DNA of 64,000 nucleotides from Ruficoccus amylovorans (GTDB taxonomy: Bacteria > Verrucomicrobiota > Verrucomicrobiia > Opitutales > Cerasicoccaceae), in assembly GCF_014230085.1 (NCBI RefSeq), contig NZ_JACHVB010000035.1, positions 372,001-436,000 on the forward strand, read 5' to 3'. How positions within the stretch are numbered: position 1 is the first letter of the stretch; each line of letters starts with the position of its first letter. Below are positions 1-64,000 of the stretch, in pieces. Below the pieces are notes generated by a model that did no database searches, had not been told where the DNA came from, and was given only the letters and a program-made list of their open reading frames with translations. The translations under genes were made by a program, and so were the position numbers.

Positions 1-94
1 CAAGCCCGGAGCGACGATTTTTTTATACCGTTTCGGACACGAGAGTCACCTTATCCTGTAAGGGTTTAAATTTGACCGAAAGATGGATGTGATG

Positions 95-104
95 AACGTT
101 TTTA
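95..104. promoter_or_regulatory. AACGTT-type operator-like element upstream of the 194 gene
   Basis: AACGTTTTTA; its reverse complement TAAAAACGTT matches the element found upstream of several other secreted-protein genes here. It lies about 90 bases before the preferred ATG at 194. Its location in untranslated DNA supports 194 rather than 83 as the start. Operator function is inference. Confidence 0.3.
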
Positions 105-193
105 GTCATTACAGGAAACGGCTAGTAGAGAAAGCCCCGCGTTTTAACCCCCCACGAAAACCCCAGCGGTTTGTGGCCAAATCCCACTTCAGT

Positions 194-1528
194 ATGAAGC
201 CTATCAACCCCTTGAGAAAAACCTTTTTTCACGCCTCGGCCCTGAGCCTGCTGATGCCGGTTAGCGCGCTGGCCATCTCCACCACCGTCTGGGACGGATC
301 AGACGGTAATTGGGGGCAGGAGGCCCAGTGGAGCGACGGCATCCCGTCGGCGGCCAAGAATGTGAACATCCCTGCCGGGAAAGTGCAGCTCAATACCTAC
401 GCGACCGCACGGCTGTTCCTGATCGGGTGTGAGGCGGGCAAGAGCGCAAGCCTGGTCGTCGAGGAGGGCAGTACGCTTCAGGTGGGCTCAGCAGGAGCCT
501 CCCGACTCGGTGCAGCGGATGGGAGCACCGGAGTGGTCACGCAAAACGGCGGCAGCGTTGTTATCGGTAATACTTTCTATGTCGGTGGTTTTCAGGCCAG
601 CGGAAGTTCCAAGGCTACCTACACGCTCAAGGATGGGAGCCTGAAAGTCTATCGCGGAGACCTCGTGCTTGGGGGGAACAGGACCGGCTCGTCCGAATCG
701 CTCTTTGAGCAGCGTGGCGGCGAAGCCGAACTGGGTGGCCTGAGCATCGGAGGCGAGCGCTACCTCGGAATGAAGGAATCCCCGGTCAACCAGGCGGAGT
801 ACGCGATTTATGGTGGCAAGCTTCAGGTAAACGGTGCGCTCAGCCTCGGCACCGAAGGGACGAATGGCAGCGGCGAGGCCAGCCCGGTGCTGAGTGTCCA
901 CAGCGGTGCGGTGGATGTTTTCGTGCGTGGCAGCCTGAACTTTTACGATCACAAGAAAAGTCACCCCACGCTCCGGTATGTTTTGACCGATTCAAAACCC
1001 GGACTTATCCGTGTGGCGACCAAAGGCGATGTTTCGCTCGGCGGAGCACTGGAAATCAACCTTCCGGGTGGAGTCGCAGTACTTTCTAGCTCCGAGCTTG
1101 GGCTGCTGCAGGCCGGAACAGGCAAGTTGGGCGGTAGTTTTACCACGCTTCCTTCGGCGGAACTGTGGAGCCTGAGCACGCCAACGGTCGGTCGGGATCG
1201 CAGTGAGCTTCGCCTTTCATTGGCTGAAAAGGCGCGAGTAGCCGAAGTCACTTCGTCACAGCCCGCGACTTTTGCCCCCAGCAAATCCGGCTATGCCGTC
1301 CTTGGGAATTTAACCGCGGGTGCCGCCTATGAGGTGACGCTGACGGTCGCCGCCGACGGCTCGGCCAATGCTGCCGACTGGGCCAAGTCCATTACCCGTC
1401 CGGGCATCACGGCCGAAGCGGGCGCGGGCGGGACGGTTGTCATTCGCGGGACTGCCGATGGTGAAACGCTTTATCTGGTATGGGATGTATCCGATATAGG
1501 AATATCTGTTGTTGGAGTGAGTCTTTAG
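194..1528 (+). CDS. Secreted strand-repeat protein, PEP-CTERM family paralogue lacking the anchor
   Basis: About 444 residues. The reading frame is open from 83, but the ATG at 194 gives a normal signal peptide (basic MKPINPLRK, hydrophobic core, ending near ALA at residue 27), so 194 is preferred. The mature part starts with a W-DGSDGNWGQEAQWSDGIP segment of the autotransporter-associated strand-repeat type, followed by Gly/Ser/Thr-rich beta repeats. It aligns along its whole length with the next gene (2133-3575): shared elements include QNGGSV, LYLGG/FYVGG, the LPSAELW/LPDSELW segment and the final WD(V/L)S. It stops exactly where the paralogue continues into its PEP-CTERM tail. No lost tail is found in any frame downstream. 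Function is unknown; probably a released or surface beta-structured protein. Confidence 0.8.
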   Translation: MKPINPLRKTFFHASALSLLMPVSALAISTTVWDGSDGNWGQEAQWSDGIPSAAKNVNIPAGKVQLNTYATARLFLIGCEAGKSASLVVEEGSTLQVGSAGASRLGAADGSTGVVTQNGGSVVIGNTFYVGGFQASGSSKATYTLKDGSLKVYRGDLVLGGNRTGSSESLFEQRGGEAELGGLSIGGERYLGMKESPVNQAEYAIYGGKLQVNGALSLGTEGTNGSGEASPVLSVHSGAVDVFVRGSLNFYDHKKSHPTLRYVLTDSKPGLIRVATKGDVSLGGALEINLPGGVAVLSSSELGLLQAGTGKLGGSFTTLPSAELWSLSTPTVGRDRSELRLSLAEKARVAEVTSSQPATFAPSKSGYAVLGNLTAGAAYEVTLTVAADGSANAADWAKSITRPGITAEAGAGGTVVIRGTADGETLYLVWDVSDIGISVVGVSL

Positions 1529-2132
1529 AACTAACGTCCGTTAAATTGGAAGTCATGCCTTACGGGTTTTTAATTATAGATACATGATCCGGTTGCTATA
1601 AGACAATAATTGCCCCATTATACCGAACGAAAGGAGCCTGAAATGAAAAACGCTATCACAGAGCCCACTGGCAGGGCGAATGTGGATCTCGACGAGCTGG
1701 ATGCGCGTCGCCGGAGGCGTGACATGGCAGCTCCCGGAAGAGCCAGGAATCAAATGGGATATTTGTCAGCCAGCACTGGTAACCCTGCGTCTGGTCTTCA
1801 GCGTCGTCTATTTAATTTTGCGTCCGAGAAGCGTCGTCGATGCCCGTTCCGGGCCTACCGGCTGCCATCGGACTGTCTCATACGCCAAAAGTTTCTCATA
1901 GTCCACGAAGGCTTACCAAATCGGATATGATACGGACATATTCCTGCAAACATTTCCGGTTGTAAGCTTGATGGTGTGAGAGCTATATTACCCCTAAACA
2001 TAACCCAGAGATGCCCCTTATGGTTAATGGTATTACGGAAGTGACGCGAGTCGTGTCGGACCGTGAAAACCGCTATTGAGCGGGCTCTATTGCTTATCCT
2101 CAAACTCCAATACACCGAAAGGAATCGTGATC
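1529..2132. other. Long intergenic region between two PEP-CTERM-type paralogues
   Basis: About 600 bases, less GC-rich than its surroundings. It contains the small frame at 1643-1930 and the leader of the 2133 gene. Apart from the repeated ATACCGAA(CGA)AAGG leader similarity, no RNA gene, clear terminator or complete conserved gene is seen. It may be debris from the duplication that made the flanking paralogues. Confidence 0.4.
1643..1930 (+). CDS. Small hypothetical protein
   Basis: A 95-codon open frame beginning MKNAITEPTG, preceded by a strong AAAGGAG site at 1630-1636 with a spacing of six bases. This is one of the best ribosome sites in the window, and the upstream sequence (ATACCGAACGAAAGGAG) resembles that before the 2133 gene (ATACACCGAAAGGAAT). 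The start is therefore plausible. After an acidic stretch (DLDELD) the product becomes very Arg-rich and low in structure, which looks more like read-through of a decayed frame than a folded protein. No family is recognised. It could be a remnant of a duplicated gene whose 5' end survives. Confidence 0.3.
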   Translation: MKNAITEPTGRANVDLDELDARRRRRDMAAPGRARNQMGYLSASTGNPASGLQRRLFNFASEKRRRCPFRAYRLPSDCLIRQKFLIVHEGLPNRI

Positions 2133-3575
2133 ATGCGTCCATCCACAGCTAACTTCTCTCGCCCGGCTCTGCGTAGCCGTTTCGGACTCTTCGCCGCCAT
2201 ACTGGCGGGAGTCAGCCTCACCCCCGGCCTCTTTGCCGCTTCAACCTCTTGGACAGGAGCGGTTGACGATGATTGGACAAATGCAGGCAATTGGGATGGG
2301 GGACTGCCAACATCGGCTCTTGATACTATCATCCCTACCGGTGAGGTTGTATTGGACGGGACCGGGTCTACCCGGTTTGCGCGTCTGGGAACTGTCGCCG
2401 GAACCACCCAGCTCACCATTAACAGTGGAGCCTCGCTCACCAATGGGGGCGCCGGGGCGTTTGCTGCGGGGCTGACTTCTGGGGCGACGGTGGCCATCAT
2501 CCAAAATGGCGGTTCTGTTGATATCAACAACTCCTTGTACCTCGGTGGTACAGGTTCAGCCAATGGTGGCGATGCCACCTACACCGTCTATGATGGGTTA
2601 CTGGATGTCAGTGGTAGTCTTGGTATCGGCAATAGTTCCGGTGGCAGTACCACGACTTCCTTCATTCAGCAAGGCGGTGACGTGACACTGGGCAGCCTGG
2701 ATATCGGGTCACGCCGCTATGGCGGTGGGGCTGTTAATGTAAACGATGCGACCTATGAAGTCAGTGGCGGCACCCTCGCGGTCACCGGGAACTGGAATCA
2801 GGGCCTGGATGAAGGTACAGGCAATGGACGGATTGAGTCCACTGGACACGTTATCGGTTCAAAGTCCACGATCTCCGTGGGAGGTAACATGGTGCTGAAG
2901 CAGAATACGCAAAGCTCGTCCACCCTGCGCTACACCCTCGACAATGGCGGGGTGAGCAAGATCAACCTCACTAACGGCGGTGCCGTGACGCTTGCCGGGA
3001 CGCTGGAGACCGATCTCATGGGCGGCATGGTTCTGACTTCGGGTAACACCTTCTCGCTGATCGAAACCGCTGAGGGTGGCATCACCAATGGCTTTTCCAC
3101 GCTGCCCGACAGCGAGCTGTGGAACGTCGAAGTCGTCAGCGTCGGTGGTGGGCGTGAGGCCTTGCAGTTGAGCCTTAATGCCGCCGCTCTCCAGGGGACG
3201 GTCGCTGCCGGCGGTTCCGCCGCTTTCGCCGCCACCGGTAAGGGCTACGTCGAACTGACCGGCCTAAGCACGGGATCGACGGTGAGCATCTATCTCAACG
3301 CCGACGCCGGCACGGGACTGACGATTGCCGATCTCGTGAATTACCTCGACCAGAACGGAATCGTAGCCTCCACCACGAGTGAAGGTGGCTACAATGTGCT
3401 GGTTTCCATCGCGGCTCCCGGCGAGACGGCCTACTACACCTGGGACCTTAGCGGGTTTAACGGTGACGCCACTATTTCCGGCCTGATGGTGATTCCCGAG
3501 CCGGCCTCGACGGCCGCTCTGGCCGGACTGGCCGTGCTCGCGGTGGCTTATCTGTTCCGCCGCAAGCGTCGTTAG
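2133..3575 (+). CDS. PEP-CTERM strand-repeat surface protein
   Basis: About 480 residues. The ATG at 2133 is chosen over 2076 because it has a GAAAGGAA site 9 bases upstream and opens directly into a signal peptide (MRPSTANF..., cleavage near LFAA). The mature N-terminus holds an STSWTGAVDDDWTNAGNWDGGLP segment typical of autotransporter-associated strand-repeat proteins, then repetitive Gly/Thr/Ser beta strands. The last 28 residues are a PEP-CTERM sorting signal: VIPEPAST, a hydrophobic segment (AALAGLAVLAVAYLF) and a basic RRKRR end. This signal is known to direct exosortase-dependent cell-surface sorting, commonly in bacteria that make exopolysaccharide. It is a full-length paralogue of the anchorless gene at 194-1528. 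Confidence 0.88.
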   Translation: MRPSTANFSRPALRSRFGLFAAILAGVSLTPGLFAASTSWTGAVDDDWTNAGNWDGGLPTSALDTIIPTGEVVLDGTGSTRFARLGTVAGTTQLTINSGASLTNGGAGAFAAGLTSGATVAIIQNGGSVDINNSLYLGGTGSANGGDATYTVYDGLLDVSGSLGIGNSSGGSTTTSFIQQGGDVTLGSLDIGSRRYGGGAVNVNDATYEVSGGTLAVTGNWNQGLDEGTGNGRIESTGHVIGSKSTISVGGNMVLKQNTQSSSTLRYTLDNGGVSKINLTNGGAVTLAGTLETDLMGGMVLTSGNTFSLIETAEGGITNGFSTLPDSELWNVEVVSVGGGREALQLSLNAAALQGTVAAGGSAAFAATGKGYVELTGLSTGSTVSIYLNADAGTGLTIADLVNYLDQNGIVASTTSEGGYNVLVSIAAPGETAYYTWDLSGFNGDATISGLMVIPEPASTAALAGLAVLAVAYLFRRKRR

Positions 3576-3584
3576 TTTTTTCCT

Positions 3585-3616
3585 GGCATCGCCAGATTTA
3601 ACCGTCTGGCGATGCT
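3585..3616 (+). terminator. Hairpin after the PEP-CTERM gene
   Basis: A perfect 11-base stem, GCATCGCCAGA at 3586-3596 and TCTGGCGATGC at 3605-3615, with an 8-base loop, starting 11 bases after the stop codon. No T run follows directly, so it may be a factor-dependent end or an mRNA 3' stabiliser. Confidence 0.6.
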
Positions 3617-3630
3617 AAATCACCCTTAGG

Positions 3631-3644
3631 AATAACGTTTTTTT
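3631..3644. promoter_or_regulatory. AACGTT-type operator-like element
   Basis: AATAACGTTTTTTT; the reverse complement AAAAAAACGTTATT matches the site at 48994-49009. It lies about 190 bases upstream of the beta-helix gene at 3833 and 15 bases before an 18-base palindrome. Operator function is inference. Confidence 0.4.
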
Positions 3645-3659
3645 AATATCTCCAAAGAG

Positions 3660-3677
3660 ACGAGTTTGCATACTCGT
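3660..3677. promoter_or_regulatory. 18-base operator-like palindrome
   Basis: ACGAGTTTGCATACTCGT, in which eight of nine base pairs are complementary about a central TGCA. Size and symmetry fit a LacI-family operator. It lies in the leader region of the beta-helix gene at 3833. The regulator is not identified in the window. Confidence 0.5.
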
Positions 3678-3832
3678 TTGCCGAGGAGGGGGAAGGGTGT
3701 TGTCCCGTTTGCGGATCCACACATTTCCCGACGAACCAGCCCTGACTACCAACAGGTGCAACGGCGTGTCGGCGGCGGGCTTTCGGTCCATCTTGCGCCA
3801 GCCGTTCCATGCGTACCCTTAACCATACTTAT

Positions 3833-5701
3833 ATGAAAAACAGGAGATCTACTTTTACTTTGATAGGCCGGGCGCTTTTGTTCGCCGGTCTGATGCCGGT
3901 TGCTTCCGCCCAAGTCGATATCTCGACGCTCGGGGTCAAACCAGGGGATGCGACCGACAACACCGAAAACCTCCAGCGCGTCCTGAACGAGGGACCGGGC
4001 ATGCTATTTTTCCCAGCCGGAACTTACCGGACGGGCACAGTAGAAGTCCCTGCCAACCGTACGCTGATCTTCGACCCCGAGGCGGTCGTGCAGCCTGTAG
4101 CGGACAAGGTGAAGGATAAAAACCTCTTCGTCGTGACCGGTAATGACGTGCAATTCCGGGGGCTTCATTACGATTTTGCCGATGGGGGCAAGGATGTGAA
4201 CGAGACTGCTGTCTGGAATCTGGTTTACGCCGACGGCGTGTCGAACCTGGTGGTCTCCGAGGCGGACGTTGGCAATACGGACGAGCGTGGTCTCGTGCCT
4301 CTGAAGGAGCGCAAGCGCCGCGGCCGCCTGCTCAACCGCGACGGTTCCGACCCGGCCAAGAAGTACAACCACAACGGCTACTACAACTCCCAGGTGCTGC
4401 TCTGGGTGGTCAACTGCCGCGATGTGGTGCTCGAGAATTCCAAAGGTTTCCGTTTGCACGCGATGCTGCATGCGACGTCTTCGGCTAACGTCACTGCCCG
4501 CGGCAACCATATGGTCAGCGGCAACTACATGACGAAGTTTCTGGAAGGTTCGGAAAACCTTCGCCACCACGATAACTGGTCCCGCGACGTGAAGTACCAG
4601 GTCTGCTGGTTTGGCGGTTCTCCTGACCCGTCGCGCAAGCCCTATCTGCCCCGCGGTTCCTCGACCGTGGCCAAGCGCGAGGTCAAGCCCGGCGAGTCCG
4701 GTTACAACCCCCACACCTCGGGTGCCTTTGACGTGCTCGTGCAGAACAACTACGCCGAGTATGGCAACACGCTGGCCTGGGGAAACAAGGGCCGCCAGGT
4801 CGTGATTGACAGCAATATCGCCCGCTTCATCTCGGACTACGCCTATGGCAGCGAAGGGGGCGAGAACCTGGTCTTCTCGAACAACATTTCGATCAACTCA
4901 ACGGCGGGTGGTATCGTCTCGATGTACTGGGGCGAAAAGCTGCTCATCACCGGCAACCTGATTATGGTCCGCCATGAGCCGTGGGAAGAGGAGTGGAGCT
5001 GGTGGGACAGCCCCGCGAAGTACCTCGGGCCGTTCGTGCGCCTGCACCACGGCCCCTCCAACGAGGGCGATATGTACGGCTCCGGCACGGTCATGATTAC
5101 CGGTAATCTCTTCTCCAACGAGCTCTCCACCCGCACGACGGATATCTCCATCCAGGCCGGACGCGACGTGACGGTGAGCGGCAACAAGTTCATCAACGGG
5201 CGCGTCAACAAGTTCGGCCCCGGTAAGGTCACGGTGATGGATAACGAGTTCGTCTCCCGCCTGGAGTATGATCCGCTCAGCGTGAATATCATGCCGCGCG
5301 GCTCGGATATGGTCATCGTCAAGGGCAATATCTTCCGCCAGGAGGCTCCGATTATGCCCACGGACGAGCAGCTCGCCTCCTCCGAGGCCAGCAAGGTGCC
5401 GTACTTCCTTTTCACCGATGACGATCCCAACGCCGAGGCTGAGGAGGGCGCTGTCACCGGCGACATGCCCGCGATCTCCATCGAGGCAAACGGGCCGTTC
5501 TTCGGGCTGGTGGAAGATAACGCGATTTACGGCTGGATTGACGCGATTTCCGGTCAGATCCGTTCGAATGTGGCCGGGGCTTCCATCCTCGTGCTGAAGA
5601 ACACCACCGATGGTATCATCACCGTCGACTCCAGCAACCCGAAGTCCACTGCCCTGGTTGAGAACAACACGGAAATCCCGGCGGGGCTCATGCCGCAGTA
5701 A
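3833..5701 (+). CDS. Secreted right-handed parallel beta-helix protein, pectate-lyase-like
   Basis: About 622 residues. The ATG at 3833 (MKNRRSTFTLIG..., signal peptide ending VASA) is preferred over an in-frame ATG at 3809. After the signal the sequence VDISTLGVKPGDATDNTENLQRVL...FFPAGTYRTG is the classic opening of the pectate-lyase-3/glycosyl-hydrolase-28-like beta-helix fold. The rest has repeated short N-rich rungs (e.g. VTARGNHMVSGNYM, VTVSGNKFINGR, ITGNLFSNE), typical of a parallel beta helix binding polysaccharide. Catalytic residues cannot be assigned with confidence, so lyase, hydrolase or epimerase activity is left open. The symporter gene follows 115 bases later on the same strand, so uptake of the released product is a reasonable inference. 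Confidence 0.8.
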   Translation: MKNRRSTFTLIGRALLFAGLMPVASAQVDISTLGVKPGDATDNTENLQRVLNEGPGMLFFPAGTYRTGTVEVPANRTLIFDPEAVVQPVADKVKDKNLFVVTGNDVQFRGLHYDFADGGKDVNETAVWNLVYADGVSNLVVSEADVGNTDERGLVPLKERKRRGRLLNRDGSDPAKKYNHNGYYNSQVLLWVVNCRDVVLENSKGFRLHAMLHATSSANVTARGNHMVSGNYMTKFLEGSENLRHHDNWSRDVKYQVCWFGGSPDPSRKPYLPRGSSTVAKREVKPGESGYNPHTSGAFDVLVQNNYAEYGNTLAWGNKGRQVVIDSNIARFISDYAYGSEGGENLVFSNNISINSTAGGIVSMYWGEKLLITGNLIMVRHEPWEEEWSWWDSPAKYLGPFVRLHHGPSNEGDMYGSGTVMITGNLFSNELSTRTTDISIQAGRDVTVSGNKFINGRVNKFGPGKVTVMDNEFVSRLEYDPLSVNIMPRGSDMVIVKGNIFRQEAPIMPTDEQLASSEASKVPYFLFTDDDPNAEAEEGAVTGDMPAISIEANGPFFGLVEDNAIYGWIDAISGQIRSNVAGASILVLKNTTDGIITVDSSNPKSTALVENNTEIPAGLMPQ

Positions 5702-5816
5702 CCGGAGCGATGTTTTTATAAGCTGAAAATACAGCAACAGCACACGAGGTAATGAGAGAACCATCAGCAACGACGGCCGGAGTCCGTGACAGAGAGTAAC
5801 GAAAGCGACGCCCATC

Positions 5817-7847
5817 ATGCATATCATTGACTGGTCAATCATGTTGCTTTCGATCGCCCTCGTCGCGGGCTTCGGGATCTTTACCCGGCGCTACATGCGC
5901 AGCGTGGCGGACTTTATGTCCGGCGGGCGTGTGGCCGGGCGTTATTTGCTGACGGTTTCCAAGGGCGAGATGCAGGCCGGGGCGGTCGTCTTTGTCGCAG
6001 TCTTCGAGATGATTGGGCAGGCAGGGTTCACCATCACCTGGTGGCAGTGGATTCAGGTCCCGGCCATGCTGGTGGTGGCGATCTCCGGCTTTGTCATCTA
6101 CCGCTTCCGTGAGACGCGGGCGATGACGCTGGCTCAGTTTTTCGAATTGCGCTACAGCAAGTCGTTCCGTGTTTGCACTGGGGTCATGGGGTTTGTCGCC
6201 GGGGTGCTCAACTTCGGGATCATCCCCTCGGTCGGGGCACGTTTTTTTGTGTACTTCCTGGGGCTGCCGCCCGAGCTGGATCTGGGGTTCATGGCGCTGC
6301 CGACGTACATTCCGCTGATGGGCTTCTTCCTGTCGATCACGCTGCTGCTGACGATTTCCGGCGGCCTGATCACCGTCATGGTGACGGATTGTCTGGAGGG
6401 AATGCTTTCGCAGCTTTTCTATATCGTGATTATCGCGGCGCTGCTGCTGCTGTTTTCATGGGATGAAATCAGCACGGTGCTCGCCAGCCGCGAGGCCGGG
6501 CACTCGATGCTGAATCCCTTCGACGCCTCTTCGGTCAAGGACTTCAACGTCTGGTACGTGTTGATGACAATCCTGCTCGGCGTGTACGGCACGATGGCCT
6601 GGCAGAACGCCAGCTCGTATAATGCGGCGGCGTTGACGCCCCACGAGTCGCGGATGTCGGGCGTGCTCAGCCGCTGGCGCGAGTACGGGAAGGCCTCGGT
6701 CGTGACGCTGTTGGCCGTGTGCGGGTTGACCTTCCTCAACAACGCCGATTTCGCCACACAGGCGGCTCCGGCCATTCATGCTATCGATCAGATTGCGGAC
6801 CCGCAGGTGCGCTCGCAGATGCAGATCCCGGTGGCGCTCTCGTACCTGCTCCCGCTCGGGATCAAGGGTGCGCTGTGCGCGGTGTTTCTGATGGGGATCT
6901 TCGGGGGTGACTCCACGCACTTGCATTCCTGGGGGAGCATTTTCGTGCAGGACGTGCTCGTGCCGCTGCGCAAGCGTCCCTTCGGGATGAAACAGCATAT
7001 TCGCGTGCTGCGGCTGTCGATCACCGGGGTGGCCGTGTTCGCGTTTCTGTTCGGCTCACTTTTTAGACAAACTGAGTACATCATGATGTGGTGGCAGGTG
7101 ACGACGGCGGTCTTTGTCGGAGGGGCCGGGGCTGCCGTGATCGGCGGGCTTTACTGGAAAAAAGGCACCACGGCGGGCGCCTGGTCCGCGTTGATCACGG
7201 GCTCGACCCTGTCGCTGAGCGGGATCCTGCTGCGGCAGATTCTCAAGGACGATTTCCCGCTGAACGGGATTCAGATTGGGTTTTTCACGGCGCTGATCGC
7301 GATTCTGGTGTACATCACCGTGTCGCTTATCACGTGCCGCGAAGACTACAACCTCGACCGCATGCTCCACCGGGGCAAATACGCTGCGGTCAAGGACAAG
7401 GTTGGTGATGCGGACCCGGTTCCGCCAAGGCGCAGGCTGAACTGGGGCCGTATCATCGGCTTCGACGGGAATTTCACCCTCGGGGACAAGTGGATCGCAG
7501 GCGGCTTGTTCGGATGGGGGATATTCTGGGCAATGGTTTGCATTACCGGTTCGATCTGGAATTGGGTCGCTCCCTGGCCGGTTCATGTCTGGTCCTCGTT
7601 CTGGCATGTGGTGGGCATCCTGATTCCGGTCCTGATGACGATTGTCACCGGCATCTGGTTTACCTGGGGCGGTATCCGCGATATGCGCCGGCTCTTTGTC
7701 AGCCTCAGAACCCAGACCAGTAGCGAATTTGACGATGGCACGGTGGTGGGTCACCTGAACCTCGACGAGGCCGTGCAGGAGGAGGAAGCCCCTGCTGCCG
7801 AGGGAATAAACCGACCCGCTAATGATCCTGCTTACAGGCAAAAGTGA
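5817..7847 (+). CDS. Sodium:solute symporter (SSS family)
   Basis: 676 residues with about 13-15 hydrophobic segments. It begins MHIIDWSIMLLSIALVAGFGIFTRRYMRSVADFMSGGRVAGRYLL, the usual SSS start with TM1 and the F(F/M)xGGR-type segment. Middle helices such as IIPSVGARFFVYFLGLP and a long helical tail extending past residue 550 resemble the large carriers of Planctomycetes and Verrucomicrobia. SSS proteins bring in sugars, sugar acids or related solutes with Na+; the substrate cannot be read from the sequence. It follows the beta-helix gene by 115 bases and may be co-transcribed. No strong ribosome site is visible. The C-terminus from about 630 is acidic and probably cytoplasmic. Confidence 0.88.
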   Translation: MHIIDWSIMLLSIALVAGFGIFTRRYMRSVADFMSGGRVAGRYLLTVSKGEMQAGAVVFVAVFEMIGQAGFTITWWQWIQVPAMLVVAISGFVIYRFRETRAMTLAQFFELRYSKSFRVCTGVMGFVAGVLNFGIIPSVGARFFVYFLGLPPELDLGFMALPTYIPLMGFFLSITLLLTISGGLITVMVTDCLEGMLSQLFYIVIIAALLLLFSWDEISTVLASREAGHSMLNPFDASSVKDFNVWYVLMTILLGVYGTMAWQNASSYNAAALTPHESRMSGVLSRWREYGKASVVTLLAVCGLTFLNNADFATQAAPAIHAIDQIADPQVRSQMQIPVALSYLLPLGIKGALCAVFLMGIFGGDSTHLHSWGSIFVQDVLVPLRKRPFGMKQHIRVLRLSITGVAVFAFLFGSLFRQTEYIMMWWQVTTAVFVGGAGAAVIGGLYWKKGTTAGAWSALITGSTLSLSGILLRQILKDDFPLNGIQIGFFTALIAILVYITVSLITCREDYNLDRMLHRGKYAAVKDKVGDADPVPPRRRLNWGRIIGFDGNFTLGDKWIAGGLFGWGIFWAMVCITGSIWNWVAPWPVHVWSSFWHVVGILIPVLMTIVTGIWFTWGGIRDMRRLFVSLRTQTSSEFDDGTVVGHLNLDEAVQEEEAPAAEGINRPANDPAYRQK

Positions 7848-7930
7848 CAGATGTTTTTGAGAAAATGGCAATTAATGCCGATAATAAGGACAGTTAACAT
7901 ACGGCTTCGGCCGCTTACCCCCCGCTTGTT

Positions 7931-10900
7931 ATGAAAGTTTCCCCTAAAGACGCACTTCTGGCCAAGAGCCGGAGGAGAGGCTTTGCACTCATTGTCGCGC
8001 TGGCCCTGATGTCTTTTATCTTTCTGCTCATCATGAGCCTGACGACGCTGGTGCGGCTGGAGTCTCAGGTCAGCGCGACGAGCGTGGAAATCAGCCGCGC
8101 CCAGCAGAACGCGCTGTTCGGGCTGCGTGCAGCCATCGGCCAGCTTCAGGAGATGGCTGGGCCGGACCAGCGGGTGACGGGAACGGCCGGACTGGTCGAA
8201 GGTCTGTCCCAGCCCTTGCATGCGAACTGGACCGGTGTTTGGGATGTCTCCGGGCTCAACCCCCACGCGGCCTTCACGGAGCCTGCGGTAGCGGGGTGGC
8301 TGGTGTCAGGGACGAGCACGTCCGGCGGTTCGCTGGAACCGGGCTCCACCGTCAAGGACCCCATCCTGCTGGTGGGCGAGGGGAGCGTGGCCGAACCTGA
8401 CGACCAAGTGCAGGCGGGCCGTGTCGCGATCTCTTCCGAGGGTGAGGAGACCGGTCACTTCGCTTACTGGGTGGCCGACGAAGGGGTCAAGGCGAAGGTC
8501 AACCTGAACGACCCCCACCGACGTGCTTCCAGTGGTACCAACGAGGAAAAACGTTATTCGCTCATGAGCGCGCAGCGTTTCGGGGTGGAGAACATCTCGA
8601 CGGAAGCTTCCGGCGGTGGAAAGAAAATCGGCGAAATCATTACTCCGACCGATGAAACCTCAGAGGCTGAGCTGCTGCGCTTGGCATCGGTCAATCAGCT
8701 CGGCGTCATCAACAGCGAACTGGACCCGGTGCGCAAATACCGCTTCCACGACCTGACGACTTATGGCAAAGGACTGCTGACCAATACCGCGCAGGGAGGC
8801 CTGAAGAAAGACCTCAGCCTGGCCTTTGAGATGGACCTTTCGGATTTCAATGCCAATGACGCTTTTGCCGCCGCTGGCGAGTCCGTCCCCAACCTGAGCG
8901 CGCACAGGGTCAACTACCTTTTCGCCTTTGATGACTTCGGCAGCCCCCGGCCGGCGGCTTCGGACGCCTTGGCACGCGGTCCCACCTGGCACTTGCTGCG
9001 CAACTACTACCGACTCTACAAAAACGACGACCCCGACCGTAACCAGTCTTACAAAACCGGTCATCCACGCGGCGTCGAGTCCAGCGGCAGCGGCTACAAG
9101 ATCGAGGCGAGACCGTATTTTCCCAATCCGCCCAATAATGGTTCAAAGACCGGATCGGTCACCGAGGGCTATTACTTTGCCGGGTCTGACCCGGTGGCTC
9201 GTGCCCAGTACACGAACAAAAGTGGCGCGAATGTCGATCTGGCTCGGGAAACCGATATGCCGATCAATCCGATCGTGCTTCGCGAACAGTTCATCCTGAG
9301 CCTTGAGACCGTTCTCGAACAGGAGGCCGTCGCTGCGAACGAAGAAACTGGCACTCCCCGCATCCCGGCCAAATACCGGTTAAATATGAAGATTGCGCCG
9401 CGGATCAGCATCTGGAACCCGTACAACGTGAAACTGGAATTCGACTCGATGGTGGTAAACCTGGTCCATACCACGATCAAGACCAGTATCAATGTGGAGA
9501 AAGGCACGAACCGGGAGTACGAGCTGAGCAACATGCTCAACGGGCAGAATATCAGTCTCATATTGACAGCTGCTGGCGGAGGAAAAACAACGCTGGAGCC
9601 CGGCGAAATCGTGATCTATGCGATGTCGGAGAATACTTATATGCCAGCAAGCGGTACCCTCGAAAGTGCCTGCCATCCGTATGGAGGGCCGATCGCCGAG
9701 CTCCCTGGGATTCTCTTTGACGAGCTGGACCTGGATGATAAGGACAATAACAATCATGTCCTTATCGTCGAAGACGATGAGAATATCCTGATTTCCGGCG
9801 AAACCGGCACATTTATGCAGAGCTTTATCCGGCTCGGGCGCTCGGTTGGTGGATCTGACGAGATTCGCGACGTGCACGCCGGACGCCTCAAGGCTTCCAA
9901 TGTGATCACATGGCCTCCAGATGGAACCGCGGTCACACTCATGGATCTGGACGCGGACGGCTTGCTGGCGGTTCCGCTCCCCATCGCTGTGATGGATACC
10001 TACCTGAAGCCTGCCTCGGATAACGAGCCGGTACAGTTTCTCACTCACTATAATCCGCGTGCGAGCCATTTCCGGCGCTCGACGGGCGTAATGGAAGAAG
10101 AGGACTTGGGAGAAGGGCCGGTCAACCCCGGGAACTGGAGTTTCAGTCTGGGGGAACTTTCGAGCTGGAATGACGGCTCGATCCCGACGGCCGGCTCCTG
10201 GGGAGATGATAACGAGACTGGCCATACCCATGTCGTGTTGTTCGAGATCCCGACGCTGCCCATGCAGTCACTGGCCGGCTTCCAGCACGTTAACAACGTG
10301 ACTCACTACGCGCAGCAGCCCGCTTACCCGATTGGCAACTCCTACGCCAATCCGTACATTGACCGCGAATCGCTGAGCCGCACGATCTCCGCCACCAACA
10401 GCGGCAAGACCGAGCACTACACCCAGCTCGACTGGTCCTACCTGAGTAATGAGGCGCTTTGGGATGAGTACTATTTTTCCACGCTTGTGCCCCGGGCCGA
10501 CCTGGGCATGGACGACAGTGACTGGAACGCGTTCGTCACGGGTTTTGCCAATGGTACTTACGGGTTGTCAAATTCCCGCATCAGACTGCTTCCGGGAGCC
10601 GCTCCGGCAGACTTCGTCGAAACCGTGCTCGGCAGTTCCGGGGGAAATGACATTGACGCGGATGCCTACGAGCAGGTTGCGGCCTCACTGGCGGTGGATG
10701 GGGCGTTTAACGTGAACTCCACCTCGGTGGAGGCGTGGAAAGCGCTTCTGAGTGCGACCAACGGGATCGACGTTTCCTACCTCAGTGGCGGGGGAGGCAG
10801 CCAGTCCACCGCCAGTTCCCAGGACAACCCCTACAGCCGTCTGAGTCTCCCCAATGACCGGGCGGACAGGCCTTGGACCGGCTTCCGTGCGCTGACTGAA

Positions 10901-11434
10901 GCGCAGATCGAAGACTTGGCCGAAAAGATCGTGGAGCAGGTGAAGCTGCGCGGGCCTTTCGTTTCGATGGCCGATTTCGTCAACCGCCGCCTGGCCGATG
11001 ACGATACCGGCTTGAAGGGGGCCTTGCAGGCGGCTATCGACGAGACGACGATCAATAATGACTTTTCCTCCAAGGTGAACAGTTCCGACCTGAGTTCCTA
11101 CAACATACCGTTCGTCGATCACGCGGTTGGGCCGATCGAGTCGGGGGCCACAGGCTACCTGCGCCAGGCGGACCTGCTGCAGACGCTTGGGCCGGTGCTG
11201 TCCGCCCGTTCCGATACCTTCACCATCCGCGCCTATGGAGACTCGGTCAATCCGGTGACAGGCGCCGAAGTCCGCGCCTGGTGCGAAGCTGTCGTCCAGC
11301 GCACTCCGCAGTACGTGGATAATTCCAACCGCCCCGAAGACACGCCCGGCACTCCGCTCAGTGCGGATAACGAGCGTTTCGGTCGCCGCTTCGAGGTCGT
11401 GTCTTTCCGCTGGTTGGGCGAAGACCAGATTTAA
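7931..11434 (+). CDS. Verru_Chthon cassette protein A-like giant pseudopilin-type protein (copy 1)
   Basis: 1167 residues. The N-terminus RRRGFALIVALALMSFIFLLIMSLTTLVRLE is a single membrane helix like the one in PilX/GspK-type minor pseudopilins, without the canonical Glu5. A very long exported domain follows. Landmarks shared with the second copy (49166-52774) are the GPDQRVT near residue 75, WTGVW, AYWVADEGVKAKVNL, GPTWHLLR/PPTWGLLR, WNPYNVKLE/WNPYNRPLE, NVNSTSVEAWKA, a KLRGPFVSMADFVNRRL segment and the C-terminal AWCEAVVQR...FGRRF-V-SFRWLG. This matches my knowledge of the Verru_Chthon A family, otherwise found in multi-gene pseudopilin cassettes; here only A plus one partner is present. 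The next gene starts 12 bases after its stop. Confidence 0.75.
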   Translation: MKVSPKDALLAKSRRRGFALIVALALMSFIFLLIMSLTTLVRLESQVSATSVEISRAQQNALFGLRAAIGQLQEMAGPDQRVTGTAGLVEGLSQPLHANWTGVWDVSGLNPHAAFTEPAVAGWLVSGTSTSGGSLEPGSTVKDPILLVGEGSVAEPDDQVQAGRVAISSEGEETGHFAYWVADEGVKAKVNLNDPHRRASSGTNEEKRYSLMSAQRFGVENISTEASGGGKKIGEIITPTDETSEAELLRLASVNQLGVINSELDPVRKYRFHDLTTYGKGLLTNTAQGGLKKDLSLAFEMDLSDFNANDAFAAAGESVPNLSAHRVNYLFAFDDFGSPRPAASDALARGPTWHLLRNYYRLYKNDDPDRNQSYKTGHPRGVESSGSGYKIEARPYFPNPPNNGSKTGSVTEGYYFAGSDPVARAQYTNKSGANVDLARETDMPINPIVLREQFILSLETVLEQEAVAANEETGTPRIPAKYRLNMKIAPRISIWNPYNVKLEFDSMVVNLVHTTIKTSINVEKGTNREYELSNMLNGQNISLILTAAGGGKTTLEPGEIVIYAMSENTYMPASGTLESACHPYGGPIAELPGILFDELDLDDKDNNNHVLIVEDDENILISGETGTFMQSFIRLGRSVGGSDEIRDVHAGRLKASNVITWPPDGTAVTLMDLDADGLLAVPLPIAVMDTYLKPASDNEPVQFLTHYNPRASHFRRSTGVMEEEDLGEGPVNPGNWSFSLGELSSWNDGSIPTAGSWGDDNETGHTHVVLFEIPTLPMQSLAGFQHVNNVTHYAQQPAYPIGNSYANPYIDRESLSRTISATNSGKTEHYTQLDWSYLSNEALWDEYYFSTLVPRADLGMDDSDWNAFVTGFANGTYGLSNSRIRLLPGAAPADFVETVLGSSGGNDIDADAYEQVAASLAVDGAFNVNSTSVEAWKALLSATNGIDVSYLSGGGGSQSTASSQDNPYSRLSLPNDRADRPWTGFRALTEAQIEDLAEKIVEQVKLRGPFVSMADFVNRRLADDDTGLKGALQAAIDETTINNDFSSKVNSSDLSSYNIPFVDHAVGPIESGATGYLRQADLLQTLGPVLSARSDTFTIRAYGDSVNPVTGAEVRAWCEAVVQRTPQYVDNSNRPEDTPGTPLSADNERFGRRFEVVSFRWLGEDQI

Positions 11435-11446
11435 GGAGACACCCAC

Positions 11447-12148
11447 ATGAAAAAATCCCCGCTCTCGATTCTCACCTTCCTCCTGCTTCTTGGAGCCTTC
11501 TTCCCCTTGCGCGCTCAGGAGGAGCCTCCCTTGCGGGTCCATTTCACCTGTCTGGCCTGGGATGGCGTTCATGCGAGCGGACTTCACTACCTCGATGGAG
11601 GGGAACTGGTTCCTTTACGCATTTCCAGTGTATTTCGCGGCAAGTCCCACGAATACGCCGGCACGAACCCCATTGTATTTTACCGCACCGAGGCACTGGC
11701 GGATGGCACCGTCCAGCGCATTCCGGCGGCCAGCGCGACTATCCCCGCAGGCATGAATGACGTGCTCTTGCTTTTCCTGCCCGCGACGCCCGGACAGGAG
11801 AACGGGCCTGAGTTTAACATCGTGGTCATTGATGACAGCCCGTCTGTGTTCCCCTGGGGCTCCTATTGCATTTACAACCTGAGCGCGTACGAGGTGGGAG
11901 GCATTATCGGGAGCGAAAAATTTGTCCTGCCGGGAAAGAAATCGCGCATCGTGATTCCCGACTCCAAGGATGAAGTTGATGTGCAGATCCACTTTAGCCA
12001 AAAAATCGACGGGCAATGGGTTCCCAAGGTGAATACGCGTTGGGTTTACCGGAAAAACGGACGCAGCATCGTTTTCGTTACCGATGACGTGACTTCCCGA
12101 AAACCCCGTTTGAAAATCAAATCTATCGACCAGTTTACCAGTAAATAG
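11447..12148 (+). CDS. Secreted partner of the Verru_Chthon A-like protein (copy 1)
   Basis: 233 residues. A strong AAGGAG site overlaps the stop codon of the upstream gene, which argues for tight co-translation. Signal peptide: MKKSPLSILTFLLLLGAFFPLRAQ. The mature protein is all-beta in appearance and has no known domain that I recognise. It aligns with the protein at 52828-53607: both have a short LxWDG/F-DGWKCSG segment, RIPAASATIPAGMNDVLLLFLP versus IATVPAGIRQPLIVLCQLP, a middle I-NLSAYEVGGIIG versus I-NMSRYPTMMAFGG segment, a PGKKS/PGQST motif, and a WVYRKNGRSIVFV versus LFLRKNGRHYVLL ending. Each copy follows a Verru_Chthon A gene, so the two probably work together at the cell envelope. 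Confidence 0.75.
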   Translation: MKKSPLSILTFLLLLGAFFPLRAQEEPPLRVHFTCLAWDGVHASGLHYLDGGELVPLRISSVFRGKSHEYAGTNPIVFYRTEALADGTVQRIPAASATIPAGMNDVLLLFLPATPGQENGPEFNIVVIDDSPSVFPWGSYCIYNLSAYEVGGIIGSEKFVLPGKKSRIVIPDSKDEVDVQIHFSQKIDGQWVPKVNTRWVYRKNGRSIVFVTDDVTSRKPRLKIKSIDQFTSK

Positions 12149-12261
12149 CTGCAACAGATGAGGGCTGAATATGGCCCGCCAGCCGACCGTTTTCGGGGTG
12201 AGTGGTTCGCATCTTTAATGAGGCTGCGGTTTGTTTCGTATAAGCGGTAATGGAGAATATT

Positions 12262-13650
12262 ATGTTGGGGAAAACGATTTTTTACGCGGCGGCCATGTCG
12301 GTTGGGGTGATTGGGCAGGCTGCCGATCAAGTGCCGGGCGGGCATCCGAATATCATTGTTATCGTAGCGGACGACCTCGGACACGGTGATCTCTCTCTGA
12401 CCGGTTCGGAGGAGATCAAGACGCCGAATATCGACAGCCTCGCGGCCAACGGGAGTTTCTTCACCGACGCTTATATTTCCGCTCCGGTCTGCCTGCCCAG
12501 CCGGATGGGGCTGATGACCGGCACCTATCAGGAGCGGTTCGGGGTGCAGACGCTCGCCGGCCCGGGCGGGACGCGTGACTACGGCATCCCGGCGGATCGC
12601 CCGACGCTGGCCCAGGAACTGAAGGCGGATGGGTACACGACCGGCGCGGTCGGCAAGTGGCACCTCGGGGAACGCGAGGAATACCTGCCGAACCAGAAAG
12701 GCTTCGACGACTTTTATGGCTTCATCGGCGGTTCGTTGCCATACTTTCCGGACAAGCCGGGGATGATCTGGCACAATGAGAGGAATGTAGAGAAAACCCA
12801 ATACATGACCGACGACTTCGGCGAGCGTGCGGCGGCCTTTATCGAGGAGAATCGTGGCGATCCGTTTTTTCTCTATCTGGCATTCAGCGCCGTGCATCTG
12901 CCCCTGGAAGCGACGGAAAAATACATCGAACCCTACAACCATATCAAGGACCGCAGCCGCCGCACGTACGCGGCCATGACCACGGCGATGGATATAAATA
13001 TCGGGCTGGTGCTCGACGCTTTGCGGAAAAACGGCCTGTACGAAAATACGCTGGTGTTCTTCGTCAGTGACAATGGAGGGTTTCCTCGTTTCTGGGCTTC
13101 CAACGCGCCGTTTCAGGGGGGCAAGTACGTGCTCTACGAGGGCGGCATCCGCACACCTTTTCTTGTCCAATGGCCCGCGGGCGGCGTTCCCGCTGCCCGG
13201 CGTTTTAGTGAGCCGGTCAGCGCGCTGGATATCTTTCCCACGGCTCTTGCCGCAGCCGGAGCTGAGTATTCAGGCCCGCACGCGCTCGACGGGGTGAACC
13301 TGCTTCCCCTGCTGCGTGGGCAGACGGACAAAGCTCCGCACGAACGCCTCTACTGGCGGTATGGACCGTACATGTGCGCCATGCGCGAGGGGGATTTTAA
13401 AATCCTGAAAAACGGAACCGGCGACAACAAGACCCCGCAGTGGGCATTATATGATATCGTCAACGACCCCGGCGAGACAATGGACCTTTCCACCCGGATG
13501 CCGGACAAATTCTCGGCGATGAAGAACGCTTTCACTGTCTGGGACGAGGCCCTGCCGGAGCCGGATTTCATTGACCAAAGGCTGGTTGAAGGCATCGCCT
13601 GGTGGGAGGTAAAGAAGAAGGGACACGAGCCTGTTCAGGAGCAGGATTAA
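12262..13650 (+). CDS. Sulfatase (S1 family), exported
   Basis: About 462 residues. The ATG at 12262 is preferred over 12250 because GGAG at 12252-12255 sits correctly upstream and the first codons then form a signal peptide (MLGKTIFYAAAMSVGVIGQAA). Motifs: IIVIVADDLGHGD near residues 33-44 (metal-binding Asp pair), and VCLPSRMGLMTG with Cys77 in the C-x-P-S-R sulfatase signature, the residue converted to formylglycine by a separate enzyme. GKWHLG and FVSDNGG complete the active-site set. It removes sulfate esters from a glycan or other organic sulfate; the substrate is unknown. A 12-base palindrome follows the stop. No formylglycine-generating enzyme is present in this window. Confidence 0.92.
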   Translation: MLGKTIFYAAAMSVGVIGQAADQVPGGHPNIIVIVADDLGHGDLSLTGSEEIKTPNIDSLAANGSFFTDAYISAPVCLPSRMGLMTGTYQERFGVQTLAGPGGTRDYGIPADRPTLAQELKADGYTTGAVGKWHLGEREEYLPNQKGFDDFYGFIGGSLPYFPDKPGMIWHNERNVEKTQYMTDDFGERAAAFIEENRGDPFFLYLAFSAVHLPLEATEKYIEPYNHIKDRSRRTYAAMTTAMDINIGLVLDALRKNGLYENTLVFFVSDNGGFPRFWASNAPFQGGKYVLYEGGIRTPFLVQWPAGGVPAARRFSEPVSALDIFPTALAAAGAEYSGPHALDGVNLLPLLRGQTDKAPHERLYWRYGPYMCAMREGDFKILKNGTGDNKTPQWALYDIVNDPGETMDLSTRMPDKFSAMKNAFTVWDEALPEPDFIDQRLVEGIAWWEVKKKGHEPVQEQD

Positions 13651-13662
13651 AGCGATATCGCT
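13651..13662. repeat. 12-base perfect palindrome after the sulfatase stop codon
   Basis: AGCGATATCGCT directly after the TAA of the sulfatase gene. It could be a weak transcript-end hairpin or a protein-binding site in the leader of the RegB-like gene; nothing further distinguishes these. Confidence 0.3.
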
Positions 13663-13811
13663 CTGATCCGAAACCCAGGCCAGTCACGTTATTTTCCGCG
13701 TTCCGTACTGGTTGTTCGGAGTGTGACGTTCTCGGGGGAGGCGTGTGGGCCCATTATGTCTATTCGATTACGCCTTGCCAGCGGGCGGTGGGACGATGTT
13801 TAACTGCGGAG

Positions 13812-15119
13812 ATGCCTTTTTCCGCTGCCAGCGAGAGTCCAGTCGATAAAAACCCCGGGCTGAGCCTGCTGATCAACCTGCGTTGGCTGGCTCTGGGCGG
13901 GCAGGTCGGGCTGTGTATCTTTTCCCAATTGGCCCTCGGGATGTTGCTGCCCTGGCGAGTGTTGCTGCCCTGCATGGGTGTGACCGCATTGACAAACGCG
14001 GCGGCGGTGCTCCTCAAAAAACGGGGCATCGCCCGGGGGCAAAGCTTGTGCGCGGGCCTGCTTACGCTCGATACACTGACGCTTACAGTAATGCTCTACT
14101 GGACGGGCGGCTCGCATAATCCTTTCGCGATTTTTTACCTGCTGCACATCGCCATCGCGACCATTCTGCTGTCGTACTCGATGGCGTGGGCCTCGGTGCT
14201 ACTGTGCGCGGGGTGTTACGCGTTGCTGTTTCGCTCGCCGCACATCATTCCGAGTCTGTCCGGGCACGAGTTCTGCGGGTCGATGGACTTCCATCTGCAC
14301 GGCATGCTGCTGTCGCTGGTTCTCGTGGGGATGGGCATCGTGTTTTTCGTCGGGAGGCTCAGGATCATGCTGGCCCGGCGCGAGGCCCAACTCAAGGAAG
14401 CGCATATGCGCAGCGTGCGTAACGAGCGTTTCGCGGCGCTGGCCACACTCGCTGCGGGCGTTGCGCACGAGCTGGCAACACCGCTGGGGACGATTGCCCT
14501 GGTCAGCGAAGATCTGGCTCAGCAGGCCGGGGACGGCTGCAGGAGCACCGGCTGCATGAAAGACGCGGCGCTGATCGGCTCCGAAGTCGAACGCTGCCGG
14601 GTGGTGTTGGAAAAACTCCGCCTGCAAACGACCGAGGGCGCGGGCGACCCGTTTCTGGAATTGGCCATCGGGGAGATACCCTCGCTGCTGACGCCTTACC
14701 TGAAGCCCGAGCACCTGCGGCAGTTGCATTTCAAAAATCAGTGCCTGAGCCGTTCGGTCCGCCTCCCGCAGACGGCGTTGCTTCAGTCGCTGGCTGTGCT
14801 GGTCAAAAACGCCTGCCAGGCGGACATCAACCACAAGGGGGTTTTGCTGATTGTTTCTGAGGCAGAGGGTAAAATTCGCTTCATGGTGGAAGACGAGGGC
14901 AGGGGAATGCCCGCCGATGTGGTTGAGCGGTTGGGGGAGCCGTTTTTCACGACCAAGGCACCGGGTGAAGGCATGGGGCTGGGACTTTTTCTTGTCAGGA
15001 TGTTCGTCGAGCGTATCAATGGCGACTTGCAGGTAGACTCTACAGTGGGCCGTGGAACGCGGGTGACGCTTGTGATTCCCCGGCACGAATCAGGCAGCGA
15101 TGAAAATACTTCTGATTGA
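13812..15119 (+). CDS. regB: RegB/PrrB-type redox-sensing histidine kinase
   Basis: About 435 residues with the ATG at 13812; the open frame extends to 13602 but that stretch overlaps the sulfatase gene and has no kinase features. Six membrane helices lie in residues 15-185. GGSHNPF at about 99-105 matches the GGxxNPF quinone-binding motif of RegB. The H-box LAAGVAHELATPLG places the phosphorylated His at about 219. A Cys in the ERCR segment at about 262 lies where RegB has its redox-active cysteine. The N-box (NACQA), G1 (DEGRGMP) and G2 (GMGLGLFL) of the ATPase domain are intact. Its frame overlaps the response regulator by 20 bases. RegB-RegA systems are known mostly from proteobacteria, where they respond to quinone redox state. 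Target genes here are unknown. Confidence 0.88.
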   Translation: MPFSAASESPVDKNPGLSLLINLRWLALGGQVGLCIFSQLALGMLLPWRVLLPCMGVTALTNAAAVLLKKRGIARGQSLCAGLLTLDTLTLTVMLYWTGGSHNPFAIFYLLHIAIATILLSYSMAWASVLLCAGCYALLFRSPHIIPSLSGHEFCGSMDFHLHGMLLSLVLVGMGIVFFVGRLRIMLARREAQLKEAHMRSVRNERFAALATLAAGVAHELATPLGTIALVSEDLAQQAGDGCRSTGCMKDAALIGSEVERCRVVLEKLRLQTTEGAGDPFLELAIGEIPSLLTPYLKPEHLRQLHFKNQCLSRSVRLPQTALLQSLAVLVKNACQADINHKGVLLIVSEAEGKIRFMVEDEGRGMPADVVERLGEPFFTTKAPGEGMGLGLFLVRMFVERINGDLQVDSTVGRGTRVTLVIPRHESGSDENTSD

Positions 15120-15609
15120 CGACGACGCGACGTTCCGCGAGCGCCTGGCACTCTCGCTGCGCCGGAGGGGGCACGAGGTGTGGACGGCGGACGATGGCGA
15201 TGCGCTCGGGCAGGCCGGGGACGTTTCGCCCGACGGGGTGCTGCTGGACCTGCGCATGCCCGGCGAGGGGGGACTGGCCCTCATTCCGCAGTTGCGGGAG
15301 CTCTGTGCGCATGCGCGCATCATCATGCTCACAGGATATGGCAGCATTGCCACGGCGATGGAAGCCATCCGCCAGGGCGCGGCGGATTACCTGACCAAGC
15401 CCGCGAGCCTTCAGCAGATTTTAACGGCGCTCGAAGGCCGTCCGCAGGAGGCGGAGGAAGAGACGCCCAGTCTCGACCGCGTGGAGTGGGAACACCTCCA
15501 GCGCGTGCTCGCCGACTGTGACAACAATATCAGCAAGACCGCCCGGGTTCTCGGTATCGACCGACGCTCGCTCCAGCGCAAGCTGGCGAAGTACGCGCCA
15601 TCGCGTTGA
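15100..15609 (+). CDS. regA: RegA/PrrA-type response regulator
   Basis: 169 residues, starting inside the 3' end of the kinase gene. The receiver has the acidic DDD at 7-9, phospho-acceptor Asp50 in VLLDLRMPG, the LTGYGSIATAMEAI segment with the conserved Thr, and Lys in TKPAS. A short linker leads to a Fis-like helix-turn-helix: WEHLQRVLADCDNNISKTARVLGIDRRSLQRKLAKY, very close to the RegA/ActR/PrrA DNA-binding end. There is no sigma-54 AAA domain, which separates it from NtrC-type regulators. With the kinase it forms a complete two-component pair, presumably controlling genes according to respiratory or redox state. Confidence 0.9.
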   Translation: MKILLIDDDATFRERLALSLRRRGHEVWTADDGDALGQAGDVSPDGVLLDLRMPGEGGLALIPQLRELCAHARIIMLTGYGSIATAMEAIRQGAADYLTKPASLQQILTALEGRPQEAEEETPSLDRVEWEHLQRVLADCDNNISKTARVLGIDRRSLQRKLAKYAPSR

Positions 15610-15638
15610 TATTTATTCGCTGGGAATGCCAACGTCTC

Positions 15639-15672
15639 GCTGCACCTGCCGGAAGGCCCGGTGCCGTGCAGC
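15639..15672 (+). terminator. Hairpin after regA
   Basis: GCTGCAC at 15639-15645 pairs with GTGCAGC at 15666-15672, with an inner CCGG/CCGG pairing. It begins 30 bases after the stop. There is no T run, so the end may be factor-dependent. Confidence 0.4.
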
Positions 15673-15751
15673 CACGCGAGGAAGGTGGCGCGAGAGGGGC
15701 GACGCGGGAAGGGGGTGCGGCATTTTGCCACATTCCCAAGGCGGATGAGTC

Positions 15752-16648
15752 ATGGTAAGGTGGCTTCCGCTTATGTACGTTATTAATTCCTTTCTCTCTG
15801 TACTCATCAACTGCCTGCGGGGTCTCACGCACGGACGCCGCCGGCGCGTAGTGGGGGCCGCTTTCTTGGCTTGCGCCGCCTGTTGCGCGCTTCCGGGGGG
15901 CCGGGCGGGTGAGCTTTCCAATATCCCTATCAACGGAATGTACATGGCCTATTTCAACCTCGATACCGAAACGGGCGCATTGAGCTGGACGAACGAAGCG
16001 GGTTATAACGACAATCAGGTGTTGAAGCCGCTTGCCGTCACCAATCCGGGAGACTATTTCGCCAGCGGCAGCGGGTGGGCCTCACTGCTCAATCCGCCCG
16101 CGCAGGGCGGCCAGGGGGCGGCCTTTAGCCGTCTGTTCGGGTTCAGCCTGTCGGGCGACCTGCGGACCTACCTGGAGAGCAACGACTACTCGATTGCCAT
16201 CCAGTTGGATTCGATCACCTACGGCAGCGGGGCGCTCGCCGGGGAGGATGCGGGCAACACCAGCGTGTACTACTTTAACGCCGGCAGCGACGACTGGGGG
16301 ACCGCCAATGCCGCCAAGGAGGAGTGGAGCGAGTTGACCGGCTCCACTTACCTGATCTGGAACGGACAGAGCTTTTCCAACATGGTGCATGTCCCGGTCA
16401 TCACGACGGATACCTTTTCGTCCGAGTACTTGCTCAGCTATACGCTTTCGATCGTTTACAACATGCCGGAGGACGGTGTGAACGCCACCGTGGTCAACTC
16501 CGTCACCACGGTTGATGGCATAACTCCGCTGACCATCAGCTACTCCGCCTACAGCCAGGTCCCCGAGCCCGCGACCTACGCGATGCTGGGCGGGGTGGTT
16601 GCGCTGGCTTGCGCCGCTTTGATGCGCCGCCTATCCGCGAAATCATAA
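15752..16648 (+). CDS. PEP-CTERM surface protein
   Basis: 298 residues. An AAGGCGG site about 7 bases upstream supports the ATG at 15752; a long basic and hydrophobic leader (GRRRRVVGAAFLACAACCALPGGRAG) is the export signal. The mature region is acidic, without Cys and without a domain that I recognise; it has features such as MAYFNLDTETG and SIAIQLDSITYGSG. It ends QVPEPATYAMLGGVVALACAALMRRLSAKS, a full PEP-CTERM sorting signal. It starts a three-gene unit: the second PEP-CTERM gene follows 18 bases later and a pseudopilin overlaps that gene. Role unknown; probably a surface-anchored protein processed by an exosortase encoded elsewhere. Confidence 0.85.
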   Translation: MVRWLPLMYVINSFLSVLINCLRGLTHGRRRRVVGAAFLACAACCALPGGRAGELSNIPINGMYMAYFNLDTETGALSWTNEAGYNDNQVLKPLAVTNPGDYFASGSGWASLLNPPAQGGQGAAFSRLFGFSLSGDLRTYLESNDYSIAIQLDSITYGSGALAGEDAGNTSVYYFNAGSDDWGTANAAKEEWSELTGSTYLIWNGQSFSNMVHVPVITTDTFSSEYLLSYTLSIVYNMPEDGVNATVVNSVTTVDGITPLTISYSAYSQVPEPATYAMLGGVVALACAALMRRLSAKS

Positions 16649-16666
16649 CTACTGGAACGCTTAGGT

Positions 16667-17464
16667 ATGAGACGCTTGAGTACACTGATACTGGTGCTGG
16701 TCTTGTCCCAGACGGCGACGCAGGCCGCGACCCTGGACATGATTCCCGGCCCCGACGATACGGGCGGGATGGTCATGCCGCTGGTTTACCTGAACATGGA
16801 ACAGCAGAGCGTGACGATCGACGGTTCGCAGGGTACGCTCATTCCCATGTATTCGCTCCAGGACTACGAAGTGTGGGGAGCGTATCCGTTTTCCGATACG
16901 GTTTTCAATCCCTCACAGTCGGAGCAGGAGTGGTACGACTTGCTGGACCCGACCCGGCAAAACCTGCCCTTCAGCACGCGCTACGGTTTTGAGGTTATTT
17001 CGGGGAATGCCTCGTCCCTGCCCGCGGGCTCCTATGTCTATATCAAGGCGACCTCGATCGACGAGGGGCTGAAAATCTACGATGTGGGCTACTGGGCCGA
17101 TGTCTGGCAGCACGAAGGCGATCCGGGCACCTGGATACAGGTGTTCGGGGAGGGCAACTTCGGCTCGGCCTACGGGCTGGATAATATCGCGGCCTGGGGG
17201 GATGCCAGCACAATCAAGATGTGGCACCCGGTCGTGGTTTCGACCCGGACGGGGCTGCTGTCCGCGACGTTTGAAATCTACGTCGGGGACGGCTATGCGA
17301 ATCCGCTGGAGGGCTGGACGAGTGACACGACAACCCTGAGTTGGGAGGTGCCGGTAGTGCCGGAGCCTTCCACGCAGGTGGCTTTGCTCGCGGCGCTGGC
17401 AGTGCTGGGACCGGTGCTGGGGTCTCGCCGCCGCGTCCGGTTCCGAACCGGGCATGCCCGATGA
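16667..17464 (+). CDS. PEP-CTERM surface protein
   Basis: 265 residues with signal peptide MRRLSTLILVLVLSQTATQAA. The mature part opens with LDMIPGPDDTGGMVMPLVYLNMEQQSV and includes the paired elements SVYYFNAGSDDW-like and YDVGYWADVWQ; it resembles the preceding gene product in size, segments (NPSQSEQEWYDLLDPTRQNLPFSTRYGFEV versus NPGDYFASGSGWASLLNPPAQGG) and general order, so the two are likely distant paralogues. The C-terminus VVPEPSTQVALLAALAVLGPVLGSRRRVRF is a PEP-CTERM signal. Its stop codon overlaps the start codon of the following pseudopilin gene (ATGA), which points to translational coupling. Confidence 0.85.
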   Translation: MRRLSTLILVLVLSQTATQAATLDMIPGPDDTGGMVMPLVYLNMEQQSVTIDGSQGTLIPMYSLQDYEVWGAYPFSDTVFNPSQSEQEWYDLLDPTRQNLPFSTRYGFEVISGNASSLPAGSYVYIKATSIDEGLKIYDVGYWADVWQHEGDPGTWIQVFGEGNFGSAYGLDNIAAWGDASTIKMWHPVVVSTRTGLLSATFEIYVGDGYANPLEGWTSDTTTLSWEVPVVPEPSTQVALLAALAVLGPVLGSRRRVRFRTGHAR

Positions 17465-18159
17465 GGCGCGGCTTTACGCTTTTGGAACTGCTGGTCGGGT
17501 TGAGCATTGTGACGATTCTCGGGACCGTGGTTTTCGCGGTCAGCGCCGATGTGCGTGAGAACGCCCAGACCATTGGTTGCACCGCCCGCCTGCGCGCACT
17601 CAGTCAGGCGGTCCTGGCCTACTCGGTGGACCATCAGGGGTATTTTCCGCGCAGCGGCCACTCGGGCAGTTCATGGGCGGCGGCTGTCGCTCCCTACCTG
17701 GGTGAACGGGAATTGGCCAACCCTCTGGACTACCGGGGGCTGGCGGCTTTCTCCTGTCCGGTGCAGGAGGCAGACGGTACCAGTGAAACGACCTGGGGCT
17801 ACGGTCTGAATGTCTTTTTCGAACTCAGTTCGCAGATGCGTTACACCCCGGCGGGGCTTCCCATACTCGGGAGCCGCGATACCTACACCGGAGCTCCTGC
17901 CACCTGGAACCGCCCGTCCGACGTTCCGCACCCGGAGCGTACGATCCTGCTGGCGGAAAACCCGCACGCCGTCGCCGATCACTTTATGGCGCACCAGTGG
18001 CGTGTGCAGGGCGCGGTGTACTCCGCCGTGGCCCATGACCGTCATGGGGGGCGGGCTAATTACGCATTCGTTGACGGACGCGTCCAGACGATGAAAGCGG
18101 GAGATACTTTTGATCCCGCGACGGACACCAATTTGTGGAATCCCTCCCTGGCGAGGTGA
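17461..18159 (+). CDS. Type II/IV pseudopilin-like protein with H-X9-DG motif
   Basis: About 232 residues. The ATG at 17461 overlaps the previous stop by four bases. The N-terminus MRRGFTLLELLVGLSIVTILGTVVFAV is a class III prepilin signal: cleavage after Gly4, mature FTLLE with Glu5. After the helix comes TIGCTARLRALSQAVLAYSVDHQGYFP, typical of the abundant Verrucomicrobia/Planctomycetes/Lentisphaerae pseudopilins, and near the end H-GGRANYAFV-DG, the H-X9-DG motif of that group. These proteins are thought to be exported by a type II-like system, but their role is uncertain. Coupling to a PEP-CTERM gene suggests that the two secretion routes act on one process. Confidence 0.87.
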   Translation: MRRGFTLLELLVGLSIVTILGTVVFAVSADVRENAQTIGCTARLRALSQAVLAYSVDHQGYFPRSGHSGSSWAAAVAPYLGERELANPLDYRGLAAFSCPVQEADGTSETTWGYGLNVFFELSSQMRYTPAGLPILGSRDTYTGAPATWNRPSDVPHPERTILLAENPHAVADHFMAHQWRVQGAVYSAVAHDRHGGRANYAFVDGRVQTMKAGDTFDPATDTNLWNPSLAR

Positions 18160-18172
18160 GGCCAGGGAGGGA
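18141..18172. terminator. Perfect hairpin across the pseudopilin stop codon
   Basis: TCCCTCCCTGGC at 18141-18152 pairs perfectly with GCCAGGGAGGGA at 18161-18172; the TGA stop (18157-18159) sits in the 8-base loop. It lies between convergent genes and could end transcription from both sides. There is no T run on either strand. Confidence 0.55.
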
Positions 18173-18251
18173 CCGATGCCCCTTCTCCCCCGCAGCAGTT
18201 AGCCGGAGGGAGTCATCAAAAGTGGTTTTGGCATCAATCGGGCGGGGTGCC

Positions 18252-19586
18252 CTATGATCGCTCCAGGTTCTTTTCGATTTCCTCCAGAGAGAGGCCCTTG
18301 GTTTCGGGAACCTTAAAGATGACCCAGAGCAGTTGCAGGATCATCATGAAGCAGAAAAACAGGAAGATGAAGCCGGGGCGGATGTTGGCCACCATGAGCG
18401 GGAAAACCATGGTCAGCGCAGCGGCGAAAAACCAGTGTGTGAAGCTCCCCAGCGTCTGTCCTGCGGCGCGGTAGCGGTTTGGGAATATTTCCGAGATCAA
18501 GACCCAGATGACGGTTCCCTGGCCGATGGCGTGCGCTGCGATGAAGGCGAAGATGCACAGCGGGACGATTTTATAGTTCTCCGAGAAGAACGCCCACGAG
18601 CAGATCGACAGCGAGGCGATGTAGCCAAAGCAGCCGAGGTAGAGCAGGGTCCGCCGCCCCAGGCGGTCGATCAGCCGGATACCGAGGAAGGTGAAAATAA
18701 GGTTGATGACGCCGATGCCGATCGACTGGAAAAGCGCGGTATGCGCGCCCAGCCCGGTCATCTCGAAGATGCGGGGTGCGAAATAGAGAATAGCGTTGAT
18801 GCCCGATAGCTGGTTAAAAAAGGCCACCAGAAAGGCCAGGCTGATGGGCGAGAGCAACTGCCGGGAGAAAAACTTCGAGGTCAGCAGCGGCGTATGCGCC
18901 AGGGCGGAGATTTCATCGACCTTGGCCTCCAGCTCTTCGCGGCTGAGCCCGGGCTGGGTCAGTTGGAAGGTCCGGAGGGCGCCGGCCCGGTCTCCGCGTT
19001 TCCCTGCCAGCCAGCGCGGACTCTCCGGCAGCGTGAAGCACAGCGCGGTGAACAGCAGGGCCGGAAAGACTTCCACGCCCATCATCCAGCGCCAGTCATC
19101 GGCGCCGGTGCCGCCAATCAGGGCGTTGGATATGTAGGCGATCAGAATCCCGCCCACGATATTGAACTGGAAAAGTCCGGTCAACCGCCCGCGTTTATCC
19201 GCCGGGGCGATTTCACTGATGTAAAGGGGGGCGGCGACGGTGGAAATCCCCACACCGACCCCGCCGATGAAGCGGGCCACCATGAAGGTGACGGGGTCCA
19301 TCGCCAGGGCGGAGCCGATGGCCGAAACCACATAGAGGATGCCGATGCCCAGCAGGGTATTGCGGCGTCCGTAGCGGTCCGTCGGCCAGTAGCCCATGAG
19401 CGATCCGAGCACTGTGCCCCACAGAGCCATGCTCATCGCCAGGCCGTGCGAGGCGGAGCTCAGACTCCAAATCTTCTGGATGCTCTGCTCTGCGCCGGAT
19501 ATGACAACTGTGTCGAATCCGAAAAGAAAACCGCCAAGTGAGGCGACGAGTGAGAAATGCAACAAGGCGTTTCCGGGCTTGGTCAT
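18252..19586 (-). CDS. MFS sugar porter
   Basis: 444 residues, twelve membrane helices. Sugar-porter family signatures: GGFLFGFDTVVISG in helix 1, DRYGRRN in the helix 2-3 loop, RFIGGVGVGISTVAAPLYISEIAPADKRGRL between helices 4 and 6, a central PESPRWLAGKRG, and IRLIDRLGRRTLLYLG in the second half, with the C-terminal PETKGLSLEEIE. These proteins import hexoses by H+ symport. The gene is divergent from a GntR/LacI hybrid regulator and two GH32 fructan hydrolase genes lie just beyond that, so fructose or short fructo-oligosaccharides are the likely substrate. This is inferred from context. Confidence 0.93.
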   Translation of the reverse strand: MTKPGNALLHFSLVASLGGFLFGFDTVVISGAEQSIQKIWSLSSASHGLAMSMALWGTVLGSLMGYWPTDRYGRRNTLLGIGILYVVSAIGSALAMDPVTFMVARFIGGVGVGISTVAAPLYISEIAPADKRGRLTGLFQFNIVGGILIAYISNALIGGTGADDWRWMMGVEVFPALLFTALCFTLPESPRWLAGKRGDRAGALRTFQLTQPGLSREELEAKVDEISALAHTPLLTSKFFSRQLLSPISLAFLVAFFNQLSGINAILYFAPRIFEMTGLGAHTALFQSIGIGVINLIFTFLGIRLIDRLGRRTLLYLGCFGYIASLSICSWAFFSENYKIVPLCIFAFIAAHAIGQGTVIWVLISEIFPNRYRAAGQTLGSFTHWFFAAALTMVFPLMVANIRPGFIFLFFCFMMILQLLWVIFKVPETKGLSLEEIEKNLERS

Positions 19587-19640
19587 AGGGGCAATGGGTA
19601 GGACTTGACTGAGTGGGCGACTAACCTCAACTATCCGCTA

Positions 19641-19661
19641 AATCGTTTTTTGAAAATGATT
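19641..19661. promoter_or_regulatory. Palindromic operator-like site in the divergent promoter region
   Basis: AATCGTTTT at 19641-19649 and AAAATGATT at 19653-19661 form an inverted repeat with one mismatch around TTG. It lies between the MFS gene and its divergent regulator. The left arm, reversed, contains AAAACGATT, akin to the AAAACGTT elements elsewhere. It is the best candidate for autoregulation by the GntR/LacI hybrid protein. Confidence 0.5.
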
Positions 19662-19664
19662 GCA

Positions 19665-19685
19665 TGACAACACTAAATATTGTCA
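19665..19685. promoter_or_regulatory. Second inverted repeat, TGACAA-N9-TTGTCA
   Basis: TGACAA at 19665-19670 and TTGTCA at 19680-19685 are exact inverted arms; a further TGACA at 19699-19703 repeats the arm. The cluster overlaps the possible ATG at 19664 and so favours 19703 as the regulator start. GntR-type dimers commonly bind such short inverted repeats; binding here is inference. Confidence 0.4.
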
Positions 19686-19702
19686 GATTTAAAAATACTG
19701 AC

Positions 19703-20896
19703 ATGACAAGTTTTGAGGCTGATAGCACGGTTGCGGCCAATGGTTCCGCGCCACGACCAAATGCGCTTTCCAAGTATGAAGTTATTTATCAAGAGCTTCA
19801 GAATAAGATATTATCTGGCACCTACGCCGTTGGCGACCGGCTTCCCAGCGAATCGGCGCTGGTCCGTATGTATGGCGTATCTCGGCCTACGGCTGCCAAG
19901 GCCTTGCAGGAACTTGTCGTTTCAGGATTGATCGAACGCAAGGCCGGTTCGGGCTCATTTGTCAGTGACAAGAAGCGGACGAAAGCGAGCGAGCGCACAG
20001 TCCCCCAACTCGGGCTTCTGATGCCCGGGCTGGAGAATACCGAGATCTTCGAAATGATCAGCGGGCAGTTGGCCAGTTTGGCTAGAAACAGGGACTACAC
20101 GCTGGTCTGGGGAGGGCTTCATGGCAGCTACGGCAAGCTGAATAATCCAGAGCCTGAAAATACCTTTAAGCTGTGCCGCCAATTGATCGAGCGCAAGGTC
20201 AACGGGGTCTTTTTCGCACCGTTCGAGTGTTCGAAATCGAAGGAGGAGATTAACCGGAAAGTGCTCGATGAGCTCTCGCAGGCGGGCATAACTGTCGTGC
20301 TGCTCGACCGCGACGTCCATGCGTTTCCCCGGCGCAGTAACTGGGATCTCGTCGGCATCGACAACCTGGCCGCCGGTTACATGATGGCCGACCACCTGCT
20401 GAAGCTCGGGTGCCGCAAGTTGTGTTTCTTTACCCGGCCCTATGCCGCGCCGACGGTGGATGCGCGCATCGCAGGGATTCGCGAGGCCCTCCTGCGCCAC
20501 GGGGTGCGTCCGGAGGCGAAGTGGGTCATCGAAGGGAACCCGGAGGACCCCGCCGTCATCGCCGACATGATGGCCGGTAACCGCTGGGATGCCTGCATCT
20601 GCGGTAATGACAGGACGGCCGCCCAGGTCCTGCAAAGCCTGATGCGCCGGGGGGTCCGGGTGCCGGGAGATATTCGCCTGGCGGGCTTCGACGACGTTAA
20701 GTACGCGACGCTGATTGCCGTCCCGTTGACGACGGTTTACCAGCCGTGTGATGAAATCGCGACACTGGCCTTCGAGGCCATGTTGCGGCGGATGGATAAT
20801 CCACTGGCCCCGGCCTGCTCCTTTGTTGCGACTCCGCGCCTGGTGGTAAGAGAGTCCTGCGGGACTTATACCGCCACGGACCGTGGCCCCGCCTGA
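19703..20896 (+). CDS. GntR/LacI hybrid transcription regulator (AraR-like)
   Basis: About 397 residues from the ATG at 19703; an in-frame ATG at 19664 is possible, but lies inside inverted repeats. Residues about 23-95 form a GntR winged helix: SKYEVIYQELQNKILSGTYAVGDRLPSESALVRMYGVSRPTAAKALQELVVSGLIERKAGSGSFV. From about 115 there is a LacI-type periplasmic-binding-protein ligand domain (LGLLMPGLENTEIFEMI, VNGVFFAPFE, TVVLLDRD, DACICGNDRTAAQVLQSL, RLAGFDD). This architecture is that of AraR-like sugar-responsive repressors. Placed between the sugar porter and two GH32 genes, it probably senses a fructan breakdown product. The related AAAACGTT elements elsewhere in the window could be its other targets, or those of similar regulators. 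Confidence 0.9.
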   Translation: MTSFEADSTVAANGSAPRPNALSKYEVIYQELQNKILSGTYAVGDRLPSESALVRMYGVSRPTAAKALQELVVSGLIERKAGSGSFVSDKKRTKASERTVPQLGLLMPGLENTEIFEMISGQLASLARNRDYTLVWGGLHGSYGKLNNPEPENTFKLCRQLIERKVNGVFFAPFECSKSKEEINRKVLDELSQAGITVVLLDRDVHAFPRRSNWDLVGIDNLAAGYMMADHLLKLGCRKLCFFTRPYAAPTVDARIAGIREALLRHGVRPEAKWVIEGNPEDPAVIADMMAGNRWDACICGNDRTAAQVLQSLMRRGVRVPGDIRLAGFDDVKYATLIAVPLTTVYQPCDEIATLAFEAMLRRMDNPLAPACSFVATPRLVVRESCGTYTATDRGPA

Positions 20897-20925
20897 GCGG
20901 GTACGGGCCGGGGGCGCTTTGCGGT

Positions 20926-22596
20926 TTACCAGATGGGTTGCAGTTCCCAGACGTCCACAGACGGAAACTCGCACTCGCCCTGATCGGCGAAGAGCCGAAT
21001 GCCGGCGCTGAGCTGAGGCAGGACACAGAAGGCCATCTGCCGGTATCCCTCGTTGGCGAATATTTCCACGGAGGTGCGGTCCACGAGTATCTTCAGGCGG
21101 ATGAGTCCGTCCGGCATAAGGGGGAGGGGAGCTTCCCGGCCAAAGGCGACGAGCGTCTGCTCCCGCAGGTTGTAGGAAATACGCTGGCCGAATATCTCCA
21201 CCCCGGCCTCGGTGGCACTGCCGGGCTTCAGAGTGAGGTCAACTTCCAGCAGGTCGCCGGCGATGCCTTGCAGGGTCTGGGTGTCCTGCTGGAGCGTTAT
21301 ATCCCGCCATTGGTGATGCTCACCGCGCAGGTTCTCCAGTTCTTTGATCGGATAAATATACAGGCGGGGGCCGTCTTCGGTTGTTCGCAAGGTGAGTTCG
21401 CGCGGGACCGTCATCTGTTGGTTAAAAGGCATACCGGGATATTTGAACTCTCCCCTGCCCATCCACGATAGCTGAATGGTGCGGCCATCCGGCGTGTGGT
21501 TGAAATTCTGGGCGGCATAGTCGTTGGCTCCGTAAACGGCCTCGAACGGTCCGCTTTTCAGGCTGAATTCACGCCCGTCGAAAGTGCCGATAGAGTAGCG
21601 TCCGGAGCCTTCCCAGACGATCCAGTAGGGCTGTGTCGGATCGCCGTCGAGCGGGAGTTGGAAAAGCTCAGGGCACTCGTGACCGTCGGGGATGATGAGT
21701 TCGCTTTCCAGCGTCCAGTCCTTCAGGTTGTCCGAGCTGAGTATCGCGAAGGCCGGTTTGGCCAGATAGAGGATCATGACCCATTTGCCCGATTCCTCGT
21801 GCCAGAAAACCTTTGGGTCACGGTTGTTTCCCCGGATGTTTTTGACCACGGGATTACCGGCGTATTTGGTAAAAGTGCGTCCGCGGTCATTGGAGTAGGC
21901 GAGGCTCTGAGAGCGCCGCTGCCCTTTGGACCATGCATGCCCCTGCACGGCGGGGGCCGAGGTGTAGATCGCTACGAGCGGCGGCTCGTCGCCCGTCTGG
22001 AAACCGGCCGTGTTGTGTTCGTCGATGACGGCGGAGCCCGAAAAAATATGCCCCAGTTCGTCCGGGTGCAGGGCGGTCGGCAATTCCTGCCAGTGGACGA
22101 GGTCAGTGCTCACGGCGTGGCCCCAGTGTTTCGAGGTGCTGTCGATACCGAAAGGTCCGTGTTGATAGAACAGGTGGTACTCCCCGTCCTGGTAAACCAG
22201 TCCGTTGGGGTCGTTCAGGCGACCCATCTTGGTGGTGAAGTGGAACTGCGGGCGGTATTTTTCCCGGTAGATGCTAGCTTCATCGGGAAAGCTGTCCGCT
22301 TGCCTGAGCACCTCAAGGTCCCCCTGCTGCCCCGTCGGCAACTCGATGGTCAGGGTCTTGCCGACGAACGCGCTGACGTCGGCGGGCATCCAGAATAGCG
22401 GATTTTCTGCGTCGAACTCGACGTTGAAATCCCGGACCTTTTCACCATCGACGCGGAACTGCATCCACTCCCGCTTTGCCTCCGGGTTGACAGGCAAGAG
22501 CAGGTAGGGGTGGGTGATTTCAATGTCTCTTGTGTCGGCGCTGAAGCCGGTCAGGGGGAGCATCAAGGCGAGGCCGAGCAGTTTATGAGCAGTCAT
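20926..22596 (-). CDS. GH32 fructan hydrolase (levanase/inulinase type)
   Basis: 556 residues with signal peptide MTAHKLLGLALMLPLTGFSA. Residues about 24-110 form an N-terminal beta domain of the kind that precedes many secreted GH32 enzymes. The five-bladed propeller follows: NDPNG at about 127-131 holds the nucleophile Asp, NNRDPKVFW at about 258 the transition-state Asp, and GHECPELF at about 307 the acid/base Glu. A C-terminal beta sandwich ends with the DRTSVEIFANEG motif near residue 515, normal in GH32. All catalytic residues are present. It is 73 bases downstream of another GH32 gene on the same strand and convergent with the regulator. It releases fructose from levan, inulin or sucrose; linkage preference cannot be told. 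Confidence 0.93.
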   Translation of the reverse strand: MTAHKLLGLALMLPLTGFSADTRDIEITHPYLLLPVNPEAKREWMQFRVDGEKVRDFNVEFDAENPLFWMPADVSAFVGKTLTIELPTGQQGDLEVLRQADSFPDEASIYREKYRPQFHFTTKMGRLNDPNGLVYQDGEYHLFYQHGPFGIDSTSKHWGHAVSTDLVHWQELPTALHPDELGHIFSGSAVIDEHNTAGFQTGDEPPLVAIYTSAPAVQGHAWSKGQRRSQSLAYSNDRGRTFTKYAGNPVVKNIRGNNRDPKVFWHEESGKWVMILYLAKPAFAILSSDNLKDWTLESELIIPDGHECPELFQLPLDGDPTQPYWIVWEGSGRYSIGTFDGREFSLKSGPFEAVYGANDYAAQNFNHTPDGRTIQLSWMGRGEFKYPGMPFNQQMTVPRELTLRTTEDGPRLYIYPIKELENLRGEHHQWRDITLQQDTQTLQGIAGDLLEVDLTLKPGSATEAGVEIFGQRISYNLREQTLVAFGREAPLPLMPDGLIRLKILVDRTSVEIFANEGYRQMAFCVLPQLSAGIRLFADQGECEFPSVDVWELQPIW

Positions 22597-22669
22597 CAGA
22601 AAGAGGGCAGAGGTGGTCTGAAAGGAGGGTGGAGGCTGTCAGGGGATAATTGTGCAAGCTCTGGCGGGC

Positions 22670-25114
22670 TTACTCGGACTGGTCACTGTCCAGAAGCAAG
22701 GAGTGGTCAATCGTGGCGGGCGACATCTGCCAGGCATCGAGCGAGAGGAGCGTGGCGCTGCCCCCGGCGGCGAAGACCGCGATATCGAGATCCTCCAGCG
22801 GAGCGTAATGTATCCGCGATTCGAATACACGGCCATCGTCGGTACAGGCATCGAGGATACCCTTGTCGAGAAAGATGCGGAAGGTGACCTCCCGGGTGTC
22901 GGGATCGATCTCGTATTCGCAGGGGTATTCTTCCAGTTCGCGCTGGACAATGATCCGTCCGTCCTTCCACATGACCGGAATGAAGCGGCTGCCGTCATCG
23001 CTGCGGCGGACCTGGAGACCGAAGGAGTCGGCATCACCCGCGCGGAATCTGGCCATGATTTCCACGGTGTCTCCCCGCAGTCCCTCGATGACTTCCACCT
23101 CGTCGTTCAGCGTTACCGGCGTGTGGAGCGAGAACGGGCTGTGCCGCAGCTTCTCCAGGCTGGCGGGCGGAGACATGCGGGGCTTCAGATCCTCTCCGAT
23201 GGACAGCACGCGGGGCATGGCAAGGGCGCCGGTCCAGCCACGGTCTTTTTTCTGCCCCCGGGTAACGCCGAGCAGGATCGTTTGCCCCTGGTCGTCTTTG
23301 TAGAGCGTCGAGGCGTAAAAGCGTGTGTCGTGGTTGAGATAGCCCTCCGAGCGGGGGGTGAAGCTGGCACTGTCCGGATCGAAGTCGCCGATCCGGTAGC
23401 GCACCGGCGAGTGCGGGGAGGCCAGGTAAAGCCAGTGGCCGTCTACCTCGAAAAAGTTCGGGCACTCGGCACTGTCTTCGTCGATATTGCCCCGGTATTC
23501 CCACTCGGTCAGGTCGTCGTTGACGGCCTCATAGACGGGGATGGTGCGGTCGGTCAGGACAAGGAAGCGGCGGTCTCCGGCGCTGAACGGAAAGGCGTCC
23601 TTGATGTTGCGGGTAAGGTCTCCCTGCGGTACGAGACCTTGAGGAGAGGCGGGAGTGGTGGTCCATGTGATCCAGTCTTCGTCTTCGGGCCGGGCGATCC
23701 AGATGCGTCGGGGGATGTCGGGCAGATAGGGGACCATCGTTGTGAACTGGGCCGGTTGTCCATGCTTGTCCTGAGCCATGTTGCCGGAGAATACGCTAAG
23801 CTCGCCGTTCTCGTACAGTGGGCGAATCGCCAGCGGCAAAGTTTCCCAGTTGACGAGGTCCCTGCTGCGGGCATGGCCCCAGTGGACGTTGGTGGCCGAG
23901 CCATGCCCGACGAACACCATGTGCTGGTAAAACAGATGGTGGTAGCCGTCCGACCAGGCGGGGCCGTTGGGGTCGTTCATGCGCTGGGACGGGGGCGCGT
24001 AGTGGTAGGTCGGGCGGTAGGGGTCGGATGCCGCCAGCGCCTGATTACGGCGGATCGCATTGAGGGCGTCTTGGCGGACCTGGGTAATGGCGGCCTCGAC
24101 CGAGCCTGATGGGCTGTCGTGGTTTGCCTTTGGGGTGTTGCTGAGCGAGATACTATCGACCAGCACGTAGTTGACGGGCTCTTCCCCGGTGGTGAGATCA
24201 TGGATGCCGAGGGCTGCTGTTTGCCCTTCAAATTCGCTCACATCCCAGGTCTTCCATTCCAGCGAATCATTGCCCGTGCCCGACGAGGTGCGGACGATGC
24301 GTCCGTCGATCCAGAGCGAGAGAGCGGTGCGGAAGGCTTGGTCTCCGCCGCCGATAAGGAAGTTGAGGTAGGGCCGGGAAATGATAAAGGGAGGGGACAG
24401 GAGGGAGCCGGTCTCGTTGCTGCCGTCGGCGGGCTGGGACTTGGCGAGGGATTTGCCTTCGTAGCCGGAGATGCTGTCGCTGGCAGCGGGAGTGTAGGGA
24501 CCGGCGGAGAATGCCTTGCCGGAGGCGGACCAGGGGTGGTAATCCGGTTGCTCGAAGTCGGCAATGACGATGTCGCTCTTGTCATCTGCCGGGAGCGCGA
24601 ATGTCGTGAGCTCGCTGTCGTCATTGCTGAGGACAAAGTTGTCCGCCGCGATGTGCCCCCAGCGTCCGGTTTTCCGGTCCGCGAGCCGTAGGCGGGCGGT
24701 TTTCCCCTGAAGGTTTTTCAAGTCCCACGCCACGGGCTCCAGGGATTTTTGACTGGGGCCTGCGGCGGTGCGTACGACCTGACCGTCCACGATCAACTCG
24801 ACACAGGTCTCGTCGGGATGATTCCCGCCTCCGATGAGGAAGTGCAGCCAGCGGCGATCGATAGTAAATTCCGGTGACGTGAGCGTGCCCGTAGCGCTGT
24901 CTCCGCTGAACTCAAGCCGGGACATGGCCAGTTTGTTTCCGGAGCGGTTGAGGTATAGTTTGGTCGGTGCCTGGGGGCCGGGCGCAAAGGCTTCTCCCTC
25001 GATCTCCCAACTGCCGTAGTCGCTGCCCTCGAAATCATCGAGAGCGTGGTCCTGTGCTCCGGGTGACTGGATGATACTCAGGGTGAGGCCAAGAAAAGCA
25101 GGTAGTATTTTCAT
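22670..25114 (-). CDS. Large GH32 enzyme with two N-terminal jelly-roll modules
   Basis: About 814 residues. The ATG at 25114 is chosen because the in-frame ATG at 25153 lies inside a transcription-terminator-like hairpin; MKILPAFLGLTLSIIQSPGAQ is then the signal peptide. Two similar modules of about 145 residues follow (DDFEGSDYGSWEIEGEAF... and ADFEQPDYHPWSASGKAF..., each with FLIGGG, VDGQVVRT/IDGRIVRT, W-L and SN ends). From about 365 comes GH32: MNDPNG near 380 (nucleophile), SAECPNF near 550 (acid/base). The RDP motif is changed to IKDAFPF: the Asp remains, Arg and Pro are lost. It probably attacks a fructan, but its specificity may be unusual. Confidence 0.88.
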   Translation of the reverse strand: MKILPAFLGLTLSIIQSPGAQDHALDDFEGSDYGSWEIEGEAFAPGPQAPTKLYLNRSGNKLAMSRLEFSGDSATGTLTSPEFTIDRRWLHFLIGGGNHPDETCVELIVDGQVVRTAAGPSQKSLEPVAWDLKNLQGKTARLRLADRKTGRWGHIAADNFVLSNDDSELTTFALPADDKSDIVIADFEQPDYHPWSASGKAFSAGPYTPAASDSISGYEGKSLAKSQPADGSNETGSLLSPPFIISRPYLNFLIGGGDQAFRTALSLWIDGRIVRTSSGTGNDSLEWKTWDVSEFEGQTAALGIHDLTTGEEPVNYVLVDSISLSNTPKANHDSPSGSVEAAITQVRQDALNAIRRNQALAASDPYRPTYHYAPPSQRMNDPNGPAWSDGYHHLFYQHMVFVGHGSATNVHWGHARSRDLVNWETLPLAIRPLYENGELSVFSGNMAQDKHGQPAQFTTMVPYLPDIPRRIWIARPEDEDWITWTTTPASPQGLVPQGDLTRNIKDAFPFSAGDRRFLVLTDRTIPVYEAVNDDLTEWEYRGNIDEDSAECPNFFEVDGHWLYLASPHSPVRYRIGDFDPDSASFTPRSEGYLNHDTRFYASTLYKDDQGQTILLGVTRGQKKDRGWTGALAMPRVLSIGEDLKPRMSPPASLEKLRHSPFSLHTPVTLNDEVEVIEGLRGDTVEIMARFRAGDADSFGLQVRRSDDGSRFIPVMWKDGRIIVQRELEEYPCEYEIDPDTREVTFRIFLDKGILDACTDDGRVFESRIHYAPLEDLDIAVFAAGGSATLLSLDAWQMSPATIDHSLLLDSDQSE

Positions 25115-25136
25115 CGATTGAACAGGGGTAATGAAA

Positions 25137-25162
25137 GGCGGCGGGTGTTTCAACCCGCCGCC
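25137..25162 (-). terminator. Strong hairpin between the strand-repeat gene and the GH32 gene
   Basis: GGCGGCGGGT at 25137-25146 and ACCCGCCGCC at 25153-25162 form a perfect 10-base stem with a 6-base loop, 18 bases after the minus-strand stop at 25180. It separates the two genes and settles the GH32 start at 25114. Confidence 0.65.
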
Positions 25163-25179
25163 CAGTATCTGTAAGAACT

Positions 25180-26754
25180 TTAGTTACGAATGTTCTGGCG
25201 GCGGTGGAACGCGACGCACAAGAGGACGGCCAGGCCGAGCAACAGGGCGTTGGTCCGAATTTCCGGGACCGCGGTCAGCTCAAGGTTGATTTCACCGTCT
25301 TCATAGGTGAAGACGCCTTGCATGCTCTCATTGGAAATCGTCCAGCCAGAGACGTCAATGGCTTCATCCAGGCCGGATATGATACCCGTGTAAATCCCGA
25401 CCTGTATGCCCGAGCCTTCGAGCACGATCATCTGGTTCAGGTCGAAGCTCCAGGTACCCCCGGTTCTGTTCAGGGTGGAGCTTTCGCCTGCTCCCGAGAG
25501 AACGAACTTAAGCATGGAGCCGGCGTCCATCTGGAGATCTTCGCCGATATTGAGCGCGGTCTGCGCGTTGCTGCCATCGCCGGCCAGGAGGGTGGCTCCG
25601 TCTTCGACGGTCACCGCGCGGTCGATATCACCCGTGCCGCCAAGTGTGGCTCCGGATTCGACGGTGATGCTCCCGCCGGTGGCGCCGTACTGGCCGTTGA
25701 TCAGCAGCATGCCTTCGGAGATCAAGGTCGTGCCCTTGTAGGTGTTGTCGGTGCCGGCGAGAACGACCGTGCCCTGTCCGACTTTGACGACGCCGTCGTT
25801 CCCGTCGGTACCGGCTCCGATCAGGTTTCCGCTGAATGTGACTTTGCCGCCTTCGACCGCGACCAGTTCCAGGGTACGGCCCCGGGTCGAGTGGTTGCCC
25901 AGTGTGATGTTACCGGTGTACTCCGAGGTGTCCGCCGTGTTGCCACCGATGTAGGCGCGGCTGGGGGTTGCGTTGGTGTTATCCCCGACGACGAAGTTGT
26001 TGTTAATGGTCAAAGCGCCTTCGGTCAGGACTCCGGCGTCGGCGCTGGGCCCCGTGTTGTTGTTGCGGGCGAACTCGACTGCGGCCAGACCGAGCGCGTT
26101 ATTGTGGCGGAGGATCAGCTTCGAGCGCTGGTTGAGGACATCCCCTGTGAAGGTGTTGTTCCCGCTGAGGATGATCGTCATGTTATAGGTACCGGTGTCG
26201 AGCGAACGGCTGCCAGTGCCCGAGATATTACCGTTGAGCGTGATCGTCCGGGCGGGGGAGGAGGATGAGGCGTTTCCCATGCCCAGCCAGCTTCTAGCCG
26301 TGCCCAGATCGATGTCACCATTGATGGTAATGTCGCCCTCCGTCGCCCAGATCTGGAAGTTGCTGGCACTGCCGGAGTAGATGATATTGTTATTGATCGT
26401 CTGGAGGTTCGACGAGTTGTTCTGAAGCCAGACATAGTTGCCGGAACTGGCACCGTTGATGGTGATGTCGTTGCCGCTGATTTCGAAGGCCCCGGCCGAA
26501 CTGCCAAAGGTCATTTTAGCGATAGACCAGTCAGTATCGACGTTCGGAGTGAGTCTGTTTGTTCCTTCGAAGCTGATGTCTGCCGTACCGTCGTTCGCGG
26601 GGGCGCTGCCTGACCAGTTGCCGGCATCAGACCAGTTATTATTGCTGCCTTCGCCGGACCAGGTTTGTGCCTGGGCCGACAATGAGAGGAGCATTAGTGA
26701 GAGTGAGCCAAGGCCAGAAACCTTGAGGATGTTTGGGGGGACGAGCTTTTTCAT
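25180..26754 (-). CDS. Autotransporter-type strand-repeat protein with a variant PEP-CTERM tail
   Basis: About 524 residues from the ATG at 26754 (MKKLVPPNILKVSGLGSLSLMLLSLSAQAQ signal). The mature start TWSGEGSNNNWSDAGNWSGSAPANDGTADISFEGTNR is the usual opening of PEP-CTERM strand-repeat proteins; repeats such as NTFTGDVLNQ, GTDNTYKGTTLISEGMLLING and GATLGGTGDIDRAVTVEDGATL follow, as in autotransporter passenger domains. The C-terminus AVPEIRTNALLLGLAVLLCVAFHRRQNIRN has the PEP-CTERM layout (Pro-Glu, hydrophobic helix, basic end) but reads VPEIRT rather than VPEPST. No autotransporter barrel is present. It sits in front of the fructan genes and may be a surface scaffold or binding protein. 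Confidence 0.85.
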   Translation of the reverse strand: MKKLVPPNILKVSGLGSLSLMLLSLSAQAQTWSGEGSNNNWSDAGNWSGSAPANDGTADISFEGTNRLTPNVDTDWSIAKMTFGSSAGAFEISGNDITINGASSGNYVWLQNNSSNLQTINNNIIYSGSASNFQIWATEGDITINGDIDLGTARSWLGMGNASSSSPARTITLNGNISGTGSRSLDTGTYNMTIILSGNNTFTGDVLNQRSKLILRHNNALGLAAVEFARNNNTGPSADAGVLTEGALTINNNFVVGDNTNATPSRAYIGGNTADTSEYTGNITLGNHSTRGRTLELVAVEGGKVTFSGNLIGAGTDGNDGVVKVGQGTVVLAGTDNTYKGTTLISEGMLLINGQYGATGGSITVESGATLGGTGDIDRAVTVEDGATLLAGDGSNAQTALNIGEDLQMDAGSMLKFVLSGAGESSTLNRTGGTWSFDLNQMIVLEGSGIQVGIYTGIISGLDEAIDVSGWTISNESMQGVFTYEDGEINLELTAVPEIRTNALLLGLAVLLCVAFHRRQNIRN

Positions 26755-26840
26755 GGTTCTGCTAGAGTTTGTGTATTCGACTGGATTTGCCCTGTCGGGG
26801 AGCACGTCTATCCAGTCATCTCAAGTAGCAACCATCGAGG

Positions 26841-26854
26841 AAAAATGATTTAGC
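26841..26854. promoter_or_regulatory. Degenerate AACGTT-type element
   Basis: AAAAATGATTTAGC resembles the AAAACGTTTTAGC element at 44408. It is about 87 bases upstream of the strand-repeat gene start at 26754. Weak on its own. Confidence 0.25.
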
Positions 26855-26883
26855 AAATGCTCATTCCTGATAGATCAGATTTA

Positions 26884-26895
26884 CTTACATGTAAG
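26884..26895. promoter_or_regulatory. 12-base palindrome CTTACATGTAAG (copy 1)
   Basis: A perfect 12-base palindrome, about 130 bases upstream of the strand-repeat gene. The identical 12-mer occurs once more, at 48941-48952, in another promoter region. A shared repressor or activator site is inferred. Confidence 0.45.
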
Positions 26896-26935
26896 GCATC
26901 GTCTGGAGCTCTGGCAGCCGCTCGTCGGCGCGGGA

Positions 26936-28951
26936 CTATCGAGCCAGCTCCAGATTTTCTCCACGGTACAGGTAAAGCCTGCTGGACTCGTCTCCCGCGA
27001 GAATATTCAGTCCCCCGCCGAGCGGCGTGGCCACTGCGCCGGACTCATGAGCGCCGCCGGGCTGAATCAGTTCGCCGGTTATTTTGTGTCTGAAGGGGAC
27101 GGGAAATGCAAAGACAGGTTGCTCGTTCGTACCGGTGTTTTTCATAAACAGCACCGTCCCCGGAGCCTTCTCCCCCAGGGCGGCGAAGGGGTAGCCAGTT
27201 TCGGGGTTGGGGATGGCGTTCCGGCGCGAGGTGCCGATGATGAGGTCAAGCACGCCGTCTCCGTCCCAATCGGCCAGGTCCAGCTTGCACCGGCCGGATG
27301 CGCCGCCGGGCATCCCGCTGACGGTGATCGGGCTGCCGTCCTCAAGCGTGAGGATACCGGCGTCTTCGACATTGTAATCGTCGATCCGGGTGTAGAGGTG
27401 GAGTGTGTCCTTATCGTCGGGCAGGATGAGAATGGTCCTGTCGCCAACATGGGCCAATGCCGGGCGTGCACGCCAGACCCCGTGCAAGGGAATTCCGTCG
27501 CAGTAGAGCGGATGGGCGGGGGCCAGAGCCGGTTCGGTGGGCGTACCTTTGTTCAGGTAGACGTTGTAGTCGCCGGTGATGTCGCCGGTTACGATGTCGG
27601 GAAGGCCGTCGCGATTCCAGTCGAACGCGTTCGGGGAAATATATCCCCAGTGCGCCTCCTGAAGGCCCTGGACGCTGCCGGAGTATCCGGCTTCGACATG
27701 CAGGAGGCGTCCGTCGGCCAGGCGGAGATAGCTGCTCTCGGTGAATGCGGGCTCGTCGTTGGTGCCCGTGTTTTTGTGAAAAACGATAAGTCCTTCGGAG
27801 ACACCGACGAGGATGTCGAGCTTGCCGTCGCCGTCCCAGTCGATTACGGAAGGAGTCGGAAGTGCGCCAGAAACGAGGTCGGCGTTTTTTTGCAGAACTT
27901 TGGTCGGCGCTTTATAGATGGGGGCTCCGGCGGGGGTGAAGCGTCCGGTAAAGGCGTAGTAATTCAAGGTGCCTTCACCCGAGACCATGATGTCCGCCCA
28001 GGCGCCCTGCTCGTTCGGATAGGTGAGGGCGCGTCCGCTGGTGGCGGTGTCGCGCAGGGCATTACCGTCTTCACCGGCGATGAGGAGCTTCTCTTTGAAC
28101 CGGATGGGTGCGTCGTAGTCGCCGGTGTTCGCGCTGGGGTAGTAGTAGAGATTACCCAGGCGTGAGGCGGAAACGAAGTCGCGTGACAACTCCGGCTGCA
28201 CGTCAACTGGGCTGCTGCCGCCGATACGGAAATAGACTTCCCGCTGGCTGGGAGTGGCCTGCTGGCTGTCGAGGACATCAGCACGGTCGAGATCGACGGA
28301 TGAGAGCCGCACGGCATGGAAGTAGCGATAGGGGCGTTGCCCGGTCCAGGAACCTTTGTCGTCGTAGGGACGCCATTCCTCGGTCCAGCGCTTGCTGCTG
28401 TCTCCGGGCGGGGTGTCGTCGGCCAGGTCGAAAAGGATGTCCACGGTGTCGTCGTCGTTGGGGATGACGGAGAGCGACTGTGGGCCTTTGGGCAGCTTGA
28501 GCTTGCTCAGCGGGAGCCGGTCTTGTTCGTCAAAGGAAAGCCTGTTTTCGTTAAAGACGGTGTGGAGAATCTCTTTGTCGAGAATCCAGTAGGCGTGAAC
28601 CTCGCCATCGGGCGTTTGGAAAATGGTACCTTTCTGTGTGGCCGGAGTCGTGATCAACTGAGGAGCGGAAAAGATCGGTGTGCCGTCATCCTGCTCGCCG
28701 GCGTATTTAAAATACGAGAGGTTTTTCGGGCCGCCGGTCCCGCTCATGAAGAGGTCGGGGCGGTTCGCCGTGCTCAGGTACACCGCGCCAACGGGGGAGC
28801 TGTTGGTGTTGTGAAGGTTTAGCATCCCGAGCCCGGAGGGAGCCGCGGACTTGAGGGGCTGCGTATCATCGCCGGGTAGGCTACCGGCTGTGGCGGGCAG
28901 GCAGGCGCTTAAGAGAAAGGCAAAAGAGAGTGTGCGGATGCTCGTGTTCAT
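26936..28951 (-). CDS. Secreted FG-GAP/VCBS repeat protein (paralogue A)
   Basis: 671 residues, signal peptide MNTSIRTLSFAFLLSACLPATAG. Repeated metal-binding motifs of the FG-GAP/VCBS type recur: DWDGDGKLDILVG, FDWNRDGLPDIVTGD, DLADWDGDGVLDLIIG, each followed by FxxNxGTxxxP. These indicate a calcium-binding beta propeller. N-terminal third shares VYLSTANRPDLFMSGTG, GTIFQTPDGEVHAYWI with the two paralogues at 37204 and 39290, including the Y-CDGIPLHGVWRARPAL and YTRIDDYNVEDAG segments, so the three are one family. Known relatives lack a firmly assigned activity; a polysaccharide lyase/hydrolase or binding role is possible. Its position next to two sulfatases suggests glycan processing. Confidence 0.82.
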   Translation of the reverse strand: MNTSIRTLSFAFLLSACLPATAGSLPGDDTQPLKSAAPSGLGMLNLHNTNSSPVGAVYLSTANRPDLFMSGTGGPKNLSYFKYAGEQDDGTPIFSAPQLITTPATQKGTIFQTPDGEVHAYWILDKEILHTVFNENRLSFDEQDRLPLSKLKLPKGPQSLSVIPNDDDTVDILFDLADDTPPGDSSKRWTEEWRPYDDKGSWTGQRPYRYFHAVRLSSVDLDRADVLDSQQATPSQREVYFRIGGSSPVDVQPELSRDFVSASRLGNLYYYPSANTGDYDAPIRFKEKLLIAGEDGNALRDTATSGRALTYPNEQGAWADIMVSGEGTLNYYAFTGRFTPAGAPIYKAPTKVLQKNADLVSGALPTPSVIDWDGDGKLDILVGVSEGLIVFHKNTGTNDEPAFTESSYLRLADGRLLHVEAGYSGSVQGLQEAHWGYISPNAFDWNRDGLPDIVTGDITGDYNVYLNKGTPTEPALAPAHPLYCDGIPLHGVWRARPALAHVGDRTILILPDDKDTLHLYTRIDDYNVEDAGILTLEDGSPITVSGMPGGASGRCKLDLADWDGDGVLDLIIGTSRRNAIPNPETGYPFAALGEKAPGTVLFMKNTGTNEQPVFAFPVPFRHKITGELIQPGGAHESGAVATPLGGGLNILAGDESSRLYLYRGENLELAR

Positions 28952-28997
28952 GATGTATAAAGTCAGTGCGGTAAGAATTTTTTCGTGAGACCTATCC

Positions 28998-30452
28998 TTA
29001 TTGAACAGTTGAGGCGCTTGTTCTCTTTACGGGAAAGCGCGCGTCTTGTTCTCTGAGTGTCTGCATGAGTTCGTCAGTCATTGCAGTTGCGAGCTTGCGG
29101 TTACTGGAGGCAAGGTTTCTGGATTCGCCGGGATTGTCTTTCAGATTGTAGAGCTCCACACTGTCGTCCTCGTAAAAGTATACCAATTTCATGTCACCCT
29201 TGCGGATGGCTGAGCATGGGCGGGTACCTACGTGCTGGGGGTGATAAAAAGGGAAATGCCAGATGAGGGCGGCGCGTTCGGGAAGTGGGGCCGCATTGTC
29301 TTCCAGCAAAGGAAAAAACGAACGCCCGTCGCAGGCTGAGTCGGGGGTTGCTATGCCGGCAGCATCGCAGAAGGTCGCGAACAGATCCGTACCCGTTATT
29401 ACCTCCTCGCTGACGCTGTCGGCGGGAATGTGACCCGGCCAGCGCACCATCAAGGGGACGCGCAGCCCGCCTTCATAAAGGGTCCATTTACTTCCTCGAA
29501 GATGACCGTTGTCGGCGTAAAGGGGCATGCCGCCATTATCCACGGTAAAGACGAGCATCGTGTCGTCGGCCAGTCCGAGCGCGTCCAACTCGTTCATGAC
29601 ACGTCCGATCAAGTGGTCCATCGTATCGATAAATGCCGCGTACTTGATGGCTTCTTTGTCGTAAGGCAGTCCCAACTGTTCCGCTTTCTGGCGATATTTT
29701 TCAAAAAGCCATTCGCAGCGGGTACTTACCGGTGTGTGCACATAGTACTGCCCCAGAAAAAGAAAAAAACGTTCGTTTCTATGGCGGGCCATGAAATCGA
29801 GTGCCTTGTCGGTGAGGGAATCCGGTTCGTATGTGCCGTCTGCAAAATCTCCATAGGCTTCTGTGCGTTTTTGGGTCTTTGAATAGCCATAGGGATGGCT
29901 GCCTCGGTCTTCGTCGGTTTCCTGAAAATGATGAGCGGCTGGGCCATGAGTAGGCCCATAGCCCAGGTATTGAGGATTTTCGGGTATCTTATGTTCGGAA
30001 AGATGCCATTTTCCAAAGTACCCAGTGACGAAGCCTGCCTCGCTAAATGCCTCACCCATCGTATAGGAATCCAGCGGGAGGTTCCTTGGATAAGGCGGTT
30101 CGACCAAAGGGGTGTTTTCGGGGTGCGTTGCGGTACGGGCCTGGACGACGAACTCAAAGCCAAGTCGGGCCGGGGTTTGACCGGTCAGTATGGATGCGCG
30201 CGAGGCTGAGCAGATCGGTGCCGGAGCATAGGCTTGGGTAAAGCGCATACTTTGGGATGCCAGGCGATTCAGGTTCGGCGTTTCGGCGAAGCTGCCACCA
30301 TAGGTATTGATATCTGCGTAGCCCAGGTCATCGACCAGGATGAAGACAATATTCCTGGGAGTCGTATGTTCGTCCGATGCGAAGAGACTTCCGGCTGCGA
30401 AAAGACTAAATGCGGCTAAGGCATGACGACAAAATAGCGATGCACTTTTCAT
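28998..30452 (-). CDS. Sulfatase (S1 family), exported
   Basis: 484 residues with signal peptide MKSASLFCRHALAAFSLFAAGSLFAS. Catalytic set: IVFILVDDLGYADI (metal Asp pair), PICSASRASILTG with Cys81 in the C-x-A-x-R signature for formylglycine formation, GKWHLSEH, and FTVDNGGMP. The C-terminus carries the usual MKLVYFYEDDSVELYNLKDNPGESRNLA tail. It desulfates an unknown glycan. It lies in a minus-strand series with a second sulfatase upstream (30527) and a VCBS protein downstream, with gaps of only 46-75 bases, suggesting co-transcription. Confidence 0.93.
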   Translation of the reverse strand: MKSASLFCRHALAAFSLFAAGSLFASDEHTTPRNIVFILVDDLGYADINTYGGSFAETPNLNRLASQSMRFTQAYAPAPICSASRASILTGQTPARLGFEFVVQARTATHPENTPLVEPPYPRNLPLDSYTMGEAFSEAGFVTGYFGKWHLSEHKIPENPQYLGYGPTHGPAAHHFQETDEDRGSHPYGYSKTQKRTEAYGDFADGTYEPDSLTDKALDFMARHRNERFFLFLGQYYVHTPVSTRCEWLFEKYRQKAEQLGLPYDKEAIKYAAFIDTMDHLIGRVMNELDALGLADDTMLVFTVDNGGMPLYADNGHLRGSKWTLYEGGLRVPLMVRWPGHIPADSVSEEVITGTDLFATFCDAAGIATPDSACDGRSFFPLLEDNAAPLPERAALIWHFPFYHPQHVGTRPCSAIRKGDMKLVYFYEDDSVELYNLKDNPGESRNLASSNRKLATAMTDELMQTLREQDARFPVKRTSASTVQ

Positions 30453-30463
30453 GGTTTAAAGTG

Positions 30464-30475
30464 TAAAAAAAACGT
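30464..30475. promoter_or_regulatory. AACGT-type element next to the sulfatase start
   Basis: TAAAAAAAACGT, a half-site of the AAAACGTT element, 12 bases upstream of the sulfatase start codon at 30452. Confidence 0.25.
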
Positions 30476-30526
30476 GGTCATGAAGCCTGCCTTAAAGCAG
30501 TTAACAGGTTTTAATTCCTTGTCTTT

Positions 30527-31990
30527 TCAGTCGGCTGAAGAAGGGGGGAATTGTTGATGAAGGATTTTGCGAATTGCTTCGATTTCTTCGTGTTTGTCAG
30601 GGTCGTTAATCAGATTCCGAGTTTCTGTAAGCCGTGAATCGTAGTCGTAAAATTCAGCGTCGATCAGCATGCCGTTTTCCCACTCCCGCCATTCGGTGTA
30701 GCGATGACGGGATGTGCGGACCGTGTAGCCCATGGCTGTGGGCGATGCCTTAGCTTTGAGATAGGCGGGCCGGGGATGCTGAGAGAACGCCGCCCGTTCT
30801 ATTGGTTGTTCGGGGTTTTTGAGTAAAGGAACCAGGCTCTGACCTTCCAGATCGCTTGGCAGAGGCAGACCGCCCAATTGCACGAGTGTCGGATATATGT
30901 CCAGCAGTTCAACTGGCGTCGTGCATTTGTCTCCGTGCGCATAGCCGTTTTCTGGTACCGCGATTATGAGGGGCGCTCGGGTATCGAGTTCAAAGTTTGA
31001 GGTTTTACACCAAAGCGCCTGTTCGCCCAGATGAAATCCATGATCTGACCAGAAGACGACAATGGTGTTATCCGCAAGCCCCAGGGCCTCCAGTTCGTCA
31101 AGGACTTTTCCGACTTGGGCGTCGAGATAGCTGATTGCCGCGTAGTAGCCGTGGCGGAGTTCAAGTGCCGTTGCATCGTCGGGCAGAGGGGCATTGTCTC
31201 CAAGTAATTCCCGGCTGTTGTGCCAGGCTATCTGTGGCGCGTCTTGCGGCCATTCGCCTGGGGACGGAAGACCAATGTCGGCCGGATCATACAGATCCCA
31301 GTATTTCCTGGGAGCGTTAAAAGGCAAGTGAGGCTTCCAGAAGCCAACGGCGAGAAAGAATGGTTGTGCCTCAGCCTTGAGTTCACGTAAGCGGGTAATG
31401 GCCAACTGCGCGATTCTACCGTCGAAGTAAGCTTCATCGGGCACATCAAGTTTCTCGACTTTTATGTTCCTGTTAAACTCCCGGACAGGCTGCCCGTTGA
31501 CAATGGCTATATCCTCATAATGAGAATTTACGTGCATGACTTGCGGTTGGCTCCAGGACAACGGATCTTCGCTGGCTCGCCCGTGATTATGGTAAATCTT
31601 TCCAATGCCTATTGCGGTATAGCCGTGTTCCTTAAACCATTGCGGCAGGGTTTTGATATCTGGAAGCTTATCCCGAAAATGGGATGAGAGATTCCAGACC
31701 TGCGTGGTGTCAGGCCGCATCCCGGTCATTAAGGATGCTCGGGAAGGGTTGCAGAGTGCCTGCTGGGCATAGGCATTTGTGAATAAAACTCCTCGCCGTG
31801 ACAAGGCATCCAGGTTGGGCGTTTTTACCACGTCATTTCCGTAACAGCCTAAATCATTGCGGAGGTCATCCGTGGCGATGAAGAGGATGTTTGGACGCTC
31901 CGGCGGCGGGGTGGCCGTGGCTGGATACGTGCAGGCTGACAGGATCGTAACAAGCAGCACTGCCCGGTTCGCTCTTTGTTTAGAGAACAT
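30527..31990 (-). CDS. Sulfatase, iduronate-2-sulfatase-like
   Basis: About 487 residues. The start at 31990 gives a signal peptide (MFSKQRANRAVLLVTILSACTYPATA); the open frame extends upstream only through the neighbouring gene. ILFIATDDLRNDLGCYGND and QALCNPSRASLMTG, with Cys80 as the formylglycine precursor, set it in the S1 family. The run RPDTTQVWNLSSHFRDKLPDIKTLPQWFKEHGYTAIGIGKIYH is typical of the iduronate-2-sulfatase branch. VFWSDHGFHLGEQALWCK gives the second metal site. In this branch substrates are uronic acid-containing or fucose-rich sulfated glycans in different organisms, so the substrate remains open. It is next to a sialidase-fold gene upstream. Confidence 0.92.
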   Translation of the reverse strand: MFSKQRANRAVLLVTILSACTYPATATPPPERPNILFIATDDLRNDLGCYGNDVVKTPNLDALSRRGVLFTNAYAQQALCNPSRASLMTGMRPDTTQVWNLSSHFRDKLPDIKTLPQWFKEHGYTAIGIGKIYHNHGRASEDPLSWSQPQVMHVNSHYEDIAIVNGQPVREFNRNIKVEKLDVPDEAYFDGRIAQLAITRLRELKAEAQPFFLAVGFWKPHLPFNAPRKYWDLYDPADIGLPSPGEWPQDAPQIAWHNSRELLGDNAPLPDDATALELRHGYYAAISYLDAQVGKVLDELEALGLADNTIVVFWSDHGFHLGEQALWCKTSNFELDTRAPLIIAVPENGYAHGDKCTTPVELLDIYPTLVQLGGLPLPSDLEGQSLVPLLKNPEQPIERAAFSQHPRPAYLKAKASPTAMGYTVRTSRHRYTEWREWENGMLIDAEFYDYDSRLTETRNLINDPDKHEEIEAIRKILHQQFPPSSAD

Positions 31991-32027
31991 TGAGTTGTCT
32001 ATGTTGTCCAGGAGGGGAGACCTCAGG

Positions 32028-33380
32028 CTAATAAACGAGGTCGCGGAAGTTTTTGACGCGGTGGAAGGTGATGATGTTTGTCTCGTGGGCGCTCTTGGCC
32101 TCGGCATCTCCGCTGCGCGAAAGGATGACGAGATCCTCGCCGTCGATATCCATGCTGGCATAGTGCCTGGCCTGGCTTGGGTCGTCGGTCATGGCGACAA
32201 GCCCCGCGAAACACCAGTCGACGAGGTTTTTTGAAAAATACAGCACCATGCGATGGCGTTCGTTATTGGGCAGGCTGTACCGCTCCGGCGGGAGAAGTTC
32301 GGCGCGGGTCATGGAGTCGGTGGATTGCGAGCCGAGCAGCCAGTAAAGCTTGGTCTGCTCGTCGTAGAGGAGGTGGAAGCGCATGTGGCCGCCGGGGACG
32401 GGCACGAAGAGCATGGACTTGCCGGAGGGGACTTTTTCCAGGCTCATTTCCATGCTGCCGTCGGGCAACTCGGTCACTTTGGTCAGGCAAGCCAGATTCG
32501 TTCCCCCGGTGTGGGAGCGGCTGAGGATGTGGAAGGTCTTGCCCATCGGGTCGTACCAGTAATGCGCCGGGTCGGTGATCTGCACGACGTTGGGCTCGAC
32601 CCAGCCCGGAGGCGACATGGAGTGCCCGCCGCCGACCGGATGACGGTCCGGGTAGTCGTAGGCAAAAAAAGGAACGCCGAAGTAGTCGGTGTCGGGGTTG
32701 TTCTCACGCAGGCCGTCGATGAGGTCCGCGAAGACAAGCATGCTCGACTGCGTCCATGCCTCGGGCTTGGTCAGGTCGTCGCCCTCGCGGGCTCTCAGAA
32801 GGACGAGACCCTTTTCCGCCGGGGCCCATGCATTGAGGTCGCGGGCTTTTTCAGTGCCCCGTTCGAAGGCGAGATAGATGTTGCCATTGGCGTACCAGAC
32901 GTTGGCGGGGGTCTGGTTCCAGGTGTCCTCGGAGTCGGAGAGGAGACTGGCCGCGCCCCAGCTTTCGCCGTCATCGTCGGAGCGGAAGATCGCCAACCCC
33001 CGCCCCGTGGCCAGATAGTACAGACTGTCTCCAGCCCGGAACAGCCGTCCTTGCAGGCGGGGGAGGCGGGCACGCTCCTGCCAGGTCGCGCCACCGTCGT
33101 CCGAGGTCAGCATCACTTCCTCCTTGGTGCCGCCCTTGTTACGGTCGAAAAACGTGTAGGCGGCGACGAGTCGGCCAGAGTCCAGCCGCAGTATCGTCGG
33201 GGAGTAGAGGGGAATCTTCTGGGGGTCGGGGGACCGCCCCACCACAACGAAGTCCTGGGCCAGCGGGCGAATCGGTGACCCGGTTGGTTCGCTCCAGAGG
33301 ATGCCGGTCGACATCAGCAGGCAGGCGAGAGTCAGCGTCCTGATGGTTGACAATAATGGACCTGGAAAGAACAGGGGCAT
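32028..33380 (-). CDS. Sialidase-fold (BNR repeat) secreted protein
   Basis: About 450 residues; start chosen at 33380 (MPLFFPGPLLSTIRTLTLACLLMSTGILWS signal), since the hairpin of the upstream gene lies just beyond. Asp boxes: TSDDGGATW and RSDDDGESW. The strand pattern PLYSPTILRLDSGRLVAAYTFF occupies the place of the sialidase RIP segment, but the canonical RIP triad Arg-Ile-Pro is absent. It is a close paralogue of 45561-46892: the final 120 residues, from LLPPERYSLPNNERHRMVLYFSKNLVDW to FHRVKNFRDLVY, are nearly identical. A hydrolase of a sialic-acid-like or uronic sugar is possible; true sialidase activity is not established. Confidence 0.78.
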   Translation of the reverse strand: MPLFFPGPLLSTIRTLTLACLLMSTGILWSEPTGSPIRPLAQDFVVVGRSPDPQKIPLYSPTILRLDSGRLVAAYTFFDRNKGGTKEEVMLTSDDGGATWQERARLPRLQGRLFRAGDSLYYLATGRGLAIFRSDDDGESWGAASLLSDSEDTWNQTPANVWYANGNIYLAFERGTEKARDLNAWAPAEKGLVLLRAREGDDLTKPEAWTQSSMLVFADLIDGLRENNPDTDYFGVPFFAYDYPDRHPVGGGHSMSPPGWVEPNVVQITDPAHYWYDPMGKTFHILSRSHTGGTNLACLTKVTELPDGSMEMSLEKVPSGKSMLFVPVPGGHMRFHLLYDEQTKLYWLLGSQSTDSMTRAELLPPERYSLPNNERHRMVLYFSKNLVDWCFAGLVAMTDDPSQARHYASMDIDGEDLVILSRSGDAEAKSAHETNIITFHRVKNFRDLVY

Positions 33381-33395
33381 GGGAGTGAGGGGTGT

Positions 33396-33428
33396 GGCGC
33401 CCCCCTCCGTGGATGGGTGGGGGGCGCC
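33396..33428 (-). terminator. GC-rich hairpin after the 33476 VCBS gene
   Basis: GGCGCCCCCC at 33396-33405 pairs with GGGGGGCGCC at 33419-33428, a perfect 10-base stem with a 13-base loop, 47 bases after the stop at 33476. It separates the VCBS gene from the sialidase-fold gene. Confidence 0.6.
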
Positions 33429-33475
33429 GGTGACGATGTGGTCGCAGTAGTATCTTTTGGATCGAAGGTTTAAGG

Positions 33476-35515
33476 TTAAGGCCGCTGGTCTGCCGGATCG
33501 GGGAAGTAGTAGAAGAAACCGTCCTCGGCTCCGATCATGAGCTGCTGCTTGCCGTCGCCGTTCCAGTCGCCCATGCCGGGAGTCGTGCTGTGGCCGGCGA
33601 GCCGGCGGGTGGAGATCGGGCCCTGGTCTTCGAAGACCCATTCGCCCTCGGTCTCGGAGACGTTCTTGAGGAAGTTCACGTTGACACTGTTGACGAGCAG
33701 GTCGAGCTTTCCGTCGCCGTCCCAGTCGGTCATGATGTAGGTCCTGCGTCCGCTGCGTCCGGCTTCGCCGTCGTTGAGGCGCAGGAGGCCGTTCTCTTCC
33801 CCGGTGGGCTTGTGCTTGGAGTCGAAGCTGGAAAGGCCGCGCATCTTGAAGACCCGTTCGCCGGGAAGCACGCGGATGTTGCCGTCCTCATCGACGCTCT
33901 GGCGGTAGAGCGCGAGATAGCCCTCCGTGTCCACGGTGACGAGCGAGGGGCGTTCTTCGCCCGGCAAGTGCACGATCAACGGCGTGCAGCGCCACTGGAC
34001 GACCAACTCGTCATCTTCGGGATCCCACCAGTTCCAGGCCGGTTTTTGCGGAGGGGTGTCACCCCAGTTGACACGCACGGGCATGGCTTCGGAGAGGCGG
34101 GGGAGCCCGTCCGGTCCGTTGCCGAGGTTTTTAAACCAGTAAATGTTGCCGGTGATCGTACTGACCATGATGTCGGGTTTTCCATCGCCGTCCCAGTCGC
34201 CGGTGGAGAGGTTGGTGTAGCCCCATTTGTATTCGGCGGGGCCCTGGATAGAACCGTTGGGACCGGCGATGAAGCGGATCGGCTCGCCTTCGGATTCGAG
34301 CAGGACGGGCTCGGCCCAGCGGGTCGGATCGCCGCCGAGGTTTTTAATAAAGCCAATCTCTCCGGCGGCGTTGCCGGTGATGATGTCTTCGCGTCCATCG
34401 TCGTCGAAATCAACGAGGGAAGGCGTCGTGAGCACGCCGAACATCACCTCGTCGGCCTGCTGGCGCAGCATGCGCGGGGGAAGGAACTCGGGCATGCCGT
34501 CAACGATGTTGCCCGTGTTTTCAAGCACGGCAACGAGGCCATCTTCCTGAGCAACGACGAGGTCGGTCAGGCCGTTGCCGTTCCAGTCGTAGCCCACGAC
34601 CACGATCATGCACAAGGGCAGGGTAATGAGTTCTCCCTGATAACGCAGGCGCTTGCCCCGGGCGAACTTGGGCTGGTCGGCGGTACCGATATTCTCGAAG
34701 AAAGTCAGGCCATCGACAAACTCGCCGCAAATGAGGTGCTGTTTACCATCCTGGAGGAAGTCCGCGAAGACCGGGGAGGGCATCCCGTAAACGTCGAGCG
34801 GCACATCGTCGACCATCAGGCGCTCGGGGGCGGCGTAGCTGGGCTTGTCGTTCGTGCCCTCGTTGCGCAGCAGATAGACGTAACCGTGGAGAGGGCCGTT
34901 GGTCCAGCGGCCATTTTCGTCGTAAGCGTTGTCCCAGCCGTAGTCGGTCCAATCACCGACCCCGACAATGAGGTCCATGACGCCGTTTTTATCGTAATCG
35001 ACGTAGCTCCATTGCTTCCCGCGGACGCGCCCGCTGGTCTGGTGGATGTCTTTCTCGTCTATACCGATATCAAGCTTTTGGGACTTTTTCGTGCCGCTCT
35101 TGAGAAAATCGGGGTACTCGACGCCCGCGCCCAGCACGCGCATGCTCCCGTCCGGCATGTAGGAGGGGGTGATGTCGTTGCGGCCGGGACCGATGTAAAC
35201 AGCTTTCTTAAAAACATCCGCTCCGGTTTGCGGGTCTTTCTTTCCGGTGTTCTCAAAAAAATAAGTGCCCCGGTAGGGCGAGGCTCCACTGACGAGGACC
35301 AGGTCGGTCAGGCCGTTCCCGTTTACATCGTAAGGAAAGGGCCAGCCCCACAAGCCAACCCCGAGGTCGGCCAACTGGCCTTCTTCGGCATTGTAGGGGA
35401 GGCGTTGAAGCGGGCTGTCAGCCTCGGGCATTTCTGCGGCACTGGCCTGGGGGAGGGCCAGGCCGAGCAGGCCGATAGCCGGGGCCAGCCGTTTGAGTTT
35501 TGCTAAATCGATCAT
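33476..35515 (-). CDS. Secreted FG-GAP/VCBS repeat protein (divergent paralogue)
   Basis: 679 residues, signal peptide MIDLAKLKRLAPAIGLLGLALPQASA. Repeat motifs with Asp/Asn-rich loops recur: DVNGNGLTDLVLVSGAS, DYDKNGVMDLIVGVGDW, DWNGNGLTDLVVAQEDG, DFDDDGREDIITGN, DWDGDGKPDIMVSTITGN, DWDGDGKLDLLVNSV and DWNGDGKQQLMIGAED. Seven such blades spread along the chain suggest a calcium-loaded propeller. It shares the repeat style but not the N-terminal half of the three other VCBS proteins here, so it is a separate subfamily. It precedes the sialidase-fold gene and follows the acetylesterase gene by 34 bases. Enzymatic function is not known. Confidence 0.82.
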   Translation of the reverse strand: MIDLAKLKRLAPAIGLLGLALPQASAAEMPEADSPLQRLPYNAEEGQLADLGVGLWGWPFPYDVNGNGLTDLVLVSGASPYRGTYFFENTGKKDPQTGADVFKKAVYIGPGRNDITPSYMPDGSMRVLGAGVEYPDFLKSGTKKSQKLDIGIDEKDIHQTSGRVRGKQWSYVDYDKNGVMDLIVGVGDWTDYGWDNAYDENGRWTNGPLHGYVYLLRNEGTNDKPSYAAPERLMVDDVPLDVYGMPSPVFADFLQDGKQHLICGEFVDGLTFFENIGTADQPKFARGKRLRYQGELITLPLCMIVVVGYDWNGNGLTDLVVAQEDGLVAVLENTGNIVDGMPEFLPPRMLRQQADEVMFGVLTTPSLVDFDDDGREDIITGNAAGEIGFIKNLGGDPTRWAEPVLLESEGEPIRFIAGPNGSIQGPAEYKWGYTNLSTGDWDGDGKPDIMVSTITGNIYWFKNLGNGPDGLPRLSEAMPVRVNWGDTPPQKPAWNWWDPEDDELVVQWRCTPLIVHLPGEERPSLVTVDTEGYLALYRQSVDEDGNIRVLPGERVFKMRGLSSFDSKHKPTGEENGLLRLNDGEAGRSGRRTYIMTDWDGDGKLDLLVNSVNVNFLKNVSETEGEWVFEDQGPISTRRLAGHSTTPGMGDWNGDGKQQLMIGAEDGFFYYFPDPADQRP

Positions 35516-35549
35516 GATCTGAATAAGGAGTTAAGGCGATGGACGAAAT

Positions 35550-37112
35550 TTACCAGTTGTCAGTGCGAAAAGGTTCGGCCGGGAGCCGGGCAGCGTTTTG
35601 CAGAGTGGGTGCCGGGACGGGGTCGTTGGCCCAGGCGTAGCGGACGGCAACGGGTTCGGGAACCATACCGGAAGACACGACGACGGTGTCGTTTTCAATG
35701 ACGGCCTGGGCCGGGTAGAACTGCCGGTTTTCGCCCGCGATGAAGAAGCCGGTCAACGGCTCGTCGCCGCTGTTGAGCCCCTCGGCGTGATCGAAGCTGA
35801 GCACCACCCTGGCCCCTTCGGTCTTGGCCCCGCGCAAGCGCGGCCCCTGGGCGCTTAGGTCGTAGCCGTACTGGTCGCGCAGGGCGAGCAGTGCCAGTCG
35901 CCGGCCGACCTCCTGCTTGTTGCGGGGGTGGATGTCGTTCGAGGTGCCGATGTCAATGGCGACGGCCATGCCGGTGTTAGGAAGGTCCAGCGCCGCCGCT
36001 TGCGCTTCGCGCAGGTAGGCCCAGGCTTCTCCGGTGGGATCGGATTTGCGGATACAGTTTGCCAGTTGGACGAAGTAGAAAGGCATCTGTTCGTTTTGAA
36101 AAGTCTCGCGCCATTGCCCGATCATGGTGGTGAAGAGTTCGGCGTACTCGCTCTCGTGCCCCTGGTTGCTCTCACCCTGGTACCAGAGAACCCCGGCGAC
36201 AGTGTAAGGGACCAGCGGTGCGACCATACCGTTAAAAATACTGGAGGGCTCCCAGCGGCTGCCGGGGCCTTCGGGTTCGCGCGGGGCGCGTTTGGTGTAC
36301 TTTTTTCCGCTCTGGATGGCCTGGTCGCGTTCGCTTTTCCACTGGGCGTAGCTCTCGTTGTACTCGCTCATGGCGGCCGGGTAGTCCTTCAGGCGCTCCT
36401 GCCAGCGTTCTTCGATTTGGCCGATAGAGGAGACCTGCGAAATGGCTTCGGCGGAGATCCACGACTCGATCTGGGTGCCGCCCCAGGTACTGTTGATGAT
36501 GCCGACGGGGACGCCGAGTTGCTCGCGCAGCGTGCGCGCAAAGAAGTACCCCACCGCGGTGAATTCACCGACCGTATCCGGCGAACAAACGACCCACTCG
36601 CCGACGACATCCTTCTGCGGGTCGGAGGCGGCGGTGCGGGGCGGTTTGAACTGGCGGATGGCGGGAAAGTTCGCGCTGGCCATTTCCTGACTGGCGTTGT
36701 TGCTCAGGCGCACCCGCCACTCCATATTGGACTGCCCGGAGCAGAGCCAGACCTCGCCGACCAGAATGTCTTTGACCGCGAGGGTATTCTTCCCCTTTAC
36801 CGTGAGGGTTTGCGGTTCGAAAGAGGCCTCCATGGGCGCGAGCGAAACGCTCCAGTCCCCTTGGGCATCCGTCTGCGTTTTCAGCGACTGCTGGCCGAAT
36901 GAGACTTCGACAGCTTCGTCCGGGTCGGCTTGTCCCCAGACGACCACGGGAGCGTTTTGTTGAAAAACAGCCCCATCGCGGAAAAGGGGGGCCAGCGTCA
37001 CGTCAGCATGAGCGGACGGTGCGGCAGACACAGCCAGAAAAAGGGCCAGGCTGCCGAGCAGTCTGGTCGGAGTGGGAGGTTGGGGTGAGGACGGGGGTGT
37101 CATAAGGCGCAT
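35550..37112 (-). CDS. Sialate O-acetylesterase-type SGNH carbohydrate esterase
   Basis: 520 residues with a signal peptide ending near SAHA. A small beta domain (residues 38-115, APLFRDGAVFQQNAPVVVWGQADPDEAVEVSFG) precedes the SGNH hydrolase: nucleophile Ser127 in WLCSGQSNMEW, block III in LWYQGESN near 310, and the DIHP...QEVGRRLALLALRD segment holding the Asp-x-His pair. This is the sialate 9-O-acetylesterase family; many environmental members deacetylate plant or algal polysaccharides instead. Together with the nearby sulfatases and sialidase-fold proteins it fits removal of substituents from a decorated glycan. Confidence 0.9.
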   Translation of the reverse strand: MRLMTPPSSPQPPTPTRLLGSLALFLAVSAAPSAHADVTLAPLFRDGAVFQQNAPVVVWGQADPDEAVEVSFGQQSLKTQTDAQGDWSVSLAPMEASFEPQTLTVKGKNTLAVKDILVGEVWLCSGQSNMEWRVRLSNNASQEMASANFPAIRQFKPPRTAASDPQKDVVGEWVVCSPDTVGEFTAVGYFFARTLREQLGVPVGIINSTWGGTQIESWISAEAISQVSSIGQIEERWQERLKDYPAAMSEYNESYAQWKSERDQAIQSGKKYTKRAPREPEGPGSRWEPSSIFNGMVAPLVPYTVAGVLWYQGESNQGHESEYAELFTTMIGQWRETFQNEQMPFYFVQLANCIRKSDPTGEAWAYLREAQAAALDLPNTGMAVAIDIGTSNDIHPRNKQEVGRRLALLALRDQYGYDLSAQGPRLRGAKTEGARVVLSFDHAEGLNSGDEPLTGFFIAGENRQFYPAQAVIENDTVVVSSGMVPEPVAVRYAWANDPVPAPTLQNAARLPAEPFRTDNW

Positions 37113-37144
37113 GGTGTCGTTTTGGAAGACGGTGCGTTGCGTGT

Positions 37145-37169
37145 TTCAAGTAAAACGTTATTTCTTGAA
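37145..37169. promoter_or_regulatory. Operator-like palindrome with AACGTT core upstream of the esterase
   Basis: TTCAAG at 37145-37150 and CTTGAA at 37164-37169 are perfect inverted arms 13 bases apart, with TAAAACGTTATTT between them. The left part, CAAGTAAAACGTTATT, matches the site at 44438-44453 (CAAGTAAAATGTTTTT). It lies 33 bases before the esterase start. Repressor binding is inferred. Confidence 0.5.
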
Positions 37170-37203
37170 GGCCTAGGATTACTATGCGGATGGCCGGGGG
37201 CAG

Positions 37204-39198
37204 TTAATCCCAGGAAAGATCCTGACGGTCGTAGTAGAAGATCAGGCCTTCCTGGTCGCCCACGATCAGGTTGGGGCCGTCGGTGGAGGCCGAGCCGATA
37301 CGTGTGGCTGCCGGGCTGCAGGCATGCTGTGCGAGCGTGATGGGTTCGCCCCGGAACTTCATGAAGGTCGGGCGGGCGAAGCGTGGTTGCTCGTTGGTGC
37401 CGAGATTTTTGAGGAAAAGGACAGAAGCGCCGGGGAGCTTGCGCTGCTGCAAAGGGCCGTCGGGACTGTCGTACATCAGACCGTGGCGCGGCGTGCCGAC
37501 CAGGAGATCGAGCTTTCCGTCGCCATCCCAGTCCACGAGGTTGAGCTTGATGCGACCGGTGCCGCCAGCCTCAATCATGGCTCCCTTGATCGGTGTGTCC
37601 GTGTCGTCAAAAACCAGTTTTCCGCCGTCGCGCAGGTTATGGGCGTCAATCTGCCAAGCGGCGTGAAGCTCGTCCTGATCGTCGAGATAGAGGTAGAGAA
37701 CCTCATCACCGATGCGGGCCACGGCGGGCTGCACCCGCCAGGTCCCGTGAAGCGGCAGGCCGTCGCAGTAAAGCGTCTGGGGCTTGCCGAAGACGGGCTC
37801 AGTCGGCGTGCCGGTATTGGGATACACTTCATGAACGGCGGTGGCGCTGCTGGTTACGATGTCGAGCAGCCCGTTTCCGTTCCAGTCGAAGAGCCTCGGG
37901 CAGGCGTAGCCCCAGCGGTGTTCTTGTGGTCCCTGGACGCCGACGTAGCCTTGCTGGATGAAGATCGGCTCGCCGTCGGCCTCGATTTCGACTCCGGCAT
38001 CGAAGAGCGGGGCCTCGTTTGTACCGTGGTTGGTGAAAAGAAGGATCTTGCCCTCGGAGTTTCCTGCCAGAATGTCGTCTGCACCGTCGCCGTTGAGGTC
38101 TCCGGTGCTCAACACTGGCAGCGCGCCCGGGAAAAGGTTGGCCCCGGCGATAAGGACTGGCCTGGGCGCGGCGTAAACGGGCGCTCCGTTTTGCTCGCGC
38201 CGTCCTGTCAGCTCATGATAGTAGAGCGCACCTTCGCCGCCCGCGATGAGGTTCCCGGTATTCACCCCGGAGGGGTAGGTGATGGGGCTGGCATTGATGA
38301 GCGGATGGCGCACGATGATCCCGGTCTCATCGACCGCGTATTTGCGCGGCGGTGTTGCTTCCCCGGTTTTTCCGGCGGAGTAGTACTGGAAATTTCCCAT
38401 GCGCGTGCCACCGATCCAGCCCTCTAGCGGGGCGGGGCCAGTCGGAGCCGGAAAGGCCGTCAGCCCGGTGAAGGCGAAAAGCCCTTCGGCGTCCAGCCCC
38501 TCAAGTGCCCTGAGTCCTTCCAGATCGTCCGCATCCGGGCGGGCGAGAGTACCGGCCCACAATCCATCGTAGCCGATACCGCCCCGGAAGATCAGGCCAC
38601 CGTCGTAGGGGCGGTATTCCTTATCCCGCCAATGGAGCTTGTCGGGGGTGGAGCGGTCAGTGCCGTCATAGACGGCCAGCAGGACGGAGAGCGAACCGTC
38701 CGTATTGGTGTGGACGGCGATCTTGCGCGGCGCGCGCGGGAGGCCCTCAAGGGCGAGCGGTGGGGCGTCCTGCGTGAAGGTGTTCGTCGTCGGGTCGAAG
38801 CGCGTCCGGCGAATCTTCATTCCGTCGATCCAGAAGCCGTACACGGTGCCCTGCTCGTCTTGCCAAATGGTGCCGTCGGCGAGCGTTTTACCCCCGGCAG
38901 GGAAGGGCACCGTCGTGTGTGGGGCGAAGACCGGGGTGTCGTTTTCGCTGCCCTGATAGCGCAGCAGGTAAAACATGGGGCGGAGGCTGTGGCGTCCGGT
39001 TGCGACGAACAGATCGGGCAGCTCGCCACCGGTAATGCGGGCGTAGCCGACGGGTACGGTGCCCAGCCCGAGGGAGAGGGGGCCCGTTTCCGTCTCATTG
39101 GCGACCTTGATCGGGACTCCGCTGCTCAACGCGGAACAGGTGGCGTGTTGGCCGATGGCGAGTAGAGAGGCAAAGATCAGTGTACGTGGTAGGGACAT
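37204..39198 (-). CDS. Secreted FG-GAP/VCBS repeat protein (paralogue B)
   Basis: 664 residues with signal peptide MSLPRTLIFASLLAIGQHATCSAL. Family landmarks shared with 26936 and 39290: VGYARITGGELPDLFVATGRH, GTIWQDEQGTVYGFWIDG, a central STGDLNGDGADDILAGNSEGKILLF, YACPRLFDWNGNGLLDIVTSSA, YCDGLPLHGTWRVQPAVAR, and the LVDWDGDGKLDLLVGTPRH blade. The protein ends without any anchor or sorting signal. Three consecutive minus-strand genes of this kind around a sulfatase/esterase set make an expanded family of extracellular propellers. No catalytic site is recognised. The gap to the gene upstream is 79 bases. Confidence 0.82.
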   Translation of the reverse strand: MSLPRTLIFASLLAIGQHATCSALSSGVPIKVANETETGPLSLGLGTVPVGYARITGGELPDLFVATGRHSLRPMFYLLRYQGSENDTPVFAPHTTVPFPAGGKTLADGTIWQDEQGTVYGFWIDGMKIRRTRFDPTTNTFTQDAPPLALEGLPRAPRKIAVHTNTDGSLSVLLAVYDGTDRSTPDKLHWRDKEYRPYDGGLIFRGGIGYDGLWAGTLARPDADDLEGLRALEGLDAEGLFAFTGLTAFPAPTGPAPLEGWIGGTRMGNFQYYSAGKTGEATPPRKYAVDETGIIVRHPLINASPITYPSGVNTGNLIAGGEGALYYHELTGRREQNGAPVYAAPRPVLIAGANLFPGALPVLSTGDLNGDGADDILAGNSEGKILLFTNHGTNEAPLFDAGVEIEADGEPIFIQQGYVGVQGPQEHRWGYACPRLFDWNGNGLLDIVTSSATAVHEVYPNTGTPTEPVFGKPQTLYCDGLPLHGTWRVQPAVARIGDEVLYLYLDDQDELHAAWQIDAHNLRDGGKLVFDDTDTPIKGAMIEAGGTGRIKLNLVDWDGDGKLDLLVGTPRHGLMYDSPDGPLQQRKLPGASVLFLKNLGTNEQPRFARPTFMKFRGEPITLAQHACSPAATRIGSASTDGPNLIVGDQEGLIFYYDRQDLSWD

Positions 39199-39289
39199 AG
39201 GGTGTTGGGCATGAGGGGTGATAGAAGGCAGTGCGTATGGGCACAGGGGATGATAGTTAACAGTGGTTAACGGGGAGGCGCTAGCGATT

Positions 39290-41278
39290 TCACGGCTTTT
39301 TGATTTCGAGATTCTTCTGGCTGTATAAGAAAACCTGCCCGCCCTCGTCAGCGGTCAGGAGACTATAGTCGCCATCGCCCATCGTTGTCAGGACGGCACC
39401 TTTCTCATGGCTTCCGCCCGGTTGGATGACGCCGATCTCGCGATGGACAAAGGGTAGAGGAGAGGCAAACACTGGCTGTTGCTCTGTGCCGGTGTTTTTC
39501 ATGAACAGAGGCGTGCCGAGGGTACGCAGGCCGAGCGCAGGCATCGGCCAGCCGCTGTTTTTGTCGGGGATGGCGGAGCGGCGTCCCGTGCCGATGACCA
39601 GGTCCAGAAGTCCGTCGTCGTCGGCATCGAAAAAGGAAAGCTTACAGCGTCCGGTGCCTCCGGCGGGATCGTAACTGGTGTTGATGAATTGACCGTCGGG
39701 GAGGCGGAGTTTTCCGCCGTCTTGCACATTGTAGTCGTCGATGCGCCAGTAGAGATGGAACTGGTCGTCGTCATCGATGATAACCATCGCCGTGCGTCCG
39801 TCCATCTGCCCGACCGCCGCCTGGCAACGCCAGGTCCCGTGGAGGGGGATTCCGTAGCAGTAGATGGGTTTGGCCGCGTCCAGCCGGGGCTCCTGCGGGG
39901 TACCGCGATTGAGGTAAACGGTGTATTCCCCGGTAATGTCGCCCATGATGATGTCGAGCAGTCCGTCGCCGTTCCAGTCAACCACCGTGGGGGAGTTGTA
40001 GCCCCAGCGCGCTTCCTTGGTCCCCTGGACACTGCCTGAGTAACCGGCCTGGATGTGGATGTCTTCGCCCGCGGCCTGGACGCGCGTGCCGGGGAGGAAG
40101 GCGGGTTGCTCATCGGTCCCGACATTCTGGAAAAAAAGCACGTAGCCGGTGGAATTTCCACAGATGAAATCCTGAACGCCGTCGCCGTTCCAGTCGCAGA
40201 TGCTGAAGGAGGGAAGAGCGCCAGCGTAGAGGTTGGCATTTTCCTGAAGGACCGGGGTGGCGTCGTCAAACATCGGGTCTCCCTCGGCCGAAGTGCCGAT
40301 ATGCTTGTAAAACGTGAGCGCGCTTTCTCCCCCCGAGATGAGGTCGCTGTCGTGCGTGTCCGGCTCCGCCTTCGGATAGGCCAGTGGCGAAGAGTTTACA
40401 CTCGTGTGGCGGAGGATGACGCCGTTTTTGTCCACCGCGTAGCCGTGCCTTTTGATTTCGATACCATTTGAGGCTGTGTTCCGGTAGTAAGGAAACTCGC
40501 CCATCCGCGTTCCGCCGATGATGTTCCGCTGGTGACCCTGGCCGAAGTTGGCGATGCTGAGTTGGGCAAATCCAAAGAAGACATCCTTTTTGTTCGGGGA
40601 AAGCTGCTGGAGACCGGTTGTCGATTGCGCGTCGATGGAGGGCAGGTGGGTGGACGCCAGATAGCGGAACCGGAAAGGCTCGGTGCTGGTACCGTCCGCG
40701 TCGTAGGGGCGCCAGTCGGGGGACGAGGCATTCGACTCGGGGTGTTTACGTTTGCCGGAGTCGCCCGTGAGTTCAAGAACGACTTCGAAAGAGCCGTCCG
40801 GGTTGGGCACGACACACAGCCCGGCCGGGCTGGAAGGCAGATTGGGCAGGGAGATCGTGCGCGGATCGGAGAATGACAGGCTTTTCTTATCGAAAACCGA
40901 GTGGCGGATTTCGCTTTTTGCCGGCCAGAAGGCGTGGATCTGTCCGTCATCCGTCTGAAAAATGCAGCCTCGGGAATTGACCGGGCCGCTGATCTCGACC
41001 GGTTCGGCGAAGACGGGCACCCCATCCTCCGTGTCGTAGAGCCACTCGCACAGATAGAGCCCGGAGGTTTTGCTTCGGCCGAGGACAAAGATGTCCGGAC
41101 GGTCCCCGCCATAAACATCGGCATATCCCATCGGGATGTTTGAAAGAAAGGGCAGGGCGAGCGGGCCGAGCCCATCGGGAGCGCCGGACTTTAATGGGAG
41201 GGTATCGTTGGCCGGGGTGCTCAAACTGCCTCCCAGCAGAAGGGCCAGAAGGCAGAGGAACGTTTTACGTGCGGTCAT
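39290..41278 (-). CDS. Secreted FG-GAP/VCBS repeat protein (paralogue C)
   Basis: About 662 residues; the ATG at 41278 has an AGGAAA site 8 bases upstream and opens into the signal peptide MTARKTFLCLLALLLGGSLS. The protein aligns with the paralogues at 26936 and 37204: GGDRPDIFVLGRSK, GCIFQTDDGQIHAFWPAKSEI, ICDWNGDGVQDFICGNSTGYVLFF, PTVVDWNGDGLLDIIMGDITGEYTVYLNRGTPQEP, YCYGIPLHGTWRCQAAVG, and FFDADDDGLLDLVIGTGRRSAIPD. It is closest to 26936. Each motif D-x-D/N-G-D-G-x-x-D is a calcium-binding FG-GAP loop. Secreted beta propeller of unknown activity; the glycan context suggests polysaccharide binding or cleavage. Confidence 0.82.
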   Translation of the reverse strand: MTARKTFLCLLALLLGGSLSTPANDTLPLKSGAPDGLGPLALPFLSNIPMGYADVYGGDRPDIFVLGRSKTSGLYLCEWLYDTEDGVPVFAEPVEISGPVNSRGCIFQTDDGQIHAFWPAKSEIRHSVFDKKSLSFSDPRTISLPNLPSSPAGLCVVPNPDGSFEVVLELTGDSGKRKHPESNASSPDWRPYDADGTSTEPFRFRYLASTHLPSIDAQSTTGLQQLSPNKKDVFFGFAQLSIANFGQGHQRNIIGGTRMGEFPYYRNTASNGIEIKRHGYAVDKNGVILRHTSVNSSPLAYPKAEPDTHDSDLISGGESALTFYKHIGTSAEGDPMFDDATPVLQENANLYAGALPSFSICDWNGDGVQDFICGNSTGYVLFFQNVGTDEQPAFLPGTRVQAAGEDIHIQAGYSGSVQGTKEARWGYNSPTVVDWNGDGLLDIIMGDITGEYTVYLNRGTPQEPRLDAAKPIYCYGIPLHGTWRCQAAVGQMDGRTAMVIIDDDDQFHLYWRIDDYNVQDGGKLRLPDGQFINTSYDPAGGTGRCKLSFFDADDDGLLDLVIGTGRRSAIPDKNSGWPMPALGLRTLGTPLFMKNTGTEQQPVFASPLPFVHREIGVIQPGGSHEKGAVLTTMGDGDYSLLTADEGGQVFLYSQKNLEIKKP

Positions 41279-41454
41279 TGATTTTCCTGGAGTGGGCGAC
41301 ACGGACGGCATGCGTGTGGTGATTTATTCTGTGGGGTAAGTGGATCTGCTGTTGACTGGCTAAAAGCGCCGCATCTGCAAGTGGTGTTTACCCTTTCTAT
41401 CGGGACGAGTAAGCGGGCGCTGAAATCGATATCCGCTTTGCGCATGAACGGGCC

Positions 41455-42210
41455 TTATTCCAGTCCGCGGAAACGCATTTCGTCAACCTGGTCGGCGAAC
41501 TCGTCGGGCGTCATGGTCTTGATGCTGCCATCGGCCATCAGGACGTTTATCTTCCCGTCGTGCGGGAAGTCCAGCTTGACGGTGGAGTTGGCATCCTTGC
41601 CAATATCGTCTGATACCTCGCGCCAGAAATGGCTGTAGTTTGTGTTGTTTCCGGCAGTGGTGATCTTACCGGTGTAAACCAGCGGAGTCGTGGGCGGGCT
41701 GACGATGGTGTTGAGATAACGCTTGGCCTGGCGGTTCATGCCAAGTTCACCGCTGCTGTCAGGGCCAAACATGGCGGCACTGGCGGCGTAGGTGACACGC
41801 AGGTAATCCGGGCCGCTGTGGCCGAGGGGGCCGACCGTTACCGGCGAGACGTAGATGCGGTTTTCCCAGTTGCTCATGTTTGGGCCGCGCCGTTCGAGCG
41901 GGAGATAGACCTGCATGTCCGGATCACGGGTCCAGCGTACGTAGCCACCTGGTGTGGCCGGGTAGGGGAACTGGCCGCCGTGCTCGCTCACATGCATCAT
42001 GAGGGCTCCGCTGATGGCGCGCAGGTTATTACTGCACTTGACGAGATCCCCAGAGCGGCGGACAGACTGGGAGACCGGGATCAGGATGGCAGCGAGGATC
42101 CCGATGACGGCGATGACGGCGAGCAGTTCGATGAGCGAAAAGCCGTGCGTGTTTCCTGCACGACGCTTTTGCAGATTTGAGAAACGGAATTGGGGTAAGA
42201 GGGCTGACAT
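41455..42210 (-). CDS. Pseudopilin-like protein with H-X9-DG motif
   Basis: About 251 residues from the ATG at 42210; GGAG lies about 8 bases upstream. After a 24-residue positively charged leader comes GFSLIELLAVIAVIGILAAILIPVS, a prepilin signal with Glu5 in the mature chain. CSNNLRAISGALMMHVSEHGGQFPYP is the usual second segment, and near the end H-DGKINVLMA-DG is the H-X9-DG motif followed by SIKTMTPDEFA. Same family as the protein at 17461, but a longer leader. It is downstream of the strand-repeat PEP-CTERM gene and upstream of the VCBS genes, so once again a pseudopilin lies next to a PEP-CTERM gene. Function in surface assembly is inferred. Confidence 0.85.
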   Translation of the reverse strand: MSALLPQFRFSNLQKRRAGNTHGFSLIELLAVIAVIGILAAILIPVSQSVRRSGDLVKCSNNLRAISGALMMHVSEHGGQFPYPATPGGYVRWTRDPDMQVYLPLERRGPNMSNWENRIYVSPVTVGPLGHSGPDYLRVTYAASAAMFGPDSSGELGMNRQAKRYLNTIVSPPTTPLVYTGKITTAGNNTNYSHFWREVSDDIGKDANSTVKLDFPHDGKINVLMADGSIKTMTPDEFADQVDEMRFRGLE

Positions 42211-42268
42211 GGATTGAGACTCCGTAATAAACCTTTGGTGGTAGTTGAGGTATTGGTTTAGGGGCTTC

Positions 42269-42306
42269 CCGGGAAGGGACGGACTGCTGATGCCGCCCCC
42301 TCCCGG
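42269..42306 (-). terminator. Hairpin between the strand-repeat gene and the pseudopilin gene
   Basis: CCGGGA at 42269-42274 pairs with TCCCGG at 42301-42306, with further inner GGG/CCC and CGG/CCG pairing. It begins about 30 bases after the stop of the upstream gene at 42336. Confidence 0.45.
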
Positions 42307-42335
42307 AGAAGGATTCCCTAAAAGGGCGCGCAAGC

Positions 42336-44378
42336 TTACTTGCGGCGTCTGCGAATAATCATCAGGCCGAGAATGGCTCCTCCGAGCATCAAGGCAAAGG
42401 TCGCCGGCTCGGGGACAGCGGCATTCAGCGAGCCACTGGCCTCATCGAAGGTAAAGCTGGCGGTACCGTCGGTGCCGGTCCAGATACCGTTACCATCGTA
42501 GAGGAGAGCGATATTATCGTAAACACCAGCGATGCTGATAGAGTTGAAGGTGCCGTCGTAGCCGCCCAGGATGCTGAAGATTTGGTAGGTATAGCCGTCC
42601 TGTGCGCTGGTGAGGAACACGATGCTCAGGTCGCCGCCGTAGGAGAGCAGCCCGCTGACATCCACCGCGTCATAACCGCTGCCGCGAGTCGTGCCGTTGA
42701 TGTCAATCATGGTCGTGCCAGCCATTTGCAGGGCGTTGCTGAAGCGGAGATTGCCGTCAACATTCAGGGTCGCGCCGCTTTCGAGCGTGGTAGCTCCCTG
42801 GATGATGCCGCCGCCGCCGAGGGTGGCGCCGCTTTTGACCAGAACCGCGCCCGAGCCGGTGGCGGAGCCAGTCGTGTTGTTGGCCAGCAGGGTGCCGGTC
42901 TCGACCTCGGTACCGCCCGAGTAGCTGTTGGCGGCCTTGAGGTTGAGGATCGCATCGTCGGTCTTCAGGAGCTTGCCGGAGCCATTGATGGTCGCCGAGA
43001 AGGGGGTGTCTGTCTCGATGATGAAGTTGACAGTGCCCGAGGTCAGGGCGAAGAAACGCGAGGCGCTGATTTCAGCCTCGGCTTCAGTGACGGAGTCATA
43101 GTTATTCACCGAGAAACTGGTGCCGTCCGCGAAGGTCAGGTTGTTGCCTGTGGCACCCAGCGAGGCGTCCCCACGGCGGATTCTCAGGATCACGCTTTCG
43201 CCGACATCAATGCCGCCCGAGTGGGTGTTGCCGGCATTGTTGAAGGAGATCGTGCTATCGCCGATCAGGTTGAGCAAACCGTCACCCTCGATGACGCCGT
43301 TTATATTGGTGAATGCGTCTCCATCAATAGTACCGCCATTCTCCGTAATGGTGAACGTACGGCCTGCGTCCAACTGCGTGGATTCACGAACAATAAGCGT
43401 GCCGCCGTCGAGCGTAACGCCACTGGTGGATGCACCAAGGTTGCTGTCGGCCTCAATTCGGACATTGCCCTCGCGGATAATGGTGCCGCCGGTGTAGGTG
43501 TTCTCGACACCCGTGTACATAGCCAGCGTGCTGCTGCCGGTTTTGATCAGCGGTCCGTCGCCGGAGATGCTGCCTGAGCGGATATGGTAGTACTTTCCAT
43601 CGGTGTTGAAGGTGGCCCCCTCGCTTCCGATCACGTACTGACGGTTGTAACTGTCGACGGTGCCGTCACCGCTGACATTTGCAGCATTATGGAGGATGCC
43701 TCCGTTGATCGTGATGACACCGCTCTCGTCGCCGAGGTTGTAGTCTTCGCCGATAATGACCTCACTGTTGTTGATCGACAGTCCCCCGGTGAAGGTGTTG
43801 GTCCCGGTCAGGGTGAGACTGGAGCCGCTCGTACCTGTGTAGGTCAGGCCGCCAGCGCCATCGATGTTACCGTTGATGATAACCGGCCCGCTGGTGGAGT
43901 CGCTGATTTCCAGCGAATCGCTCAGGGTGATGGGCACGTCAATGGTGGTTCTGTAGTTGGTGATGTTGGTGCTCGGTCCAAGCAGGTTGAGAGTGGCAGT
44001 CGCACCGTTGTTATCGAAGACAAACCCGTGACCGAATCCTCCATTGCTGAAAGTGTAGTAGAGGCTTCCGCTGGTATCTGCCCGCCGTTGGTAGTTGATC
44101 GTCAGGCCACCCAGGGTGCGACTGGCATCATTCAGGATGATGGCACGAGCGGTACCAGTGCTTTCCGGGGCGATGGTTGCCGTGTAGCCGGCACCGTCGG
44201 CGATGATTCCATCTTCCCAGTTGCTGGTGTCGCTCCAGTTGCCGCTTGTGCTGCTGGTTACGATCCAGTTGCCGTCAGCGGCTTGGGTAGATTGGGGGGA
44301 AGACAGCGATGCAGTCAGCACCGCCGCCGGGAGAAGAGCCCACAGGGCTCTGTTTCTATGTTTTGATTGGGGCTTCAT
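42336..44378 (-). CDS. PEP-CTERM autotransporter-type strand-repeat surface protein
   Basis: 680 residues, signal peptide MKPQSKHRNRALWALLPAAVLTASLSSPQSTQA. Opening DGNWIVTSSTSGNWSDTSNWEDGIIADGAGYTATIAPEST is the strand-repeat protein start. Repeats such as GTNTFTGGLSINNSEV, ENTYTGGTIIREGNVRI, GNTHSGGIDVGESVIL and NSYSGGTEVETGTLLANNTTGS are autotransporter-associated beta-strand repeats, forming a long beta-helix. The last 28 residues AVPEPATFALMLGGAILGLMIIRRRRK are a complete PEP-CTERM sorting signal. Two operator-like AACGTT elements stand 30-75 bases upstream. It probably acts as a surface-anchored adhesin or scaffold and is not itself an enzyme. Confidence 0.88.
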   Translation of the reverse strand: MKPQSKHRNRALWALLPAAVLTASLSSPQSTQAADGNWIVTSSTSGNWSDTSNWEDGIIADGAGYTATIAPESTGTARAIILNDASRTLGGLTINYQRRADTSGSLYYTFSNGGFGHGFVFDNNGATATLNLLGPSTNITNYRTTIDVPITLSDSLEISDSTSGPVIINGNIDGAGGLTYTGTSGSSLTLTGTNTFTGGLSINNSEVIIGEDYNLGDESGVITINGGILHNAANVSGDGTVDSYNRQYVIGSEGATFNTDGKYYHIRSGSISGDGPLIKTGSSTLAMYTGVENTYTGGTIIREGNVRIEADSNLGASTSGVTLDGGTLIVRESTQLDAGRTFTITENGGTIDGDAFTNINGVIEGDGLLNLIGDSTISFNNAGNTHSGGIDVGESVILRIRRGDASLGATGNNLTFADGTSFSVNNYDSVTEAEAEISASRFFALTSGTVNFIIETDTPFSATINGSGKLLKTDDAILNLKAANSYSGGTEVETGTLLANNTTGSATGSGAVLVKSGATLGGGGIIQGATTLESGATLNVDGNLRFSNALQMAGTTMIDINGTTRGSGYDAVDVSGLLSYGGDLSIVFLTSAQDGYTYQIFSILGGYDGTFNSISIAGVYDNIALLYDGNGIWTGTDGTASFTFDEASGSLNAAVPEPATFALMLGGAILGLMIIRRRRK

Positions 44379-44405
44379 AGGTAACGGATTTAACTTATTG
44401 TTTGG

Positions 44406-44418
44406 TAAAAACGTTTTA
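44406..44418. promoter_or_regulatory. AACGTT operator-like element (site 1)
   Basis: TAAAAACGTTTTA, containing the perfect 10-base palindrome AAAACGTTTT at 44408-44417, about 30 bases upstream of the strand-repeat gene start at 44378. Confidence 0.45.
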
Positions 44419-44437
44419 GCTGATTCCAGGGATTTTA

Positions 44438-44453
44438 CAAGTAAAATGTTTTT
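44438..44453. promoter_or_regulatory. AACGTT-type element (site 2)
   Basis: CAAGTAAAATGTTTTT, nearly the same as CAAGTAAAACGTTATT at 37147. It overlaps the inverted repeat ATTTTAC/GTAAAAT at 44432-44447. Spaced 32 bases from site 1, or three DNA turns. Confidence 0.45.
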
Positions 44454-44570
44454 CCTCTATAAGCAATGTTGGTGAAGTGAATTACGTAAGTTTATCTCAG
44501 GGACAAGCTAGCAAAAGAAGGGGGCTAGCTTCTCGGTGCTTTAGTTTTATTGGGATTAGGTGCGATTCCT

Positions 44571-45455
44571 TTAGTTCGGGCCTTGCAGATCCTGCTTGCG
44601 CAAGCCTTCCAGTAAGGGGGCGGGGAGGGCCGCATCGTAAAAGCGGAAGTTGTCAACAAAGCCGTCCAGCCCTCGGTTGAAGTGCGCGGTATTGCCAATG
44701 ACCAGAGGGGCGTCGGTGGGCTTTACGGTGCCTTTGAAGTGGGCGCCCCCTCCGTAGATAATGGGGCTAGCGTCTGTGCCGATGTAGTACATGATCGAGG
44801 TGCCGTCCCAGGTGACCGCAACAAAGACCCACTGGTCCGTCTGGTTTAGGCCGGTGCCTTTCTTGAATTTGTCAGAGAGGGCGATGACTTCGGCGTCCTG
44901 CCCGTCGGTGTCTTTGGCGCCGAGGCGCAGTTCCAGCGCGCCCTTATATGAGCGCAGGACGAATCCCTCGCCGACCGGGGCGGTCGGCCGATCCGCGTAC
45001 ATGACAAAGCGGGTCGCGGCGTCGGAGGATAGCGATTGCTCGGTCTTGTACCAGAAGCAGAGGGTGAACGCTTCAAGGTCCTTGTCGTAGAGCGCGGTGG
45101 TGTCGCCGGATTTCAAGCCACTGTTGTTGGCGGTGTCGCCAACGCCTTGTGTTGTATTGGCACTGGAGTCCCAGGCCCGGTCCTTGGGCTGACCTGAGAC
45201 CCCGGAGCCGGGCGCGCCGTGCTGCTGGTTTGTTCCCTGAGGACTCAGCGGGAGGCGCAGAGAGCCAGTGCTGTCATAATCACCGGAGGATTCGTTGAAG
45301 TGATACTGAACCGCGGGTTTGGCGGTGGGAGCGGCCTGGGCGAGCGAGGGCAGGCTCAGGGGCGCCGCCAGTGAGCAAGCTGCCGCCAGCATATGAACGG
45401 GCCGGACAAGCGTTTTTAAAGGAGAGGGGAAGGTGGATGTTTTTTCGGGGCGCAT
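44571..45455 (-). CDS. Secreted LamG/concanavalin A-like protein
   Basis: 294 residues; signal peptide MRPEKTSTFPSPLKTLVRPVHMLAAACSLAAPLSLPSLAQA. The mature chain is one LamG (laminin-G/concanavalin-like) domain: AVQYHFNESSGDYDSTGS, FTLCFWYKTEQSL, GFVLRSYKGALELRLGA, WVFVAVTWDGTSIMYYIGTD, and DGFVDNFRFYDAALP. Such domains usually bind glycans; no catalytic motif and no sorting signal are seen. It follows the sialidase-fold gene (45561) by 105 bases on the same strand. A free glycan-binding protein is the simplest reading. Confidence 0.85.
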   Translation of the reverse strand: MRPEKTSTFPSPLKTLVRPVHMLAAACSLAAPLSLPSLAQAAPTAKPAVQYHFNESSGDYDSTGSLRLPLSPQGTNQQHGAPGSGVSGQPKDRAWDSSANTTQGVGDTANNSGLKSGDTTALYDKDLEAFTLCFWYKTEQSLSSDAATRFVMYADRPTAPVGEGFVLRSYKGALELRLGAKDTDGQDAEVIALSDKFKKGTGLNQTDQWVFVAVTWDGTSIMYYIGTDASPIIYGGGAHFKGTVKPTDAPLVIGNTAHFNRGLDGFVDNFRFYDAALPAPLLEGLRKQDLQGPN

Positions 45456-45560
45456 GCTTGTAAGGGGTTTGACTTGGTCGGTGATGGAAGACGCATTGCG
45501 TCGATTGGCCGTGGCGGCCGGGAGTTGGGCTGATGCAGCCTGTGTTCGTGGTTCCGGTTC

Positions 45561-46892
45561 TCAGTAAACAAGATCGCGAAAGTTCTTAACCCGATGGAAG
45601 GTAATCAGGTTGCCGTCGTGGGCGCTTCGGGCGCGCTCATCTCCACTGCGGGAGAGAATGACAAGGTCGTCGCCGTCGATCGTCATGGAGGCGTAGTGGC
45701 GGGATTCCTTGGGAGAGTCACTCATGGCGACCAGGCCTGCGAAGCACCAATCGACAAGGTTCTTCGAGAAGTGAAGGACGAGCCGGTGCCTCTCATTGTT
45801 GGGGATGCTGTACCGGTCGTCGGGAAGGAGCTCGGCGCGGGTCATGGAGTCTGTCGCCTGTGAGCTGAGAAGCCAATAGAGTCCGGTTTGCTCATCGTAG
45901 AGGATATGAAAACGCATCTGGCCGCCGGGCAGCGGAAGGAATAACTGCTTTTTGCCGGAGGGGACTTCTTCCAGCATGGTCGTCATGCTGCCGTCATCCT
46001 GCTCAACCACCTTGGCCAGCGCCGCGTAGCCGGTGCCGCCCGTGTGCGCCCGCATCAGCAGGTGGAAGGTCTTGCCCTGCGGATCGTACCAGTAGTGGGA
46101 CGGGTCTTTGATCTGCGCCACATTTGTTTCCAGCCAGCCCATGGGAGCCACGGAGCGCGGGGTCGCAGGGCGGCGGGCGAGCATGAGCCGGTCGGGGTAT
46201 TGCGACGGGTAGAAGGGGACGCCGAAAAAGTCGATTTGCGGGTCATTGTCGCGGTAGCCGGGGATGGTGTCGGAGAAGGCCAGCTCGCTGGCGAAGGTCC
46301 AGTTCTCGGGGCGTGTCAGGTCGGTCCCCGAACGTCCGCGCATGAGTACCGGCGTGAAATCACCGACGGGCCAGGTCTTGATGTCATCATGAGCGCGCTT
46401 CTCCAGCGCGAGATAGATATTTCCGTTGTGGTGGATGAAATTGGTAGCGCTCTGGTGCCATTGGCCGGAGGCCAGGGTGGAAGGTTCCGACCATGTCTCG
46501 CCGTTGTCGGTCGAGCGGATGATGCGTAATCTGTCACCGGAACCGATGGCGTAGATGGAATCTCCGTCGGTGAACAAGCGGCTCTGGCCGATGGCGTAGG
46601 TGTGCTTCTTTTGCCAAGTGAGCCCGCCGTCGTCGGAGGTGACGATATATTCGCGGCTGGGCTGTTTGGCCACTTTGCCGCTGGCGCGGTATTCGGCGAT
46701 CAGGCGGCCATTGTCGAGGGCGAGGATCGATGGATTGTACAACGGCCCGAATTCGGGGTCGGCTTCGGCGACGACCACATAGTCCTGAGCCAGGGCCCTT
46801 ATCGCTGCGCCGGATTCGGACTGACTATGTACGGCCTGCGCCACCAGCAGGAGTGCAGGCAGGCTGAGGAACGTGGGGTTGAGGCTGCACAT
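45561..46892 (-). CDS. Sialidase-fold (BNR repeat) secreted protein
   Basis: 443 residues with signal peptide MCSLNPTFLSLPALLLVAQAVHSQ. Asp boxes: TSDDGGLTW and RSTDNGETW. It is a paralogue of 32028-33380 along the whole chain: IRALAQDYVVV/IRPLAQDFVVV at the mature start, LYNPSILALDNGRLIAEYRA, RDNDPQIDFFGVPF/RENNPDTDYFGVPF, HYWYDPQGKTFHLLMRAHTGGT, and the nearly identical 120-residue C-terminus ending FHRVKNFRDLVY. As in its paralogue, the sialidase RIP motif is replaced by NPS. Exo-glycosidase activity on an acidic sugar is possible. The symporter gene (47026) is directly upstream, consistent with uptake of its product. Confidence 0.8.
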   Translation of the reverse strand: MCSLNPTFLSLPALLLVAQAVHSQSESGAAIRALAQDYVVVAEADPEFGPLYNPSILALDNGRLIAEYRASGKVAKQPSREYIVTSDDGGLTWQKKHTYAIGQSRLFTDGDSIYAIGSGDRLRIIRSTDNGETWSEPSTLASGQWHQSATNFIHHNGNIYLALEKRAHDDIKTWPVGDFTPVLMRGRSGTDLTRPENWTFASELAFSDTIPGYRDNDPQIDFFGVPFYPSQYPDRLMLARRPATPRSVAPMGWLETNVAQIKDPSHYWYDPQGKTFHLLMRAHTGGTGYAALAKVVEQDDGSMTTMLEEVPSGKKQLFLPLPGGQMRFHILYDEQTGLYWLLSSQATDSMTRAELLPDDRYSIPNNERHRLVLHFSKNLVDWCFAGLVAMSDSPKESRHYASMTIDGDDLVILSRSGDERARSAHDGNLITFHRVKNFRDLVY

Positions 46893-47009
46893 GGGCTTAA
46901 CGAGAGGGCCGTGTGGCGGACCAGGGGAGTGCGTTTTGGGGAAGAGGAGGCTGGCTTATGGTCGAGATTAAATGGGTAGGTGGGCGGACGCAGCGATTGC
47001 TGGAATTAT

Positions 47010-47021
47010 CTGCACGTGCAG
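47010..47021. repeat. 12-base palindrome CTGCACGTGCAG
   Basis: A perfect 12-base palindrome between the stop of the symporter gene at 47026 and the sialidase-fold gene at 46892. May be a protein-binding site or short hairpin. Confidence 0.3.
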
Positions 47022-47025
47022 CAGG

Positions 47026-48597
47026 CTACTCCAGCGAGTCTTTGCTCTGGTCCCAGATGGTCAGGTCGGTGAGGTCACGGGGTTTCGGTTTAATAAAGAG
47101 AGAGAGCAGTAGTGCGAGGGTCAGCGTGAGGACGTTTCCGATAATCGAAAGATAGTAGAGCGGAATGTGGATCGTGCACGAATCAGGCAGGTAGCCCGTG
47201 CTGCTGGCCATTGACCAGAGCATGAGAAAAATCGAAGGAGCCAGCCCGAGCCAGATGGTGACGGTGCAGACACGGCGGGTAAACATCCCGGCGATGAAGA
47301 TGGCGGGAATGCCGATAGTAATGACGACGCCTGCCGCCAGCAGGAAGTCCGTGAGCGTGATTACATCAAGAGCCTCGATCCCCAGCGCGCCACCAATCAT
47401 AAAGACGGAAACCAGGATCGACAGACTCTTGCCCAGGATCAGTTGGTGTTTCCCGGAGGCTCTGGGGTTGATGTACTTAACATACAGGTCGTTGACAGAG
47501 ACCATACTGGTGACGTTGATACAGGCGCTCAGGGTGGACATGGCTGCCGCCATCGCACCGGCAATCATCAGACCGACGATCCCGACCGGTAGGTGATTCA
47601 TGATGAAGTAGGGCAGGATGCGCTCCGCCTTTTCGTAGCCCTGCAGGACCGCGTCCGCCAGGTCCGAGGGATTGTGGAGGAAATAGACGAACAGGCACGA
47701 GCCGAGGAAATAGAACATGGCCCAGATGGGCAACGCGCCGATGCTCAGCACGATCATGGATTTGCGTGCGTCCCAGGCGGACTTGGCGGAGCACCAGCGC
47801 TGGACCGTTGACTGGTCGAACTGGAGGTTGAGGTACTGCATCAGGCCGACGATGATAATCAACAGCACGGTCTTTTCGCTCAGTCCGCCAAACCAAGGGG
47901 TGGCCACCAGTCCGCGGGTTTCGAGGTCGAAGTCGAAGAACGAGAATTTGTTGTTGGCCATGCCGTCATGGATGATGCCGCCCAGCCCTCCGGGCACATG
48001 GTAGATGATCAGGCCGATACAGACGATAGCGCTGCCGAGCAGGACGATGGTCTGGATAACATCCGTCCAGATAACCGCGCTCAAGCCTCCCTTGACGGTA
48101 TAGACCGCGGTGACTCCGACGACCAGGAGAACGGAATGGGCAAAGGTCAGCCCGGTCATCTCGGCGACCAGCAGCGAGAGCAAGTACGTGATCATGCTCG
48201 TGCGCAGAAGTTGTGTGCCGATGAAGATGATGGAGGCGTAAGTCGAGATCGAGTTATGAAAGCGCAGCGACAGGTACTGGTAGGCCGAGGTAATCGTGCC
48301 GCGGCGGAAAAATGGGACTAGCAACCAGGCGGCCAGCAATGTGACGATGGGAAAAGCGAGGTTGGGCATGAAGCGCAGCCAGGCCGTCTTGAACCCGTCA
48401 GCCGGCGTGGCTATAAACGTCACCGAGCTGATGACGGAGCCGATAAAACTGATCCCGATGACGAACCCGCCGAACGACTTGCCACCGAGGAAGTATTGGT
48501 CGGATGACTTGTTTTTGCGGCCTACGTAGACGCCGATGCCGATCTGGATGATAAAGTAAATGACGAGGACGCAGATATCTACGGGACCGATTTTCAT
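47026..48597 (-). CDS. Sodium:solute symporter (SSS family)
   Basis: About 523 residues; start at 48597 (MKIGPVDICVLVIYFIIQIGIGVYVGRKNKSSDQYFLGGKSFGG), the normal SSS N-terminus with TM1 and the YFLGGK segment. About 13-14 helices; the FIGSVISSVTFIATPADGF and GLSAVIWTDVIQTIVLLG segments are characteristic of the SGLT/NIS-like group. SSS carriers of this branch often move sialic acids, hexoses or sugar acids in polysaccharide-use loci. It is shorter than the symporter at 5817 and from a different branch. It is first in a long minus-strand series; an AAAAACGTTTTT palindrome lies 68 bases upstream of its start. Confidence 0.92.
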   Translation of the reverse strand: MKIGPVDICVLVIYFIIQIGIGVYVGRKNKSSDQYFLGGKSFGGFVIGISFIGSVISSVTFIATPADGFKTAWLRFMPNLAFPIVTLLAAWLLVPFFRRGTITSAYQYLSLRFHNSISTYASIIFIGTQLLRTSMITYLLSLLVAEMTGLTFAHSVLLVVGVTAVYTVKGGLSAVIWTDVIQTIVLLGSAIVCIGLIIYHVPGGLGGIIHDGMANNKFSFFDFDLETRGLVATPWFGGLSEKTVLLIIIVGLMQYLNLQFDQSTVQRWCSAKSAWDARKSMIVLSIGALPIWAMFYFLGSCLFVYFLHNPSDLADAVLQGYEKAERILPYFIMNHLPVGIVGLMIAGAMAAAMSTLSACINVTSMVSVNDLYVKYINPRASGKHQLILGKSLSILVSVFMIGGALGIEALDVITLTDFLLAAGVVITIGIPAIFIAGMFTRRVCTVTIWLGLAPSIFLMLWSMASSTGYLPDSCTIHIPLYYLSIIGNVLTLTLALLLSLFIKPKPRDLTDLTIWDQSKDSLE

Positions 48598-48664
48598 TGG
48601 GGTTGGGGAGTGGTTGGGGTGCAGTGTGGCTAGCTGGAAGCCGGGGAAGTTGAATGAAAGAAGA

Positions 48665-48676
48665 AAAAACGTTTTT
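48665..48676. promoter_or_regulatory. AAAAACGTTTTT palindromic operator-like element
   Basis: A perfect 12-base palindrome flanked by GAAGA and CTTC, about 68 bases before the symporter start. It is the most symmetrical of the AACGTT elements in the window. Confidence 0.5.
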
Positions 48677-48940
48677 CTTCCCGGCGTCAAACACCGATGT
48701 GAAATTTATTCGAAAATTGTAGGATATTCAGGTTTGAAGGAAGATGAAGAAAGGGCGAGTGGGGTGTTGGAATGGCGCTAAGATATGGGTTCGGGATAAG
48801 ATCGGATGTTGGTCTTTTTAGATTTATAAGGTGCTCGTTAATAGGTGCTAGTGGCTCTATGTGCTTATGTAATGACAGGCCGTTACGGGTCCTGCTCATG
48901 TTTTTATTTTGTAGTTAATAAGTCTTTGAGGCTGAATAGA

Positions 48941-48952
48941 CTTACATGTAAG
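48941..48952. promoter_or_regulatory. 12-base palindrome CTTACATGTAAG (copy 2)
   Basis: Identical to the site at 26884-26895. It lies about 214 bases upstream of the Verru_Chthon A-like start at 49166 and 344 bases upstream of the symporter start. Confidence 0.45.
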
Positions 48953-48993
48953 AATACTAGTGGTAGCCTAAGAGTATGCATATATTTTGATTG

Positions 48994-49009
48994 AAAAAAC
49001 GTTATTTTT
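48994..49009. promoter_or_regulatory. AACGTT-type element upstream of the Verru_Chthon A-like gene
   Basis: AAAAAACGTTATTTTT, matching the reverse complement of the element at 3631-3644 and the centre of the 37145 site. It is 157 bases before the ATG at 49166. Confidence 0.45.
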
Positions 49010-49165
49010 AACCAATCTGATTCCTGTACCCGCGATATATAACCACCCCAGCCCCCTTCTGGTTTTGATTCTCGAGTTTTGGGTCTCTTCGTTGCCGCTG
49101 GAGGGGATGGCTCCTTTATCGAGATTAAGTCAAAGCTACAAATTGATCGTTTGTATTTTACTCCC

Positions 49166-52100
49166 ATGAGACACGATTATTCTTTGCCCGTCAGCACCTC
49201 TCGTTTCCCGAATAGTGGCAGAAGCGGATTCGCTCTCATTATCGCACTGGGATTGATGAGCTTCATTTTTCTGCTTCTGGTCTCCATGGGGACGATGGTG
49301 CGTGTTTCTCTTAGCACCGAGAGTCAGGCGACGCTGACCACGCAGGCCCGTCAGAATGCCCTGATGGGGTTGAACATTGCGATCGGTGAACTCCAGTGGT
49401 ATGCCGGACCGGACCAGCGTGTGACAGCCACCTCAAGTATCCTGGGAGCCTCGGAGACTCAGGTCGGCACCAAGTACTGGACCGGAGTTTGGGGTAATGC
49501 CGGGGCTGCGGACGACACCCGGGAGCCGGAACTGCTTAACTGGCTGGTCAGTGGTAACGAGGAACAGAAGGAATCGATCAGCTTTTCCATGACTGGTAGT
49601 TCATTCGGGCAGATCCAGTCGGCTGGGAATCCCGCCGTTAAGCCCGATGAGGTCTTGAGCCCCTCGTTAACGGCTGGCGCGAGCGCGCAGACGGATTTCA
49701 AGATCGGGGCAACGGATGCTCGCCTGTTGGTGGGAGCCGGTACACTTGGCACGGCCACCGGGGCCGAGGATGGTTATGTGCTTGCCCCGCTTGTGACGAT
49801 CAACGAGTCCGATCAGGGGATCGGAGTGGAGAATCGCTACGCCTACTGGGTGGGCGATGAGGGCGTGAAAGCCCGGATTAATCTGGTCAATCCCTGGCCC
49901 CAGAGCGCTGGAGGTACCGACGCCGCCAAGGAGCGCATCAGCAGCTTTGGCATGGCACAGCGGGCCGCGACCGAGCAAATTTACGGGCTGGAGTCCTTGC
50001 CTTCGGGCGCTTTGGCGGAAAACGATTTTCTGGAAAAAGTCGTCAACAACGCGCAGCTCTCATTTTTGTCAAGCAGCGTCAACTCATCGAATGTGCAGGC
50101 CCGTTTTCAGGACATCACGCCCTACAGCCTCAGCGTGCTGGCCGATTCACGTCACGGCGGCTTGAAGCGGGACTTGACGCAGATCCTGCGGAGCGGGGGC
50201 GGGAACTCCGACGAGGCCGACGACAAGTTCATCTTCCCGACCAGCAGCGGCTCATACGGTCCCTCCGGTTCGGCCTTCTACACGCAGCCGCCGACGTGGG
50301 GGCTGTTGCGCGATTTCGCGGGTTTTCAGGACAGCCTGAGCGACTGGACCACTCCGTTGCAATCGCAGACCCCGACCTCCACCCGCCAGGGGATATCACC
50401 GATTATCGTTTATGGTGGCATGGTCTATAGCTGGCGCGTGCTTGAGGATGCGGACGATCCGCAGCAAATGATACTCTCGGTATACGCCTCGCCGCGCTTT
50501 TTCCTGTGGAATCCCTATAACCGTCCGCTGGAAGGCGGCACATTTGAGATCGGCTTTATTCCTCCGCGCAAGGATGACAGCCTGGGTGAGAAAGGGATCA
50601 TCACTTTCGATTTTGCGGAGTCTACGCTGACGTCGTTCAATAATTACAAATACTACTTCAACGTGGGGAAAGGAGGCTTCGTTCTGTCGCCGACGAATAC
50701 GGACCGCGAGATGATGCGCTTTCGAGTGGATATGCCGCGCAACTGGGAGCCTGGTGAAGTGGTTTCCTTCAGCCTCCCCTCTGGCACCGATACCGTCTTT
50801 AGCTCGGGCAACACTACGCTGAGTCCTGAGCAGCCGGTTGATCCGCGTTTGTACGCTGCTGATGCCCGGCTATTGATGGCCTCGCAGGTGATTCCGATGG
50901 CCGCCCCAGTCAGTGACCCGAATGCCTCATGGTCTATCAAGGCCACGACCTATCTCAGAAATATGGGTGAGGTCAGCATGTTTCTGGGAGAACCTGGAGC
51001 GGGTGGTGCCGGAGCCTCTGCGGCGATTGATCCGGGGAGCGGCAATCATTTTTACCAATGGATCGGCCGGGTGGAACCCATGCATCATAATAGCGGTAAT
51101 CCAGAAGTCATTGAGGTGATGGATGATGCCCCCATGATTGATTCTTACGGAGAGGCAATCTCTCCTCGGAATATCTTAAACTACGAGATCTATCATAAAC
51201 TTTCCATTGCGAATGTTTACCAGCCAAGCCTGCCGGTAAAGTGGATTGCTGCGGGCAATAGTCGTGCTTATATGCAAAACCGGACCGGCATGGAGAGTGG
51301 AGACGTGGATGACCTCGTCGTGAATCCGCTGTATGTCGGATACTCAAACTGCTTTGAATACTCCACCCACCGGGTTCCTTTCCGCTATCAGGGGGAAGAG
51401 GCTACAATAGGCAACGATTACAATAACACCAGCTATGGCGAACGCTTTGTCCGTCCGGCCTTGTTTGAGGTTCCTTCGCAAGTGGCGCCTCTGCTTTCCA
51501 TTGCCGATTTACGGCATGCGAATACCTCGATACACGCTACCGGCCCAAGCTATGCGATTGGTAATTCTCTCGCGGACTTTCGGATTGGCCGTGACCAGAC
51601 GAGTGTCTATGTCGGCTCTGGTTATCTGGACCCCTTGACGGGAGCTGCTGTTGAGATGGGGCCGCTGGCGCAGACCCTGTACGACCAGTCCTACCTGCTC
51701 AACGACGCTCTGTGGGATCGCTATTATTTCTCGACGTTGCCGGATTCCGGGACGCTTCAGGCTCCGTTGCCCAATAGCCGTCATCTGCTTCTGGAGCAGG
51801 ACGGTGTGCAGCCAACGTTGGATGATCTGACTCAAAACAGCAGCGGGTCGGATGATCCGGTGGTGGCGGCTTCAAAGATGATGCTTGAAGGTGGCTTTAA
51901 CGTGAACTCAACTTCGGTGGAGGCCTGGCGGGCGGTTTTGTCCGGTCTGAATGGCCTCGCCTATGACCCGACCGACCCCACCAAGGATGATGCGGACACT
52001 TTGATCAACCCCTTCTCGCGTTACCGCATCACCAAGAGCCGAAGTGAACGTCCGGTGTACAGCGGTAGCAGTACCGAGTATATGGTCGATTACTGGAGCG

Positions 52101-52774
52101 GATATCGCGAGATGACGGACGATGAGCTAACCGGGCTGGCGCAGCGCATCGTCGAGCAGGTGAAGCTTCGTGGTCCCTTTCTGTCTCTAGCCGATTTCGT
52201 TAACCGCTCGCTGGACGGTGATGACGAGTTTACCCTTAAAGGAGCGATTCAGGCTGCGATCGATGATGAAGGGGCCGGAAACAGCGCCGAGAGAATCAAT
52301 TATGTGAAGGAAACAAACTCCACCGAAGGCGGTGGTCGGCACCTGTCAAACTATACGGATGCTGTTAATTACGGCTATGGTGATGGGTGGTCCTCGAGTT
52401 ACGATCTGATGTCTTATCTGGGCTATGCCGGGGCCAACTCGCGGGACGTGAAGAACAACCCATTCACGCGTACGAGTACCTTTGCGCCGGGGGATATCAC
52501 GCAAGGGGATGTGTTGGCTGCGATCGGTCCCTCTTTGGCCACACGCTCTGACACATTCACGATCCGTGCCTATGGCGAAGTGCTTAATGCGCTGGACAGT
52601 AGCGTCAAGGCGCAGGCTTGGTGCGAAGCAGTTGTGCAGCGGATGCCCGACTATATGGATGACACCGACAGTGCGGAAACGGCGCCGGCGGAACTGGTCA
52701 GCCAGGTTAACAAGACTTTCGGGCGACGCTTTGTCGTCACGTCTTTCCGCTGGCTTGGGAAGGATGATGTTTGA
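49166..52774 (+). CDS. Verru_Chthon cassette protein A-like giant pseudopilin-type protein (copy 2)
   Basis: About 1202 residues with the ATG at 49166 (MRHDYSLPVSTSRFPNSG); the earlier in-frame ATG at 49079 lies in the AT-rich leader. Then RSGFALIIALGLMSFIFLLLVSMGTMVRVSLSTESQ gives the one membrane helix, followed by GLNIAIGELQWYAGPDQRVTATS. It matches copy 1 (7931-11434) along its length: AYWVGDEGVKARINLVNP, LADSRHGGLKRDL, PPTWGLLRDF, FFLWNPYNRPLE, NVNSTSVEAWRAVLSGLNG, IVEQVKLRGPFLSLADFVNRSL, DTFTIRAYGE and AWCEAVVQRMPDY...FGRRFVVTSFRWLG. This is an exported, probably envelope-spanning pseudopilin-type protein. Its partner gene follows directly. Confidence 0.75.
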   Translation: MRHDYSLPVSTSRFPNSGRSGFALIIALGLMSFIFLLLVSMGTMVRVSLSTESQATLTTQARQNALMGLNIAIGELQWYAGPDQRVTATSSILGASETQVGTKYWTGVWGNAGAADDTREPELLNWLVSGNEEQKESISFSMTGSSFGQIQSAGNPAVKPDEVLSPSLTAGASAQTDFKIGATDARLLVGAGTLGTATGAEDGYVLAPLVTINESDQGIGVENRYAYWVGDEGVKARINLVNPWPQSAGGTDAAKERISSFGMAQRAATEQIYGLESLPSGALAENDFLEKVVNNAQLSFLSSSVNSSNVQARFQDITPYSLSVLADSRHGGLKRDLTQILRSGGGNSDEADDKFIFPTSSGSYGPSGSAFYTQPPTWGLLRDFAGFQDSLSDWTTPLQSQTPTSTRQGISPIIVYGGMVYSWRVLEDADDPQQMILSVYASPRFFLWNPYNRPLEGGTFEIGFIPPRKDDSLGEKGIITFDFAESTLTSFNNYKYYFNVGKGGFVLSPTNTDREMMRFRVDMPRNWEPGEVVSFSLPSGTDTVFSSGNTTLSPEQPVDPRLYAADARLLMASQVIPMAAPVSDPNASWSIKATTYLRNMGEVSMFLGEPGAGGAGASAAIDPGSGNHFYQWIGRVEPMHHNSGNPEVIEVMDDAPMIDSYGEAISPRNILNYEIYHKLSIANVYQPSLPVKWIAAGNSRAYMQNRTGMESGDVDDLVVNPLYVGYSNCFEYSTHRVPFRYQGEEATIGNDYNNTSYGERFVRPALFEVPSQVAPLLSIADLRHANTSIHATGPSYAIGNSLADFRIGRDQTSVYVGSGYLDPLTGAAVEMGPLAQTLYDQSYLLNDALWDRYYFSTLPDSGTLQAPLPNSRHLLLEQDGVQPTLDDLTQNSSGSDDPVVAASKMMLEGGFNVNSTSVEAWRAVLSGLNGLAYDPTDPTKDDADTLINPFSRYRITKSRSERPVYSGSSTEYMVDYWSGYREMTDDELTGLAQRIVEQVKLRGPFLSLADFVNRSLDGDDEFTLKGAIQAAIDDEGAGNSAERINYVKETNSTEGGGRHLSNYTDAVNYGYGDGWSSSYDLMSYLGYAGANSRDVKNNPFTRTSTFAPGDITQGDVLAAIGPSLATRSDTFTIRAYGEVLNALDSSVKAQAWCEAVVQRMPDYMDDTDSAETAPAELVSQVNKTFGRRFVVTSFRWLGKDDV

Positions 52775-52827
52775 GCGTTATGAGCAAAGTCTACCCCGGA
52801 AATTTTCTCGTGAACAATATGGTTAGT

Positions 52828-53607
52828 ATGAAACGATTTGGGTCTCTCCGCAGGCTGCGGCGAGGCGTCGTGGGCGGAGGCCGGTGTCTGGGACTTTTGA
52901 TGCTTGCCGCCGGAGTGCTGCTTCCTTCCGTACGAGCGCAGGTGGAGGAGCAGCCAAAAAACACCTTTCGGCTGACGGCTTTGAGCGGCTCATTCGATGG
53001 CTGGAAGTGCAGTGGTTATTCCTCCTCGGACAGTTTTCAGCCGATCATTGCCCAGCGGTACATCTCGGGACCATATCCGTTGGAAGACCGGCGGATGGTC
53101 TTCTTCAAACAGGATGAGGCAACTGGCGAGAAGGCGACGCAGACGATTGCTACCGTTCCGGCGGGGATTCGTCAGCCCTTGATCGTGCTGTGTCAGCTTC
53201 CTCAACGATTGGAAGACGGTACCGTGCTACCCTATACCGCACTGGTTCTAGATGATTCGCTGAAGAGTACCCCGTTAAACTCTATTCGTATCGTGAATAT
53301 GTCCCGGTATCCGACCATGATGGCCTTCGGAGGGCAGACTCCGGCGGAACTGGCCCCCGGACAGAGCACGCTGGTCAGCCATCCGCCTCTGGAAAAGGAC
53401 ATGTCTGCGGTGATGCAATTAGCGGTCAGTGCTCCGGGTGGAGAATGGAAAAAGAAGAAGGGGGAACTCTTTTTACGGAAAAACGGGCGCCATTATGTGT
53501 TGCTGAACCTTGACCCTTTTTCCGACGACACGATTCCCAGCTCGAATCAGTTGATTACGATTTCCGACCTGAGGCGGCTCCCTCCGGTGCTGATCGAACA
53601 GCCGTAA
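52828..53607 (+). CDS. Secreted partner of the Verru_Chthon A-like protein (copy 2)
   Basis: About 259 residues if it starts at 52828 (MKRFGSLRRLRRGVVGGGRCLGLLMLAAGVLLPSVRAQ signal peptide). In-frame ATGs at 52780 and 52819, and a TTG overlapping the previous stop, are alternatives; no good ribosome site separates them. It is a paralogue of the 11447 product: FRLTALSGSFDGWKCSGYS, VPAGIRQPLIVLCQLP, IVNMSRYPTMMAFGGQTPAELAPGQST and GELFLRKNGRHYVLLNLDP have counterparts there. No known domain is recognised. As in the first copy it follows a Verru_Chthon A gene almost without a gap, so the pair is a conserved unit. Confidence 0.72.
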   Translation: MKRFGSLRRLRRGVVGGGRCLGLLMLAAGVLLPSVRAQVEEQPKNTFRLTALSGSFDGWKCSGYSSSDSFQPIIAQRYISGPYPLEDRRMVFFKQDEATGEKATQTIATVPAGIRQPLIVLCQLPQRLEDGTVLPYTALVLDDSLKSTPLNSIRIVNMSRYPTMMAFGGQTPAELAPGQSTLVSHPPLEKDMSAVMQLAVSAPGGEWKKKKGELFLRKNGRHYVLLNLDPFSDDTIPSSNQLITISDLRRLPPVLIEQP

Positions 53608-53658
53608 TGAACCCGCCATTCAAGGCAGAGCTTAACGAAAATAAAACACCTTAACATT

Positions 53659-54297
53659 ATGAAGAAAATCCTACTCGCTGCATTTTTAATCGCCTTTTCA
53701 TCGCAGGTATTTGCGGAAACGCTGGCTGGCTGGGACCCGGAAGGTCTCAGCGCCGAGAAAGGTGGCTGGCCGAGCCCCTGGCAGCCGACTACGGTTGCCG
53801 ATGGAGTCGATGTTGTCCAGGGACTGACCTGCGGAGTCGGTGTCAGGCTGGCGACCCTCAACGATGGCTGGGGGGGCAATGGCTTCGATACCACCAGCGC
53901 GCAGGCGGCGGTGACGACCGGACAGTATCTCTCTTTCACCCTGTCACCGGCCAAGGGACGCGAACTGGCTTTTTCATCCATTGCCATGAATATTCGGCTG
54001 GTTGGCAGGAGCTATGAGCCCGGCGTTGTCTATCAATGGCAATACCGTATCGGAAACGGCTCATACACCGATATCGGCAAGCCGGTGGAGATCTCCACGG
54101 CCAAAGGCCATGAGTATGAGACCAAAGGTATTGCCGCTCCTGAGCTGAAGCTGGATGGCGTATCCGCCCTGCAATCTGTCCGGGAGCCGGTCGAGCTCCG
54201 TCTGCTGGCCTGGGCAGCGACCAAGAGCCGCGACTTTTCCTTCGTCTTCGGACGCCTTGCGGGCGATGACCTCGTGATCTCCGGGTCCGTCAAGTAG
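53659..54297 (+). CDS. Secreted beta-sandwich-like protein, anchorless member of a PEP-CTERM pair
   Basis: 212 residues with signal peptide MKKILLAAFLIAFSSQVFA. It aligns with the next gene product (54352-55089): GWDPEGLSAEKGGWPSPWQPTTVADGV versus AWDPHGFSAKTGGWPTTFAATSVGNNL, GVRLATLNDGWGGNGFDTTSAQAA versus GVGLAGLNNGWGGTGFNKTSLASA, the SFVFGRLAGDDLVISGSV versus FVIGRGAGNDLTFNGSV segment. It ends at GSVK, just where the paralogue goes on into its PEP-CTERM tail. No lost tail is found downstream in other frames. No ribosome site is visible. Function unknown. Confidence 0.8.
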   Translation: MKKILLAAFLIAFSSQVFAETLAGWDPEGLSAEKGGWPSPWQPTTVADGVDVVQGLTCGVGVRLATLNDGWGGNGFDTTSAQAAVTTGQYLSFTLSPAKGRELAFSSIAMNIRLVGRSYEPGVVYQWQYRIGNGSYTDIGKPVEISTAKGHEYETKGIAAPELKLDGVSALQSVREPVELRLLAWAATKSRDFSFVFGRLAGDDLVISGSVK

Positions 54298-54351
54298 CGT
54301 CGATCCCATGACGCGCGTACGCTTAACAATAACCCCCAACGATATATTCCT

Positions 54352-55089
54352 ATGAAACACTTATGTCTGGCTATTCTCACTTCGGTTCTTTGCCAGGTTG
54401 CCGCTGCGGATGTGGTGGTGGCCTGGGATCCGCACGGGTTCAGCGCCAAGACAGGTGGCTGGCCCACGACCTTCGCTGCGACGAGCGTTGGTAATAACCT
54501 GATATCGACACCTGAATTAAGTCTAGGCAGTGGTGTCGGTCTGGCCGGGCTGAATAACGGCTGGGGTGGGACAGGTTTTAACAAGACGAGTCTGGCGTCG
54601 GCCTATACAAGCAATCAGTATATCGGCTTCTCGCTGGGGGCCGCCGAGGGGTACCAGTTGTCGCTCAGCAGCGTTGATATGCAGGTGCGGTTGACGGCCG
54701 ATGTGATGAATTGGGACAGCATTGCCTATGCGTGGATGTACAGCACGGATGGTGGCGATACGTTTACTATGACTGGGGCTGCCCAGCGCATTGGCCCATC
54801 CTATACCGGCCCGTATAACAGCGACGGGGTCATGATGCCGGGGCTGGACTTGAGCGAGATCAGCGGGCTGCAGTCCTTAAAGACTCAGGTCGAATTTCGT
54901 CTCTATGCCTGGGATACCGGCACGGGGCATGGCTCCTTTGCCTTTGTCATTGGCCGTGGCGCCGGGAACGACCTCACGTTCAACGGTTCGGTCAGCGCGG
55001 TTCCGGAACCGTCCGCCTACGCGTTCTTTTTCCTGCTGGCGGTTTTGCCGTTTGCGATCATCAGGCGTCGCCGGCGGATTACTGGATGA
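54352..55089 (+). CDS. PEP-CTERM surface protein, anchored member of the pair
   Basis: 245 residues with signal peptide MKHLCLAILTSVLCQVAAA. The extracellular part is the same fold as the preceding gene product (see the shared segments there), rich in beta structure with a GWGGTGFN core, and matches the widespread PEP-CTERM family whose members begin with a VAWDF/VVAWDPHG segment. C-terminus: AVPEPSAYAFFFLLAVLPFAIIRRRRRITG, a full PEP-CTERM sorting signal. The upstream sequence GCGTACGCTTAACAATA resembles the one before the beta-helix gene (3811-3827). A hairpin follows the stop. Confidence 0.87.
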   Translation: MKHLCLAILTSVLCQVAAADVVVAWDPHGFSAKTGGWPTTFAATSVGNNLISTPELSLGSGVGLAGLNNGWGGTGFNKTSLASAYTSNQYIGFSLGAAEGYQLSLSSVDMQVRLTADVMNWDSIAYAWMYSTDGGDTFTMTGAAQRIGPSYTGPYNSDGVMMPGLDLSEISGLQSLKTQVEFRLYAWDTGTGHGSFAFVIGRGAGNDLTFNGSVSAVPEPSAYAFFFLLAVLPFAIIRRRRRITG

Positions 55090-55097
55090 CGGATGAA

Positions 55098-55131
55098 GAA
55101 GGGGGGAGGTGGCTTGCTGCCTCTCCCCTTT
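55098..55131 (+). terminator. Hairpin after the PEP-CTERM gene
   Basis: An AAGGGGGGAGGTGGC arm pairs with GCCTCTCCCCTTT, with a short loop, 9 bases after the stop. A short T tract follows. Confidence 0.5.
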
Positions 55132-55197
55132 GTGTCTCCTGTCATCCGCATAGGCACAGTTTGCATGTAGAGTTTCTGCCCGTTACCCCTTGCCCCA

Positions 55198-58146
55198 ATG
55201 AAGCTTAGTCATACTCTTTTTCAGACCAAGGCCGTTTGGTCGGCCTCGCTTTGTTCTGCGCTGTTGTGTAGTTCCGTGATCGATACGAAAGCCGTTGACT
55301 TCAGCGAAGTTCCCGGCTCCGTGATTTCGTACATTGAGGCACCTGACATCTGGGACAGGTTGTTTGGCGACGAGATATATGTCGCCTCGCCATCCATTAC
55401 GGTCATGCCGGATGGCTCTTATATCGCCTCGCACGATCTTTTTTATGGGTCCAACAATTCGAAGAACCGCTACACACGCATCTTTCGTTCCACCAACAAG
55501 GGGCAGAGCTGGACGCGGCAGACCGAGATCACCTATGCTTTCTGGTCAACGCTCTTCGCTCATAACGGAGCCCTGTACCTGTGGGGGTATCGCGATGGGG
55601 GCGGGGATTCAACCGGTGATATCCTGATCCGGAAATCCACTGACTATGGCGTAACCTGGACGAACCCCTCTGATGCAAACAGCGGCCTGCTCAAGGACGG
55701 CTCCTATGGCGGAACCCCCAATACGCCCGTGGTCTATAACGGTCGGATCTGGATCGCGCAGAGTGGCAAGCGGGTCATGTCTGCCCCGGTCGGAGCGGAT
55801 CTGCTGAAGGCGAGTTCGTGGACATTGTCCAACACTGCGAATACCAACGACGGACCATTGGGAAGCGAGTTGATCATCAGCGAGGCCCAGGTCGTGGCTT
55901 CTCCGCAGACTGGCGTGGTGTTGCTTCCCAAAATCGGCGAAAACCCGAATTCGGTTTTGTTGCGTGCGTCATCGGCCACGACGATGGTGAAGCCCGGCAA
56001 CGAAGATTGGGTCAGCCTGCCGGGGGCGGAAAAAAAGTTCGCCGCGCAGTACGATGCGGTTTCCGGTCGGTTTTATGTCTTGGACAACCCGGTACTCGCC
56101 GTCCATGAGGGCGTGACAACCGCGGCCCTGACCCGTACGACCGGTGCTCTGCTTTCCTCTCCGGACCTGGTGAATTGGGACGTGGAGAAAATCTTTCTTT
56201 TTACCCCCAACATCGATAACGGCTCCTGGGGCGAAGGCTTTCAGTACTTCCAGTTTGCAATCGACGATGTGGACGAAGACGGACAGAGCGATGACCTGGC
56301 GATTGTTTCGCGCACCGCCTACCGTATCAGCGGTGAAGAGAATCCTCCGCGCGGGCACGACAGCAATCTGATGACATTTCACCATATCGACAACTTCCGC
56401 ACGGCTGCCCCCGATCAGTACCTCAAGCTCGAAGACGGTACGGTCAACCGCTATGAGCGAACGGGCGATGAGCCCGCCCCGCTCGGGGCGTTCGCGCTGG
56501 GGGCCAGTTTCGTTGGGGCCGCGCTGAGCAGCCCCAACGGCCTGTCAACTGATAGCCAAGGCGACGTCTATGTCCGTGAATCGGGTGGTCGCATTTTGAA
56601 ATTTGATAATGCCGGCAATTTCCTTGAGCTCGTCAGCGGTCTTCCGTCCGGCCAGAGCTGGAGCACCTCCACGCGCAACATTACCGCTCCGGGAACAGAC
56701 CGGCGTGCCTGGGCCAACCAGAGTTCGACTCGGGGCAACTGGAGTGACCCGCTCAACTGGCTTTATTGGGGGCGCCCGGATACGGATGAGGAGATCGCCC
56801 GCTTCGGATCAGCCAACAGCGACACCGCCTATGCGGATATCAACGCGGGTGAAGTTTTCACGGTCAAGGGTCTGCACTTTAACAGCCCCAACCGCTACAT
56901 CATCGATGGCGGCGGTAGCTTCAAACTCAAGGCTGACAGCGGGCGCGCCTCTATCACCGTGCTCCAGGGAAGCCACTGGCTGCGCGTGACGACGACGCTG
57001 CTTTCCGACACGGACCTGCATGTGGCCGACGGGCAGCGTTTCGAGTTTCGCGAGGGGCTGGATCTGGGCGGGCGCAGCCTCCGCAAAACCGGAACCGGTA
57101 CTCTCGACTTCGACCAGGCACTGACGATGGGGGGCGGGGAGCTTGTAGTTGATGGTTTGTCGCCGTTTCTTTTTTCGACACCGACTCAGGGACAATTGAC
57201 GCTGGACGGCGACATTGTCTTTGAGCCGGATGGCAGTTTGGCGCTCGTTGCCGGAGCCAGTTTTGATCTGGTGGACGGGCAGGGGAATTTCAACGGTCAG
57301 CAGTTTGATAATATTGTGCTGCCCGCCCTCGGGAGTGGCCTGCAGTGGGATACCTCAACCTTTTACAACAACGGTGTTGTCAGCATTGAGGCCCTTCCTC
57401 CGACCGTAACGATTGTCTCTTCGGATGCCTCGGCGGGGGAGTACGGTAGCGATCATCAGTTGGTTTTCACGGTCAGCCGGATGGGAACGACTTCAGGTAC
57501 ATTGGTTGTGCCTCTGGTCGTTTCGGGGACGGCGACGCCGGGCAGCGACTTTACTGGTGCGGTTTCGAGCCTGACGCTGGGAGACGGGGAGGCCAGTGCC
57601 ACCGTCACACTGACCGTACTCGCCGACGACGAGGCCGAGGGGGATGAAACAGTAACGATCAGCCTCGGGTCCAGCTCTGCCTACACGCTGGGGTTTCCTT
57701 CCAGTGCCAGCGCAACCATTGCGGACAGACCGTCGCAGGCATTTTACTTTCAGCACGTTCCCAGTGCCGCTGCCCGCTTGCCCAATGACGATCCAGACAA
57801 GGATCGGTGGCCCAATGTGGCCGAATATTACATGGGGACTCAACCGGATGATCCCGCGAGCCGGGGAGTGTTTGCGCTGGAGACAGCCGGGGCTGGCGGC
57901 TATGTAGCTGAGTTTAAGCGCGTCAAGGGAGTGGTTGACGTGACAGGCAAGCTCCTCTGGTCCACGGACCTGACGAACTGGTTCCTGTGTGGCCAAAGCA
58001 ATGGGAGCCTGACCGTGAATGCGGTCGAGAACGTGCAATCCAATAGTGGCGACGCTTTTGAAACTGTCAGGGTGGCCTTGAGCCTGGATGGCGAATCTCC
58101 TCCGATTCTCTACGTGCGGTTGGCGGTGGAATCGGATAGTGATTAA
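55198..58146 (+). CDS. Mosaic secreted protein: sialidase-fold, strand repeat, Calx-beta
   Basis: 982 residues; signal peptide up to about residue 33 (MKLSHTLFQTKAVWSASLCSALLCSSVIDTKA). Residues about 35-400 are a sialidase-fold region with Asp boxes FRSTNKGQSW and RKSTDYGVTW, ending HDSNLMTFHHIDNFRTA, a counterpart of the FHRVKNFRDL end of the 32028 and 45561 proteins. About 500-735 is a strand-repeat segment (WANQSSTRGNWSDPLNWLYWGRPDTDEE). About 736-840 is a Calx-beta domain (AGEYGSDHQLVFTVSRMGTTSGTLVVPLVVSGTATPGSDF). The rest, DDPDKDRWPNVAEYYMGTQPDDP onward, is a verrucomicrobial C-terminal beta domain. No anchor. The mixture suggests recombination between surface-protein genes. Confidence 0.8.
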   Translation: MKLSHTLFQTKAVWSASLCSALLCSSVIDTKAVDFSEVPGSVISYIEAPDIWDRLFGDEIYVASPSITVMPDGSYIASHDLFYGSNNSKNRYTRIFRSTNKGQSWTRQTEITYAFWSTLFAHNGALYLWGYRDGGGDSTGDILIRKSTDYGVTWTNPSDANSGLLKDGSYGGTPNTPVVYNGRIWIAQSGKRVMSAPVGADLLKASSWTLSNTANTNDGPLGSELIISEAQVVASPQTGVVLLPKIGENPNSVLLRASSATTMVKPGNEDWVSLPGAEKKFAAQYDAVSGRFYVLDNPVLAVHEGVTTAALTRTTGALLSSPDLVNWDVEKIFLFTPNIDNGSWGEGFQYFQFAIDDVDEDGQSDDLAIVSRTAYRISGEENPPRGHDSNLMTFHHIDNFRTAAPDQYLKLEDGTVNRYERTGDEPAPLGAFALGASFVGAALSSPNGLSTDSQGDVYVRESGGRILKFDNAGNFLELVSGLPSGQSWSTSTRNITAPGTDRRAWANQSSTRGNWSDPLNWLYWGRPDTDEEIARFGSANSDTAYADINAGEVFTVKGLHFNSPNRYIIDGGGSFKLKADSGRASITVLQGSHWLRVTTTLLSDTDLHVADGQRFEFREGLDLGGRSLRKTGTGTLDFDQALTMGGGELVVDGLSPFLFSTPTQGQLTLDGDIVFEPDGSLALVAGASFDLVDGQGNFNGQQFDNIVLPALGSGLQWDTSTFYNNGVVSIEALPPTVTIVSSDASAGEYGSDHQLVFTVSRMGTTSGTLVVPLVVSGTATPGSDFTGAVSSLTLGDGEASATVTLTVLADDEAEGDETVTISLGSSSAYTLGFPSSASATIADRPSQAFYFQHVPSAAARLPNDDPDKDRWPNVAEYYMGTQPDDPASRGVFALETAGAGGYVAEFKRVKGVVDVTGKLLWSTDLTNWFLCGQSNGSLTVNAVENVQSNSGDAFETVRVALSLDGESPPILYVRLAVESDSD

Positions 58147-58305
58147 TTCTGCGGTAATGGAGATGGGGCGGCTTGCCGGTAGCGGCGGGCGAGGACTCCC
58201 CCGGACCGACTACTGCTGTACACCTGCCTGAATCCCGGTTGTCGTATCTTGAACTGATCCCGAGCGTTCATCGGGCTGGACACCTTTTGGAAACGGTACA
58301 AAAAA
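58147..58305. other. Short intergenic region
   Basis: About 160 bases between the end of the mosaic gene and the terminator of the GH81 gene. No gene is seen. It separates convergent transcription units. Confidence 0.4.
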
Positions 58306-58331
58306 GGCGGGGGCCGCACGCTGCCCCCGCC
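58300..58331 (-). terminator. Intrinsic terminator of the GH81 gene
   Basis: GGCGGGGGC at 58306-58314 pairs with GCCCCCGCC at 58323-58331. Read on the minus strand the hairpin is followed by TTTTTTGT, a standard rho-independent terminator, 46 bases after the stop at 58377. Confidence 0.8.
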
Positions 58332-58376
58332 TCGAAGTTCCGATAGCGAGCAATGGATGAGCGCCGATGGGCGACT

Positions 58377-61300
58377 CTACTCGATCGTAAAGGTTTTCGT
58401 CACGCTGATCATTTTCTTCGGCGGCACGGTCATGAGGCCGGAGGCGTTCTGAGTGGAGACGCTGCCATCGGAGCCGAGCCGGTCAAAGACGGCGTAGCGG
58501 GTCTCCCAACCGGGGTTGAAGGCGACGAAGGTCGTCTCCACGGCGTCGCCGCTTTCGTTGAGCTTGGAGAAGCTCGCCATCATCAGGATGGAGCCATCGT
58601 CGTCGCTGCCGGAGCTGTTGGTGGCGCGGCCGAGATAGGTCCAGTCCGGGGTGCCGTAGGCGTCCAGCGCGTGCAAGAAGTGCAGGGTGGAGGTCGCGGT
58701 GAAGGCGGGCTGGCGGGAGGCTTCGCGCCCGGCTCCGCCGTCGAGCGAGGCCCAGCTCGCCCACAGACGGTCCACGTAGGGGTCGGGGCCGTTGGGGTCG
58801 AGCGCGGTCCCGGCTTCGTTCAGCGGTTCGTCACCGGGGTTGTAGGGCACGCCTGAAAGCGCCGAGGTCATGGCCATGCCCAGCCAGTTGCCCGGCTGGT
58901 AGAGGGCGGAGTCGCGGGCCTCGCGCCACTCCTCGCGCATCATGGCTCCGGCCCATTTGCGCATGTAGTCGGAGTTGCGCGAGATGCCCAGCGTCCAGGC
59001 CGTGGGCGGGTAGGCGAGGATAAACTTCGAGCCCGTCGGGTAGGCGTAGAAGAAGTTGTTCAGCGTCGGGCCGTACTTGCGGTAGAGAGAAATGCCGGGT
59101 GAGGCTTCGCCGCCGAAATACGGTTCCGACATGTAGAACGCCTCGTGCGCGCCGTCGTTGTAGCTGGAGTTGGCCGGGTACGAGTTGTTACCTCCGTTAT
59201 TGGGGATTGTGGAGGAAGCGACCGTCGTCACCGGCACCCAGGAGTAGGTGTTTAGCGTCGGGTTGTCGGAGAGGTTGTAGTTCTTGTCCTGGAAGTACAG
59301 GTCGCTGGCGGTCATGCCGGTGGCGAGCATGTACAGGCCCACATCGACGAGCGGTTTGCGGTCTGTGCCCGCGCCCCAGAGGATGGCCGCGCTGTAAGCC
59401 TGAAGGCCCTCCCAGGTGGAGTTTTCGTTCTCGTCGCCGAAGCCGAAGTTACCCGTGCCGGAGCTGACCGCCACGCTCCAGGGCGTGTCGGGGTCGCGCA
59501 GGCCCGCCGGGCCGGGCGGGATACCGGTCGCCCAGCCGTGGCCGGTCCACTGGTCGAAGAAGGGCAACTTCTGGTAGGTGAACTCGCCGACCTCGTAGAT
59601 GTCGTTGAGCAGGGCGGAGTTGTCCGGGTCGTAGGCGACGGAGAGGTACCACTGCTCCAGCGCGGTGCCCATCTGGCCTTCGGAGGCCCACAGGTCGGAG
59701 GGCTTGGCAGTGAGGGACGCGTCCCAAGTGCGGTCGAAGATCGCGGCCCACCCGGCCACGCCGAGGTAGTAGCCGAAGAAGTAATGCTGGTCGTTCCACT
59801 GGTCGGAGACTCCGAAGCCGCTCCAGAGTTTGCCCGGTTTCCACTCGTTGAGCCCGGTCTTGCCCGCGTTGTCGGGCGGGTTCGCGGGCGGGTTGTGAAT
59901 GGAACTGACCACACCGTAAACCGGGATCGTGGCGGTCGGGTTGATGAGCATGCGGCCCACGTCGGTGTCGTAGAGCGAGAAGTAGTCCATCTTCCAGGTC
60001 TGGCTGATCGCGCCTTCCTCCATGTCCTCGGTCGGGTTGTTGTGGTAAACGGGGTCCTGGTGCAGCAGGCTGAGCGTGCGCTGCATCATCTGGACGGAGC
60101 TTTGCAACGCGCCGCTTAGCGTAAAGAGCGGGTTGTGCTCGCGGAGGATGGGCAGGTCGCGCTCGTAGGTGTAGGGGGCCTCGGCCTTGAAGATCGTGCT
60201 GCCCTCGATGAAGGCCCAGTTACTCGGCGTGACCGAGGGCTGATCCTCCGAGGCGTAGTGCTGCTGGAGGTGGTAGAGGACGTTGACCGACTTGGTCGTG
60301 GCCGAGAGCTGATTGCCCAGGCCGTAGCCGTCGGGGGCGCTGCGCCCGCCAAAGGCCCCGCCGAAGGGGCGCAGGGCGTCGGACATCGACGTGGTGTAGT
60401 CGCCGATGATGTTGTCGTAAAAAAGCTGCTCGACGTTGATCTGCGTCGGTACGGCGGCGGTGACAAAGCCCTGCCCCTGCGACAACGGGGAAAGCACCTG
60501 CCGGTTCTCCACATCGAAGTACTTCAGGTAAAGCCGCCCGGTGGCATCGGAGGTCTCGCCGTCGCTGTCAGGCAGGTAACCGGCCTGTTCCTGCGGGCCG
60601 GAGTCGTTGCGGATGAAGGGATTTTCCAGTCCGCCGCTGCCGTCGGCGATGGCATAAATCTCGGCGTAGTAGCCGCGCGGTGGCGAGGCGTCGGTGCTGG
60701 TGCCGCCGCGTACCGCGTCGATCAGTTCAAGGACTTCCGGGGCGGAGTAGCCGCTGCCGCCAGTGAGCACGTCGATGGAGGCGAGACTGCCATCCGGGGC
60801 GACGTTGACCTGGAAGGTCGCTCCAGCGCCGGTCGAGTTGATCGCCGCTCCGACCGCGCCCGGTGTGACCGGGTAGTTCGAACCGGGGCGGATGACGTCG
60901 ATGCTGGCGATGGAACCATCCCCGGCAACATTGACGCGTGTGGCCGCGTCGTGACCGCGACCGCCGCGCACCTGAAAGAGCGCCGGACCCCAGAAGCCGG
61001 AGCCGTTGTTGCCGTTCTTGAACCCATTGAGCACGAGCTTGCCCGCAGCATTCACGCTCCAGTCAAATTCCGGCATCTCGAAGGTGTCCGTCCCGGTGCC
61101 GGGTCCGATGCTGCCGCCGGTGACGACCAGCTCAACCGGCTGGTCATAGACGGCGGTGGAAGCGCCGCCCGCGAGTGTGATGTCCGCGATGGAAGCGCCG
61201 GGATAGGCGTAGGCGATACAGGGGGTGACGGCGCTGCCGCCCTCAAACTGGATCTGCTTGCGGGTACTCAGGGCCGAGCTTTGCTCGGGGGCCAGGTCGA

Positions 61301-64000
61301 TCTTCAGCACCTTGCCCTCGGCGAAGTAGGAAATCGTGCAGTTGATGCGGACGTCTTCGTCATTCATGTAATAGGCCCCTGTGGGCTGGACGGTGTACTC
61401 GCCGGGGTCTTCGATCAGGATGCCGAAGAGGTTGTTCGTCGGAGCCATCGTCAGCTCAACCTGCGGGGTGGTGCCGCCACCGGAGGGCGGGGGGACTTCG
61501 ACCCGGATGTTATCGGCGGTGGCGCTGAGGCTGTCATGGACGAGCGGATACAGGCCCGCGTTGTCAAAGCCGCCGATGCTGGTGCGGGTGATGCCGTAAA
61601 CCTCGCCCGGCTTGACGACCTGGACCTGCGCGCCGGAGCCGTTGCCGATCAGTTCGGCGGAGATGGGCGCATTAAAGTCGTAGCCCGAGCCGCCGCTGAT
61701 GACCCGTGCCGGGCCGGCGATGACGTTATTGCCCGAGTCGAAGGCCGGCACCACGATAGCCGGATCGACTTTCGGGTTCGACGGCTGGGTGATCTGCACG
61801 GTGCTGCGGTAGCCCGAGCCCTTGTCATTCATGAACACGGCCAGCACGCTGCCGTTGCCGTCGGTCTGGATGCGGGCCTGGGCCTGTGTGCCGCCGGGCA
61901 GGGTGGGGGCCGAGATGGTGAACTGCGCCTCCGAGGCCAGTGGCGGATTACCCACCGGGTAGCCGCTACCGGGGCTGACCACATCGACCTGGAGGATGCG
62001 TCCGGTGTTGGGCTCCAGCAGGACCTTGAACTCCGCGCCCGCGCCTTGGCCGCCGGGGCGAAGGTCGGTCAGGGTGGCGGTGGGCTCGTCGGTCACGCGG
62101 GTGTAGCCGTCCACGTCCGAGAGGAGCACGACCTGGATGCCGGTCTGTTCGTAGTTTTCCTCCCACTTGGGCTCGGGCATGGCGGGGAGGAAATTCTGGA
62201 ACAGGTACTCGGTGGTGAATGAGCCGGTGATGACGGACTTCAGGTTGCCGCGCGGGTGCCAGTAGTCCCACAGGGAGGGGGCGCCGGGTTCGCTCTTGTT
62301 GGCGTTGGGCGGGCCGGCCACTGCCGGGAAGTCGATGCCGGTCGTTTTTAAGGGGTTCCAGACGACCTCCTCGTGGCTGGAACTGGTCAGGTCCGGCCCG
62401 AGTGTGAAGGGCTGGTAATGGTGCGGGAAGAGCGCCATCACGCTCTTGGAGTCGTCCGCGACCATAGCGGAGGCGGAGGGGTCACCGGCGGCGACGAAGG
62501 GGTTCTGGAAAGCGGCGTCGAAGTGTGTGGTGACCTTGTACATGTTGGTCACGGAGTAGCGCACATCAGTGTCGGTGAGGAAGTTGAAGGCGTACTTGCC
62601 CATCTGGTCGGCCCAGTCGCGGGCGGCCTGGTCGAGCACGGCTTTGGCGTCTCGGGTAACGCCGGTGTGGTAGTAGCGCATGACGGGCACCTGGCCCACG
62701 ACGAACCAGTTCTTGCCCGTGCCGTTAAAACCGTCTTCGGCGAACTTTAGGTAAAAGTACGGGTTGCCCTGGGCATCGGTGCCGGAGTTGGCGGCGGTGA
62801 GCGGCTCGACCGTGTCCGTACGGTAGAAGACCGCGAAGTAGGTGTGGTTGTCCTGCGCACCGGGCGGATTGAAGCCGCCGGGGAGCTGGTCGTTCGGGTC
62901 GGAGGTGGGGTCGGGCAGGTAGCTGAACTGCGGGCCGTTCTCCTGCGTCCACTGGTTCGGGTTGGTTTGGTCGCCGTAGAGCAGGACATAGCTGACGCCG
63001 GTCACGCCGGGGACTTCCCACGGTCCGCCTGCAACAGTCCCGGCGTTCGTGCCGGTGGTGTTGTTCATCGAGTCCTGAAGGTTTTGGCGGATGAGGTTGT
63101 AGAAAACCATATAACGGTCGGTGTCGGCGGGGGCGGTCTGGTTGGCGTTCAACTCGCACCAGACGAAGGGCGAACCCTGCGCGACGGTCATTTTCAGGTA
63201 GTTGCCCCGGCCCTGCTGGTTGAAGTCGCTGCGGCGGTAGCGGTAGTTGTCGTAGGCGGAAATACCGGGGTGCGAGCCTTCCCAGACCAGGTCGGCGTGC
63301 CAGTCGCCCATCTTGTCGGTGAGGATGGCAAAGGGCGTCTGCTGCTGAGGCTGGAGCCCGGAATTGAAGACCGGGTAGGGGAAGGGCTGGTAGCTGGGTT
63401 CAAGGGCCGTGCCGACGTTGTTCCAGGTCTCCTGGGTGAGTATGTCGGTGGGCGGGACGACGGAGGGCACCAGTACGAGTGTCTCCAGCGGGCGCACCTG
63501 CATACGCAGCCACGATTCGCGCCAGTAGTCCGGAAAAGTGTCCCCGCTGCCGTAGTCGATGCGGTCGCCGTACTGGTAGAAAAACGGGTAGTTGGGCGAG
63601 AGGTTGACCCCGCGCACGATCTGCTTGTCCTGCCAGAACTTCGTCTCGCCGGGGTAGGCTTTCATCGGCTTGGTCAGGTAGCCGAACTTGCCCGGAGCCC
63701 AATTGTAGTTCAGGCGCAGGGGCTGCATATAGAGCGGTTGCTGGTCGATGCGCACGGGCGTCCACGAGCCGTTGTCAATGCCCTGCTCGGGGACGTATTG
63801 CCAGACGTAGAAGTCCCACGGGGTCACGCTGTTGTCGCTCGGGTCCTTGTAGGGATAACCGGCGCTGTGGCCGGGCGGGGGCGTGCCGTTGCCCCACAGG
63901 AACCAGCCCATCCAGCTCCGGCGTCGGGGTTGGGCGCGCTGCGAGGTGTAATCGCTGAGCAGGTTCTGGGTAAAGGAAACCTGGTCCGCGCCGACGGCCT
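58377..64000 (-). CDS. Very large GH81 endo-beta-1,3-glucanase, N-terminus beyond the window
   Basis: At least 1873 residues; the frame is open to the window edge, so the ATG at 63911 is internal or only one possible start. Numbering from 63911: the N-terminal GH81 beta sandwich runs to about 620 (ALFPHHYQPF, PRGNLKSVITGSF), and the helical barrel with the catalytic site is about 1130-1750: WNDQHYFFGYYLGVAGWAA near 1375 holds the general-acid Asp, WTGHGWATGI follows, and DENENSTWEGLQAYSAAILWG near 1500 the catalytic Glu. Between them, about 640-1080, lies an insertion with five GSGY/GSNY repeats. Normal GH81 enzymes have 700-900 residues. It hydrolyses laminarin- or callose-like beta-1,3-glucan. 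No PEP-CTERM signal. Confidence 0.85.
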   Translation of the reverse strand, partial: AVGADQVSFTQNLLSDYTSQRAQPRRRSWMGWFLWGNGTPPPGHSAGYPYKDPSDNSVTPWDFYVWQYVPEQGIDNGSWTPVRIDQQPLYMQPLRLNYNWAPGKFGYLTKPMKAYPGETKFWQDKQIVRGVNLSPNYPFFYQYGDRIDYGSGDTFPDYWRESWLRMQVRPLETLVLVPSVVPPTDILTQETWNNVGTALEPSYQPFPYPVFNSGLQPQQQTPFAILTDKMGDWHADLVWEGSHPGISAYDNYRYRRSDFNQQGRGNYLKMTVAQGSPFVWCELNANQTAPADTDRYMVFYNLIRQNLQDSMNNTTGTNAGTVAGGPWEVPGVTGVSYVLLYGDQTNPNQWTQENGPQFSYLPDPTSDPNDQLPGGFNPPGAQDNHTYFAVFYRTDTVEPLTAANSGTDAQGNPYFYLKFAEDGFNGTGKNWFVVGQVPVMRYYHTGVTRDAKAVLDQAARDWADQMGKYAFNFLTDTDVRYSVTNMYKVTTHFDAAFQNPFVAAGDPSASAMVADDSKSVMALFPHHYQPFTLGPDLTSSSHEEVVWNPLKTTGIDFPAVAGPPNANKSEPGAPSLWDYWHPRGNLKSVITGSFTTEYLFQNFLPAMPEPKWEENYEQTGIQVVLLSDVDGYTRVTDEPTATLTDLRPGGQGAGAEFKVLLEPNTGRILQVDVVSPGSGYPVGNPPLASEAQFTISAPTLPGGTQAQARIQTDGNGSVLAVFMNDKGSGYRSTVQITQPSNPKVDPAIVVPAFDSGNNVIAGPARVISGGSGYDFNAPISAELIGNGSGAQVQVVKPGEVYGITRTSIGGFDNAGLYPLVHDSLSATADNIRVEVPPPSGGGTTPQVELTMAPTNNLFGILIEDPGEYTVQPTGAYYMNDEDVRINCTISYFAEGKVLKIDLAPEQSSALSTRKQIQFEGGSAVTPCIAYAYPGASIADITLAGGASTAVYDQPVELVVTGGSIGPGTGTDTFEMPEFDWSVNAAGKLVLNGFKNGNNGSGFWGPALFQVRGGRGHDAATRVNVAGDGSIASIDVIRPGSNYPVTPGAVGAAINSTGAGATFQVNVAPDGSLASIDVLTGGSGYSAPEVLELIDAVRGGTSTDASPPRGYYAEIYAIADGSGGLENPFIRNDSGPQEQAGYLPDSDGETSDATGRLYLKYFDVENRQVLSPLSQGQGFVTAAVPTQINVEQLFYDNIIGDYTTSMSDALRPFGGAFGGRSAPDGYGLGNQLSATTKSVNVLYHLQQHYASEDQPSVTPSNWAFIEGSTIFKAEAPYTYERDLPILREHNPLFTLSGALQSSVQMMQRTLSLLHQDPVYHNNPTEDMEEGAISQTWKMDYFSLYDTDVGRMLINPTATIPVYGVVSSIHNPPANPPDNAGKTGLNEWKPGKLWSGFGVSDQWNDQHYFFGYYLGVAGWAAIFDRTWDASLTAKPSDLWASEGQMGTALEQWYLSVAYDPDNSALLNDIYEVGEFTYQKLPFFDQWTGHGWATGIPPGPAGLRDPDTPWSVAVSSGTGNFGFGDENENSTWEGLQAYSAAILWGAGTDRKPLVDVGLYMLATGMTASDLYFQDKNYNLSDNPTLNTYSWVPVTTVASSTIPNNGGNNSYPANSSYNDGAHEAFYMSEPYFGGEASPGISLYRKYGPTLNNFFYAYPTGSKFILAYPPTAWTLGISRNSDYMRKWAGAMMREEWREARDSALYQPGNWLGMAMTSALSGVPYNPGDEPLNEAGTALDPNGPDPYVDRLWASWASLDGGAGREASRQPAFTATSTLHFLHALDAYGTPDWTYLGRATNSSGSDDDGSILMMASFSKLNESGDAVETTFVAFNPGWETRYAVFDRLGSDGSVSTQNASGLMTVPPKKMISVTKTFTIE

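Follow-up and report, generated by a model that had tools for sequence, protein, structure and literature searches.

Background

Subunits of the GspK type cap the pseudopilus of Type II secretion systems (T2SS) together with GspI and GspJ, rather than forming the body of the fibre, and in their mature form they carry no glutamate at +5. In Bacteroidota, a locus-specific part is played by SusC/SusD pairs, to which the proteins described here may be compared; the capture of large polysaccharides by Verrucomicrobiota is poorly settled. A dispersed family of locus-specific pseudopilus tips that are paired with exported partners would represent a concrete and testable part of this process and, if real, would mean that the tips of a pseudopilus can diversify apart from its shaft.

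The system nearest to the present one in the literature is that of the Opitutales strain Verruconatronum alginivorum, in which one PulG-like pseudopilin, of which the genome encodes 67 homologues, lies in an alginate-induced cluster and some of the pseudopilin copies have been traced to the Cerasicoccaceae (PMC13274419). By analogy, a role for a pseudopilus in the use of polysaccharides is plausible. The pseudopilins of V. alginivorum resemble the protein studied here, A, in their host order, their many copies and their polysaccharide-induced cluster, but they are PulG-like and apparently of a different pilin type, and the portions of that report drawn on here describe no counterpart of its partner, P (PMC13274419). 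Searches of the open-licence literature returned nothing on Verru_Chthon and, for GspK in Verrucomicrobia, only works unrelated by title; both are weak absences, being limited to open-licence papers.

We report the analysis of a two-gene unit, A-P, from Ruficoccus amylovorans. A shares with GspK/XcpX its predicted fold, the absence of glutamate at +5 and, in relatives, its place as the last pilin gene. Unlike GspK, it contains a large insert of variable sequence, occurs in about 20 dispersed copies and is followed by a P gene; it scores far below the cut-off of the GspK profile, NF037980, and its open reading frames (ORFs) of 987-1264 amino acids compare with 446 and 385 for the GspKs of the two T2SS in the same genome. 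With the Verru_Chthon A family (profile TIGR02600), A shares a pilin helix, its size, weak co-linear motifs and, in two relatives (G007 and G035), D-, B- and C-like pilin neighbours, but it lies far under the family cut-off and strict TIGR02600 loci are without P. We propose, with about even confidence, that A-P is a dispersed pseudopilus-tip module, in which one shaft would serve many exchangeable tips for glycan loci.

Results and discussion

A-P is a conserved and amplified unit

The window analysed here is a stretch of 64,000 nucleotides, in which genes were called by a simple longest-ORF choice (Table 1). The earlier note had described A coupled to a secreted partner by an AAGGAG site over the stop codon, and the ORFs, the sequence and the signal-peptide-like start of P agree with this: at copy 1 the site overlaps the TAA of A (11432-11434) and ends 8 nt 5' of the ATG of P at 11447. 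The recurrence claimed 41 kb away is also found, with A1 and A2 homologous (BLASTP E 1e-70, 35% identity in the main segment), as are P1 and P2 (24% identity, E 5e-11). Of the two window units, copy 1 alone shows the overlap, the junction of copy 2 having no AAGGAG site, and no pilin gene adjoins either unit among the ORFs of the window.

Table 1. Positions of the A-P units and of the neighbours of copy 1 in the window
Feature	Position	Strand	Basis and description
A copy 1	7931..11434	+	ORF, 1167 aa; interpreted as an oversized minor pseudopilin of the GspK type
Variable insert of A copy 1	8831..10180	+	Codons 301-750; least conserved stretch
AAGGAG ribosome-binding site of P copy 1	11433..11438	+	Sequence
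P copy 1	11447..12148	+	ORF, 233 aa; exported partner, signal peptide and two beta-sandwich domains (predicted)
A copy 2	49079..52774	+	ORF with TTG start; ATG at 49166 would give a normal short leader
P copy 2	52771..53607	+	ORF; start ambiguous between TTG 52771 and an internal ATG, e.g. 52828
Secreted right-handed beta-helix protein	3809..5701	+	PF13229; syntenic neighbour of copy 1
Membrane protein between beta-helix gene and A copy 1	5817..7847	+	ORF; sodium:solute-symporter-like by inspection
Sulfatase	12250..13650	+	PF00884 at G000:C35:384346-385263; syntenic neighbour of copy 1

The second unit is therefore real, but two copies fall well short of the number present. A phmmer search of the stretches around genome matches identified 21 long A genes, plus one fragment, in R. 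amylovorans, and P lies directly 3' of A in 19 of the 21 long copies, the exceptions being L044 and L046. Beside the A fragment, at L049, a P domain is in frame with an apparent sialic-acid acetylesterase.

The pairing extends to other genomes, including that of Cerasicoccus frondis, where L163 is one of the A-P loci. Of 575 confirmed relatives, the best 79 make up the named loci, which hence lean to close relatives; some hold two A genes and several come from one genome. Among them, P is found within 2 kb 3' of A, on the same strand, for 77 of the 85 A genes with room, and one of the eight genes counted as P-less, in L165, is only the first half of a broken A, the second half of which does have P. 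Anchoring on P instead, 28 of 32 chosen loci (L080-L099 and L138-L149) have A 5' of P, in L098 at about 1 kb; the remainder are L088, where a D-like pilin and no A stands 5' of P, L140, where P comes just before A, L148 and L149. P is thus usually found with A, as the earlier note's reading requires, and not away from it, and we conclude that A-P is a conserved unit that has been amplified in R. amylovorans. Distances among P proteins correlate with those among the A partners (Mantel r 0.33 for the scaffold of A and 0.32 for its insert in the 19 pairs of the R. amylovorans genome; 0.64 and 0.68 in 74 named pairs, from the best 79 of 575 loci), a correlation that shared duplication history alone accounts for and that is therefore no evidence of contact between A and P.

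A resembles GspK in its predicted fold

Against TIGR02600 the two window copies of A score 14.8 bits (copy 1) and 20.8 bits (copy 2), the cut-off being 332.3, and none of the 14 matches to this profile in the genome, all of them weak, exceeds it. Membership of the Verru_Chthon A family, to which A had been assigned in the earlier note, is ruled out by this failure. The curated cut-off of NF037980 (130 bits) is likewise not reached, with 13.6 and 16.1 bits, although 13 of the 21 copies in the genome match that profile weakly (E 0.1 or less). In local mode, hhalign aligns A with the eight strict TIGR02600 proteins over 67-72 N-terminal columns with a probability of 97-98%, and finds further matches that are weak (probability <4%) and mostly in the same order; its global mode gives no match. 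The N-terminal homology, taken together with these mostly co-linear matches, points to A being a remote relative of Verru_Chthon A.

The AlphaFold2 model of A (76 sequences, pLDDT 83.6, pTM 0.87) consists of a helix, 18-76, and a mixed globular part. A search of the PDB found no sequence relatives of A, and Foldseek alone returned nothing significant for the model, XcpX ranking 24 with E 1.6. VIA-align 2 was applied as a second look at the top 1000 chains from Foldseek, of which 997 were aligned, and only three chains gave a Z of at least 5, all of them GspK/XcpX: 3ci0_K, 5vtm_X and 6utu_C, with Z of 11.8, 11.7 and 11.6 over 226-245 residues at an rmsd of 3.0-3.2, the next chain scoring 4.3. 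In the best match, 245 of 280 GspK residues align over residues 46-1167 of the model. About 240 aligned residues spread over so long a range argue for a GspK scaffold broken up by large insertions, and by these Z scores the model has both the pilin helix and the scaffold of GspK. That A is pseudopilin-like, as the earlier note held, is thus supported by its predicted fold. Glutamate is found at mature position +5 in none of the 73 aligned rows with a residue there, and prepilin cleavage would fall between G17 and F18.

In copy 1 the conserved scaffold comprises residues of about 18-300 and 751-1167, and the insert between them, about 301-750, is the least conserved part of A. In comparison with eight of the 20 paralogues in the genome, copy 1 is 35-42% identical in 18-300, 22-30% in 301-750 and 40-48% in 751-1167. 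The insert is a candidate for the recognition part of the protein. Rather than as Verru_Chthon A itself, A is best regarded as a tip pseudopilin of the GspK type that is remotely related to that family.

Predicted export and fold of P

In an alignment of P proteins (76 of the 83 listed, with the two of the window) the start is signal-peptide-like and only 2 of 78 are lipobox-like. The AlphaFold2 model (pLDDT 93.4) has two beta-sandwich domains, 29-129 and 140-230, and its best fold match is the extracellular domain pair of PepT1/PepT2 (Foldseek E 5e-6, TM 0.49; for PepT2, VIA Z 13.6 over 177 residues). The second domain matches the single domains of AlgF, with Z of 8.8 and 9.1, and also transthyretin and others, this being a common fold. 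PepT1/PepT2 and AlgF have a tandem or single beta-sandwich like that of P, but at 5-12% identity in the structural alignment they share a fold with it, which shows no function. P matches no family in the libraries searched: 19 members scanned against Pfam gave a best E of 0.11, and the two window copies had no match in NCBIfam. No convincing sequence relative was found in the PDB (best E 0.4) and there was no sign of an enzyme or a pilin. We therefore predict P to be an exported tandem beta-sandwich protein and not a pilin.

Distribution in the order and phylum

Within the order, 33 of the 52 genomes have P, and match counts range from 0 to 22 per genome across the 52. Across the phylum it occurs in 19 of 145 genomes, all 19 of which also match A, and A is matched in 43 of the 145; at most a handful of A candidates were scored in each of these genomes, so that the figure counts genomes and not copies. 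The named and unnamed sets may include the same genomes, and their counts are accordingly kept separate and not added together. The 24 of 43 A-bearing phylum genomes that are without P comprise 14 of the group f29 g49, which may be Akkermansia, five of the same order, two with strict TIGR02600 matches and three with weak N-terminal matches only. In the f29 g49 genomes P stands beside none of the 13 A genes with room, and one of these genomes has a lone P (L148). TIGR02600 matches over the cut-off occur in only 2 of the 145 phylum genomes. In the eight strict TIGR02600 loci that were fetched (from G111 and G123), several of which show pilin genes of the classic cassette, P is absent, and the idea that P follows genes of this type is not borne out.

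Pilin operons and the Type II secretion systems

In two relatives, A-P forms part of a fuller operon. Three pilin genes stand 5' of A-P in G007 (L081), in the order D-B-C-A-P, and the order in G035 (L089) is G-D-B-C-A-P, where D was identified by search and G, B and C by inspection; the latter parallels GspG-H-I-J-K, with A as the last pilin gene, followed by P. The R. amylovorans genome has homologues of the three G007 pilins (identity 28%, 27% and 29%) in one cassette, on contig C21, which is without A and lies behind two GspG-like genes. The pilins of G007 and C21 give weak NCBIfam matches to Verru_Chthon D, B and C, below the TIGR02596/98/99 cut-offs. No Verru_Chthon B, C or D gene adjoins either unit of the window; such D-B-C-like pilins adjoin A-P in G007 and G035. 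The earlier description of a reduced cassette can be kept in so far as the unit is reduced in comparison to these pilin-A-P operons, but not with the Verru_Chthon A label, which fails TIGR02600.

The D-like pilin and P tend to occur together. One long D match each (E up to 1e-9, at least 100 positions) is present in 29 of the 52 order genomes, three of them being the source of the model, and these matches fall in 27 of 33 P-bearing against 2 of 19 P-less genomes (Fisher P 8e-7), leaving six P-bearing genomes without one. The association is weaker among genomes of at least 2 Mb (26 of 32 against 2 of 7, P 0.012). With one genome per family, the only manner in which kinship was handled, the counts are 12 of 14 against 1 of 14 (P 7e-5) or, when these are limited to genomes of at least 2 Mb, 11 of 13 against 1 of 4 (P 0.053). 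Pilin genes are not enriched near A-P in R. amylovorans, for the 56 of 60 matches that exceed the cut-off: 7 of 22 units have one within 10 kb, with 5.0 expected (P 0.20), and 1 of 22 within 5 kb, with 3.3 expected.

The genome also contains two T2SS operons (on contigs C63 and C5), each with secretin and ATPase, so that A could sit on these machines instead. It would then be an alternative GspK for one of two ordinary T2SS, and P the secreted cargo that each A selects. This is in keeping with the GspK fold of A and with the start of P, signal-peptide-like and seldom lipobox-like, yet each T2SS already has a GspK of its own (NF037980 83 and 115 bits, E 2e-23 and 5e-33, both below the cut-off of 130), which makes A an extra one, and in G007 and G035 it is a distinct pilin operon that includes A-P. 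We regard this explanation as unlikely, though it is the best of the alternatives, and prefer that of a tip module on a pseudopilus shaft of its own.

Glycan-related neighbours

A sulfatase gene lies within 10 kb of 8 of the 22 units, where 2.8 would be expected genome-wide (P 0.005) and 4.4 on the same contig (P 0.03), using 41 of 42 sulfatase matches after one fragment of 45 positions was dropped. The genome-wide draw took contigs without units as sulfatase-free though they hold two, which slightly favours enrichment, and the same-contig draw is free of this flaw. Within 5 kb the same-contig P is 0.07 and 16 of the 22 units have none. The enrichment of sulfatases near A-P is thus moderate.

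The nearest neighbours in the genome, up to two genes per side, were examined as 67 of 72 listed proteins (one overlapped P and four looked like shadow ORFs) and include SSF (five), sulfatase (three) and rhamnosidase, SASA, the LacI-type binding domain and the heparinase C-terminal domain (two each). None of these families reaches two, among the families listed, in a control of 90 proteins from 20 stretches at chosen round coordinates away from the units, for which families with one member are only partly listed; each set has a single heparinase N-terminal domain. Neighbours in the named set (59 of 69 listed proteins, from every second of the best 79 of 575 loci, and with no control) are mixed, with sulfatase, LacI and GntR twice each, GH42, GH3, SASA and SSF once each, and housekeeping genes. 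The single-copy units of several genomes adjoin housekeeping genes.

The transporters and glycan enzymes among these neighbours would also suit a stationary, SusD-like glycan receptor in the envelope, with the helix of A as a mere membrane anchor and no fibre at all, as would the dispersal of the units, which have no adjoining pilins and no pilin enrichment nearby. The model of A, however, matches the GspK scaffold and not the helix alone, and two families have A-P in one operon with pilins; we consider such a receptor improbable. That A alone builds a fibre as a reduced Verru_Chthon cassette, with P as substrate or stator, is more doubtful still, for despite the N-terminal homology to TIGR02600 and the weak co-linear matches beyond it, A is below the TIGR02600 cut-off, subunits of the GspK type cap a fibre rather than build it and a pilin set is present elsewhere in the genome.

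A model for locus-matched tips

In the tip-module explanation, A would be exported and cleaved as a prepilin, and its helix would cap a short pseudopilus, the shaft of which would be built from the D-, B- and C-like pilins, as counterparts of GspH, I and J, together with GspG-like subunits. The variable insert of about 450 residues would be displayed at the tip. P, exported via its signal peptide and co-produced with A, may bind either the tip or its ligand. One D-B-C cassette is set against about 20 A-P units, some of which have sulfatases, sodium:solute symporters or other glycan genes next to them, and this suggests locus-matched tips on a common shaft: each unit would provide a tip suited to a single polysaccharide, either to capture that glycan or to export the corresponding enzymes. 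More tentatively, it is possible that Opitutales use a single shaft cassette with some 20 locus-specific giant GspK tips, each with its exported beta-sandwich partner, for different polysaccharides.

The surroundings of copy 1 bear on this matching. The order beta-helix, A, P, sulfatase is common to three species, represented by the window, L097 (of the same genus) and L160 (Verrucomicrobiota bacterium JB024); the symporter-like gene is absent from the same place in L160 and L097. The beta-helix neighbour is 81% (L160) and 72% (L097) identical to that of copy 1 and the sulfatase 72% identical to both, while P of copy 1 has 59% and 68% identity to its orthologues in these two loci, and the insert of A 52-57%. 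For this one unit, orthologous tips thus appear to keep the same enzymes, and paralogous tips to diverge.

Variant arrangements of the A-P unit

One of the long A genes (giant GspK-type minor pseudopilins) in the genome of the window, which encodes 987 aa, stands without P, the predicted exported beta-sandwich partner, and adjoins a peptidase-M16-like gene (L046, G000:C20, 5317-11078). In other families, too, genes of M16-like appearance lie near the A-P unit where it is present as a single copy (L086, L087 and L092), so L046 may be the ancestral locus after loss of P. A further locus of this genome, L049 (G000:C40, 2417-4657), is an A-P unit in decay or fused: behind a fragment of an A gene lies a P domain that shares its reading frame with a sequence which by look is sialic-acid-acetylesterase-like.

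In genome G064 the gene order is reversed, with P immediately ahead of A (L140, 9266-13899). Head-to-head pairs of A genes without P occur in the f29 g49 genomes, which we would guess to be Akkermansia-like (L150, L151, L152, L154 and L159); at L150, one A of the pair adjoins a gene of symporter-like appearance.

Pilins and secreted proteins

The N_methyl pilins of the window's genome, with 56 matches above cut-off, are a large, dispersed family. The tandem secreted proteins behind copy 2 resemble each other by look.

Other pilin and secreted-protein genes in the window
Feature	Position	Strand
PulG-like pilin gene	17341-18159	+
PulG-like pilin gene	41455-42333	-
Secreted protein, first of tandem pair downstream of A-P copy 2	53659-54297	
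Secreted protein, second of tandem pair downstream of copy 2; PEP-CTERM-like end	54352-55089
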